Positions 1 to 64,000 of a stretch of DNA of 64,000 bases are shown piece by piece. The notes beneath the pieces are model-generated. The model had not been told where the DNA came from. It saw only the letters and a program-made list of their open reading frames with translations, and did no database searches. The position numbers were made by a program, and so were the translations under genes. The DNA comes from Tetradesmus obliquus (Eukaryota > Chlorophyta > Chlorophyceae > Sphaeropleales > Scenedesmaceae), in the NCBI GenBank assembly GCA_030272155.1, contig CP126194.1, positions 248,001 to 312,000 of the forward strand, read 5' to 3'. Positions within the stretch are counted from its first letter, which is position 1; every line of letters starts with the position of its first letter.

Positions 1-433
1 CAAACACAGCTTTCTCCTGCCGTGCGTCAGCTCAATTTAATTCTTGAATAGATGTTATTACAATGCCAAGAGTGCAGCGACATCAATGCATCCTGCTTGG
101 TAGGGCAACCGTTGAGACAAGTAACGTGTGGTTCAGTAGCTGGAGCTGCATGAAGCACATGTTAGCACGTACAATAATTAATTTCAACCGTAACAAGTAC
201 AATCATTCACGCACATCGGCTCAACTCGCCTGCATGTGAACTGCCCATCAACAGCACTGCTGCCCTGGCAGAACTGCCTTGCCACGCGCCCGCGCTTTTC
301 ACTCTGGGCCAGTCTATGCACCAATACACCATCTGACAATTATTATCAGATAACAATCTATCAACTAATCATGCCTGTGGCTGTCCATGCTGGCATACAG
401 TTGAAAACAAAGACATAACCACCCAGCTACAGC

Positions 434-1944
434 ATGGCACCAGCACATCGCCGGCGCCGTGCGGTGCGCACACACAGGAGCCCAACCAGCAGAGGAGCTG
501 TCAGAAAGGTGAGCTTGCAGGGAGTGTCAATCAACGACCTGCTGACAGCTGCTAGCTGTCTAGAGTGCAGCCAGCAGCCATATACATTCTAAGCCCTGCA
601 GCAGCAGCAGCAGCGTGCTCAGCGCTGATCATCCCTAGGCCAGTTGCCAGCCGTACCCGTGCGCTGCTTGTTGTCACGGCATACAAACACCCTGTCCAGC
701 CTGCTGCGCACCACATCCCACAAATCTGGCAGCCTCAGTGCATCAGCCATGACAGAGGCAGGTGTGATGTTCATGAATGTGTCACGCAGCGTCCGCTGCA
801 GATCACGCGGTGATACATCTGCACCAGTCAGCTGGTAGGTGTTGTACAGATGGTTACGGAAGCTAGCCTTGAGGCTGCCGAATGCATGCTCAATGGGCTG
901 GTTGAAGTCTGGGGAGTAGGGTGCAATTTGCAGCACCTGCTCTGGGCTGATGCCAACTGCAGCTAGGAGCTCTGCGGCATCTTGCCCGACATGAACACTG
1001 GGGTTGTCGAAGATGTACAGCGGCGTAGTGCCGCGCGTGCGCTGCTGTTGGTTAGCCTTCTCTGCAAGCTCCTTCATGCAGTGGACAAACTCCAGCTGTG
1101 TCATGCTCTTGGCCTTCACGTTCTTCTTCTTCTTCTGCCTCTTCAACTGCAGGTGCAGGTTTTGCCGGGTTGGCAGCGGAAAGCCTTGTTAGCAGCAGCG
1201 CAGCTGAATGTGGATGTGCAAGTGGATGATAAGGGACGCCCATTCATCAGGCTTGAGGCAGATGGGAAAAGCAGGCCCAGGATCATCAGCTTGGGGATAC
1301 GCAAGCGGCCACTGCACTGGGCCATGACGGGTTGCCTGCCAGGTGTGCAGCACTTCAAGTTCTGCGAGCCGCGCGCTGCCGCAACTGAAGCAGCTCTGGA
1401 GTGCAAGCAGTGTGCATGTTTGATGCCTAATGTGGGTGGCACAGGCGCACGCAACATGCCTGCAAGTGAGGAGCAGCTGATGCGCAAGCTGTACAGGTTG
1501 GGAATATGTGACAGCATGTGCGCGCAAGTGGCAGTAGGGTGGTGGCGAGGCCGGGTCGATTTCTTGCATGCGCAGCGCAGCGTGCTGATTCAAGCAGATG
1601 GGACATGCCATGACACTGGTATGTATGACAACAGCACAGAGAAGCTGTTGCAGCGCAACGTTGCCTTCTGTGCTGCTGCGTATGCCAAGTTCCTGCCAGC
1701 AGGCGGCAGTGTGCTGCGGGTGCGCACATGTGAAAGTGACTGGCAGGATTCCCTGGAGACTGGTTTCCAGCTTGCTGCTGGGGGTGGTGTCATTGTGCTG
1801 TCACCAAGCTACTCTGTTGTTATGGTCAGCGCAGGCCGCGGTGTGCAGCGCGCCTTCCCTGAGGCACTGCGAGATGCACTGCCACGTTGTGTGTACACAG
1901 AACGCAACAGCTGGCATGTCCTTCAATGGCGCGCATCTAACTAA
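434..1944 (+). CDS. Vsr/DUF559-like nuclease-like protein, two exons (copy 1)
   Basis: Exon 1 is 434-508, a very basic 25-residue leader (RRRR, several Arg/Lys) ending AAG then GTGAGC. Exon 2 is 1153-1944, after a pyrimidine-rich tract and CTGCAG. Both junctions are phase 0, giving 288 residues. Exon 2 shows the core of PD-(D/E)XK proteins of the Vsr/DUF559/EDxHD type: Glu near residue 131-132 (SEEQL helix), Asp161 in RVDF, then VLIQADGTCHD with Asp174, His178 and Asp179, and a following strand VLRV. Gln172 stands where DUF559 proteins usually have Glu, so activity is not assured; a RAP-like non-catalytic fold is the alternative. Cys-rich residues (C96, C109, C112, C114) lie just upstream. 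Exon 2 lies wholly within the transposase intron on the other strand. The basic leader could be a nuclear signal. Confidence 0.72.
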
Positions 1945-2840
1945 TAGCAGCACACACTCACATAGTATGGTGTGTTGGGGTTGCCAACGTGGTCAATGTT
2001 GTCTGTTGTGCCGGTGGTGAACTTGCAGTAGACAGCGCCGTGCACCGCGTTGACGGCGCACACAAAGTGTAGCTTGACTGGTTTGTTGTCCTGGCCCTTG
2101 CGCATCCACTTGCATGGTAGCACAGCATGTACGTTTGCATCATGTGCATCGCAATACACCTTGATGGCGCCGCCTGCTAGGTTGGACATCCAGAGTTTGC
2201 ACTCATCAACAAAATAAATTCTGCTCAGCAAGTCTGGCTCATCCTGGAACATCTTGTAGAGCCTCTCTGCTGCAGCCTTTCTCCTGTCTTTCTGCTTGTC
2301 TGTCAGGTCCATCTTTACATCTATTCTTCTGCGCACCAGGTTGGGGTCGACAGCTTTCATGCGCTTCAGCAGTTGCTTGGGCCTGATGTTGTACTTCCTG
2401 CATAGGCCACCCAGGTACTCATTTTCCTGACAAGCAAGTTTGATTGATGTCCACCATACATGCACGTCGACTTTCTTCTTTGCTTCTGCACTTGGGTAGG
2501 CCTTGACTACCTTGCCAGCTTTGAATGTTTCACTGGCCTTTAATGCCACGTCATCTGGGACTTTTGGGGGTCTGCCCTTGTGCTTGGGAGTTGCCACCGT
2601 GCCATACTGCTTGAAGTTCTTGTAGTGGGTCATGCAGAAGGAATTCAGGTCCTGTTTGATTTGAGCAGCATGCTTAGGATAGTGTACTCTGTAATAGCCT
2701 GCCGCGCCCTTTGGACTGCCGGCGATGGCTAGCATCGTGAGCACCGCCACCACCGCCGCCACCCGCGCGCCCGTTGACTTGCGGTTGCTCTCCCATCCCA
2801 AAGGGTGCTTGCGCACCATGGACAGCCACCCTGCAGCCAT
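619..2840 (-). CDS. Tc1/mariner-type DDE transposase, two exons (copy 1)
   Basis: Exon 1 is 2840-1962 and exon 2 is 1146-619. The donor is TAT then GTGAGT; the acceptor is CTGCAG at 1152-1147. Splicing is phase 0 and yields 468 residues. The N-terminal half has a helix-turn-helix-like region and a GRPPK motif at residues 89-93, typical between the two DNA-binding subdomains of the family. The DDE triad is D212 (YFVDECKLW), D340 (IFDNPSVH) and E379 in APYSPDFNQPIEHAF, a spacing of 38 residues between the last two by my count. The start is the first ATG of the open frame. The intron (1961-1147) contains exon 2 of the antisense nuclease gene, so the two genes interlock. The frame looks intact. 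Its role would be element excision and integration in the nucleus. Confidence 0.87.
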
Positions 2841-3448
2841 GGATTCAAAACATATGCAGGCGTCAGCTGTGCTTCTGCTAGCAGTGCAAACAGAAATAAC
2901 ATGTCAGGTCAACCTAATGTTTGCAGCAACCTGGGGTTTGACCAGCCTTCAGAAGGCAAAAATGCACATCTTCCTTTGCTGCAGCAGTTCTCAGCCTGCA
3001 TTGCAATCCTGCTGCTGCTGTTTCTGGGCAAAGTTGATGAATTGCCTGCCCACCTGTTTATGTTATAGCAGGCCTGCTGCAGCTGCTGCTGGTGGTGCAG
3101 CTGTCCCAAATCCTGCATTACTGTTGTTTGCAATTGCTGGGACCTGCCTGGCCAGCAGCACATTCAGCAGCAGACAGCAGAGTGCAGCTCAGAGGAGGGT
3201 GCTGTCACCTGCTGTAGCCTCTGTTTTTCGAATGCACACTTTGCCAGGCAAGACAGCAGCAGCAGCAGCCTGGTGGTCATGCAGTGCTGCTGCTAAATTT
3301 TCAAAAGCACATTCAGAGCACAGCCTTGTCTTGAAAGACGTTTTAAAAGCAATCCGAATTGTCTGCTGTTGCTGCCGCAGCACGATCGAGCTGGCGTAGC
3401 CTGCACAGGTGTCTTGGACTCACTGGCTCCGTGACCAGGCTGGCTGCC

Positions 3449-3558
3449 CGGCGTCTTACCGGAGAAAATTCTCGGCCCAGTAAGATGTAAGAATCAGCTA
3501 TTATGTATGAGGATAAGTTTGCAGCGTGACAGCTGTCTGCATCGAGAGTGGCTGATTC
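3449..3558. repeat. 110-bp inter-element spacer, repeated between all copies
   Basis: The stretch between the right inverted repeat of one element and the left inverted repeat of the next is the same 110 bp each time: 3449-3558, 7759-7868, 12069-12178, 15659-15768, 19249-19358 and 23559-23668. It holds a near-palindrome around GAGAAAATTCTC and a TGTAA, the algal polyadenylation word, but no open frame. A constant spacer means element and flank were multiplied together rather than by separate insertions. Confidence 0.6.
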
Positions 3559-4023
3559 GGCAGCACTTCCCCGTCACGGATTACCTGACTCAAACACAGC
3601 TTTCTCCTGCCGTGCGTCAGCTCAATTTAATTCTTGAATAGATGTTATTACAATGCCAAGAGTGCAGCGACATCAATGCATCCTGCTTGGTAGGGCAACC
3701 GTTGAGACAAGTAACGTGTGGTTCAGTAGCTGGAGCTGCATGAAGCACATGTTAGCACGTACAATAATTAATTTCAACCGTAACAAGTACAATCATTCAC
3801 GCACATCGGCTCAACTCGCCTGCATGTGAACTGCCCATCAACAGCACTGCTGCCCTGGCAGAACTGCCTTGCCACGCGCCCGCGCTTTTCACTCTGGGCC
3901 AGTCTATGCACCAATACACCATCTGACAATTATTATCAGATAACAATCTATCAACTAATCATGCCTGTGGCTGTCCATGCTGGCATACAGTTGAAAACAA
4001 AGACATAACCACCCAGCTACAGC

Positions 4024-5534
4024 ATGGCACCAGCACATCGCCGGCGCCGTGCGGTGCGCACACACAGGAGCCCAACCAGCAGAGGAGCTGTCAGAAAGGT
4101 GAGCTTGCAGGGAGTGTCAATCAACGACCTGCTGACAGCTGCTAGCTGTCTAGAGTGCAGCCAGCAGCCATATACATTCTAAGCCCTGCAGCAGCAGCAG
4201 CAGCGTGCTCAGCGCTGATCATCCCTAGGCCAGTTGCCAGCCGTACCCGTGCGCTGCTTGTTGTCACGGCATACAAACACCCTGTCCAGCCTGCTGCGCA
4301 CCACATCCCACAAATCTGGCAGCCTCAGTGCATCAGCCATGACAGAGGCAGGTGTGATGTTCATGAATGTGTCACGCAGCGTCCGCTGCAGATCACGCGG
4401 TGATACATCTGCACCAGTCAGCTGGTAGGTGTTGTACAGATGGTTACGGAAGCTAGCCTTGAGGCTGCCGAATGCATGCTCAATGGGCTGGTTGAAGTCT
4501 GGGGAGTAGGGTGCAATTTGCAGCACCTGCTCTGGGCTGATGCCAACTGCAGCTAGGAGCTCTGCGGCATCTTGCCCGACATGAACACTGGGGTTGTCGA
4601 AGATGTACAGCGGCGTAGTGCCGCGCGTGCGCTGCTGTTGGTTAGCCTTCTCTGCAAGCTCCTTCATGCAGTGGACAAACTCCAGCTGTGTCATGCTCTT
4701 GGCCTTCACGTTCTTCTTCTTCTTCTGCCTCTTCAACTGCAGGTGCAGGTTTTGCCGGGTTGGCAGCGGAAAGCCTTGTTAGCAGCAGCGCAGCTGAATG
4801 TGGATGTGCAAGTGGATGATAAGGGACGCCCATTCATCAGGCTTGAGGCAGATGGGAAAAGCAGGCCCAGGATCATCAGCTTGGGGATACGCAAGCGGCC
4901 ACTGCACTGGGCCATGACGGGTTGCCTGCCAGGTGTGCAGCACTTCAAGTTCTGCGAGCCGCGCGCTGCCGCAACTGAAGCAGCTCTGGAGTGCAAGCAG
5001 TGTGCATGTTTGATGCCTAATGTGGGTGGCACAGGCGCACGCAACATGCCTGCAAGTGAGGAGCAGCTGATGCGCAAGCTGTACAGGTTGGGAATATGTG
5101 ACAGCATGTGCGCGCAAGTGGCAGTAGGGTGGTGGCGAGGCCGGGTCGATTTCTTGCATGCGCAGCGCAGCGTGCTGATTCAAGCAGATGGGACATGCCA
5201 TGACACTGGTATGTATGACAACAGCACAGAGAAGCTGTTGCAGCGCAACGTTGCCTTCTGTGCTGCTGCGTATGCCAAGTTCCTGCCAGCAGGCGGCAGT
5301 GTGCTGCGGGTGCGCACATGTGAAAGTGACTGGCAGGATTCCCTGGAGACTGGTTTCCAGCTTGCTGCTGGGGGTGGTGTCATTGTGCTGTCACCAAGCT
5401 ACTCTGTTGTTATGGTCAGCGCAGGCCGCGGTGTGCAGCGCGCCTTCCCTGAGGCACTGCGAGATGCACTGCCACGTTGTGTGTACACAGAACGCAACAG
5501 CTGGCATGTCCTTCAATGGCGCGCATCTAACTAA
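4024..5534 (+). CDS. Vsr/DUF559-like nuclease-like protein (copy 2)
   Basis: Exons are 4024-4098 and 4743-5534, the same 288-residue product as copy 1 with no visible change. Exon 2 sits inside the copy 2 transposase intron (5551-4737). Confidence 0.72.
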
Positions 5535-6430
5535 TAGCAGCACACACTCACATAGTATGGTGTGTTGGGGTTGCCAACGTGGTCAATGTTGTCTGTTGTG
5601 CCGGTGGTGAACTTGCAGTAGACAGCGCCGTGCACCGCGTTGACGGCGCACACAAAGTGTAGCTTGACTGGTTTGTTGTCCTGGCCCTTGCGCATCCACT
5701 TGCATGGTAGCACAGCATGTACGTTTGCATCATGTGCATCGCAATACACCTTGATGGCGCCGCCTGCTAGGTTGGACATCCAGAGTTTGCACTCATCAAC
5801 AAAATAAATTCTGCTCAGCAAGTCTGGCTCATCCTGGAACATCTTGTAGAGCCTCTCTGCTGCAGCCTTTCTCCTGTCTTTCTGCTTGTCTGTCAGGTCC
5901 ATCTTTACATCTATTCTTCTGCGCACCAGGTTGGGGTCGACAGCTTTCATGCGCTTCAGCAGTTGCTTGGGCCTGATGTTGTACTTCCTGCATAGGCCAC
6001 CCAGGTACTCATTTTCCTGACAAGCAAGTTTGATTGATGTCCACCATACATGCACGTCGACTTTCTTCTTTGCTTCTGCACTTGGGTAGGCCTTGACTAC
6101 CTTGCCAGCTTTGAATGTTTCACTGGCCTTTAATGCCACGTCATCTGGGACTTTTGGGGGTCTGCCCTTGTGCTTGGGAGTTGCCACCGTGCCATACTGC
6201 TTGAAGTTCTTGTAGTGGGTCATGCAGAAGGAATTCAGGTCCTGTTTGATTTGAGCAGCATGCTTAGGATAGTGTACTCTGTAATAGCCTGCCGCGCCCT
6301 TTGGACTGCCGGCGATGGCTAGCATCGTGAGCACCGCCACCACCGCCGCCACCCGCGCGCCCGTTGACTTGCGGTTGCTCTCCCATCCCAAAGGGTGCTT
6401 GCGCACCATGGACAGCCACCCTGCAGCCAT
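4209..6430 (-). CDS. Tc1/mariner-type DDE transposase (copy 2)
   Basis: Exons are 6430-5552 and 4736-4209, giving the same 468-residue frame as copy 1 with all three DDE residues intact. Unlike copy 1, its upstream region is interrupted 111 bp before the ATG by the 720-bp segment, so its promoter context differs. Confidence 0.87.
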
Positions 6431-6541
6431 GGATTCAAAACATATGCAGGCGTCAGCTGTGCTTCTGCTAGCAGTGCAAACAGAAATAACATGTCAGGTC
6501 AACCTAATGTTTGCAGCAACCTGGGGTTTGACCAGCCTTCA

Positions 6542-7261
6542 CTAGGCACTGGTACGAAAGTAGCGCAAAGGCAGCATACTCATTGAATGCAACTTTCAAC
6601 AACGAATCTAAATCAAATTGAGCCACTATATGGGGTGCTGTGTAACTTGAGTAAAGTGCTTGCAAACCACCTGCTGCGCCCCGACTCTTTGAATTTTCGC
6701 GGGTCTGTTATCTGCTGCTTTCTGCTGCTATAGGGCGCTGCTGCCTGCACATATGTATTCATGTAACCGGTTCTACTTCTGGGCAGCACTTGCTGGCTGA
6801 TCAGGCTCTGCAGTTGTGGTGTGCCAAGTGCCCTGCCGCTGTTGTTGCGGTCTGCTGTCTGGCCCTGTACGTTGTGCGCTGCGCTGCTGCTGCTAATCTT
6901 GTTGCGGATCACCGATCGACGTTTCAGCATTACAGGCAGCTGCTGCGCGTGTGCAGCTAGGGTGGTTGAGCACAGTTGGTTGAGTGCTGCCATTCCACAC
7001 ACTCTCCTGCAGACATTCATCTTGTGTGATCACGCTGAATTCTGGAGCTGAAAAGAACTAGCAGTTTGGAGCGGGCGCTGCAAGCAGGTGAGGTGCCTGC
7101 AGGACAGCTGACATGCAAGCAAACCAAGGCAGCAGGTTCAGCAGCTGTGCCTTGCTGTACCTACCACAAGCAGCAGGTTGCTGTGCCAGCATGGCTTTCT
7201 GTTTGTGTGCTATGTGGCTTTGTCTCATATCTGGGATGCTAGGTTCGTACCCTACCCCACT
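6542..7261. mobile_element. 720-bp inverted-repeat-bounded segment (unit 2)
   Basis: The segment is present here and absent from units 1, 4 and 5, where the site reads CCTTCAGAAGG. Its edges form a 30-bp imperfect inverted repeat (6535-6564 and 7238-7267; 22 of 30 match, core GGTACGAA) that includes flanking GCCTTC/GAAGGC. No direct target duplication is visible. The right end reads CCCACTG, giving CAGTGGGG inward, which resembles hAT ends; the left end reads CACTAGG. A 135-codon minus-strand frame (7020-6613) fills much of it but matches nothing I recognise. It is probably a non-autonomous element or a MITE-like insertion. Confidence 0.7.
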
Positions 7262-8333
7262 GAAGGCAAAAATGCACATCTTCCTTTGCTGCAGCAGTTC
7301 TCAGCCTGCATTGCAATCCTGCTGCTGCTGTTTCTGGGCAAAGTTGATGAATTGCCTGCCCACCTGTTTATGTTATAGCAGGCCTGCTGCAGCTGCTGCT
7401 GGTGGTGCAGCTGTCCCAAATCCTGCATTACTGTTGTTTGCAATTGCTGGGACCTGCCTGGCCAGCAGCACATTCAGCAGCAGACAGCAGAGTGCAGCTC
7501 AGAGGAGGGTGCTGTCACCTGCTGTAGCCTCTGTTTTTCGAATGCACACTTTGCCAGGCAAGACAGCAGCAGCAGCAGCCTGGTGGTCATGCAGTGCTGC
7601 TGCTAAATTTTCAAAAGCACATTCAGAGCACAGCCTTGTCTTGAAAGACGTTTTAAAAGCAATCCGAATTGTCTGCTGTTGCTGCCGCAGCACGATCGAG
7701 CTGGCGTAGCCTGCACAGGTGTCTTGGACTCACTGGCTCCGTGACCAGGCTGGCTGCCCGGCGTCTTACCGGAGAAAATTCTCGGCCCAGTAAGATGTAA
7801 GAATCAGCTATTATGTATGAGGATAAGTTTGCAGCGTGACAGCTGTCTGCATCGAGAGTGGCTGATTCGGCAGCACTTCCCCGTCACGGATTACCTGACT
7901 CAAACACAGCTTTCTCCTGCCGTGCGTCAGCTCAATTTAATTCTTGAATAGATGTTATTACAATGCCAAGAGTGCAGCGACATCAATGCATCCTGCTTGG
8001 TAGGGCAACCGTTGAGACAAGTAACGTGTGGTTCAGTAGCTGGAGCTGCATGAAGCACATGTTAGCACGTACAATAATTAATTTCAACCGTAACAAGTAC
8101 AATCATTCACGCACATCGGCTCAACTCGCCTGCATGTGAACTGCCCATCAACAGCACTGCTGCCCTGGCAGAACTGCCTTGCCACGCGCCCGCGCTTTTC
8201 ACTCTGGGCCAGTCTATGCACCAATACACCATCTGACAATTATTATCAGATAACAATCTATCAACTAATCATGCCTGTGGCTGTCCATGCTGGCATACAG
8301 TTGAAAACAAAGACATAACCACCCAGCTACAGC

Positions 8334-9844
8334 ATGGCACCAGCACATCGCCGGCGCCGTGCGGTGCGCACACACAGGAGCCCAACCAGCAGAGGAGCTG
8401 TCAGAAAGGTGAGCTTGCAGGGAGTGTCAATCAACGACCTGCTGACAGCTGCTAGCTGTCTAGAGTGCAGCCAGCAGCCATATACATTCTAAGCCCTGCA
8501 GCAGCAGCAGCAGCGTGCTCAGCGCTGATCATCCCTAGGCCAGTTGCCAGCCGTACCCGTGCGCTGCTTGTTGTCACGGCATACAAACACCCTGTCCAGC
8601 CTGCTGCGCACCACATCCCACAAATCTGGCAGCCTCAGTGCATCAGCCATGACAGAGGCAGGTGTGATGTTCATGAATGTGTCACGCAGCGTCCGCTGCA
8701 GATCACGCGGTGATACATCTGCACCAGTCAGCTGGTAGGTGTTGTACAGATGGTTACGGAAGCTAGCCTTGAGGCTGCCGAATGCATGCTCAATGGGCTG
8801 GTTGAAGTCTGGGGAGTAGGGTGCAATTTGCAGCACCTGCTCTGGGCTGATGCCAACTGCAGCTAGGAGCTCTGCGGCATCTTGCCCGACATGAACACTG
8901 GGGTTGTCGAAGATGTACAGCGGCGTAGTGCCGCGCGTGCGCTGCTGTTGGTTAGCCTTCTCTGCAAGCTCCTTCATGCAGTGGACAAACTCCAGCTGTG
9001 TCATGCTCTTGGCCTTCACGTTCTTCTTCTTCTTCTGCCTCTTCAACTGCAGGTGCAGGTTTTGCCGGGTTGGCAGCGGAAAGCCTTGTTAGCAGCAGCG
9101 CAGCTGAATGTGGATGTGCAAGTGGATGATAAGGGACGCCCATTCATCAGGCTTGAGGCAGATGGGAAAAGCAGGCCCAGGATCATCAGCTTGGGGATAC
9201 GCAAGCGGCCACTGCACTGGGCCATGACGGGTTGCCTGCCAGGTGTGCAGCACTTCAAGTTCTGCGAGCCGCGCGCTGCCGCAACTGAAGCAGCTCTGGA
9301 GTGCAAGCAGTGTGCATGTTTGATGCCTAATGTGGGTGGCACAGGCGCACGCAACATGCCTGCAAGTGAGGAGCAGCTGATGCGCAAGCTGTACAGGTTG
9401 GGAATATGTGACAGCATGTGCGCGCAAGTGGCAGTAGGGTGGTGGCGAGGCCGGGTCGATTTCTTGCATGCGCAGCGCAGCGTGCTGATTCAAGCAGATG
9501 GGACATGCCATGACACTGGTATGTATGACAACAGCACAGAGAAGCTGTTGCAGCGCAACGTTGCCTTCTGTGCTGCTGCGTATGCCAAGTTCCTGCCAGC
9601 AGGCGGCAGTGTGCTGCGGGTGCGCACATGTGAAAGTGACTGGCAGGATTCCCTGGAGACTGGTTTCCAGCTTGCTGCTGGGGGTGGTGTCATTGTGCTG
9701 TCACCAAGCTACTCTGTTGTTATGGTCAGCGCAGGCCGCGGTGTGCAGCGCGCCTTCCCTGAGGCACTGCGAGATGCACTGCCACGTTGTGTGTACACAG
9801 AACGCAACAGCTGGCATGTCCTTCAATGGCGCGCATCTAACTAA
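8334..9844 (+). CDS. Vsr/DUF559-like nuclease-like protein (copy 3)
   Basis: Exons are 8334-8408 and 9053-9844. The frame and product match copy 1. Confidence 0.72.
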
Positions 9845-10740
9845 TAGCAGCACACACTCACATAGTATGGTGTGTTGGGGTTGCCAACGTGGTCAATGTT
9901 GTCTGTTGTGCCGGTGGTGAACTTGCAGTAGACAGCGCCGTGCACCGCGTTGACGGCGCACACAAAGTGTAGCTTGACTGGTTTGTTGTCCTGGCCCTTG
10001 CGCATCCACTTGCATGGTAGCACAGCATGTACGTTTGCATCATGTGCATCGCAATACACCTTGATGGCGCCGCCTGCTAGGTTGGACATCCAGAGTTTGC
10101 ACTCATCAACAAAATAAATTCTGCTCAGCAAGTCTGGCTCATCCTGGAACATCTTGTAGAGCCTCTCTGCTGCAGCCTTTCTCCTGTCTTTCTGCTTGTC
10201 TGTCAGGTCCATCTTTACATCTATTCTTCTGCGCACCAGGTTGGGGTCGACAGCTTTCATGCGCTTCAGCAGTTGCTTGGGCCTGATGTTGTACTTCCTG
10301 CATAGGCCACCCAGGTACTCATTTTCCTGACAAGCAAGTTTGATTGATGTCCACCATACATGCACGTCGACTTTCTTCTTTGCTTCTGCACTTGGGTAGG
10401 CCTTGACTACCTTGCCAGCTTTGAATGTTTCACTGGCCTTTAATGCCACGTCATCTGGGACTTTTGGGGGTCTGCCCTTGTGCTTGGGAGTTGCCACCGT
10501 GCCATACTGCTTGAAGTTCTTGTAGTGGGTCATGCAGAAGGAATTCAGGTCCTGTTTGATTTGAGCAGCATGCTTAGGATAGTGTACTCTGTAATAGCCT
10601 GCCGCGCCCTTTGGACTGCCGGCGATGGCTAGCATCGTGAGCACCGCCACCACCGCCGCCACCCGCGCGCCCGTTGACTTGCGGTTGCTCTCCCATCCCA
10701 AAGGGTGCTTGCGCACCATGGACAGCCACCCTGCAGCCAT
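8519..10740 (-). CDS. Tc1/mariner-type DDE transposase (copy 3)
   Basis: Exons are 10740-9862 and 9046-8519. The frame is intact. The upstream region carries the 720-bp segment, as in copy 2. Confidence 0.87.
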
Positions 10741-10851
10741 GGATTCAAAACATATGCAGGCGTCAGCTGTGCTTCTGCTAGCAGTGCAAACAGAAATAAC
10801 ATGTCAGGTCAACCTAATGTTTGCAGCAACCTGGGGTTTGACCAGCCTTCA

Positions 10852-11571
10852 CTAGGCACTGGTACGAAAGTAGCGCAAAGGCAGCATACTCATTGAATGC
10901 AACTTTCAACAACGAATCTAAATCAAATTGAGCCACTATATGGGGTGCTGTGTAACTTGAGTAAAGTGCTTGCAAACCACCTGCTGCGCCCCGACTCTTT
11001 GAATTTTCGCGGGTCTGTTATCTGCTGCTTTCTGCTGCTATAGGGCGCTGCTGCCTGCACATATGTATTCATGTAACCGGTTCTACTTCTGGGCAGCACT
11101 TGCTGGCTGATCAGGCTCTGCAGTTGTGGTGTGCCAAGTGCCCTGCCGCTGTTGTTGCGGTCTGCTGTCTGGCCCTGTACGTTGTGCGCTGCGCTGCTGC
11201 TGCTAATCTTGTTGCGGATCACCGATCGACGTTTCAGCATTACAGGCAGCTGCTGCGCGTGTGCAGCTAGGGTGGTTGAGCACAGTTGGTTGAGTGCTGC
11301 CATTCCACACACTCTCCTGCAGACATTCATCTTGTGTGATCACGCTGAATTCTGGAGCTGAAAAGAACTAGCAGTTTGGAGCGGGCGCTGCAAGCAGGTG
11401 AGGTGCCTGCAGGACAGCTGACATGCAAGCAAACCAAGGCAGCAGGTTCAGCAGCTGTGCCTTGCTGTACCTACCACAAGCAGCAGGTTGCTGTGCCAGC
11501 ATGGCTTTCTGTTTGTGTGCTATGTGGCTTTGTCTCATATCTGGGATGCTAGGTTCGTACCCTACCCCACT
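10852..11571. mobile_element. 720-bp inverted-repeat-bounded segment (unit 3)
   Basis: Same sequence and same insertion point as in unit 2, so it was copied by unit duplication and not inserted afresh. Confidence 0.7.
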
Positions 11572-12643
11572 GAAGGCAAAAATGCACATCTTCCTTTGCT
11601 GCAGCAGTTCTCAGCCTGCATTGCAATCCTGCTGCTGCTGTTTCTGGGCAAAGTTGATGAATTGCCTGCCCACCTGTTTATGTTATAGCAGGCCTGCTGC
11701 AGCTGCTGCTGGTGGTGCAGCTGTCCCAAATCCTGCATTACTGTTGTTTGCAATTGCTGGGACCTGCCTGGCCAGCAGCACATTCAGCAGCAGACAGCAG
11801 AGTGCAGCTCAGAGGAGGGTGCTGTCACCTGCTGTAGCCTCTGTTTTTCGAATGCACACTTTGCCAGGCAAGACAGCAGCAGCAGCAGCCTGGTGGTCAT
11901 GCAGTGCTGCTGCTAAATTTTCAAAAGCACATTCAGAGCACAGCCTTGTCTTGAAAGACGTTTTAAAAGCAATCCGAATTGTCTGCTGTTGCTGCCGCAG
12001 CACGATCGAGCTGGCGTAGCCTGCACAGGTGTCTTGGACTCACTGGCTCCGTGACCAGGCTGGCTGCCCGGCGTCTTACCGGAGAAAATTCTCGGCCCAG
12101 TAAGATGTAAGAATCAGCTATTATGTATGAGGATAAGTTTGCAGCGTGACAGCTGTCTGCATCGAGAGTGGCTGATTCGGCAGCACTTCCCCGTCACGGA
12201 TTACCTGACTCAAACACAGCTTTCTCCTGCCGTGCGTCAGCTCAATTTAATTCTTGAATAGATGTTATTACAATGCCAAGAGTGCAGCGACATCAATGCA
12301 TCCTGCTTGGTAGGGCAACCGTTGAGACAAGTAACGTGTGGTTCAGTAGCTGGAGCTGCATGAAGCACATGTTAGCACGTACAATAATTAATTTCAACCG
12401 TAACAAGTACAATCATTCACGCACATCGGCTCAACTCGCCTGCATGTGAACTGCCCATCAACAGCACTGCTGCCCTGGCAGAACTGCCTTGCCACGCGCC
12501 CGCGCTTTTCACTCTGGGCCAGTCTATGCACCAATACACCATCTGACAATTATTATCAGATAACAATCTATCAACTAATCATGCCTGTGGCTGTCCATGC
12601 TGGCATACAGTTGAAAACAAAGACATAACCACCCAGCTACAGC

Positions 12644-14154
12644 ATGGCACCAGCACATCGCCGGCGCCGTGCGGTGCGCACACACAGGAGCCCAACCAGC
12701 AGAGGAGCTGTCAGAAAGGTGAGCTTGCAGGGAGTGTCAATCAACGACCTGCTGACAGCTGCTAGCTGTCTAGAGTGCAGCCAGCAGCCATATACATTCT
12801 AAGCCCTGCAGCAGCAGCAGCAGCGTGCTCAGCGCTGATCATCCCTAGGCCAGTTGCCAGCCGTACCCGTGCGCTGCTTGTTGTCACGGCATACAAACAC
12901 CCTGTCCAGCCTGCTGCGCACCACATCCCACAAATCTGGCAGCCTCAGTGCATCAGCCATGACAGAGGCAGGTGTGATGTTCATGAATGTGTCACGCAGC
13001 GTCCGCTGCAGATCACGCGGTGATACATCTGCACCAGTCAGCTGGTAGGTGTTGTACAGATGGTTACGGAAGCTAGCCTTGAGGCTGCCGAATGCATGCT
13101 CAATGGGCTGGTTGAAGTCTGGGGAGTAGGGTGCAATTTGCAGCACCTGCTCTGGGCTGATGCCAACTGCAGCTAGGAGCTCTGCGGCATCTTGCCCGAC
13201 ATGAACACTGGGGTTGTCGAAGATGTACAGCGGCGTAGTGCCGCGCGTGCGCTGCTGTTGGTTAGCCTTCTCTGCAAGCTCCTTCATGCAGTGGACAAAC
13301 TCCAGCTGTGTCATGCTCTTGGCCTTCACGTTCTTCTTCTTCTTCTGCCTCTTCAACTGCAGGTGCAGGTTTTGCCGGGTTGGCAGCGGAAAGCCTTGTT
13401 AGCAGCAGCGCAGCTGAATGTGGATGTGCAAGTGGATGATAAGGGACGCCCATTCATCAGGCTTGAGGCAGATGGGAAAAGCAGGCCCAGGATCATCAGC
13501 TTGGGGATACGCAAGCGGCCACTGCACTGGGCCATGACGGGTTGCCTGCCAGGTGTGCAGCACTTCAAGTTCTGCGAGCCGCGCGCTGCCGCAACTGAAG
13601 CAGCTCTGGAGTGCAAGCAGTGTGCATGTTTGATGCCTAATGTGGGTGGCACAGGCGCACGCAACATGCCTGCAAGTGAGGAGCAGCTGATGCGCAAGCT
13701 GTACAGGTTGGGAATATGTGACAGCATGTGCGCGCAAGTGGCAGTAGGGTGGTGGCGAGGCCGGGTCGATTTCTTGCATGCGCAGCGCAGCGTGCTGATT
13801 CAAGCAGATGGGACATGCCATGACACTGGTATGTATGACAACAGCACAGAGAAGCTGTTGCAGCGCAACGTTGCCTTCTGTGCTGCTGCGTATGCCAAGT
13901 TCCTGCCAGCAGGCGGCAGTGTGCTGCGGGTGCGCACATGTGAAAGTGACTGGCAGGATTCCCTGGAGACTGGTTTCCAGCTTGCTGCTGGGGGTGGTGT
14001 CATTGTGCTGTCACCAAGCTACTCTGTTGTTATGGTCAGCGCAGGCCGCGGTGTGCAGCGCGCCTTCCCTGAGGCACTGCGAGATGCACTGCCACGTTGT
14101 GTGTACACAGAACGCAACAGCTGGCATGTCCTTCAATGGCGCGCATCTAACTAA
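12644..14154 (+). CDS. Vsr/DUF559-like nuclease-like protein (copy 4)
   Basis: Exons are 12644-12718 and 13363-14154. The frame and product match copy 1. Confidence 0.72.
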
Positions 14155-15050
14155 TAGCAGCACACACTCACATAGTATGGTGTGTTGGGGTTGCCAACGT
14201 GGTCAATGTTGTCTGTTGTGCCGGTGGTGAACTTGCAGTAGACAGCGCCGTGCACCGCGTTGACGGCGCACACAAAGTGTAGCTTGACTGGTTTGTTGTC
14301 CTGGCCCTTGCGCATCCACTTGCATGGTAGCACAGCATGTACGTTTGCATCATGTGCATCGCAATACACCTTGATGGCGCCGCCTGCTAGGTTGGACATC
14401 CAGAGTTTGCACTCATCAACAAAATAAATTCTGCTCAGCAAGTCTGGCTCATCCTGGAACATCTTGTAGAGCCTCTCTGCTGCAGCCTTTCTCCTGTCTT
14501 TCTGCTTGTCTGTCAGGTCCATCTTTACATCTATTCTTCTGCGCACCAGGTTGGGGTCGACAGCTTTCATGCGCTTCAGCAGTTGCTTGGGCCTGATGTT
14601 GTACTTCCTGCATAGGCCACCCAGGTACTCATTTTCCTGACAAGCAAGTTTGATTGATGTCCACCATACATGCACGTCGACTTTCTTCTTTGCTTCTGCA
14701 CTTGGGTAGGCCTTGACTACCTTGCCAGCTTTGAATGTTTCACTGGCCTTTAATGCCACGTCATCTGGGACTTTTGGGGGTCTGCCCTTGTGCTTGGGAG
14801 TTGCCACCGTGCCATACTGCTTGAAGTTCTTGTAGTGGGTCATGCAGAAGGAATTCAGGTCCTGTTTGATTTGAGCAGCATGCTTAGGATAGTGTACTCT
14901 GTAATAGCCTGCCGCGCCCTTTGGACTGCCGGCGATGGCTAGCATCGTGAGCACCGCCACCACCGCCGCCACCCGCGCGCCCGTTGACTTGCGGTTGCTC
15001 TCCCATCCCAAAGGGTGCTTGCGCACCATGGACAGCCACCCTGCAGCCAT
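12829..15050 (-). CDS. Tc1/mariner-type DDE transposase (copy 4)
   Basis: Exons are 15050-14172 and 13356-12829. The frame is intact, with the short-form upstream region. Confidence 0.87.
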
Positions 15051-16233
15051 GGATTCAAAACATATGCAGGCGTCAGCTGTGCTTCTGCTAGCAGTGCAAA
15101 CAGAAATAACATGTCAGGTCAACCTAATGTTTGCAGCAACCTGGGGTTTGACCAGCCTTCAGAAGGCAAAAATGCACATCTTCCTTTGCTGCAGCAGTTC
15201 TCAGCCTGCATTGCAATCCTGCTGCTGCTGTTTCTGGGCAAAGTTGATGAATTGCCTGCCCACCTGTTTATGTTATAGCAGGCCTGCTGCAGCTGCTGCT
15301 GGTGGTGCAGCTGTCCCAAATCCTGCATTACTGTTGTTTGCAATTGCTGGGACCTGCCTGGCCAGCAGCACATTCAGCAGCAGACAGCAGAGTGCAGCTC
15401 AGAGGAGGGTGCTGTCACCTGCTGTAGCCTCTGTTTTTCGAATGCACACTTTGCCAGGCAAGACAGCAGCAGCAGCAGCCTGGTGGTCATGCAGTGCTGC
15501 TGCTAAATTTTCAAAAGCACATTCAGAGCACAGCCTTGTCTTGAAAGACGTTTTAAAAGCAATCCGAATTGTCTGCTGTTGCTGCCGCAGCACGATCGAG
15601 CTGGCGTAGCCTGCACAGGTGTCTTGGACTCACTGGCTCCGTGACCAGGCTGGCTGCCCGGCGTCTTACCGGAGAAAATTCTCGGCCCAGTAAGATGTAA
15701 GAATCAGCTATTATGTATGAGGATAAGTTTGCAGCGTGACAGCTGTCTGCATCGAGAGTGGCTGATTCGGCAGCACTTCCCCGTCACGGATTACCTGACT
15801 CAAACACAGCTTTCTCCTGCCGTGCGTCAGCTCAATTTAATTCTTGAATAGATGTTATTACAATGCCAAGAGTGCAGCGACATCAATGCATCCTGCTTGG
15901 TAGGGCAACCGTTGAGACAAGTAACGTGTGGTTCAGTAGCTGGAGCTGCATGAAGCACATGTTAGCACGTACAATAATTAATTTCAACCGTAACAAGTAC
16001 AATCATTCACGCACATCGGCTCAACTCGCCTGCATGTGAACTGCCCATCAACAGCACTGCTGCCCTGGCAGAACTGCCTTGCCACGCGCCCGCGCTTTTC
16101 ACTCTGGGCCAGTCTATGCACCAATACACCATCTGACAATTATTATCAGATAACAATCTATCAACTAATCATGCCTGTGGCTGTCCATGCTGGCATACAG
16201 TTGAAAACAAAGACATAACCACCCAGCTACAGC

Positions 16234-17744
16234 ATGGCACCAGCACATCGCCGGCGCCGTGCGGTGCGCACACACAGGAGCCCAACCAGCAGAGGAGCTG
16301 TCAGAAAGGTGAGCTTGCAGGGAGTGTCAATCAACGACCTGCTGACAGCTGCTAGCTGTCTAGAGTGCAGCCAGCAGCCATATACATTCTAAGCCCTGCA
16401 GCAGCAGCAGCAGCGTGCTCAGCGCTGATCATCCCTAGGCCAGTTGCCAGCCGTACCCGTGCGCTGCTTGTTGTCACGGCATACAAACACCCTGTCCAGC
16501 CTGCTGCGCACCACATCCCACAAATCTGGCAGCCTCAGTGCATCAGCCATGACAGAGGCAGGTGTGATGTTCATGAATGTGTCACGCAGCGTCCGCTGCA
16601 GATCACGCGGTGATACATCTGCACCAGTCAGCTGGTAGGTGTTGTACAGATGGTTACGGAAGCTAGCCTTGAGGCTGCCGAATGCATGCTCAATGGGCTG
16701 GTTGAAGTCTGGGGAGTAGGGTGCAATTTGCAGCACCTGCTCTGGGCTGATGCCAACTGCAGCTAGGAGCTCTGCGGCATCTTGCCCGACATGAACACTG
16801 GGGTTGTCGAAGATGTACAGCGGCGTAGTGCCGCGCGTGCGCTGCTGTTGGTTAGCCTTCTCTGCAAGCTCCTTCATGCAGTGGACAAACTCCAGCTGTG
16901 TCATGCTCTTGGCCTTCACGTTCTTCTTCTTCTTCTGCCTCTTCAACTGCAGGTGCAGGTTTTGCCGGGTTGGCAGCGGAAAGCCTTGTTAGCAGCAGCG
17001 CAGCTGAATGTGGATGTGCAAGTGGATGATAAGGGACGCCCATTCATCAGGCTTGAGGCAGATGGGAAAAGCAGGCCCAGGATCATCAGCTTGGGGATAC
17101 GCAAGCGGCCACTGCACTGGGCCATGACGGGTTGCCTGCCAGGTGTGCAGCACTTCAAGTTCTGCGAGCCGCGCGCTGCCGCAACTGAAGCAGCTCTGGA
17201 GTGCAAGCAGTGTGCATGTTTGATGCCTAATGTGGGTGGCACAGGCGCACGCAACATGCCTGCAAGTGAGGAGCAGCTGATGCGCAAGCTGTACAGGTTG
17301 GGAATATGTGACAGCATGTGCGCGCAAGTGGCAGTAGGGTGGTGGCGAGGCCGGGTCGATTTCTTGCATGCGCAGCGCAGCGTGCTGATTCAAGCAGATG
17401 GGACATGCCATGACACTGGTATGTATGACAACAGCACAGAGAAGCTGTTGCAGCGCAACGTTGCCTTCTGTGCTGCTGCGTATGCCAAGTTCCTGCCAGC
17501 AGGCGGCAGTGTGCTGCGGGTGCGCACATGTGAAAGTGACTGGCAGGATTCCCTGGAGACTGGTTTCCAGCTTGCTGCTGGGGGTGGTGTCATTGTGCTG
17601 TCACCAAGCTACTCTGTTGTTATGGTCAGCGCAGGCCGCGGTGTGCAGCGCGCCTTCCCTGAGGCACTGCGAGATGCACTGCCACGTTGTGTGTACACAG
17701 AACGCAACAGCTGGCATGTCCTTCAATGGCGCGCATCTAACTAA
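16234..17744 (+). CDS. Vsr/DUF559-like nuclease-like protein (copy 5)
   Basis: Exons are 16234-16308 and 16953-17744. The frame and product match copy 1. Confidence 0.72.
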
Positions 17745-18640
17745 TAGCAGCACACACTCACATAGTATGGTGTGTTGGGGTTGCCAACGTGGTCAATGTT
17801 GTCTGTTGTGCCGGTGGTGAACTTGCAGTAGACAGCGCCGTGCACCGCGTTGACGGCGCACACAAAGTGTAGCTTGACTGGTTTGTTGTCCTGGCCCTTG
17901 CGCATCCACTTGCATGGTAGCACAGCATGTACGTTTGCATCATGTGCATCGCAATACACCTTGATGGCGCCGCCTGCTAGGTTGGACATCCAGAGTTTGC
18001 ACTCATCAACAAAATAAATTCTGCTCAGCAAGTCTGGCTCATCCTGGAACATCTTGTAGAGCCTCTCTGCTGCAGCCTTTCTCCTGTCTTTCTGCTTGTC
18101 TGTCAGGTCCATCTTTACATCTATTCTTCTGCGCACCAGGTTGGGGTCGACAGCTTTCATGCGCTTCAGCAGTTGCTTGGGCCTGATGTTGTACTTCCTG
18201 CATAGGCCACCCAGGTACTCATTTTCCTGACAAGCAAGTTTGATTGATGTCCACCATACATGCACGTCGACTTTCTTCTTTGCTTCTGCACTTGGGTAGG
18301 CCTTGACTACCTTGCCAGCTTTGAATGTTTCACTGGCCTTTAATGCCACGTCATCTGGGACTTTTGGGGGTCTGCCCTTGTGCTTGGGAGTTGCCACCGT
18401 GCCATACTGCTTGAAGTTCTTGTAGTGGGTCATGCAGAAGGAATTCAGGTCCTGTTTGATTTGAGCAGCATGCTTAGGATAGTGTACTCTGTAATAGCCT
18501 GCCGCGCCCTTTGGACTGCCGGCGATGGCTAGCATCGTGAGCACCGCCACCACCGCCGCCACCCGCGCGCCCGTTGACTTGCGGTTGCTCTCCCATCCCA
18601 AAGGGTGCTTGCGCACCATGGACAGCCACCCTGCAGCCAT
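16419..18640 (-). CDS. Tc1/mariner-type DDE transposase (copy 5)
   Basis: Exons are 18640-17762 and 16946-16419. The frame is intact, with the short-form upstream region. Confidence 0.87.
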
Positions 18641-19823
18641 GGATTCAAAACATATGCAGGCGTCAGCTGTGCTTCTGCTAGCAGTGCAAACAGAAATAAC
18701 ATGTCAGGTCAACCTAATGTTTGCAGCAACCTGGGGTTTGACCAGCCTTCAGAAGGCAAAAATGCACATCTTCCTTTGCTGCAGCAGTTCTCAGCCTGCA
18801 TTGCAATCCTGCTGCTGCTGTTTCTGGGCAAAGTTGATGAATTGCCTGCCCACCTGTTTATGTTATAGCAGGCCTGCTGCAGCTGCTGCTGGTGGTGCAG
18901 CTGTCCCAAATCCTGCATTACTGTTGTTTGCAATTGCTGGGACCTGCCTGGCCAGCAGCACATTCAGCAGCAGACAGCAGAGTGCAGCTCAGAGGAGGGT
19001 GCTGTCACCTGCTGTAGCCTCTGTTTTTCGAATGCACACTTTGCCAGGCAAGACAGCAGCAGCAGCAGCCTGGTGGTCATGCAGTGCTGCTGCTAAATTT
19101 TCAAAAGCACATTCAGAGCACAGCCTTGTCTTGAAAGACGTTTTAAAAGCAATCCGAATTGTCTGCTGTTGCTGCCGCAGCACGATCGAGCTGGCGTAGC
19201 CTGCACAGGTGTCTTGGACTCACTGGCTCCGTGACCAGGCTGGCTGCCCGGCGTCTTACCGGAGAAAATTCTCGGCCCAGTAAGATGTAAGAATCAGCTA
19301 TTATGTATGAGGATAAGTTTGCAGCGTGACAGCTGTCTGCATCGAGAGTGGCTGATTCGGCAGCACTTCCCCGTCACGGATTACCTGACTCAAACACAGC
19401 TTTCTCCTGCCGTGCGTCAGCTCAATTTAATTCTTGAATAGATGTTATTACAATGCCAAGAGTGCAGCGACATCAATGCATCCTGCTTGGTAGGGCAACC
19501 GTTGAGACAAGTAACGTGTGGTTCAGTAGCTGGAGCTGCATGAAGCACATGTTAGCACGTACAATAATTAATTTCAACCGTAACAAGTACAATCATTCAC
19601 GCACATCGGCTCAACTCGCCTGCATGTGAACTGCCCATCAACAGCACTGCTGCCCTGGCAGAACTGCCTTGCCACGCGCCCGCGCTTTTCACTCTGGGCC
19701 AGTCTATGCACCAATACACCATCTGACAATTATTATCAGATAACAATCTATCAACTAATCATGCCTGTGGCTGTCCATGCTGGCATACAGTTGAAAACAA
19801 AGACATAACCACCCAGCTACAGC

Positions 19824-21334
19824 ATGGCACCAGCACATCGCCGGCGCCGTGCGGTGCGCACACACAGGAGCCCAACCAGCAGAGGAGCTGTCAGAAAGGT
19901 GAGCTTGCAGGGAGTGTCAATCAACGACCTGCTGACAGCTGCTAGCTGTCTAGAGTGCAGCCAGCAGCCATATACATTCTAAGCCCTGCAGCAGCAGCAG
20001 CAGCGTGCTCAGCGCTGATCATCCCTAGGCCAGTTGCCAGCCGTACCCGTGCGCTGCTTGTTGTCACGGCATACAAACACCCTGTCCAGCCTGCTGCGCA
20101 CCACATCCCACAAATCTGGCAGCCTCAGTGCATCAGCCATGACAGAGGCAGGTGTGATGTTCATGAATGTGTCACGCAGCGTCCGCTGCAGATCACGCGG
20201 TGATACATCTGCACCAGTCAGCTGGTAGGTGTTGTACAGATGGTTACGGAAGCTAGCCTTGAGGCTGCCGAATGCATGCTCAATGGGCTGGTTGAAGTCT
20301 GGGGAGTAGGGTGCAATTTGCAGCACCTGCTCTGGGCTGATGCCAACTGCAGCTAGGAGCTCTGCGGCATCTTGCCCGACATGAACACTGGGGTTGTCGA
20401 AGATGTACAGCGGCGTAGTGCCGCGCGTGCGCTGCTGTTGGTTAGCCTTCTCTGCAAGCTCCTTCATGCAGTGGACAAACTCCAGCTGTGTCATGCTCTT
20501 GGCCTTCACGTTCTTCTTCTTCTTCTGCCTCTTCAACTGCAGGTGCAGGTTTTGCCGGGTTGGCAGCGGAAAGCCTTGTTAGCAGCAGCGCAGCTGAATG
20601 TGGATGTGCAAGTGGATGATAAGGGACGCCCATTCATCAGGCTTGAGGCAGATGGGAAAAGCAGGCCCAGGATCATCAGCTTGGGGATACGCAAGCGGCC
20701 ACTGCACTGGGCCATGACGGGTTGCCTGCCAGGTGTGCAGCACTTCAAGTTCTGCGAGCCGCGCGCTGCCGCAACTGAAGCAGCTCTGGAGTGCAAGCAG
20801 TGTGCATGTTTGATGCCTAATGTGGGTGGCACAGGCGCACGCAACATGCCTGCAAGTGAGGAGCAGCTGATGCGCAAGCTGTACAGGTTGGGAATATGTG
20901 ACAGCATGTGCGCGCAAGTGGCAGTAGGGTGGTGGCGAGGCCGGGTCGATTTCTTGCATGCGCAGCGCAGCGTGCTGATTCAAGCAGATGGGACATGCCA
21001 TGACACTGGTATGTATGACAACAGCACAGAGAAGCTGTTGCAGCGCAACGTTGCCTTCTGTGCTGCTGCGTATGCCAAGTTCCTGCCAGCAGGCGGCAGT
21101 GTGCTGCGGGTGCGCACATGTGAAAGTGACTGGCAGGATTCCCTGGAGACTGGTTTCCAGCTTGCTGCTGGGGGTGGTGTCATTGTGCTGTCACCAAGCT
21201 ACTCTGTTGTTATGGTCAGCGCAGGCCGCGGTGTGCAGCGCGCCTTCCCTGAGGCACTGCGAGATGCACTGCCACGTTGTGTGTACACAGAACGCAACAG
21301 CTGGCATGTCCTTCAATGGCGCGCATCTAACTAA
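19824..21334 (+). CDS. Vsr/DUF559-like nuclease-like protein (copy 6)
   Basis: Exons are 19824-19898 and 20543-21334. The frame and product match copy 1. Confidence 0.72.
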
Positions 21335-22230
21335 TAGCAGCACACACTCACATAGTATGGTGTGTTGGGGTTGCCAACGTGGTCAATGTTGTCTGTTGTG
21401 CCGGTGGTGAACTTGCAGTAGACAGCGCCGTGCACCGCGTTGACGGCGCACACAAAGTGTAGCTTGACTGGTTTGTTGTCCTGGCCCTTGCGCATCCACT
21501 TGCATGGTAGCACAGCATGTACGTTTGCATCATGTGCATCGCAATACACCTTGATGGCGCCGCCTGCTAGGTTGGACATCCAGAGTTTGCACTCATCAAC
21601 AAAATAAATTCTGCTCAGCAAGTCTGGCTCATCCTGGAACATCTTGTAGAGCCTCTCTGCTGCAGCCTTTCTCCTGTCTTTCTGCTTGTCTGTCAGGTCC
21701 ATCTTTACATCTATTCTTCTGCGCACCAGGTTGGGGTCGACAGCTTTCATGCGCTTCAGCAGTTGCTTGGGCCTGATGTTGTACTTCCTGCATAGGCCAC
21801 CCAGGTACTCATTTTCCTGACAAGCAAGTTTGATTGATGTCCACCATACATGCACGTCGACTTTCTTCTTTGCTTCTGCACTTGGGTAGGCCTTGACTAC
21901 CTTGCCAGCTTTGAATGTTTCACTGGCCTTTAATGCCACGTCATCTGGGACTTTTGGGGGTCTGCCCTTGTGCTTGGGAGTTGCCACCGTGCCATACTGC
22001 TTGAAGTTCTTGTAGTGGGTCATGCAGAAGGAATTCAGGTCCTGTTTGATTTGAGCAGCATGCTTAGGATAGTGTACTCTGTAATAGCCTGCCGCGCCCT
22101 TTGGACTGCCGGCGATGGCTAGCATCGTGAGCACCGCCACCACCGCCGCCACCCGCGCGCCCGTTGACTTGCGGTTGCTCTCCCATCCCAAAGGGTGCTT
22201 GCGCACCATGGACAGCCACCCTGCAGCCAT
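20009..22230 (-). CDS. Tc1/mariner-type DDE transposase (copy 6)
   Basis: Exons are 22230-21352 and 20536-20009. The frame is intact, with the long-form upstream region. Confidence 0.87.
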
Positions 22231-22341
22231 GGATTCAAAACATATGCAGGCGTCAGCTGTGCTTCTGCTAGCAGTGCAAACAGAAATAACATGTCAGGTC
22301 AACCTAATGTTTGCAGCAACCTGGGGTTTGACCAGCCTTCA

Positions 22342-23061
22342 CTAGGCACTGGTACGAAAGTAGCGCAAAGGCAGCATACTCATTGAATGCAACTTTCAAC
22401 AACGAATCTAAATCAAATTGAGCCACTATATGGGGTGCTGTGTAACTTGAGTAAAGTGCTTGCAAACCACCTGCTGCGCCCCGACTCTTTGAATTTTCGC
22501 GGGTCTGTTATCTGCTGCTTTCTGCTGCTATAGGGCGCTGCTGCCTGCACATATGTATTCATGTAACCGGTTCTACTTCTGGGCAGCACTTGCTGGCTGA
22601 TCAGGCTCTGCAGTTGTGGTGTGCCAAGTGCCCTGCCGCTGTTGTTGCGGTCTGCTGTCTGGCCCTGTACGTTGTGCGCTGCGCTGCTGCTGCTAATCTT
22701 GTTGCGGATCACCGATCGACGTTTCAGCATTACAGGCAGCTGCTGCGCGTGTGCAGCTAGGGTGGTTGAGCACAGTTGGTTGAGTGCTGCCATTCCACAC
22801 ACTCTCCTGCAGACATTCATCTTGTGTGATCACGCTGAATTCTGGAGCTGAAAAGAACTAGCAGTTTGGAGCGGGCGCTGCAAGCAGGTGAGGTGCCTGC
22901 AGGACAGCTGACATGCAAGCAAACCAAGGCAGCAGGTTCAGCAGCTGTGCCTTGCTGTACCTACCACAAGCAGCAGGTTGCTGTGCCAGCATGGCTTTCT
23001 GTTTGTGTGCTATGTGGCTTTGTCTCATATCTGGGATGCTAGGTTCGTACCCTACCCCACT
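22342..23061. mobile_element. 720-bp inverted-repeat-bounded segment (unit 6)
   Basis: Same sequence and insertion point as in units 2, 3 and 7. Confidence 0.7.
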
Positions 23062-24133
23062 GAAGGCAAAAATGCACATCTTCCTTTGCTGCAGCAGTTC
23101 TCAGCCTGCATTGCAATCCTGCTGCTGCTGTTTCTGGGCAAAGTTGATGAATTGCCTGCCCACCTGTTTATGTTATAGCAGGCCTGCTGCAGCTGCTGCT
23201 GGTGGTGCAGCTGTCCCAAATCCTGCATTACTGTTGTTTGCAATTGCTGGGACCTGCCTGGCCAGCAGCACATTCAGCAGCAGACAGCAGAGTGCAGCTC
23301 AGAGGAGGGTGCTGTCACCTGCTGTAGCCTCTGTTTTTCGAATGCACACTTTGCCAGGCAAGACAGCAGCAGCAGCAGCCTGGTGGTCATGCAGTGCTGC
23401 TGCTAAATTTTCAAAAGCACATTCAGAGCACAGCCTTGTCTTGAAAGACGTTTTAAAAGCAATCCGAATTGTCTGCTGTTGCTGCCGCAGCACGATCGAG
23501 CTGGCGTAGCCTGCACAGGTGTCTTGGACTCACTGGCTCCGTGACCAGGCTGGCTGCCCGGCGTCTTACCGGAGAAAATTCTCGGCCCAGTAAGATGTAA
23601 GAATCAGCTATTATGTATGAGGATAAGTTTGCAGCGTGACAGCTGTCTGCATCGAGAGTGGCTGATTCGGCAGCACTTCCCCGTCACGGATTACCTGACT
23701 CAAACACAGCTTTCTCCTGCCGTGCGTCAGCTCAATTTAATTCTTGAATAGATGTTATTACAATGCCAAGAGTGCAGCGACATCAATGCATCCTGCTTGG
23801 TAGGGCAACCGTTGAGACAAGTAACGTGTGGTTCAGTAGCTGGAGCTGCATGAAGCACATGTTAGCACGTACAATAATTAATTTCAACCGTAACAAGTAC
23901 AATCATTCACGCACATCGGCTCAACTCGCCTGCATGTGAACTGCCCATCAACAGCACTGCTGCCCTGGCAGAACTGCCTTGCCACGCGCCCGCGCTTTTC
24001 ACTCTGGGCCAGTCTATGCACCAATACACCATCTGACAATTATTATCAGATAACAATCTATCAACTAATCATGCCTGTGGCTGTCCATGCTGGCATACAG
24101 TTGAAAACAAAGACATAACCACCCAGCTACAGC

Positions 24134-25644
24134 ATGGCACCAGCACATCGCCGGCGCCGTGCGGTGCGCACACACAGGAGCCCAACCAGCAGAGGAGCTG
24201 TCAGAAAGGTGAGCTTGCAGGGAGTGTCAATCAACGACCTGCTGACAGCTGCTAGCTGTCTAGAGTGCAGCCAGCAGCCATATACATTCTAAGCCCTGCA
24301 GCAGCAGCAGCAGCGTGCTCAGCGCTGATCATCCCTAGGCCAGTTGCCAGCCGTACCCGTGCGCTGCTTGTTGTCACGGCATACAAACACCCTGTCCAGC
24401 CTGCTGCGCACCACATCCCACAAATCTGGCAGCCTCAGTGCATCAGCCATGACAGAGGCAGGTGTGATGTTCATGAATGTGTCACGCAGCGTCCGCTGCA
24501 GATCACGCGGTGATACATCTGCACCAGTCAGCTGGTAGGTGTTGTACAGATGGTTACGGAAGCTAGCCTTGAGGCTGCCGAATGCATGCTCAATGGGCTG
24601 GTTGAAGTCTGGGGAGTAGGGTGCAATTTGCAGCACCTGCTCTGGGCTGATGCCAACTGCAGCTAGGAGCTCTGCGGCATCTTGCCCGACATGAACACTG
24701 GGGTTGTCGAAGATGTACAGCGGCGTAGTGCCGCGCGTGCGCTGCTGTTGGTTAGCCTTCTCTGCAAGCTCCTTCATGCAGTGGACAAACTCCAGCTGTG
24801 TCATGCTCTTGGCCTTCACGTTCTTCTTCTTCTTCTGCCTCTTCAACTGCAGGTGCAGGTTTTGCCGGGTTGGCAGCGGAAAGCCTTGTTAGCAGCAGCG
24901 CAGCTGAATGTGGATGTGCAAGTGGATGATAAGGGACGCCCATTCATCAGGCTTGAGGCAGATGGGAAAAGCAGGCCCAGGATCATCAGCTTGGGGATAC
25001 GCAAGCGGCCACTGCACTGGGCCATGACGGGTTGCCTGCCAGGTGTGCAGCACTTCAAGTTCTGCGAGCCGCGCGCTGCCGCAACTGAAGCAGCTCTGGA
25101 GTGCAAGCAGTGTGCATGTTTGATGCCTAATGTGGGTGGCACAGGCGCACGCAACATGCCTGCAAGTGAGGAGCAGCTGATGCGCAAGCTGTACAGGTTG
25201 GGAATATGTGACAGCATGTGCGCGCAAGTGGCAGTAGGGTGGTGGCGAGGCCGGGTCGATTTCTTGCATGCGCAGCGCAGCGTGCTGATTCAAGCAGATG
25301 GGACATGCCATGACACTGGTATGTATGACAACAGCACAGAGAAGCTGTTGCAGCGCAACGTTGCCTTCTGTGCTGCTGCGTATGCCAAGTTCCTGCCAGC
25401 AGGCGGCAGTGTGCTGCGGGTGCGCACATGTGAAAGTGACTGGCAGGATTCCCTGGAGACTGGTTTCCAGCTTGCTGCTGGGGGTGGTGTCATTGTGCTG
25501 TCACCAAGCTACTCTGTTGTTATGGTCAGCGCAGGCCGCGGTGTGCAGCGCGCCTTCCCTGAGGCACTGCGAGATGCACTGCCACGTTGTGTGTACACAG
25601 AACGCAACAGCTGGCATGTCCTTCAATGGCGCGCATCTAACTAA
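24134..25644 (+). CDS. Vsr/DUF559-like nuclease-like protein (copy 7)
   Basis: Exons are 24134-24208 and 24853-25644. The frame and product match copy 1. Confidence 0.72.
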
Positions 25645-26540
25645 TAGCAGCACACACTCACATAGTATGGTGTGTTGGGGTTGCCAACGTGGTCAATGTT
25701 GTCTGTTGTGCCGGTGGTGAACTTGCAGTAGACAGCGCCGTGCACCGCGTTGACGGCGCACACAAAGTGTAGCTTGACTGGTTTGTTGTCCTGGCCCTTG
25801 CGCATCCACTTGCATGGTAGCACAGCATGTACGTTTGCATCATGTGCATCGCAATACACCTTGATGGCGCCGCCTGCTAGGTTGGACATCCAGAGTTTGC
25901 ACTCATCAACAAAATAAATTCTGCTCAGCAAGTCTGGCTCATCCTGGAACATCTTGTAGAGCCTCTCTGCTGCAGCCTTTCTCCTGTCTTTCTGCTTGTC
26001 TGTCAGGTCCATCTTTACATCTATTCTTCTGCGCACCAGGTTGGGGTCGACAGCTTTCATGCGCTTCAGCAGTTGCTTGGGCCTGATGTTGTACTTCCTG
26101 CATAGGCCACCCAGGTACTCATTTTCCTGACAAGCAAGTTTGATTGATGTCCACCATACATGCACGTCGACTTTCTTCTTTGCTTCTGCACTTGGGTAGG
26201 CCTTGACTACCTTGCCAGCTTTGAATGTTTCACTGGCCTTTAATGCCACGTCATCTGGGACTTTTGGGGGTCTGCCCTTGTGCTTGGGAGTTGCCACCGT
26301 GCCATACTGCTTGAAGTTCTTGTAGTGGGTCATGCAGAAGGAATTCAGGTCCTGTTTGATTTGAGCAGCATGCTTAGGATAGTGTACTCTGTAATAGCCT
26401 GCCGCGCCCTTTGGACTGCCGGCGATGGCTAGCATCGTGAGCACCGCCACCACCGCCGCCACCCGCGCGCCCGTTGACTTGCGGTTGCTCTCCCATCCCA
26501 AAGGGTGCTTGCGCACCATGGACAGCCACCCTGCAGCCAT
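24319..26540 (-). CDS. Tc1/mariner-type DDE transposase (copy 7)
   Basis: Exons are 26540-25662 and 24846-24319, and the frame is intact. Its upstream region runs into host sequence after 27372, so its expression could be governed by neighbouring DNA. Confidence 0.87.
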
Positions 26541-26651
26541 GGATTCAAAACATATGCAGGCGTCAGCTGTGCTTCTGCTAGCAGTGCAAACAGAAATAAC
26601 ATGTCAGGTCAACCTAATGTTTGCAGCAACCTGGGGTTTGACCAGCCTTCA

Positions 26652-27371
26652 CTAGGCACTGGTACGAAAGTAGCGCAAAGGCAGCATACTCATTGAATGC
26701 AACTTTCAACAACGAATCTAAATCAAATTGAGCCACTATATGGGGTGCTGTGTAACTTGAGTAAAGTGCTTGCAAACCACCTGCTGCGCCCCGACTCTTT
26801 GAATTTTCGCGGGTCTGTTATCTGCTGCTTTCTGCTGCTATAGGGCGCTGCTGCCTGCACATATGTATTCATGTAACCGGTTCTACTTCTGGGCAGCACT
26901 TGCTGGCTGATCAGGCTCTGCAGTTGTGGTGTGCCAAGTGCCCTGCCGCTGTTGTTGCGGTCTGCTGTCTGGCCCTGTACGTTGTGCGCTGCGCTGCTGC
27001 TGCTAATCTTGTTGCGGATCACCGATCGACGTTTCAGCATTACAGGCAGCTGCTGCGCGTGTGCAGCTAGGGTGGTTGAGCACAGTTGGTTGAGTGCTGC
27101 CATTCCACACACTCTCCTGCAGACATTCATCTTGTGTGATCACGCTGAATTCTGGAGCTGAAAAGAACTAGCAGTTTGGAGCGGGCGCTGCAAGCAGGTG
27201 AGGTGCCTGCAGGACAGCTGACATGCAAGCAAACCAAGGCAGCAGGTTCAGCAGCTGTGCCTTGCTGTACCTACCACAAGCAGCAGGTTGCTGTGCCAGC
27301 ATGGCTTTCTGTTTGTGTGCTATGTGGCTTTGTCTCATATCTGGGATGCTAGGTTCGTACCCTACCCCACT
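26652..27371. mobile_element. 720-bp inverted-repeat-bounded segment (unit 7, at array edge)
   Basis: Full-length segment whose right end, CCCACTG at 27366-27372, is also the right boundary of the whole array. In the other long units the same end is followed by AAGGC and the rest of the unit. Confidence 0.7.
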
Positions 27372-27372
27372 G

Positions 27373-28430
27373 CATGTGTAGTACGCAATATGTTGCATGA
27401 TGCTTGTGCTTGTAATGATTGCAATTCGGCAACTTTCTTTATATGGTATTTTATGGTAAGTCCGATCAAGGGCTTGGCTGGCAAGCTAAGAGGCACAGGG
27501 CCTCGAGCACTTTCAGTACGGCGTTTCAGCACGGGCGAGAAGGCCGAACAATCTCCTGCATCACAAATTTGAGTAAACGGGAATTAATCAAGCCTGTAAC
27601 ACGGATGTAACAGCACAGCCTGAACTAGCACAGGCAAGATGTAACAGGTGATCAATCATGATTGCCAAGCATTCTTGCACCCTCAATTGCCCTCTATGCT
27701 GGACCGTTCACCGTTCTTGAACTGGGGCACAGAATTGAGTGAATAAGCGAGTAATTGAATAATAAGTGAACAATCTCACAGCAAAACAGCCACTCACAAC
27801 GGTATCGGTGTGCGGGGCTTCTATTGTTCTCGTCTCCTCTCGCCTTGGTTGCCCAAACAGTGCTCGAGTTCCTTCAGATTTCAGAAAAACATAACATTTC
27901 ACGTAGCAACTAGCTTGCAGTGTGCCCAGAAGTCCTCACCATGCTGGCTGCTTCGCCAAGGTTTACACCACGTGTGCATCCGGGCGGTCGAGCGGTGAGC
28001 TTGAAGAGTGGTTACTTTATACAAGGTCGCATCTGAGGGCGATGGTGCATAGCACAAGCACCGGCCAGGTCTGCTGGTGCCACCTGGTGGTGCGCCTGGT
28101 GGTGCCACCTGGCGATTTCTGGCCTTGCACTGCATGCTTTCGATCTTTGCGGCTTGCGTCGTCTGCAGCTCATGAGCTGTAGCAGAATTGCTGATGACTG
28201 TCAAGTCCAAAGCAGCAGCATAACCGGCGTTCACCTAGGAAGTCTGCTGTGCTTTGGCATGCCTGCTGACAGCCCTGCAGAGGCTGTATAGAGGCAGCTG
28301 TCTGAACCAACACTCGGCATGGGCATGCAGCAAGTGTGGCTGCAACCCACTCACATGTAGCAGACGTCACTAGTTGCTCTGCAACAGGCAGACGTTTCGC
28401 CTAGAACCTCCTAATGTGCTTTTTCTTTCT
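27373..28430. other. Array-flanking region without a recognisable gene
   Basis: The first 500 bases are AT-richer than the rest of the window, then composition returns to the CTG-rich host style. Short open frames exist on both strands, but none shows a motif or convincing splice structure. Confidence 0.5.
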
Positions 28431-28441
28431 GCGTGCTGTGC

Positions 28442-29426
28442 CTGCAGGCACCCTTGCTCGGGCAGCGTGCAAATGCTGTGTTGCCTCTTGGCTGTCGCAG
28501 CAACTTGCAGCGCTGCTCTACTGCTAAGCCCGGGTCACAAGTCAGCAGTCATCAGGGGCAGGAGCAGCCTCCTGGCGGAGGGGGCAAAGTTCTTCGCACA
28601 CCTTCCCCGGGTGGCAGTGATGGCAACGATGACCAGCAGCCGCGAGACAACAGCTCTGGGCAGGCAAGTAGCAAGAGCGGCAGGACTTTGACTAGTTCCC
28701 ACCGGACAGTTTTGCGTCTCTGCTTTGTCGGTGGCGCAGCAACTTGCTGCATTATGATTCGCCATGGAAGCGAGATGGCAGGCATACTACAACTCGTAGA
28801 ATTCCACAAGACATACAGGGAGCGCGTGCACTGTGTTTGTTTGTTTGTGCTCAACCGCTGCATGCTATGGATTGCTTGTGCTTGTGCTGCCGTAGCAGTA
28901 TCTCTGTTACGGCCAGGCATGCAGCCACAGCAGTGCAGACTGGCGAGGCTGGTGGCTGCCGAATGTGCAGTGCTGCACGCACTATTTGATTGCTGCTGCC
29001 TGCACCTCTTGACGTTTGCAGGGATGGAGTGCGCTGATGGGAGCCTTGTAGGCGATTTAGCCGGCACTAACCGTGTTGATAGGCTTTTTTTGGTTAGTAG
29101 GCGCCCTTGTGCATGCGCTGCTAGCGCCGCTTGCAGTTAGAATGGGCTTTTTGAGCTTATACACCAGGGAGCTGAGTGCAGATCTGAATGCCAGGATTGA
29201 CAAGTTGGAAAGCAAGGTGGACAAGTTAGAAAGCAAGGTGGTGGCGGAGCTAAAGGAGCTGAAGGCAGACATGCACTATGCAGACATGCACTATGCAGAC
29301 ATGCACTATGCAGACATGCACTATGCAGACATGCACTATGCAGACATGCACTATGCAGACATGCACTATGCAGACATGCACTATGCAGACATGCACCGGC
29401 TTTTGATCCGCACTCGTGGAACTTGA
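28442..29426 (+). CDS. Fragmentary gene: coiled-coil protein with pentapeptide repeat
   Basis: A possible first exon follows TGCCTGCAG near 28446 and encodes a Gln/Gly/Pro/Ser-rich stretch to about 28670. The likely last exon covers about 29073-29426. That exon has a hydrophobic helix that could span a membrane, a heptad-like coiled coil (DKLESKV twice) and nine ADMH units built from a 15-bp repeat, ending at a stop at 29424-29426. I could not join the parts in frame with good splice sites, so exon limits are approximate. The protein family is not recognised. Confidence 0.35.
29265..29396. repeat. 15-bp coding minisatellite (ADMHY repeat)
   Basis: The unit GCAGACATGCACTAT occurs almost nine times with no divergence. 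It is in frame with the coiled-coil ORF and encodes repeated Ala-Asp-Met-His-Tyr; the last unit ends in Arg instead of Tyr. Confidence 0.95.
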
Positions 29427-29619
29427 AGCGCAGCGCGACACCAGTGCTAGTGGACGCAAGCCAGGGCGCTGATGTTCACCTGCAGCTGGCTGCTGACAGC
29501 CCAAGGGAATGCATTGCAGTGCACTCATCATTGCATCATCGACATCATCACCATCATTATCATTGTTATGTTATCAGACCAAACTATAGCATCTACGTTA
29601 TTGCCCCCTTGCCCCACAG

Positions 29620-29928
29620 GAGCGAAAAGTGCATGGCGATGCACTCCCAAGCATGGTGTGTGTGGTCTGCCGGCACGCCACCACCTGCTGTCATAACAGG
29701 CATGTGAAGCGCTGCCTTGTGTGCAAGGCAGCACTGCTCTGTGGATGGGAGCGGTGTGTGAGTTGTCGCCTTGAGCGCTGCTGCAGCAGCACCATGCATA
29801 TTACACATGTTGCCAACAGTGCCAGCAGTGTTGTTGCAGCCCTGAGGGGTTGTGGGGTCGCATCATTGCATCCGATTTGCTCATGCAGATGTGGTTCTGC
29901 CTGCAGCATGAATGCCATGCCCGCATAA
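29620..29928 (+). CDS. Possible Cys-rich terminal exon
   Basis: A GCCCCACAG acceptor at 29611-29619 is followed by an open frame to a stop at 29926-29928. It shows a dense Cys pattern (CVVC, CC, H, CLVC, C, CVSC, CC), like a small zinc-binding module, then becomes low complexity. The upstream exon is not identified. It may be a chance open frame in GC-rich DNA. Confidence 0.28.
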   Translation, partial: ERKVHGDALPSMVCVVCRHATTCCHNRHVKRCLVCKAALLCGWERCVSCRLERCCSSTMHITHVANSASSVVAALRGCGVASLHPICSCRCGSACSMNAMPA

Positions 29929-31699
29929 CGCCTTGCGTGGTGCTTACGTTGCACAAACGTGTCACACGCAGCATGTGCAGGCCTTGCCGTTACAGCAGCT
30001 GCCGCAGGACTGCAGTACCGTACAAGGCCACCAAAAGTAGCTTGCTTGGCAGTATGTGCAAGCAGCAGCTGTGGCAGGACGCTGCACTGCAGTGCAGGAG
30101 CAGCAGCAGGATGGCCAAGATCGCAGCAACAGGGGTGCTGCAGTCGATCTTGTACCTACAGAAGCAGGTGCAGCAGCTGTGCAGCATCTTCGAGCAGCGC
30201 ACCAGTCTTAAACATGCATACTGCATCACCATACTCAGTATGGTGTTAGGCTAACACCGCTGTATGCAGCTGCAGCACTTCGGGTCGCCTGTGATGCATG
30301 CTGAGCACTGCGCATTGGCAATGGTTGATGAGTGTTGATGTCACAGCTGTCGCCGTCAGCGTTACCTGCTGCTCCAGTGTGGTGCACGGCGTTGTTTTTG
30401 CCTTACAACACTCATTGGCAATGTTGTATGTAACACTGCCTCGGTGGTGAGTAGCGCTATAGCTACTTGCATGCTAGCATGGTCACTCCTGGTCATGCAA
30501 GCTATGCAGTAGTCATGTCAGACTTGCTGTTGCGCACAGCAAGCGGCTTGGCGAGCAGCTTGTAAACAATGACTGTCCTGGTGATACGAAGCTGTGGTGA
30601 TGCCTCTCACATGGCCATTGCAACAAAAAAGTTGCGACAGCATCCTTCTGTACCATTGAATGCGGCCCCGTGCACACTGTGCCAGTACAAAGCGGTGCCA
30701 TGCTCTGGAACACACAGCATATGCTGAATGATGCCCTCGCACTCTGCAGAACATGGCGATGGCAGCTGTGCAAGCTGCAGCAACACTTCGACAGCAGCCA
30801 GCTCAAAAAAGACTGGCAGCTTCCTGTCAGTGACAACATGCATGCAATTGGGACGCGCCACACAGCACAAACAGGCTTGGCAACAGCGTGCAAAAGGACT
30901 GCCTGGGCGAGGCGCACGCACATGCTGCCTGCTGCCACGTGTATCTGTCCGCATGCATGGGCCCAGCAGACTGGCGCCTGTAGCACAACCACAGACCCTA
31001 CCATTTGGTACTCCTCTAGGTGCGCACTGTGCACTTGCAACTCCTGCCACATGGTGTGCTAATTACAGACCTGTACCAAACCATGTGCAGCCTGCGACTG
31101 CAGGCGCATGCTCGACTAAGCTGCTGGCGGCAGCTGAGACAGCCAAGCACAGCCTGAGCTGCACCTGGGAAACTTTGCAAAGACGAAGACTGTGCAAAGA
31201 CAAAGACAACAGGGCGCAGCAGCAGCAGGACAACTGCAGTAACAGTGCTGAATAGCCATCGGCCAGAACAAGGACAACCCCTGAAACCAAAATCGCATGC
31301 AGGCAACAGCGTGTGGCAGCCATACAATGTGCTGATGTACAACAATGATTGAGTTTGTAGGACGTAATGCTGCTGCTGCTGCTGCAGCAGCACGGGCTCG
31401 TAACAACCAAACACCTTGATCAACCTGACTGGCACTGCAAACCTCAGTGACACCTGCTGCAGCAGCACTGAATGCTTGCAGCTTTCCTGACCAAGCTGCA
31501 TGTGTGGCACAATGATCATGGCGCGCAGCAGTTTGGCAAGCATACAGCCAGACCGCACATAGCCAGCAGCAACCGAAGACACAGCATACTGCCACAGGCT
31601 GGGCAACTGCGCCCGTGCTTGCCGCAGCAGGCAGCATAGAGCTGCCGACTGTGCAGGTGCACACAAGACAACTCAGCGAGGCAACCAGAAATAGATCCC
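29929..31699. other. Intergenic stretch, no gene recognised
   Basis: The stretch contains CAG/CTG runs and several overlapping open frames rich in Cys, Leu and Ser on both strands. None has a family motif or consistent splice signals. It lies downstream of SLU7. Confidence 0.5.
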
Positions 31700-34208
31700 T
31701 CACAGCATGTCATAGCCGTCCGTGCCGGCGCCAAACGCCGCAGCCGGGTCCTCTGCGCGCCGCTTCATCAGCCGGAACGCCTCCATCTCCTCCGCCGACA
31801 CACTCCCCTGGCCGTCACCGTCATCCGCCACACTATTGAACTTGCGCTTGCGCTCATCCCCACCCGCCGCCTCCGCCTCCCGCTGCTCCTTCTCCAGCTT
31901 CTTCAGTGCTGCCTTCACCTTCTCAGGGTCCAGCTCCTCATCAGCAGCAGGAGCAGCATCCCCCCACACGCCATCACCCTTCTCCAGGTGCTTGTTGCTC
32001 AGCGTGCTCTGGGCGCGGGCCTCCGCCTCCTCTGCCGCGCGCGCCGCCTTGGCTTCTAAGTTCTTGACCATCTGCGCGCCCGACTCCACGATGGCCTTCT
32101 CGCCCGCCTTGCCCGTGCAGTAGCTGTTCTTCACGCAGCTGCGGCAGCAGGCGTAGCCCCAGGCGCCGTCTGACCACCAGGAGCCCCACACGGCCGTGTG
32201 GTTGTTGATGAGCACGTCCTCCTCGTACCTGCGGGCAGGGAGCGGGGGCGCCACGAGGCGGCGGCAAGCGGTGCAGCAGCAGGGTACAGTGTCAGCATGA
32301 CTTGCATGGTGCTGGAACAATGGTAACAGACAGCGTCACACGACAGTGAGCTACACAGACATGGTGATTAGCAGGCTGCTGCTTGTTGCTGGGAACTCTG
32401 CATCCTGCCAAGCACAACCTTTCCGCTGGAGCCATGGCATCATACGGCTGATATGGCTGACACCCTTGATGCATTAAGCATTAAAAAGGCAGCACGCGCA
32501 CCTGGAGCGCTTCTTGACCTCCTGGCCCTTGATGACGCGCCCCGTGCGGTCGTACTCCACGTACGCCTCAGTCTGCCCCAGCAGCAGCGACTCATCGGGG
32601 GCCTTCTGGGCTGCAGGGCGGGAAGGAGGCGAGTGCGGAGAGTGAGGACGATGAGGGGCAAAGGCAGGCAGGCAGGCAAGCTGACCCGGCAACAACAGAG
32701 GCTTCCATGGTGAACTACTTCGGCTACCAGACCGTCATGCTGACAGACTGCCACGTTAACCGCAGCACAAGTGCCACATTCCATCACCAAGCGCAGTACT
32801 ACTGTTGCCAGGGCAGTACTGCCTGGCAACGCTGCCTGCTACAGCCGCATGTTGTACACATGTGCACCTCCTGCCTCCCCTCCCCCCAAGCACTCACCGC
32901 TGTTGCCGTACTTGGCCAGCACCTCCTGCTTGCTGCTGCTGCTCATGGCCTCCTTCTTGCTGCGGTACTGCTGGTACATCACCTCAGCCAGGCTGGGCAG
33001 CGCCTGCACGTGCACCTCCGTGCCCTTGTCAAAGGCCTGCATGCTGTGCAGGTTGAGCGCCTGCCAGGTCGTGTAGTCGCCGCTGTTGCGCACAAAGTTG
33101 TCGCCAAAGAACGTCTTCTCATTCGCAGGCTGCAGCAGGCACAACACAACACAGCGCAGCGCAGGCAGGAATAAGATCGATGGCAGGTCAGCGCCAGGTG
33201 GCAGTGCAGAAGCGAGGTGTGCAGGTCAGAAGGCAGGCAGGCAGGCAGCATGTACGCCGCGCCGCATATATAAACTGCTGCCATCCCAGCCGCTACCTCC
33301 AGCACATAGACACGACTGCAGAGCTTACTTCCGTCTACCATTGACCACAAGCAACTGCAAATGCACCGGCCCCCTTTTCCGTCTCAAACAAATACATCCA
33401 ACCACTCACCCTGTTGGGGTTGGGGTCCTCGCGCATGGAGCGCGACTTGGGGTCGTAGTGCGCGCTGTTGGCGTCCAGGTTGAGCAGGTACTTGGCGGTG
33501 TCCTCGCGGATGCGCAGGTTGCGCACGGAGCCAGTGGAGCCGCCCGCGGTGGTGCGCACGCGCTTCTTGACCTCACCGAAAGCTGCAGGTGGGCGGCAGG
33601 GAGCAGCAACACGGCGGCAGCGCACAACAAACATTGCAGTCAAGCAGAGACGGTAGATAGTGGAAGTAGAAATTGGAAGAATGAGTGCAGCGCTCAGCAC
33701 GCTTGCAAGAGTGCTGAACGTGGCATGCTCAACACGAGCTCTACCCGCAGACAGTCCCTGCTGCTGTGACGGCATCGTGCTACACACTGCGAGCCGCCTG
33801 CTGCTGCTGCCAGTGCTCCTGCACTGCCCCAATCCACCGACGTGCCGCGCTGTCAGCCTGTTGCGAGCTGTGCCAGCCCAGCACAAGCTGCTGCCAGCAC
33901 TCCAAGCGCCACAACCCGTGTGCAGTGTATGCATGCATTTGCCGCTGCGCACTACGGCTGTCGCCATGAGGCGCCACGCACGCTGCTGCTGCTGCTGCTG
34001 CTGCCAGCCACCTGCACCCACCTGCATCCTCATCGTCAGCAATCTTGGCGTCATCCGGCCCCTGCCCGCTGCCATCTGCTGCTGCGCCGTTGCCTGCTGC
34101 TGCTGCTGCTGCTGCTGCTGCCTCCGCCTCCTTGCCCTGCTGGTACAGCGCCTCAACCTGCTCACGGCCCTTGAGCTCCTGGCGGATGGCCTCAACCTGC
34201 TCATACCT

Positions 34209-34241
<33 letters not shown>

Positions 34242-35750
34242 CAGTGCACGGCGGAACACAGTTGAGCATTGAGCATCCAGTGCTGCAGCCGTGCTGCTGC
34301 CAGGATGGCGCGCTCAGCCGCCTGCCTGGTGCGCACAGCGGCGCGCTGGCATCGTGCTCTCCCATGCTGCGCTGCCAGGCACACGCACAGCGACAACACC
34401 TGCAGCGCCGCTGCTGCATTCGATCAGCATTACTTAGGCAGTCGACCCTGCCCTGCCAGCCCACACTTACATCCCCACCCTCCCCACCAGTTCCAGGTCC
34501 ACCCCTCACCTCCCCACCACCTGTGGCACACCCCGCCACCCCAGTCAGGCCCCCACCCCCCCTGCTACAGCCCCCGCCGCAGCCCCGCGCTCACCTCTCC
34601 ACCACCTTGGCGTACTCCTTGGTGTCGTAGCCGTTGTAGCGATCGCGCTTGCTGTCCCAACCCGCCAGCTGCAGCTCCTGGATCTTGTCGTCGGCCGCGA
34701 TGTGCTTGCCGGTGAACTTGGCGCCCTTGGCGCGCGGCCGCTCCAGGCAGTCCGCCAGCTTGTGAGACATGCTGCCGCAGCTGCGGGTGAAGAGGCAGGA
34801 TGTTGTGACAGGCAGGCAGGGGTCGTGCAAAGGCAGTAGTGTCAGCATGCCAGCTTCCTTATGGTGTGTATGTTGCATAATGAGGTGCGCCTACTGCAGG
34901 CGCGCAGGCAGGCATGCCGCAGCTGCGGGTGCAAGGGTGAGGCAGCGGGATTGAGGGAGGTGGGTGGGGCAGTGCAACGCAGCCGTGTCAGCGTGCCAGC
35001 GTGCACATGCTGTGTCTGTTGCATGACAAGCAGAGAAAGGTGTGTTTATTGCTGGCTGGCGGGCAGGCATGGGTGCAGCATGGTGACACTGCCCTGCGTG
35101 CGCGTCTGCTGCACATCAAGCAAGGCAATGTCTGCAGGAGCTGCAGAGAGGCTCATGCTGCCGCATGACGGCACTGCCTGACGCCAGCTGCACACAGCTG
35201 CTGCCCAGCGCTTGCTGCGGCTGCGCTGAGCCTGCTGGCTGCATGGAAAGCCGTCAACAAGCAGGCATGCACAGCTGCCTCATCAAGCATACACAGGCCA
35301 ACACACGCAGCAGCTGCAGCCATGCCGGCCCGTATGCTGCGCTGCCTGCCTGCCACCACGCATGCTGCTGCTGCGCGCATAGCGCATGCCGTGCAACTGC
35401 ATGCATGCTGCTGCCGCGGCGCTGCTGCCTGCCATGGCTGCATGCGCATGCATGCGGCTGGTAACTCACTTCTCGCAGGCCCCTTTTCGATATTTTGTTG
35501 CTTGGAAGACTTTGGCTCCTCTGTCGTACCACTGACTACTGTCTTCCATCTGCTGCTTCCAGTTGCGCTGATGCTTCAGCGTGGGCTTGTCGCTGTTGAG
35601 GTACCATGGCGCTGTGCTCATGTACTGCGGGATGTGAGGGTTGATCTCCTTGCCCTCCTCATCAAGCTCTGCAGGAGCCAGACCTGCTTTACGCGCCTCC
35701 TCCAGCTCCTTCGCCCTGCGCATCTCATCGCTGCTCTTGAACGACGTCAT
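31700..35750 (-). CDS. SLU7: Pre-mRNA-splicing factor SLU7
   Basis: There are seven exons: 35750-35470, 34780-34595, 34206-34022, 33582-33410, 33129-32898, 32610-32502 and 32228-31700. All junctions are GT-AG, frames join throughout, and the product is 564 residues. SLU7 acts in the second catalytic step of pre-mRNA splicing, helping 3' splice-site choice in the nuclear spliceosome. The N-terminus carries the conserved [20 protein letters not shown] and NPHIPQYM blocks. A CCHC zinc knuckle (C92, C95, H100, C105) is split by intron 1. Further family blocks follow: [33 protein letters not shown], and [11 protein letters not shown] with WGYACC. The C-terminus is Glu/Lys-rich. It diverges from the kinase gene across a 554-bp shared upstream region. 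Confidence 0.96.
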
Positions 35751-36304
35751 GGCTGCAGATGCCGAGTGTTGACCGGCTTTTAGCCTCCCTGCTGCTGCTA
35801 GGGCTATGCAGCCACTGAGCTAAGCTGCTGTCCTATGTCTCCCCTGCTGCTGCTGCTGCTGTGGCTAGGTGGCTCTGTGGCCCGGCGCAGCGCCAAGCGC
35901 CGCAGACGGAATATTACACCAGCAAGGTTTCCACGGACCGCACTTGTCGAGCACAAGCAGCTGTCTCGAGAAAGGAATGGATTGCCCCAGGTGCCTGAAG
36001 CAGAAAGAAATGCAACAGCATCGGCAGTTGGCAAACTGAACGAGAGAATGTCGAAGATGATGTGTGGATCTTTGCGAGCTGTATGGTGTCCAGGGACACG
36101 CGCAAGCCCTGGTGTGACAGTGAAGGTGACAAGCAAGTCCGAGGCCAGCAAACCAGAAAGCACGGCCCTGCAACACCATTACAGATGTCGATCGTCATTA
36201 GTGACCATCCAGAACAAGCACCTGTATGCTGTCGCTGTTCTCAAACTGAAACAACCCCCACCGCATCATCTGATGCTCCCTCTGTGTGCTGTGGGCAGCT
36301 AGCC
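35751..36304. promoter_or_regulatory. Shared upstream region of SLU7 and the MAPKKK gene
   Basis: 554 bp separate the two divergent start codons. It must contain both 5' UTRs and probably both core promoters. I see no clear TATA box. A plus-strand open frame from 36062 is in frame with the kinase start, but the ATG at 36305 sits in a better context (GCC before ATGG). Confidence 0.5.
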
Positions 36305-39300
36305 ATGGGTATCTTTGACAAATTGAAAAATAAAAAGAAGGATAAAGCAGACGGCAACCCTACTAGCACCAAGCCCAAGAAGGACAAGCAGCAGCAGCAG
36401 GACTCCGAGGACTTCTCTGGCTCTGAGTACACAGACGATGACGACGAGCGTGTGCACAGCTTTGAGATCGGCCAGGAGGACTACCTGGTGCAGGTGGCAC
36501 TCGCCACAAGCGCCCAGGACTACCAGCACCAAGCAGAGAACGGCACTGTAGCAGCAGCTGCGCCGGGCGCGTCAGAGGTGTCTTGGAAGTACTGGCGGGA
36601 TGAGCGGTGAGCTGCAGCGCTGGCAGATGCAATTCAGCTATACGAAACCCTTGCAGAACCAGCGTCAAGGCTGTCCTGCAAGCCTCAGCACCAGCTGCCA
36701 GCACATGCGCGGTTGCCCACCAACCTGTCCTGCCAGGGACTTCTGCTGCGTCACCCCACTGCTGCAATGCCTGCCGCTGCTGCTGCTGCTGCTGCTGCTG
36801 GCCCCACCAGGCTGGACTATAGTGACGTGGTGGCTGATGGCTTCCATGAGCCGCTGGGCGACTTCCCCGAGGTGGTGGACAAGGGCGGCTTCCCCACGCT
36901 GGCGCAGCTGCGCCACGTGACGCCCTTCGAGGCGGACGCGCGCGAGGTGGGGTTAGGGGCAGCAGCAGCGGATGCAGCGGCAGTGGCATCAGCAGTGCTA
37001 AGGCGGCAGAGCCACGCGTGTTGCCTGCTGATGGTACACAGTAGCAAGCTCTGTGTACATGGGATAGCAGCAGCAGTGCGGTGACGCTGGCATGGCACCT
37101 GCAGCAGCAGCCAGCATAGAACGCAGGTGCGCAGCAATGGCTGTAGCTTCGCATGCCTGAAGGTGTTTGCCGACCCTATGTTGAAGGCTTGGTGTGCATA
37201 CATACCGCTGAGCTGCACCAATGCCTGCTGCTTGCCGCTGCTGCTGAATGCAGGTCATCGTGGTGAACCGCATCACCGACCCGCAGCTGCAGCAGGCAGA
37301 GGGCGAGGCAGTGGCAGCAGTGGCGGCGGCAGCGCAGTACGGCGACGTGCAGAAAGTGCAGGTGCGCCTATGCAAGCAAGGGCATGCAGTGTTCCTGCAA
37401 GGTGCATAGCGGCACGCTCCCCAGGAGATGCAGTGCCAGCGGCAGCTAGCAGCAGTGCCTATGTTGCTGCTCCTGCTGCTCCGCTGGTAGTGCAGCACCA
37501 CATTGGCTGCAGCCAGCTGTGTGCTGCGCAAGTGCAGCAAGCACAGTATAGCTGTGCATTCTGGGCCCCAGACAGCAGCAGCTGAGCGGTACGCTTTCCT
37601 TCGCTTTGCTGCACCCATCCGCGCTGCAGCTGCATGCTCACTCCCCTCTGCTTCTGTGCTGCGCTCACTGCTGCAGGCGCTGGCAGCGTTTGTGGCGGTG
37701 CGCCTGGGCGGGCCCTGCTCTGACGAGGCGGCCCTCGCGCAGCGCTACGCGGCAGCCACAGCCCCCCTCAAGGAGCAGGCCAAGTCCCTCATCCTGCCCA
37801 TGGGCCAGCTGCTGCAGCTGCGCATCGGCGCAGGCCGCCACCGTGCACTGCTGTTTAAGGCCTTGGCAGACTCCATGGGCCTGCCCAGTAGCATTGCAAA
37901 AGGCCTGGCGCATGTGGGCAGCGAGAGCAGCGCTGCTGTGTGTGTCAAGGTGGCTGGCAGCCCGCATCATTTGGACCTGGTGGTGGCCCCGGGGCTGCTC
38001 ACGCCGCTGCGCGCAGGACTGCCCACCATCCCGCCAGGTGAGGGGCCGCTGCTGCGCTGTGCATGTGTGGGTGTGGTGTGACTGATGTTGCCTGTGCAGT
38101 GCCTGGGTTCATGGTTACAGCCTGCTGGCAGCGCAGCATGCAAGGTCACATGCTGTACATGCCCTGCACAGTGCAGCACATGCAAGGTCACATGCTGTAC
38201 ATGCCCTGCACAGTGCAGCACATGCAAGGTCACATGCTGTACATGCCCTGCACTTGCCGCCGTTGGGCATCGTGTGCCAATGCATGAGCAAGCGTGCGAT
38301 GCACGTCAGCAGCTCACTTATCCACTGTTGCCATTGCTCAGCGTTTAAGTTGGCGTGTCGATGCGGTTACATCGCTGCATGCTGCCTGCCTTGCTGCCGC
38401 CGCTGCAGTCAACCTGCACTCCTTCGGCGCCGGCAGCAGTGCTGCAGCAGCAGCGCAGCAGCCTATGTACAGCAGCGGCTACGGCGCAGGGCACAGCAGC
38501 AACGCGGCAGCAGCAGCAGCAGGTAATAGCAGCGGCTATCCGCGGCACACCGCAGCAGCAGGCGGCGGGGTGCTGCGGCATGCTGCCAGCCAGCCGCCGC
38601 CTACATCAGCAGCTGACGGTGGCTCCAGCCCCTTCCAGCCTGCTGCGCGCAGCAACTCTGGGCCTGGCGGCGGGCCTCGCAGCAGCATGCCCGACATGAT
38701 CAGCCTGCATGATGAGTCAGCAGAGTACAGCTACGGCCAGGCCAGCAGCATGCTGAGCCAGGCCAGCGGGCTCAGCCAGCAGAGCGGCATGCTGAGTCAG
38801 ATAAGTAACATAACAGATGACGAGCTGACTCCCGCAGCCGCCAGCAGCCACCAGCAGCAGCTGCACCAGCAGCACTTGCGGCAGCAGCAACAGCTACAAC
38901 AGCAGCAGCAGCAGTTGCAACAGCAGCAGCAGCAGAGACGAGGCACATTGCCAGACCTGTTCAGCTCGCTGTCTGTCGCAGACGGCAGCGGCGGGCTGCA
39001 GCCAGCGCCAGGCGCGCACTACGCGTACCTGCAGCAGCATCACCAGCAGCAGCCGTCGCCGCAACCCTCCCTGCAGCAGCAGCAGCAACAGCGCCAGCAT
39101 CACCACCAGCCGCAGCAGCAGCAGCAGCAGTACGTGCACCGCCAGCAGCAGCAGCATCACCACCAGCAGCCGGCGCCGCACCCTGCGCTGTCGCTGGTGG
39201 CTGCGCATGCCGCGTGGGAGATCGACCCGAGTGAGATCAGCCTGGGCCAGCGCATCGGCATTGGCAGCTACGGCGAGGTGTACAAGGCCATGTGGCGCGG

Positions 39301-40304
39301 CACCGAGGTGGCTGTGAAGCGCTTCCTGGAGCAGAACCTGAGCCCGCAGCTGGTGCAGGTGCGGTCCGGGTATAGCAGCGCTGCTGTGAGGGGTGGGAGG
39401 GGTGGTGGTATCGGCTTGGGCAGGTGTGGGAGCAGCTGCGAAGGGTGTCGTGACAGCGCCACTGCAGGTGCTGGGGGCCGCAACAGCGGTGGCGGCCATG
39501 CTGGCAGTTGAAAAGCGCGGTGGCAACAGCAGGTGGAGGGAGAGGCCCTGGTGGAAGGTTTTGGCATTAGCAGGCCCAGCTGATGCCTCGTGGTGCTGAT
39601 GTGCTGTACATATATGAATATGCTCCGCTCTGCCCTCCCTCTGCTTCTTATCGAATGACCAGCATTTAAGGGCAGATGTGGTGTGCTCATGCGCACGCAC
39701 GGGCGGCTGACAGCACTCTGCTGTTGCCGTCCGCTGCTGCCCCGTCCCCGTTCCTTCTCTTGCGGGAGTCCAAGGACGAGGTGGACATCATGGCTGACAC
39801 CACCCTTCTGCTGCTGCCCCTGCTGCTGCTGCCACATGATCGCCGCGATCCTGCGGCAGGAGTTCAAGGACGAGGTGGACATCATGGCTGACACCATCCT
39901 GCTGCTGCTGCTGCTGCTGCCACGTGATTGCAGGAGTTCAAGAACGAGGTGGACATCATGGCTGACACCACCCTGCTGCTGCCACTGCTGCTGCTGCCAC
40001 GTGATTGCAGGAGTTCAAGGACGAGGTGGACATCATGGCTGACACCACCCTGCTGCTGCCACTGCTGCTGCTGCCACGTGATTGCAGGAGTTCAAGGACG
40101 AGGTGGACATCATGGCGCGGCTGCGCCACCCCAACGTGGTGCTCTTCATGGGCGCGGTCATGCAGGCGCACCAGCTGGCCATCGTGACGCAGTTCATCCC
40201 GCGGGGGAGCCTGTTCAGGTTGCTGCACCGCTCCAAGGCGGACCTGGACCCGCGGCGGCGGCTGCAGATGGCGCTGGACATCGCGCGCGGTGCGGAGGGG
40301 TTAT

Positions 40305-40370
<66 letters not shown>

Positions 40371-42186
40371 GGTGTGTGCCTATGGCTAGAGTGGTTTTCT
40401 TAGCATCAAAGGTGGCGGTGGATGGCGGCTGCCAGATGTTTGCTGGTGGCACTGCACAGATGGCGCTTGAAAAACTGCGGTGTGGCTGCAGATGGCGCTG
40501 GACATCGCGCGCGGTGAGCGGACTGACGGCGGCTGCTGCAGGGGTGTGTGCCTATGGCTAGAGTGGTTTTCAGATGATTGAAGGTGGCGGTGGATGGCGG
40601 GGGCTGGCATGTGCCTCTGTGGCAGTGCACAGACAGGCGCTGGACATCAGCCGCTGTGAGAGGGCTGGTAGTGGCTGCTGGTATGTGTGTGTTTGGCCAG
40701 TGTGTATCCTGTCTACGAAACGCCGGCGCTGCTGTTGCATCAAGTGGCTGCTCTGTGACTGAACACTTGCAAACCACAGGTCTGCTGCAGCTGATTGATG
40801 TCTAGCACTGACTTGTCTGCGTGCCTGCTCTGCTTCCTGTGCGCCTGCTGTGCTGGTGCCCCCCGCAGGCATGAACTACCTGCACACCAGCACGCCCGTC
40901 ATCGTGCACAGGGACCTCAAGAGCCCCAACCTGCTGGTGGACAGGGACTGGACCGTCAAGGTGGGCGATGGACGGGACACGACGCACGCCAGCCAGCCAT
41001 AGGGAGTGTGGGTTCACCTGCACTGCTGTGGTGTCCGCAGATCAACCAGCGCGTGATGGCCGATGCTTGGCAGGGCTGGGCAACATGAGCGTCGGGCCTT
41101 CGCTCCTATGTGCAGGGCTGACCTTGTCACCCGCTGACACCCATCATCGCAGCAGCACTGTGTAGCAGCAGGCGCTTATTGCCATCATTATGTCACCTGC
41201 ATGCCCTGCCCTGCCCTGCCGGTCCCCGTTTCCCCCCCCCCCTCCCCCCCGCAGGTGTGTGACTTTGGCCTGTCCCGTGTCAAGTCCGCCACCTTCCTCA
41301 CCTCCAAGAGCCACGGAGGCACCCCGGAGTGGATGGCCCCGGAGATCCTGCGCAACGAGCCCAGCGATGAGAAGGCTGACGTGTACAGCTTTGGCGTGGT
41401 GCTGTACGAGCTGGTCACATGCAGCGAGCCGTGGACCAGCCTCAACCCCATGCAGGTGAGGGTAGTGGCGTGGATGCGCTGCTTGGGCCAGGCGGGGGGG
41501 GGGGGGGGGGTGTGGGGGGGCGGGTAATGGGCCATGCAGGCTGCAGTGAGCTGCAGCAAGCCGTGGACCAGCCTCAATCACATGCAGGTGTGGCTAGGTG
41601 ACGTGGATGCGCCGCTTGGGCCAGGCGGGGCGGGGTGTGGGGTCGGGTACCGGGTCACGGCTTGATGCGTGCTTCATTGGTTGGTTCGGCTGCATCGCTG
41701 CATCCACTGGTGATTTGTCATGATGCAGTATGTGCGTTTCCTGGTGCATATAGTCCTTGTCATCCCTGCTCTCCCCTCAATCCTTCTGTTCTGCCCCTGC
41801 TGCCGCTGCGTCAGGTGGTGGGTGCGGTGGGCTTTGCCGGGCAGCGCCTGGCGCTCCCCCCAGGGCTGGATAGCCAGGTGGCAGGCATCATCAACAGCTG
41901 CTGGGCCAGCAAGCCGGCTGACAGGCCCAGCTTTGCGCAGCTGCTGGAGCGGCTGAGGGCCTTCAAGGAACTGCCAGCCTGCCCACACCCGCCAGCAGCA
42001 GCAGCAGCAGCAGATGGCAGCAGCGGCGGCCTGGCAGCAGTAGCGGCGGCAGCCAGGAGCAGCAGCGGCGGGGGTGCTGGAGGCAGCGGCGGCGGTGCTG
42101 GCGGTGTTGCGCGGCAGGGCAGCGCGCTGGCTGCTGCTGGCAGCAGCGGCGTGCAGCAGCAGGAGCAGCCGCTGATCATGCTGTAG
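36305..42186 (+). CDS. CTR1/EDR1-like Raf-type MAPKKK
   Basis: There are nine exons: 36305-36606, 36811-36946, 37254-37361, 37677-38037, 38409-39358, 40088-40289, 40869-40960, 41255-41455 and 41815-42186. All phases agree and the product is 907 residues. Exons 2-4 match an EDR1-type regulatory domain. Exon 5 holds a long Gln/Ala/His-rich linker and the start of the kinase domain, with the glycine loop [14 protein letters not shown] and AVK lysine. HRDLKSPN is in exon 7, DFGLS and GTPEWMAPE in exon 8, and the C-lobe in exon 9. Relatives in plants act in ethylene, defence and stress signalling; the pathway here is unknown. Several introns carry duplicated exon edges. Confidence 0.93.
38137..38255. 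repeat. 42-bp tandem repeat in MAPKKK intron 4
   Basis: The motif starting CAAGGTCACATGCTGTACAT recurs at 38141, 38183 and 38225, about 2.7 copies and nearly identical. Each unit contains short self-complementary pieces (TGTACA, TGCACAGTGCA). Confidence 0.93.
39766..40121. repeat. Five-fold tandem duplication of the exon 6 acceptor and exon start
   Basis: The words CAAGGACGAGGTGGACATCAT (one copy CAAGAACG) begin at 39771, 39865, 39939, 40016 and 40093; spacings are 94, 74, 77 and 77 bp. The last is the true start of kinase exon 6 (GAG at 40088). Copies 2 to 4 keep an AG acceptor before GAGTTC; copy 1 has GCGG instead. Between copies lie CTG runs. Use of an upstream acceptor would read out of frame, since 77 is not a multiple of three. 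Confidence 0.93.
40264..40700. repeat. Duplicated exon 6 end and intron start in MAPKKK intron 6
   Basis: The last coding bases of exon 6 (GCAGATGGCGCTGGACATCG) recur at 40488, followed by GTGAGC, a stronger donor than the genuine GTGCGG. The word GGTGTGTGCC followed by TATGGCTAGAGTGG occurs at 40371 and 40543. A weaker third copy follows near 40630. The first copy has a long CTG expansion at about 40311-40370. Confidence 0.88.
41420..41640. repeat. Duplicated exon 8 end in MAPKKK intron 8
   Basis: The end of exon 8 (CCGTGGACCAGCCTCAA, then CATGCAG and GTG) recurs about 132 bp downstream near 41553-41590, followed by the same GGCGTGGATGCG-like intron start and a G-rich tract. Confidence 0.9.
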
Positions 42187-43328
42187 GCCTGACTGCATTT
42201 TTGCAATTGGAGTGGCTGGCATGGCGATGAGCTTATAAGCTAATGTGCTAGTGCCATTGGGGTATGACTGACAGTCCGGCAGCCACTGTCACAAGGCACG
42301 ACTGCACTGTGCTCAACATCTGGTGTGCAATGTGCTCAGCTGTTGGCTGTTGTGGCGGTGCACGCGAGATGTGCAGATGTCACATGGTCACATGTAGGAA
42401 TTAGGTGGTGTTGCGCTGTGTGTGCTGTGCTGCTAGCATGCTGGTTGAGCATTTTTTTGTCGTCAAAGTGTTGCTGCCTGTTGGTCGTGGTTTTGTTTTC
42501 TGGTAACGTCCGCAGACCCTTGCGGCAATGCTATGATACGTTGCCAGCCATTAAAATGTGGGTGGGAGCTGCGTGGTAATCTACTGGAGTGCAGACACGT
42601 ATTGGGCATGCCGTCTCCTCATGCCGGGTGTCGGGGTGAGCTGTTACTGGCAGAACTTGGCTTGCTGTGCAATAAGGATGTGTCATTGATGCTAGCAGTG
42701 CTGCATCACTCTGTGCAGCACCTGATGCTGCTGCTGTTGGGACCTGCTGTAACAGCAGTCGTTGAGACATACGGCTGCTGTAGGAATTATGGCCTGCAAT
42801 CGCCTTGCAAGGGCCTTCGTTGTGGCTGCCAGCCTGTGCGCATTTTGACACCTTTGGAGCTTGGGTAACCGTCATTCATCGTCAACTTTCAACATCACAT
42901 TTCAAATCGTGTCACTGTTTGTCAACTTTGTGGGTTGGGGAGTTCAAATTGTGAAGTCCACACTGCAGACTTCGCACAGCAAAATTCCAAACACCCTCGT
43001 AAGTAAATGGATTCCTCGCTCACGAGAATGTTATGTAAGCAGCTAAAGCTGGTCAGTAGCTGTTCCGTTCAAGACATCCAGCACAGCATGCCTGCTGCTG
43101 TGAACAGCAGCAACGCTGACAGCACCGGGCCAACCCGCATTGTGATTAACAACCATAGGCCAGTGTTCATAGGGCAAGGCCTAGGCAGCGGGCCTATAGC
43201 AGGCAGGATCAATTTGCCTGGGCAACGCCATGTTTGGGTGCAAGGCGTTCAGGGCTGTTGAACACAGGCAGCACCAGCAACGATGCCTGCGCTCAGCGTC
43301 ATTGACTGAGCGCAAGGCAACAGCGGCC
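42187..43328. other. Convergent intergenic region
   Basis: It lies between the 3' ends of the kinase gene and the minus-strand gene at 43329. Short frames such as 43007-43261 show no motif. Nothing else is recognised. Confidence 0.5.
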
Positions 43329-45510
43329 TTAGGGGCCCTGGAGGGTGTAGCAGATCAGCTCAGAGCTCGTCAGCAGCAGGAGGCACGCTGTTGTGCTGGC
43401 ACCCTGTGATGCCGCGCCGCCATTTGCTGCTGCTGCTGCTGCTCCGCTGTCCCTGCCCTGCAGTAGGCGTGCACCCAGCACCCGGCTGCCTGCTGGCAGC
43501 TCCATGTCGAGGATCTGCAAGAAAACACGGCAGCAGCAGCAGCAGTCGTCGGCACGTGCATTACCGTGCACATCATCGCATGTAAAAAGGGTGTTGCGGA
43601 ACATCAGCAGAGTTCGCATGTTACCTCGCTGGATGCACACTCTGTTTGGGTTTGTCTGCAGCGAAGTCCGCAGCCTGCTTGCTTTAAAAGTTGTGCACTC
43701 GTATGGCTGCCGCCTCACCTGCTGCTGGCCGTGCTGCTGCTGTGCACTCGGCTGACCGTACAGGTAGGCATACTTCTGGCCTTCCACCAGCACGCCACAC
43801 ACAGGGCTGCAGCTGTCGCCTGCGCAGCAAGCAGCAGCAGCAGCAGTAGCATAGGAAGTGCATGTGATCACCACTAGCAGCATGATGCAGCGGAAGCGCG
43901 CCGACGCAGTGCGCAGCAAACTAGAAGCCGTGTACGGTGCATTGTGAAGTGCAGCCGCACGCGCAAGCATGCATTGATGCACGAAGTTCTGCCTGTTGCA
44001 AGATGCGCGCTGACAGACATGCACGACGGCCGTGCTGCAGCCTGTTGCAAGATGCGCGCTGACAGACATGCACGACGGCCGTGCTGCAGCCTGTTGTAAG
44101 ATGCGCGCTGACAGACATGCACGACGGCCGTGCTGCAGCCTGTTCATCCACAGCAGCAGCAGCACCCCAGTCCTGCCTCTCACCCAGCAGCAGGTGGCGC
44201 CGCTGCGTCTTGCCAGACACCACATACGCCAGCGCTGGCAGGTACGCCTGGTGGCACAGCGCCACACACCAGCCGCCAGTGCTGCTGCTGCTGCTGCTGC
44301 CAGCAGCCGCCATTTCCCCAGGGCTGCTGAGCTGAGCTGACACCAAAGCACAGTCCACATCATCCGACAGCCCCAGCAGCAGCCCAGGCTGGGCCTGCCC
44401 GCTGCTGCCAGGCGCTGACGCCGCCACTGCAAGCAGCCGGTGCGGCGCACACGGCACGCACGAGGCAAGTGCGAGTGGCTGCGGCGCTGGGCTGCTGCTC
44501 GCTGCTGCTCCGTCAGCATCTGTCGCTGCTGCTGCTGCTGCTGCTGCTGGTGTGAAGAGCATGACGTCCACCGCCAGCTCAGCGTCACTGAGAGAGTCCC
44601 CAGGGCCCGACTCCTTGAACACGTCAGTCCACTGCTGCTGCGGCAGCTCACCTGCAGCAGCAGTGGCAGCGCAGTGGTAGCAGGGGCGGGGGCAGTGGTG
44701 CCAATGGTAACAGGGTCAATTCACAAGCATTTACAGCGCATGCATTATCTGCTGGCTCCTCCAACCCCTTATATACCATACTACCGCCCAGTTGACAATG
44801 TCACTCTCACAGCTGAGCAGTGCAGCCAGCAGCAAGGCCGTGTGCCACACCAGCAGAAGCAATTGCTGGACAGCAACCAACAGTTTTGCAGCAACCGAAG
44901 GGCAAGCGCGCAACGACATGCCCCATGGCCCAATCGCCACCGGCACCCCCAGCCAGCCGCCCACCTAGCGCCTCCTGTGAGCTGAACTGAGCCAGCCTGG
45001 CAGCAGCCTGCTGCAGCGTGCGCGGGTCGATATCCATGTCCTCATCAAGGCCAGCAGCAGCAGCAGCAGCAGCTGCAGCTGCACCAGCAGTGCCATTGGC
45101 AGTACTGCCAGCAGGCTGGTCTTGTGCTGCTGTGAAAGCAAGTGGCGCACGCGGCGCGGCCTCTGACTTGGCAGGTGCTGCGCCTGCAGCATAGCCTGCG
45201 GTGCACATCACACACAGCAGCTGGGTGAGGGGCCATGCTGCATCAGCTGCTTCAAATGGTCTGGGCAATGCGGCGCAAGCAGCACCCACAACACACATTG
45301 CACTATATGATGCGTGACACACCAACACACAGTGCATCAGGAAGGTGGCAGGGTTGCTGTGCAAGCCGCTGGCGGTGGCCAAGAATTCACAGGCTGCAGT
45401 GCTGCAAAATGCGCTGCACGATCCATCAAAGGATAAACACTTCATTGACTGCAGCAGCTGCTTAAAAAGCTGACAGATTCTTCTTGCGATGGTGCAGATG
45501 CTGCAGCTGC

Positions 45511-45561
<51 letters not shown>

Positions 45562-46244
45562 CTGGCCCAGCCCACCTGCTGGCAGCTCATCCTCTTCCAA
45601 GGCAGGCTCGCCAACCAGCAGCAGCGCCTCACACCCGCCACCAGCAGCACCCGCAGCAGCAGCAGCAGCAGCAGCGAGTGCAGCAGCAGGGGGCCCTTTT
45701 GACAGCATCAGCAGCTGGCTGCTCACCACCTGCAGCGCATGCCCCGCCTGCTGCTGCTGCTGCCGCTGTACACTGCTGCCGGCTGCTGCTGGAGGTGGCG
45801 AGGCCTGCAGTGTGACCAGCCACAGCTCACACACGCCACGCAGCTGGCCTGCAGGAGCACGCGCACCGCTGCTACTGCTGCTGCTGCTGCTGTCGAGGGT
45901 CCTCAGTGCGGACAGCACAGCCCTGATGTGGCCTGCAGCAGTGGAGCGCACAGGAGGGACGGCAGGCACGCAGGCAAACAACATCACAGGCGATGGTGCA
46001 AGGAGCCACAGGATCAGCTGCGGTACCTGCTGCGCACAAACATTGCAGTACAGTAGCTGGCTTTGTGCCAGGCCGCATGCATACGCGTCGGCCATCTCAC
46101 TGCAGCAGCACCCCCTTGCTGCGCATGCAATGCTTCCACCCACCTGTGGGGGCCAGCCAGCCAGCCTCAATAGTGAAGGGCCGCACGCCAACAGACGGGG
46201 GCCGCGGCCGCAGAGGGAACACAGGCTGCGATGGCACCACTGCA

Positions 46245-46285
<41 letters not shown>

Positions 46286-46827
46286 CGATCATTCAGCAGC
46301 TGCCTGGGGTTGTCAAGCACACCATGGTCTGCTTATATGGTGTGAAGAGCGGCCCTGGGAAGCTCACACAGACAGGTGCTGCAAGGGAGCCTCTGTTATG
46401 ATGTGGGTGGTGCTGTGAGCAGCAGGTGAGCAGCTGCTGCCAGTTTCGCAATCTGAGGGCTGGGACACAGCTGCGCCACTCACTGCTGCCATCCTGTGCC
46501 TGCTGCAGCAGCAGCAAGTCGCCTTTGCCAGTGGACACCAGCATCATGCCAGCTGTTGCTGCAGTGCCACCAGGACCAGCAGTGCCTGCTGCTGCTGCTT
46601 GGCTACCGCCTGCTGGCTGTGGCGCAGCTGCTGCTGTTGGTGCCTGCAGCACTGCCAGTGAGCAGTCCAGTGCCGCCTCCAGTGCTATGCCCAGCAGAGG
46701 GTCATGTGATGCAGCAGGGATATCTGCAAGGAGGAGGCAGCAGTCAGATTATGGCGCCTCATGCTGCAATCACTTCATCTTTGACGCGTGAGGTGCATGT
46801 CCACTGGGAGTGCATATGCTGTGGTGC

Positions 46828-46880
<53 letters not shown>

Positions 46881-47179
46881 CCTGCCAGGGGCAGCAGCTG
46901 CACATCTCCTGAAGCGCCCGACACTAAAGCATTTATTACCACTGACTGCCCGTGATTAGACGTTGCCACGAACAGGCGGCCCTGGCTCTCGATCAGGTGG
47001 TTCCGAAGTACAGATGCCTTGGTGTGCAGGAAGTCCACGGCATCACCGGCGCCCTGGTACACCTGCCCTGGCAGGTGTAGGCATACTCGATTTTTTACGA
47101 AGTCACTGCCGAGTTTCCAGCTCTCAAACTGCGGATTTTGGAGCTTTCTGTTCAGCGACAGACTGGTGTTGCTGGGCAT
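43329..47179 (-). CDS. Unrecognised multi-exon gene, Ala/Gln-rich
   Basis: The 3' half is well supported and frames join: 45195-44965, 44651-44184, 43819-43719 and 43514-43329 (stop), each GT-AG. A preceding exon ends at about 45450 and starts at 45932 or near 46037. It includes a run of about 19 Gln. The 5' part has exon 47179-46882 and a second from 46723 to 46484 or further; their link to the rest is unresolved. The product would be about 700 residues. Repeated strand-like hydrophobic blocks (GRLFVATSN, GMMLVSTGKGDLLLL, GQKYAYLYG, LLLLTSSELICYTL) suggest a beta-propeller, but I cannot name a family. A truncated duplicate of its 5' part lies at 48597-49237. Confidence 0.6.
43992..44145. repeat. 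49-bp tandem repeat, three copies
   Basis: The unit CCTGTTGCAAGATGCGCGCT and following bases starts at 43992, 44041 and 44090, with a partial copy at 44139. It lies in the intron of the minus-strand gene, between the exons ending at 44184 and beginning at 43819. Confidence 0.93.
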
Positions 47180-48056
47180 GGCTGCTCACGACGACAATAA
47201 GTTCGGCGCAGATCGATTTGAAGCTCCTGCCTTTGAAATAAGCGATTTTGCAACGCCTAGTATGCCAAGTGCCTTAGGTTGGGTTATGCAGAGGTCCAAG
47301 CTTTCAAACCCGTTCAAAGCAGTGCTGACAAGTGGGGCTGCAACGTGTTCAAGACAGGGGTGCGTTTTTCGCACACGATGAGTATGCAGAATCGGTCACA
47401 TAATACTTGACTTTTTGTCAGATCCGTCTCTTGCGTTCACTGGTGCAGCGACGGCATGCACACCTGCTTCAAGCAGCAAATCACACTGCCATGTTTAGGG
47501 AACCAGGAAGAAAGTAATGGATTGATGTTGATTATGCTGCGGCTTTTGCAAGGGTTCATTGCCTTGCAACGCACTGGTTGTGCGCAAAGCATCGTTTAGC
47601 AGTAGCAGCAGGCCAACACAACACTCCCAAGGGACAACTTTCACTGTAGCTGCCCAAGGGCGGGGCCCTATGCAGCCAACACGAGCTGCAATATTGATGG
47701 TACTGTGTACAGCTAGTTTCATGCAGGCTGCAACCGGCCACTGTGTGGATCTGAGGCCGCACATGGGGTCAGCAGCAGCGCGCCTCGACGTGCAGCACCC
47801 TCATCATTGCCCTGCCCTGAAGAAGGCAGCATGGCAGGCCCTGCTAGCACTTTGGTCGCCTGTTGAACTCATCATCAACTGCACCAGCAGCGAGGTGTGC
47901 AGCTTGTTGTTCTGAGACCTGGCATGCAGCCATGCGGAGCGTCCAATGTTGTGCATGCTGTGATGTCCTACTGCAGCTGTCAAGGGTTGGGGGCCACCTG
48001 CTGGGCGTGCGTATCATACGTTAAGGGCTACTACAGCCCGGTGTGCTGAAAAACAT
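47180..48056. other. Region without a firm gene
   Basis: It holds a 118-codon plus-strand frame (47559-47915) with a hydrophobic stretch but no recognisable motif or splice signals. It may contain the 5' UTR or further upstream exons of the minus-strand gene. Confidence 0.4.
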
Positions 48057-48596
48057 GTCAAATCTCAAAGCCATTGCTGCAGTGAGCTGAAAGATCGGTC
48101 CGTTGACGCCTTGAGATAACGAATATTCGCTATCTTCCCCCCGGCTGTTTAACACACAGCGCTGCAGGAGCCAGCCCAGGAGGCCGATTCAAATAAAATG
48201 GCACAGCCAAACCTTGATTCATGCAGCCATAACCACATGCTTCAATCCTCAAAGACATTGCTGCAGTGAGCTGAAAGATCGGTCCGTTGACGCCTTGAGA
48301 TAACGAATATTCACTATCTTTCCCCCGGCTGTTTAACACACAGCGCTGCAGGAGCCAGACCAGGAGGCCCATTCAAATAAACTGGCACAGCCAAACCTTG
48401 ATTCATGCAGCCATAAACACATGTTTCAATTCTCAAAGACATTGCTGCAGTGAGCTGAAAGATCGGTCCGTTGACGCCTTAAGATAACGAATATTTGCTG
48501 TCTTCCCCCCCGATGTTTAACACACAGCGCTGCAGGAGCCAGCCCAGGAAGCCCATTTAAATAAACTGGCACAGCCAAACCTTGATTCATGCAGCC
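48057..48596. repeat. 184-bp tandem repeat, about three copies
   Basis: The word ATTGCTGCAGTGAGCTGAAA begins at 48073, 48257 and 48441. Copies differ by scattered substitutions. The third copy runs directly into the pseudogene fragment at CATGCAGCCACTCACTG near 48588. Confidence 0.93.
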
Positions 48597-48634
48597 ACTC
48601 ACTGCTGCCATCCTGTGCCTGTTGGCTGTGGTTC

Positions 48635-48667
<33 letters not shown>

Positions 48668-49237
48668 ATGGCTGCCGCCTGCTGGCTGTGGCGCTGCTGC
48701 TGCTGCTGTTGGTGCCTGCAGCACTGCCAGTGGGCAGTCCAGTGCCGCCTCCACTGCTCAGTAATACTGTGCCCGGCAGAGGGTTATGTGCTGCAGCAGC
48801 AGGGACGTCTGCAAAAGGCAACCAGCAGTAAATTACTTGCAATACTTGCGACCATTATCTCGCATTTTATACACAGGAGGTGCATGCACATTGGGGATGC
48901 ATTTGCTCAATACCCACAGCGACAGCAGCAGCAACCCACCTGCTAGTGGCAACAGCCGCACAGCTCCTGGTGCACTGTCAACTACTTCAATTATAACCAC
49001 TTATTGCTGGTTACTGTTCGTTGCCACGAACAGGCAGCCCTGGCTCTCGATCAGGTGGTTGCGAAGTACAGATGCCCCAGTGTGCAGGAAATCCACGGCA
49101 TCACTGGCACCCTGATACACCTGCCCTGGCAATTACAGGCACGTTCGACTTTTTAACAAGTCGCAGGCGAGTCTTCAGCTTGCGAACTGCGCATCTTGGA
49201 GCTTTCTGCTCAGCGACAGGCTGCTGCTGCTGGGCAT
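48597..49237 (-). pseudogene. Degenerate partial copy of the 43.3-47.2 kb gene
   Basis: It is similar at the DNA level to 46484-47179, in the same orientation and order: exon 2 equivalent, intron, exon 1 equivalent. The exon 1 copy starts with ATG at 49237 but has an in-frame TGA at 49177-49175 and a TAA further on, so the frame is broken. Several indels occur in the exon 2 part. Confidence 0.8.
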
Positions 49238-50109
49238 GGCTCCTCTTGGGGTTCCAGAAATCCACGACAACCAATACGCAATACAAGTCCAAATGTCGAC
49301 AAACACAAGCAGTCTGCAGCAGCATCTTGCCCCGATGTTGAGGGTGGTTGAGGCAGACTCTGCCTGGGTCCAAGCTTTCAAGCCCCATAGGCTGACGGAT
49401 TGTGCCAGCAACGTGCATGGCACAATGGGAGCGCATTGAACACATATTGATCGTACTCCAAAAATTATGCCTTCCAATGTCAATAAACAAGCCAGGCGCA
49501 CTCTCATTTGCCTTTTGAGGACGCTCATCCATGATTCATCCATGCTTTAGATGCAGTGCATGGACGTAGTCTGGTGGGGTTTTTAGCATTCGACCCATTT
49601 ATATTCTATTAAATTTAGATTTGACATGCAAATACACCCGCCCCAGGGCAACCACAGCAAAGAGGGAAGTGCCACTGCCAGCTATGTCTTGCGTTGTAGT
49701 GCCTGTTGCTGTGCATGTGGTGGGACAAGGCGGCTGCTTCGTGTAAATTGCATGCTAGATCTTGATTGTTGGTACTGGTATCTTCTGAAGTGCATGTGGC
49801 TTGAGCTGGATAGGCAGTGCGAGGCAGCAATTAGACCGGTTGAGACTGTGACATGTCCTGGAGTCACTCACTGACTGTCAGGTGCGACCACGGCCACCTC
49901 TTGCATCGGGTGGCGTCACGGCTTCGGAAGCCGCGTGTGTGACTGCTTCGAGCTGCAGCGGTGGGTTGTGTGCCGAGTGCCAGAAACTCGCAGCACTTGC
50001 ACTGCCATTGCTGCTGCATTCGGAGCTGCACACCCGCCACATACCATTGAACAATAGTCGTTAATACCTTGAAGGCTGCTGGGTTATTGGCTGAGGACAC
50101 ATCGCCATC
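49238..50109. other. Intergenic region
   Basis: A patch near 49440-49620 is AT-richer. No gene is recognised. It contains the upstream region of the NXD1-like gene. Confidence 0.5.
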
Positions 50110-51778
50110 ATGGTGTATGCTGAGGCACCCTGGACCTTCAAGGGCAGGTGTGCCCTGATCGCAGCAGTCTTCGTGCCTGTGCCCGATCTCTTAAACGTCT
50201 GGCTCAACTTCTTACCCTTCTCGTGCACTGCAGGGCGCTGTATCAGCTGCAGCTGGTCAAGGCAGATGAGGTGCGTGCATGTGTGGGTTGCAGCATCAGC
50301 AGCATGCCCAGCCACTGTGCATCTGATGCCACTTACCACCACTGTGAAGTTACATGCTTGACATGTGCTCTCTTGCAAAACTCAACGTGCTGGTGTGCTG
50401 CCACGCATGGTGTGCTGGCGCTGCAGGCGCGCAAGCACATCCCTGCAGAGCTGAAGCTGGTGGAGTTCTGCGGGTGCGGAGCAGCACTGCTGCCCCCGCA
50501 ATGAGCACATGACAATGACAGCAATATGGACAGACGCAACAGCAGTAGTAGTATGTTTGGGTTGTTGGCGCAGCTCATACAGGGCACTGGTGCACCAGCA
50601 GTGCAATTGGCGGTGGCAAGGCTGCGCAGTAGGCTGTTGTTTTGAGGCTCTGTACAGCTGTGCTCAGGGCACATGCTTTGCTCAGGTTCCCCGCATGCTG
50701 CCAATGCCTCAAGCAAAGTGCAACTACTGTGTTCAGTAACTCACCAGACTTGGTGCTGCCTGCATGCACTGCGCTGTGCTCCTGCTGCTGCAGATACACG
50801 CTGGGTGGCGTGTACCTGGCTCGATATGACGACAGCCCAGCAGGCGCCTTTGAAGAGGTGGGCGCTGCTCACCTCAGCAGCAGCAGCAGCAGCTGCAGGA
50901 TGTTGGGCTCAGCTCACACACTTTGCAATGCAGCGGCTGCAGCCAGTATGCGTGAGACAGCTGAGCATGCTGCGCCGCAAACGCGCCACCTTGGAAGTGA
51001 GCCGCGAAGTGCAGCCACGTGTTCACGTGTATCAGCGGACACACCCCTGCCAGGTCACTGCAGCAATGCCACAGCGCAGCAGCCAGTAGCCCTGCTTTCT
51101 CTGCTCACCGCTGCACCCCTGCTGTCTTTCCACCCTGCTGCCCCACCTCTGCCTCTCCCTCACAGGCTGTGATCATGGCTGGCTTGGTGTGGAACGCGCC
51201 CACCAGCTGCGCATGGGCAGCACGCGTGTTTGTTAATAACAAGGAGGCCCGCGACCACGGCATCAAGTCAGTAGGCCTGCCCTCTCGCCTGGCCAGCTTC
51301 CAGGCCCTCAGCCAGGCAGCAGGCAGCAGCAAGGCCTGGTGGGGCAGCAGCGCCGCACCCGCAGCAGCAGGCAGCAGCAGCAGCAACAGTGGTGCAGAGG
51401 TGGTGGCGCTGCACAACGTGGACCGCGGCAGGCGCGCGCTGCCTGGGCGGCCTGTGGCTGTGCTGCAGCTGCCTGCAGTTGCTCGCACTGGCTTCCTGGG
51501 CCCACGGCTGCGGCTGAGCCTGCCCAGCTTCAGGTGGGTGGCTGGCTGGGTGTGTCTTGCACTCCCTCTGTACGCAGCTGCACCTGGTACCGCAGCAGCA
51601 TGTGTTGTGTGTTGCAGCAGCAGACTTGTGTGTGTTGGGCTGCTGGGGGGCAAGTGCTGCAGGCGCAGCCACGTCTTGGGTGCACAGCGCGTCCATAGCG
51701 CCACGCCTGTGCTCTTAGTGTCGCGCTAACTGCTTCCTAGTGCTGAGTTGCTGTTACCTGCATAGTAACTTTTGTCTG

Positions 51779-51820
<42 letters not shown>

Positions 51821-51969
51821 AGTGGCGGCACGCTGGAGCACCCCGGGCTGCTGCAGTACAGCTGCGACCTGCGCACCAGCGTCATGCCCGTGGCACCCAT
51901 GACCATACAGCTGCCCAGCTCACAGGACTGGCAGCAGCAGCAACAACAGCAAACAAAGCAGCAGAGAAC

Positions 51970-52005
<36 letters not shown>

Positions 52006-52426
52006 CCCTGAGGTGCTGGACCTGCTGCTGGGGGGCAAGCCGCTGGTGTGCCTGGCCTTCTCAGACATGGAGGTGGGCTGCTGCTGGGCAGGGCATGCAG
52101 TATATACGGCATCAGATCACAGTGTGCATCAGCGTGCCGTGCTGCTCTGGCATAGCTGTAGCGTATATGCGCTGTGTGTTGTACCTCAGCATGCTCTGCA
52201 CGTGCATGTTCGCGCTGCGTGCAACGTGCTTGTGCCCCATTATGGCGATGCGGTGTGTGTTGCTGCGTATGCTAAGCCTCATACCTGTGCTGCCATGCTG
52301 CTGCCGCCGCTGCCGCAGATGCGTGTGGAGGAGCCTCAGCGGCTAGCTCTTCCAGCAGCAGCAGCACCCAGCAGGCAGCACGCAGCAGTGCCGGCACTGG
52401 CAGCCATGCTGCCCTGGAGCAAGTGA
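50110..52426 (+). CDS. NXD1: NXD1-like protein (neoxanthin-deficient 1)
   Basis: There are seven exons: 50110-50147, 50234-50270, 50427-50473, 50794-50857, 51166-51533, 51823-52072 and 52319-52426, all frame-consistent, giving 303 residues. Plant NXD1 is needed for neoxanthin accumulation, though its exact reaction is not settled; it is expected to serve the xanthophyll/ABA branch linked to plastids. Recognisable blocks are APWTFKGRALYQL, the HIPAELKLVE block, YTLGGVYLARYDDSPAGAFE, WNAPTSCAWAARVFVN, GLPSRLASF, LLQYSCDLR and a final MRVEEP. The acetoacetate decarboxylase-like fold has been suggested for the family. An extra Gln-rich insert (about residues 228-251) precedes the conserved C-terminus. 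I see no long plastid transit peptide. Confidence 0.92.
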
Positions 52427-54328
52427 GGGCCAGTGGTCCAGGTGCTGTCAGCCGCAGCGATGCGGCCACTAGGAGCTGTGCAGAGAGCGTGACTCGAGTG
52501 AGGGGCGTGGCGGTAGTGGTGTGTTCTGTTGTGAGAGGGCTGTGGGTGAGAGGGCTGTGGGTGAGAGGGCTGTGGTGAGAGGGCTAATGTCAGGGAGTGT
52601 GGCGTGCCGCTGGGTGTGGGCCAGGCAGTGACTGTCTGCTGGTGGTGCAGGGGCTTGTGCTGCCAGCAGCGTTACTGAGCAGCTGCTCACAGTTGACTGT
52701 GTTCGATGCACATTTGAAGAAGTACGCAGCGCACACTGCATCTGCTGTTGCCGTGGTGTCAACATGCATCTGGGCCGTGTGCTGCCTCAGCGGCTGTGGC
52801 CAACAAGTGCAAATGTCCTGATCGTGTTGTGGACATGTGTGCATGGCTGTGCTGCTGATTCACAGTGGTGTGCTTGGTGTTGGCAATAGCTGCACTGCAG
52901 GGCCCCTCTGCTGGGTTTTGTGTTGCAGGGCGGCACTGCATCCTGCAGGAGTTGTTGGCGTCTGTCAGGGTGGCAAGCTTGCAAGGTAAATGTTTTGATA
53001 GCTTTTGACCACGCAGACGTGGTTGAGCTGATCGCAGTGAGCAGTGCAAGGCCGGCGCCACTATTTAGCATTCCTTGGAGCGTTGTTTCAGCTTCGCCCT
53101 TAGCATGCCTACTAGTTACGGGTAGCTGGGGCAAGCCGCCTTGGCGCCTTGGCGCCGCATGATGTCACGGTGACGTGGCTGCGGGATATTTTATCATGTG
53201 TAACCTGCGTATGTGTGGGCGTGTTGGGGACCGTCAGTCATGGCGTGACGGCGCTTGGAGTGAGCACGTTGCGCGGTCACTGCAACTGTTCTGGCGTGTG
53301 CACAGTGTTATGCTGCACAGTGTTATGATGCCCACGCGGTAGTGGTGGCAGCGCCACCAGATATGCGAGCCGTCGTATGTGTGTGAACAAGAAAGGTTGT
53401 TCAAGAAACTCAATGGCCGTGATGGCTGGGCAGTAGGCCTCCTTCTGTTGACCGAACATCATGAGCCACTTCTAGCGGTGGGCGTTGGTGTTCCATGGTC
53501 ACATCCTCAACTGCGTTTGTTATGACGAACTCTCAGAGTCAAAACATGATCTGCTGTTGTTTAAAGGTGCCGGACAGACAGCATTCAAACGCAAAACCCT
53601 CGCCTGGTTTGAATCGAATGTGAGGTTGGTTTGAATAGGGTGACTGGTTCCTTATTACCGTTGGAACCATGCCCGCTGCTTTCACAACGCTGGATTGTTA
53701 TTACTATGTTCAACTGCTGATAATCCATGCGACGTTCGCTCGGAGCCCAAGTGCCCTGCCATCAGAGAGAGGTTGCTTGTTGACAACACCGGCAGTATTG
53801 CATACGCACGTCAACCAAAGCAGACAGAGCTCTTAACAGCATCACAACCGATATAATGGCAACATATCACTGATCAAGCGGTCATAGCGGCGCTCGTTGG
53901 ACTCGTACAACAATCAGAGTGGCATCTGTCAGCAGACTACAAACGGGCTGAGGAAATGCAACCGAAGCCATGTACCACGTGACATACGAGGTTAGTCACA
54001 GTGTGCATGCCTTTGGCCCGCGCATGGGCCAGCTGAGCAACTGAACCTCGTGGATGCTGCAGCTTCCTGCCACTTGCTGCACAGCAGCACGCTGAATGTC
54101 TGCATACACAACACCGCAAGTAGGGCGCCTTAAACCACAATCTTTGCGGGGTGACACGGGATTACATCATGTAGCAGAACCCCCTACCCATTGGCGATGT
54201 GTTGGCTGCCTTCGGCAGGTCACCACAACCTCCCTCAGAAAGGGGCGTGCTTCAGCTCCCCTTGCTCGTAACCCCCAAACCCCCCCCCCACACACACATG
54301 TAGCTAACAGTTTCCTTGCCCCCTTTCA
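52427..54328. other. Intergenic region with a short GTGAGAGGG repeat
   Basis: A 17-18 bp motif GTGAGAGGGCTGTGG is repeated about four times at 52528-52586. Beyond that I see no gene. The stretch 53500-54100 is AT-richer and carries no long frame. Confidence 0.55.
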
Positions 54329-55790
54329 ATGGCGTTGCTGCTGCAGCCGGCAAATGCCCATCTGCTGCGGCTGCAGCGCAAGGCGGAGCGGGCAGAGGCG
54401 CAGCGTGAGGCTCGCAGTGCAGCAGCAGCAGCAGCCAAAGACCGGCTGCAGACCATCAAGGCCAACAGCAGCAAGCGCGTCTGCGGCAGTGGGAAGTATG
54501 GCGAGTTTGTGCTGCCGCCGGGCGTGCTGCAGAGGGTGATGAGCTGCCTGGCAGGCATTGAGGCTGATGGCGTGCGGGGGCTCTCAATGGCAGCAAATGA
54601 CCTGGCCAATGCGGCACTGGTGAGTAGTGCAGTACGGCATGCCGACACAATCAGGAAAGTAAGCCACTGCATTGTTGAGCTGAATTCATCTCGCAGGATA
54701 TCAGCGCAGCAACGCATGCTCTGCATTCAACACGTGGATGTTTAATACCACCTGCAGAGAGCAGAGACACTCCGTGGCGTACTGTGGCTTGCCCCTCTCA
54801 GCACCAGCAGATCCTGCGTCATGTTCAGCTTTGCAGGTGCAGCAATTGCTCATGCAGCAAGTCACAATGTACTTCCCGCCTGTTGACTGCCGCACCTCAA
54901 ACAGCACAGCCTGCACTGATTGGAATAGCAAGTGCATCGTCTGCACACCATATGCAAATATCAACTGCTTCCCAGACCCACACTGGTTGCACCACTGCAC
55001 ATCTCCCGGTCTGGTGTTTGGTGTGCAGGTGAGCTGGGACTTCTACAGCGCTTCAAAGCACGGCTTTGCAACCCTGGAGGAGCAGGCAGCAGACCTCCAG
55101 CTTCTGCGCAGAGCGGCAATCGAGTTTTGGAACAAGCCTGCAGGCGTGCGGTGCTCAGAGAAGACGCTGGCACAGCTGCAGCGCCTGCCAGAAGCTGATG
55201 GCTGGAGCTGGCAGCAGTGGAGCGCTTTCCTCCAAGACCCGCTGCGATACAAGCTACCTGAGCTGAAGCAGGCAGCACGGCAGCTGCGAGTGCCAGGCAG
55301 CAACAGCAGCAAGGCAGAGCTGGTGGTGAATCTCCTGGGGGCGTTTGGCCTGCAGCAGCCCAGCAGCGTGGCACCGCAGCTACTGCGGGCGGTGCTGCTG
55401 GAGCGCTGCTGCTCATACCCCTGGGCTGGCTGTGAGCTGGTCAGCAGTGTGTGGGACGCGCTGAAGGCGATGGGTCGCGATGAGGTGAACCGCAGGTGGC
55501 CTGGCCCCAGCAGGAAGCAGTCTGGCCTGGCTAGGTGGCTGTTCTCCTGCAGCATGACCATGGTGACTGTGACCTCGGCAGCAGCGCGGCGCAGGCTGCT
55601 GCAGCAGTTCACGGGTGCCTGCAGCAGGCAGCAGCTGCTGCAGCTGCAGGTGACGGCGCAGCAGTGGCAGGAGCAGCTCAGCAGGATGGGGGAGGGGGCG
55701 CGGCGCGAGGCGCTGCTTGAGCAGCAGCAGGAGGCGCGCGATATGCTGTGCTGTCTGGCTGCCAAAGAGGGCAATGCGCGAGCTCATTGA
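54329..55790 (+). CDS. SAP-domain protein
   Basis: There are two exons, 54329-54619 and 55029-55790, joined in phase 0 (CTG then GTGAGT; GTGTGCAG acceptor), giving 350 residues. The N-terminus is a basic, Ala-rich helix likely to be a coiled coil. The middle has a short conserved block (LSMAANDLANAAL joined to VSWDFYSASKHG). A SAP-type helix-linker-helix motif occurs at about residues 170-205 (YKLPELKQAARQLRVPG then SKAELVVNLL), which in other proteins binds DNA or RNA. The C-terminus is Gln/Arg-rich. The precise function is unknown; chromatin or RNA binding is an inference. Confidence 0.75.
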
Positions 55791-57251
55791 GCAGATGACT
55801 ATTCAGAATTCATGACTACAGTCCCTGATGATGTTGGCAGCAAGGCAGCGCTGTGTCTTGACAGCAGCAGAATCGGTGCGGTGTTGAGCATAACACTGGC
55901 TTCAGCTGCATATGGCTGCTGCAGCAGCTGCTGCATTCCCGCTTGCTTGCTGGGGCCCTGCAGTGCAGTGTCTGTGCTTGCTGCAACTCACGCAAGCCTC
56001 CCTGCAGCACAGCAGTCAGGTGTTCTGGGTGCTTGTGCTGGCAAGCGCTGCTGGCACGGCACAATGCTGTTGCTGTTTTGGAGCTGCTGCTGTCTGCATC
56101 GCCAGCTGAGCGGTGAAGCAGCAAAGCATGGTGGGGTAGTGTGCACAGGGTGCAGTTCTGACGCGAGAGGTCAGACGAGGTGCACAGCAAGGGTGCAGGG
56201 CAGCGGCGCAGACAAGCAGCAGCAGTAGGCACCGATTTTGTTCACAGTTGTATGTAGGTTAACCCCTGCGGTGTTTTGGTATGAAACGGCGTGGGCCCGT
56301 TTGGAGTCCATGCTGCCATGAAATCGATGTCGCAGTGCTGGCACTACGGTGTCCTTGTGTTGAGTTGAATCACACTGTGGTACACTGTACCTAAACTTAG
56401 TGCACATGCAAGTCGGTTTTGTGGCGCGAATGCGACTTGCTAACAGCAGCTTATCTTGTGGGGTGCCCTCTCCAAGCGCTGGCAAGGCACTGCCCGGTAC
56501 TCAGTCAGCCAGCAAGTTACACTCCCGCACAGTGATGGTTCGACACTGGCCGGCATTGTGTGTTACGCCATGCACATGCCATGGTGCGATGCGCTCTGCA
56601 ACAGGGCCCGGCAATGGCACTGCATTGCTTGTTGAATGTGACAAGGTGTTTGCTGCACTGTTCTGGGCAGCTGCAAATCGGTGCAGTAAATGCATCGCCG
56701 TCACGGCAAGCTTTCCTTAAGGCAATCTTGCGCTGGGCCTGCAGGCTTACGCCAAAGATTGAGCCTGACAGCCGCCCTTGTCAGACCAATAAGGATGGCA
56801 GGCTGTTGTTTAATACAGGGGCAAAGCACGATGCCACACAGGGGCAAAGCATGATAGGTGCCAGTGGCACCTCCAGGCTGGCGCGGGCTGCTGCCCCGCC
56901 TCACATTTTCGCATTTTCACATTTTGGACATTGGTTACACACGGGTAGCCTCGCCCGTCCGGGGAGCCTCAATGATGCAAGTGCAAGCTATTGCAGCTTG
57001 TACACCAGCAGCACATGCGGTGCTGCGCCGCATGGGCAGCTGCGACCTGGCTGCCACCCTGCCAGGAGGGGCCGGTCGCCATTGCAGCCGTTGCTGCGGT
57101 GAGCAGCGTACGAATAGTATGTGCAAACAACTTGCAAACAACTTGTAGTTGTACAGACTCAAGCTCGCGTCACAATATGAAACAAGCAGGTGTGAAGTTC
57201 ACGGTAACGTTAGCGGTGCTCTGCAGAAGCGTGTGACGCGCCTCAGCCAGC
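55791..57251. other. Convergent intergenic region
   Basis: It lies between the SAP gene and the MYND gene, which converge. Open frames here are short and motif-free. Nothing else is recognised. Confidence 0.5.
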
Positions 57252-60200
57252 CTACGACTCCTGCTTGGCTGCTGCCGCTGCCTTGTTGGCGGCTGCGATG
57301 CGCTTGCACACGGGCTTGTGGCTGTCCAAGTGCTCCTTCATGCACTCGCTGCTGCACAGCCGCGCCGCCCTGCAGCCGGAGCACACGCTGCTCTTGCCTG
57401 TCACCAGCTCCAGCTCACCGGTGCCATCCATGCTGCCACAGCCTGTGCAGCAGAGCAGCAGCGACAGCAGCAATGAGCGGCGACATCATCAGCAGAGATG
57501 CAAACATGAGTCACAACTGCTGGGATGATGGCAGCAGAGCAGCCGGGGGTGTCGTGCAGCATAAGGTCGTGCACGGCACCAGCAGCAAGTATCAAATCAC
57601 CGCAGCTGAATGGGATGGTTGTGCTCACTGCAAAAAGCGCACCGCCAGCCGGGATAGCACATGCGAACCACCGCCAGCCGCCGCATCGGTGCAAAGACAT
57701 TGGTTCAGCAATATATTCAATGCAACGACATCAATTCAGCTGCGTCTTGATAGACCCCAGAAAACAGTTGAGCTTGACCCTACACACCTGGGTTGTTGCA
57801 GGCGTATTCATGCGGCACTTGCGCCATGACACAAGCTGCAATGCGCTGCATCCCCTCGGCCAGTTCTGCAGCTTCGGCAGGCGCCCTGCCGGGTTCAGAC
57901 CACACAACCGACTGCAGGTGGCTGTTCAGCTGCTGCTGCTCTGCAAGTAACTGGAGCGGTACTGCCAGCGCCTGCCGGTGCTGCTGCAGGCTCTCCACCA
58001 GCCAAGCAACAGCCGGCAGCAGCTGCAGCAGCGGCACATAAGGTTTACTGGCGACCTCTTTCTCCTGCGCATCTGTGCTGCTGCAGACCAGCGCTGCAAC
58101 GCCTGAAATGTCAGCTGTCAGGCGCAACTGAATCTCAACTGCAATCTTCACGGCCCGCGCTGCTAGCGCCATCCAGGGCGACACGAGCTGTGCTGGCAAC
58201 CCCGCGCCCCTACTGCTGCTGCTGCTGCCGCCGCCGCTGCTGCTGCCGCTGCTGCTAATGGGCCCTGCTGCACTGCAGAGGTGGACCACCAGCTCCGCAA
58301 TGTCAACTGCCGCAAGCATCACCCGAATATCTCCTGCTGCACTGCTGCTGTTGAACAGCAGGCCCTTCAGTGTGCTCAGCAGCAGCGAGTACAGGCGCTT
58401 CGGCAGCAGCTGCTGCTGCTGCTCATCCTGCCCACCTGCTGAAGCCCCACACTGGTGCTGCTGCGTGGCAGTGCGAAACAAGTCCACCAGAGGCCCGCCA
58501 GATTGCTCCGCTGCTCCTGCTGCTGCTCCTGCTGCTGCTCCGGCTGAGCACCAGCAGCGCACCGCAACGCGGCGATGGCGCTGCTGCCAAACACCTCCAG
58601 CGTGCCTTGCAGCGTGCCCTGCTTGTGCTGTGCCCCTGGCACGCATGCAGCCCTGTAGCCAGCTTCCAGCGCCTTGAGGGCACGGCAGCAGGCTGCAGGC
58701 TGCTGGCTTGCAGTGATGGCTGCTGCCAGGATGGAGGGTTCGACTGCAGCAGCAGCGCGGCGGCAGCAGCAGCAGCAGTGTTGATGCCACAACGAGCAGC
58801 CTATGCGATGCATTGCAGCACCAGCAGGAGCTGATGCTGGTCGAGTGTGTAAACCAATTGCTTACTACAATAAACACCGACTGCAACATTCAAGCCAATC
58901 AAGCCTGCAGATGGTGCGGCAACAGCTTCCCAGGCAGCCCAAGTCACAAATTGTGCAGCAGCACGCAACTGTCACGGCGCTTGCCAATCCTTGATTTGTA
59001 CAGCAGATTTTGAAAAGGCATGTATAGGGTTAAGAGCATGCCTTGCAGCATCTTGCAAATGACAACATCTGGTCACAACTGCAGAATATGTTGCAGGTTT
59101 TAATAAAGTTCAACCGCCAACACATATGTCAGAAGCACTTTGTGTGTGCAGAATCCTCCGTCAGCTTTACCTGAGCACGCCAGGCTGATCAGTGCGCCCC
59201 CAAAGCACCGCATGCTCACAGTGCGGTAGCGGCCCTTCATCGCACCATCCTCGTCCGCCCTGCGCAGCAACTCGCCCAGCTTCCCCCGCTTGTGTGCTGC
59301 AATGACAACTGGACCCACCTGCTGCAGCATCAGCTGCAGCAGCTGCCGCACCCCTGCTGAACCCCCAAGCTGCTGCTGCAGCTGTGCAGCAGCAACAGCT
59401 GCAGCTGATGATGCTGATCCAGGCTGCCCTCCAGGCTGCCATGCAATGCTGGCAACCACCATATACAAGAGCAAGCTGCAGTCGCTGATGACATCAAGAG
59501 GCCCATCCAGCAGGCAGGCTTCCAGTGTGGTCAGCAGCAGCAGGCGCAGCACATCTGCTGGCACCACCGGCACACCAGCTGTCATGCTGCTGCAGCTGCT
59601 GCTGCAGCACCGCGTCGCTGCGGAGCCGACTACCCAGCTGCATGCCCAGCTGCCTGCCCAGCTGAAGGCACCGAGCAACGCACTGAGGAGCCACCAGCGA
59701 GTGGTCTACTGCTGGGCCCGCTGCGACTGCTTTTTCGTGACCACTGCAATCATGCTTCTGCAGGCGCCGTGGATGGCGGCAATCACTATGTTGGGATCTT
59801 TGAAGTAGTCTTCGCTGCTGCGACTGGCGTCTGCAGGGGGCAGGCCCAATGCAGCAAACACCTGCCGGTGGTAGGGCTCTGGGAGCTCCGCTGCTGCTGT
59901 TGTGGCGCAAGCGGTACCGCTGCTGCTGCTGCTGCTGCTTGTGGTGCTGCTGCTTGAGGTGCTGCTGCCAGCAGCAACTGTGTTGTGCAGCTTGCGTCGC
60001 TGGAGCTCATACTGCTGCTCAGTTGCAGCAGCTAGCAGCACAAGCAGCAGCCGCAACAGGTGGTCTGAGGTGAGGGCCTGCAGGGCGCGAGCGCTTCTTC
60101 TTTGGTCAGTGCCATTCCCTACTACTATCCACTGGGCGACTTGCGTGCTGGTCTTGAACACTCGCGACATGGCTGGCTGTGCTGAGCTCAGCAGAGGGTG

Positions 60201-60645
60201 CGAACCACTGGCGCTGCTGCTGTTGCTGCTGCTGCTGCTGCCGCAGTTGCTGCTGATGGTTGCGGTGACGGCTGAGCAGGCCAGCAGCAGCTGCATTGCC
60301 ATGTCAGCAAGCGGCACAGCTACTGGCACGAATGCGGCTGAGAAGCGAGCAGCGGCTGGGGACGCATGCGCTGCCAACGCCCACACCCACAGCAACTGGT
60401 CTGCAAGGATGAGGTGCTGCTTGAGCAGCCGCACAACAGCATTGCGCTGGCTACGCTGCTGGCCTGGCTCCTGCTGCTTGTACTGCTCCCTCAGCTGCTG
60501 CAGAATGGTAGCCTCCGTCTCGCACGCAGCGGCTATGGCAGGGAACAGCCCTGCACGCAGCAGCAGCACCAAACACAGCAGAAGCTGAAGTTGCCATTGC
60601 TCATGTCTATGGCAGCGGCTGTTGCAGATTCCTGTTGCATTGGCA

Positions 60646-60681
<36 letters not shown>

Positions 60682-61290
60682 TGCAGCAGGAAGCAGGTGG
60701 ACCAAGGTTTATTTTAGGCCTTGTGCATCAGCTGCTTCCGATGCTGGCCCAGTGCACAATGATGGCTGTTGAACAAAGGCTTGAGAATGAGAACAAACTG
60801 CTCGCTCGCTGTGCTACTGCAAGCACGCACCTGGCTTAGCTGCCTGCAGAGCTGCCTTCTGTCGTTCTTGCTGGTCTCTGCTGCTGCTGCTGCCGCTGCC
60901 GCCGCTGCTGCTGCTGCTGGCCTCAGCCCAGATCTCTGTACATGCTGTTATGCACAAGTGAAAGCTGGAGCACAGATCTTGAAATGCTAGCAGGCGATTC
61001 TGCGGGAGGCAGACGTCTGCAGTGGCCTCTGCAAAGCCGTTGACGAGGGTGGTGAGTGCTGCTGACAGCAGCTGTACCACCTGCTGGTTGCTGATCAGCG
61101 AGGCTACACCCGCTTCATCGCATAGCTCAGAGGCATCGTCACGCTTGAGCCGTTGATTGAGCCAAATGATCACTGTGCTGCTCAGCTCAGGCTGACTGTC
61201 GAACAGCTCCAGGGATGCTTTGCTCAGGCGCCTGAGAGTGGCCAGGGCCTCCTGCTCACGGTTCACTCCCGCATAAAGATATGGATCCAT
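57252..61290 (-). CDS. MYND zinc-finger protein (frame disrupted or partly unresolved)
   Basis: The start ATG is at 61290. Clear parts are exon 1 (61290-60831), exon 2 from 60550 to about 59740, an exon from about 59590 to 59171, a long exon from about 58800 to 57788, and the last exon 57442-57252. The last exon, joined in phase to CNNPG, gives CGSMDG and a MYND finger (CSGC, C, C, EHLDSH, C). The family is expanded in green algae; MYND fingers usually mediate protein contacts. The body is helical, Ala/Leu-rich with Ser and Gln runs. Within the long exon the coding frame changes near 58508-58541, in a GGAG/CAG repeat without splice signals, suggesting a frameshift. The exon 2 to exon 3 join is also unresolved. 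Confidence 0.7.
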
Positions 61291-62748
61291 CGTTGACAAC
61301 TGTCAGGCAACTGCTGCAGCCTGGTGCGGGACAGATCACGGACAAGTACAAGTCCAAGGGCGCCTTATCGCCTGTGTAAAGCGAATGTGGGTGCGAACCA
61401 GCTTCAAGCCCTCTAAATCATTCTTATTAGATTTCTTGATTGCGGGCGGCAAGAGAATCCTGCTCCTGCTGGCTCAGCCGCCGTAGGCCCGTGGTCCAAT
61501 GCTGTTACACTTCTGACTTCTGACACAGGTGTCAGCAGAGTTGCTGTGCCTTCATTCGGGCTCACTTTATCAAGGATTGCAGGTGACACACACTGCAATA
61601 GTACATTGCATGATAAACCTATCTTTTTTGACCCACCAGGTACCCATAGCACCATTATGAGGGACTGTGATGCAATGACAGCATCCTTCTTCCTCAGGCT
61701 AGGCGCTCAGCACAGTACATGTACTAGTGGTCACTTTAGTGCAGTGCATGCCATGCCATGGCGGCAGAGACTTTCAACGCCTTAGAACCAACAACACCAT
61801 GTCATCGTGTGACCCATAGCAACAACTTCAGCTACCCAGCACCCTCCTGGAGCGCAACAAGCAGGGAGCACTGCTCGTCTTGCTTGCAGAAACTGTCTTC
61901 ACACCCAGACCATGACAAACCGCACCGCGACTCCCTTTCACCCCAAGCCTTTCCTTGAAAAAGTGTATACCACACGCACCCACGCCTAAACAGACACAGA
62001 GAAATAGAGTATGTATACTTGCCCAGAGGGGCCCAACGCCTCCTGCGCTGCTAGGGTGGCAGCCACATCTTGAAACCGCCTGTGCGTCAGCATGACGGCC
62101 GACAGCTGTGCTGCTGGTGCTGATGCCTGCATTGGAGACCCAGCTCTGGCTGCAACGTTGCTGCTGCTAAAAGCAGGCATCACTGGCGCAGCAGCAGCCA
62201 GTGATGCCACAAGCCAGCCAATGAGTCGTGTAGCGCTGGATATGTGAGGAGCAGCACAGCGCGCCAGCTGCGAGGCGGTCGGCACATGTGCAATGTGCAG
62301 AGAGGCAGGCAGCACACAACAAACAGCGGGGGTGTCAGCATCAGCAGCACCGCTGGATGCTGCGACAGCGCAAGTATTACAGCATGCAGGCATGTGCCGT
62401 GGTATCAGCGCTGCCTTCTGTAGGATGCAGGCATGAAGTAAACAAGCAGCTGGTGTGCTGCTGCAAGAGCCTCTTATGCTGGCTGGCTGCAGCAACGCAG
62501 GCCGTCGCATCTGCAAGCAACGCACAGCAGCACGACAGGGTGCAAGCAGCATGCTGCGCCTCGCAGACTGAGCACCGAACAAGCTGGAGCATGCGCTTTC
62601 ACCCTGCACCGCTGGACGCCTTCGCTACCAATCAGCACAGCTCTGCTTCAGCCCAGCATCAACTTGCGCCACTCACCAGGCAACAGCCGTATTGGCACCT
62701 GCAGCACCAGGTGAAACATGGATGCTTGCACTATTGCATTGCAGCTGC
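61291..62748. other. Region between MYND and polymerase genes
   Basis: A minus-strand frame at about 62268-62026 (CCTCGCAG acceptor, then a helical Ala-rich stretch, then GTATAC) could be an upstream exon of the MYND gene. I could not confirm the join. The rest shows no gene. Confidence 0.35.
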
Positions 62749-63358
62749 TCATTTCTTCTGCGCCCCAAACAAGTCTGATATGCTCCTCTGCTTGCTTGCA
62801 CCCTGCTGCTGCTGCCTGCCTGCCTGCTTCTTGGCAGGCTGGGAGCCCTTGCTGCTGCCGGGTGGTGCCCGCTTCCTGCTGCTGCTGCCGGCTGTGTTGG
62901 ATGGCCTGCCCTGCTGCTGCTGGTTGCGCTGCAGCATGCCTTGTATTTCAATGTCTCTCAGAATGCGGGCCTGCTCTGCAACATCCACGTCACAGAGAAG
63001 GTCTTGCTGCTGCTGCTGCTGCTGCTGCGACGCTGATGGACACAGGCCTGCTGTTGTTGGCTCTGCAGCGGCTGCATTGCCCTGCCCGCGTGCTGCTGGC
63101 ACAGCTGCCATTGGGGAGGCTGGTGCAGCCGCGGCTGACACTGCAGTGTGAGGTGCAATGGAATGTGTCGCTGGCACAGCAGCAGCAGCAGCAGCAGCAG
63201 CTGCAGTTGCTGCTAGCAATGGTGCTGGGGGGTGGCCAGCAAGCGCCACAGCCGGTGCGGCGGCGGCTGGCAGCCTGTTGGCGTGAGCCAGCTGCACACT
63301 CATGCTGGGGCATGCTGCGCTTGCTGGTGCAGTCTGCAGCTCTGTGCCATGCTCCGCT

Positions 63359-63409
<51 letters not shown>

Positions 63410-63880
63410 ATGAACTGCTCAAGGTGCGACTGCTGCTGCTGCTGCTGCTGCTTGCCATGCTTGATGCGCGGAGCGCTGCCAGTCTGGTGCTGCCCGGTGC
63501 GCTTGTTGTTCTGCGGCGCCCCATGCTGCTCCCGGCCTGCCGGCTGCTGCTCAGGCTGCTGAGTGTGCTGCTGCTGCTGCTCCTGCTGCTGTGCCTTGCT
63601 GTGCGAGCCAGCCCCGCCAGCCAGGAACCTCGCCATGGCAGCGCCGCTGCCGCCGCCACCGCCCTGCTCCACAAACTCAGTGGCCACCAGCGCCAGCCGC
63701 ACCACAGGCCAGGGGGCTGGCGTGATGCGCCTGAACAGCTGCAGCGCTGCTGCCGCAATGACATCAGTGCTCACGCCGTCCTTGCTGGCTGCAGGGGGCA
63801 TGGCGCCACGTATGCTGCGGTCTGGGGTGCCACGGCTGCCACCAGACAGGCCAGGCGCAGCGCTGCGGTACTGCAGCACT
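62749..63880 (-). CDS. Probable Y-family DNA polymerase, C-terminal exon (5' part outside window)
   Basis: An open frame begins after a TGCAG acceptor at about 63881 and ends at 62749; earlier exons lie beyond base 64000. Its start resembles the end of the little-finger domain of translesion polymerases (iota/eta type): VSTDVIAAAALQLFRRI, PWPVVRLALVATEF, then MARFLAG. A long Gln- and Ala-rich region follows, including about 15 consecutive Gln. The C-terminus is basic, with QRSISDLF close to the end, which looks like a PCNA-interacting peptide. Such enzymes copy past damaged bases. The call rests on a short conserved stretch and the PIP-like tail, since catalytic motifs are not in the window. 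Confidence 0.5.
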
Positions 63881-64000
63881 GTAGTGGCCATGGCAGGGAT
63901 AGCAGAGGGCAGCAAGCACGATGAAGGCAGGGCAGCAGTGTGTCAGCTCAAGTGCATCTTGTTCGACAATATTGTGCAGCAGTATGTCTGGTGTAGACTC

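Follow-up and report, generated by a model that had tools for sequence, protein, structure and literature searches.

Two antisense genes interlocked around a palindromic predicted splice acceptor in a probable array-forming, composite-like DNA transposon of Tetradesmus obliquus

The window analysed here (64,000 nucleotides, G000:C4:248001-312000) carries part of a tandem array that very probably represents a composite-like DNA transposon. In this element, two long terminal direct repeats (LTDRs) enclose an internal segment (INT) encoding an IS630/Tc1-like DDE transposase and a nuclease-like protein, whose genes are interlocked around one acceptor; its arrays would have arisen by unequal exchange. 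Searches took in the 104.66-Mb, 17-contig genome, which contains a second clade of the element with 57% identity to the window copy in the nuclease-like protein and 68-70% in the transposase. The genes lie as follows in the first unit of the window.

434..508, plus strand: nuclease-like gene exon 1, 25 codons, open, phase 0, with donor GTGAGC at 509; ATG, length and donor are kept in clade 2
509..1152, plus strand: predicted intron of the nuclease-like gene, GTGAGC...CTGCAG, likewise in clade 2; holds transposase exon 2
1153..1944, plus strand: nuclease-like gene exon 2, a Cys/His region followed by a weak DUF559-like core, stop at 1942-1944; omega 0.53
1962..2840, minus strand: transposase exon 1, with the first catalytic Asp (D212); omega 0.35
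1147..1961, minus strand: predicted transposase intron, donor GTGAGT at 1961, acceptor CTGCAG (11/11 copies); holds nuclease exon 2
619..1146, minus strand: transposase exon 2, with D340 and E379; Pfam DDE_3 at E 1.2e-6 (28.9 bits, cut-off 28.6), NCBIfam IS630 at E 3.9e-7 but 29.8 bits, cut-off 100
1147..1152, either strand: palindromic CTGCAG, proposed acceptor for both genes (11/11 copies)

On the plus strand, a phase-0 join of 434-508 to 1153-1944 yields an open frame of 288 aa; on the minus strand, a phase-0 join of 2840-1962 to 1146-619 yields one of 468 aa. The exons, donors and joins given in an earlier note on this DNA are correct in their coordinates. The reciprocal antisense nesting that it described is also present, as transposase exon 2 (619-1146) lies within 509-1152 and nuclease exon 2 (1153-1944) within 1961-1147. 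The palindrome CTGCAG (1147-1152), identical to its reverse complement, ends both predicted introns and could be used as an acceptor on either strand. Owing to the interlock, no coding exon of one mRNA overlaps a coding exon of the other; the UTRs may overlap. The further claim that deleting either gene breaks the other goes too far: loss of nuclease exon 2 alone (1153-1944) takes the transposase intron, not code, and mutual gene loss follows only from deletion of a whole gene span.

Layout, donors and acceptor are all conserved in the second clade, one copy of which (L049) shows a 75-nt exon 1, GTGAGC and GTGAGT donors and the same CTGCAG. The junction CTGCAG was found in all 11 copies examined, as was the transposase donor GTGAGT in 11/11, while the nuclease donor GTGAGC occurs in nine of the ten copies reaching that site (L054 has GTGAGA; L051 stops short). 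Clade 1 has a second AG six bases downstream that is absent from clade 2, which makes the palindrome the better nuclease acceptor. Other phase-0 AGs, 2 or ~13 codons further downstream, are alternative candidates for the transposase acceptor. Both clades carry CTAAC on the minus strand ~42 bases before the acceptor, which we take to be a plausible branch point. Between clades, the 17-base stretch 1945-1961, which separates the nuclease stop from the transposase exon, is 94% identical, versus 70-74% for the flanking exons. Uninterrupted homologues were sought in this genome with an 81-aa junction query, and none of the 150 scored matches (539 candidates) spanned the junction. As judged from sequence, both predicted introns are probably spliced.

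The DDE_3 and IS630 matches of exon 2 bear out the DDE transposase core proposed earlier; the clade-2 transposase scores 22.6 bits against DDE_3, below the Pfam cut-off. Catalytic residues were assigned by eye from motifs: D212 is encoded in exon 1, and D340 and E379, separated by 38 residues (DD38E), in exon 2. The assignment to Tc1/mariner agrees with this core and with Tc1-like scars, but not with target duplications of 3 bp that are not TA. Since a TA duplication was tested for and not found, we do not file the element as Tc1/mariner. No relatives of transposase exon 1 or exon 2 were retrieved from the viral contigs searched, and solved structures gave no significant match (SETMAR only at E 1.4). 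The same genome also encodes an ordinary, uninterrupted mariner-like transposase at C17:1097277 (L095), with 391 aa and a D2-E3 spacing of 35.

The plus-strand protein contains a Cys/His-rich stretch that is invariant. Its description as a nuclease agrees with a weak DUF559 similarity but not with the curated cut-off, under which the score falls. The DUF559 match is weak in 7/7 related members, with E-values of 0.056-0.19 (best 0.056) and scores of 12.1 and 13.7 bits in the two members shown, below the Pfam gathering cut-off of 20.6; the protein has Gln where the DUF559 motif has Glu. Pfam searches at E up to 10 listed no His-Me family, although HMMER filters drop most matches above ~0.1 and the conserved Cys/His are present. 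No significant nuclease match was detected in PHROGs or NCBIfam, and nuclease exon 2 had no relatives in the viral contigs or prokaryote genomes searched. The AlphaFold model of this exon is unusable (mean pLDDT 37.4). The nuclease identity of the protein is treated as a lead, not a result.

Positions 1-27372 of the window are made up of perfect head-to-tail units of 3,590 or 4,310 bp each. The earlier note had recognised the unit as part of a mobile element, which holds, but missed the ~150-kb tandem array of an LTDR transposon to which this unit belongs. This array spans C4:125267 to C4:275372, and both of its termini are a 723-bp LTDR. The element itself has the structure LTDR-INT-LTDR and measures ~5.03 kb, with an INT of 3,587 bp and LTDRs of 723 bp. 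Its parts in the window are these.

1..27372, plus strand: right part of the 150-kb head-to-tail array, unit starts 1, 3591, 7901, 12211, 15801, 19391 and 23701
2950..2952: CAG scar, LTDR missing between two INTs; likewise 15160-15162 and 18750-18752
6540..7262, plus strand: LTDR, 723 bp, ~19-bp imperfect inverted ends (C4:254540-255262)
10850..11572, plus strand: LTDR (C4:258850-259572)
22340..23062, plus strand: LTDR (C4:270340-271062)
26650..27372, plus strand: terminal LTDR, right end of the array (C4:274650-275372)
27373..27375: CAT, right copy of the whole-array 3-bp target duplication; the left copy stands immediately before G000:C4:125267

The LTDR is 723 bp long in the reference units of both clades, with 70% identity between them. 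Its ends are imperfect inverted repeats, CACTAGGCACTGGTACGAA / CAGTGGGGTAGGGTACGAA in clade 1 and CAGCTGGGCATGGTACAAA / CAGCTAGGTATGGTACAAA in clade 2. A single copy, LTDR-INT-LTDR, is present at C6:5874481-5879483, and its two LTDRs differ at 2/723 positions. The 720-bp insert was considered as a later insertion into the unit; this was rejected because 2951/2952 lacks a target duplication and the same segment stands at both ends of the array. The C4 array contains 38 INTs and 37 gaps, and no differences were observed among the INTs read (28 in full and 4 in part; the other 6 are unread). The longest array, ~217 kb on C13, includes some reversed units; gene units are reversed at C13:1148728 and C13:1227562-1236955 within an otherwise uniform array. 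Array copy numbers are as assembled. Elsewhere in the window, there is a 15-bp tandem repeat at 29265-29396 (8.8 copies, 100% match) and a 184-bp one at 48064-48597 (2.9 copies).

In the 3,590-bp units, consecutive INTs are linked by just three bases (4,310 - 723 + 3 = 3,590). This spacing is found in 21 of the 37 gaps of the C4 array; 16 of these joints were read, nine as CAG and seven as CTG, and five are unread. The remaining gaps comprise 15 with one LTDR (11 read) and one with two abutting LTDRs. At C4:222217-223662, two LTDRs abut head to tail with neither INT nor target duplication between them. In clade 2, both joints read (one each from the C14 and C12 arrays) are CAG, between different INT ends. 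Judged by spacings, short gaps number 0/4 in C14a, 0/8 in C10, 1/11 in C14b, 3/12 in C12 (part) and 6/22 in C13 (part); a search of L082 for joints of the C13 array found none, so that the short gaps of this array are known from spacings. Short inverted repeats form the INT ends and have altered together between the clades (GCCTT/AAGGC, GTCT/AGAC). Each INT-INT joint is therefore a palindrome, GCCTTC(A/T)GAAGGC in clade 1 and GTCTCAGAGAC in clade 2. Such joints, noticed post hoc, would suit a dimeric nuclease.

Sleeping Beauty leaves C(A/T)G scars, in which CAG-type overhangs with an A-A mismatch are repaired to CAG or CTG. The mix of CAG and CTG observed here fits two such overhangs of 3 nt each, mismatched A-A at the centre. 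For mariner elements, passages of PMC2642840 describe 5'-strand cuts that fall two or three nucleotides within the element. CAG or CTG at the site of LTDR loss is the scar that would be expected of Tc1-type cuts, and the excision of this element seems to resemble Tc1/mariner in mode.

Sixteen INT-bearing insertions were read at both ends; 15 of them carry a perfect 3-bp target duplication, with varied sequences (CAT, GCT, GTG, TGA, GAT, GTT, ACC, TTG, ATT, CGG, GTA, TGT, TTA, TTT and AGC). The sixteenth insertion, on C8, has AGA/ATA and no perfect duplication. This tally leaves out at least the arrays at C1:10.79 Mb, C16:0.2 Mb and C5:1.2 Mb, as well as two copies on C6, at 5693 kb and 5540 kb; the latter, an older copy (C6:5540268), is without a recognisable right end. 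All seven arrays read at both ends (C4 twice, C10, C12, C13, C14 twice) are among the 15. The 3-bp duplications stand around single copies as well as whole arrays, and each of the seven arrays therefore goes back to one insertion or was inserted as a multimer.

LTDR searches, in which 40 of 290 and 40 of 293 candidates were scored, yielded at least six partnerless LTDRs that were read, one of clade 1 and five of clade 2. Three are solo LTDRs with perfect 3-bp duplications (C4:7208645, C13:3042147 and C13:4438325), two have an INT on one side, and one, at C6:6042295, is flanked by TCT/TGT. Two irregular forms were also observed: in L092 470-1193 (C6:5537770-5538493), an LTDR is inverted relative to its own INT and joined directly to the INT start, and in L086 a solo LTDR has right-type ends at both sides. 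The array at C14:1589200-1611472 (flanks L058 and L075) is inserted in a 25-bp minisatellite. Neighbouring units that are uninterrupted suggest GAGGC-TGC-CAGCTG-TGC-AGCACC as its pre-insertion site, which looks like an old excision footprint of a clade-2-type element (TGC duplicated around CAG+CTG).

We propose that the transposase most likely pairs any two suitable inverted LTDR ends. If the outermost ends were paired, the whole element would move and produce a 3-bp target duplication. If the two ends of one LTDR were paired, that LTDR would be excised by cuts 3 nt inside its ends, leaving CAG or CTG. Unequal exchange between direct repeats would then multiply a single inserted copy where it stands and make each array homogeneous, and breaks made by the nuclease-like protein possibly provoke this exchange. 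An alternative, which we consider unlikely, combines a second, independent emergence of the LTDR architecture, here on an IS630-type transposase, with a different role for the nuclease-like protein: it would recognise the palindrome left by LTDR loss, and repair from a neighbouring INT-LTDR-INT would restore LTDRs and enlarge the array. On this view, the interlock round a shared acceptor would also prevent complementarity between the coding exons of the two mRNAs and tie the two proteins together.

The plan of the element has a counterpart in KolobokP, described by Kojima and Bao (2022; PMC9587614) as a composite-like transposon, LTDR-INT-LTDR, in seven animal phyla. Its authors set it apart from every other DNA transposon by its LTDRs and propose a nuclease-induced unequal crossover. 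Shared with our element are the LTDR-INT-LTDR structure, LTDRs constrained in length with short inverted ends of their own, an INT coding for a transposase and a small nuclease (here a nuclease-like protein), solo LTDRs, (LTDR-INT)n-LTDR multimers flanked by target duplications, and INT-INT joints (PMC9587614). This likeness favours the reading of our element as a branch of KolobokP, and the nuclease identity is too weak to rule out a His-Cys type protein. Such a placement is nevertheless quite improbable. KolobokP has the 5'-RR ... YY-3' termini of Kolobok, a Kolobok transposase, a His-Me homing-type nuclease and micro-deletions of 3-4 bp at INT-INT joints (PMC9587614). In contrast, our element ends in 5'-CA...TG-3' in both clades, its best transposase matches among the profile models searched are DDE_3 and IS630 (an IS630-type core), its nuclease-like protein matches DUF559 weakly and no His-Me family was listed, and its joints carry three added bases, the CAG/CTG scar. 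PMC9587614 names multimers at least as large as LTDR-(INT)4-LTDR; arrays here reach ~217 kb. Its main text contains none of the words 'antisense', 'opposite' and 'nested', and interlocked antisense genes are a feature of the present element; one red-algal Kolobok is described there with a RecQ helicase on the complementary strand. Because termini, transposase matches and scar differ, our element looks like a separate lineage sharing the plan of KolobokP; a distant link is conceivable.

That the arrays are assembly artefacts, falsely duplicated from single insertions, is very improbable: all INTs read from C4 have the same sequence, as this explanation would have it, but the C4, C10, C13 and C14 arrays differ slightly in sequence, arrays differ in their mix of gap lengths, and C4 mixes CAG, CTG, single-LTDR and double-LTDR joints, which repetition of one unit would not give.

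Coding constraint was assessed between the two clades. In the claimed frames, dN/dS (omega) was 0.53 for nuclease exon 2 (bootstrap 0.37-0.76), 0.35 for transposase exon 1 (0.24-0.50) and 0.35 for transposase exon 2 (0.22-0.54). The five other frames of each exon hold stops (3 to 18 codon pairs) and have omegas of 0.66-1.71, with two exceptions, one minus shadow frame per transposase exon (0.47 and 0.48, holding 9 and 15 stops). For nuclease exon 2, the claimed frame has the lowest omega of the six and is the only one free of stops. In neutral simulations, the clade-2 frame stayed open in 2/2000 cases for nuclease exon 2, 4/2000 for transposase exon 1 and 107/2000 for transposase exon 2. As far as sequence comparison can tell, purifying selection acts on the three long exons in these frames. 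Nuclease exon 1 is too short for the test (1508/2000 neutral copies stay open), and it thus rests on its conserved ATG, length and donor. In the older copy L050 (C6:5540268), which has ~90% DNA identity, transposase exon 2 is broken and the plus-strand frame is still open over 388 aa.

These values bear on the view that the plus-strand frame is spurious antisense and the transposase, with an ordinary long intron, the sole gene. Open antisense frames are common in GC-rich coding DNA, the plus frame also has no stop upstream across 967-1152, opposite part of transposase exon 2, and the protein has no confident family match. This view is nonetheless highly unlikely, as nuclease exon 2 lies opposite an intron, not code, and yet shows the constraint given above, its protein alignment between clades contains two gaps of whole codons (3 and 1), its frame rarely survives neutral simulation, and 144 of 145 scored copies (274 candidates) have no in-frame stop. 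An unspliced nuclease-like protein is itself unlikely and the spliced form preferred, since the plus frame has no upstream in-frame ATG common to both clades. It is scarcely credible that the transposase halves are unspliced, being separate polypeptides or not made at all while another source moves the element in trans: each half is an open frame alone, but D1 is encoded in exon 1 and D2/E3 in exon 2, so that neither half could form a complete DDE domain, both halves are equally constrained, and donor and acceptor are conserved. Two spliced, interlocked genes thus remain our preferred reading.

The composite-like transposon proposed here suggests that LTDR elements of this kind, represented in the open-licence literature by one animal lineage, also exist on another transposase type and outside animals. 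In it, LTDR loss leaves a 3-nt scar of two forms within arrays reaching ~217 kb, and these homogeneous arrays let the birth of tandem transposon arrays and satellites be studied. Among known systems, it shares with Tc1/mariner-IS630 elements the DDE_3/IS630 core, inverted ends beginning with CAG (in clade 2) and a 3-nt scar derived from the ends (passages of PMC2642840). It differs from them in its 3-bp non-TA duplications, split gene and LTDRs; its DD38E spacing stands beside the DD34E/D type of that superfamily. A 3-bp target duplication is typical of EnSpm/CACTA elements, and the clade-1 left end reads CACTA. Identity with EnSpm/CACTA was rejected, as the clade-2 termini are CAGCT...AGCTG and Pfam gave no match to another transposase family. 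Eukaryotic genomes also contain interleaved antisense gene pairs, in which the exons of one gene lie within the introns of the other. Here, the interlocked genes and their palindromic acceptor offer a compact natural test of antisense splicing without interference, and they differ from such pairs in that both belong to one transposon and their introns apparently have a common palindromic acceptor.
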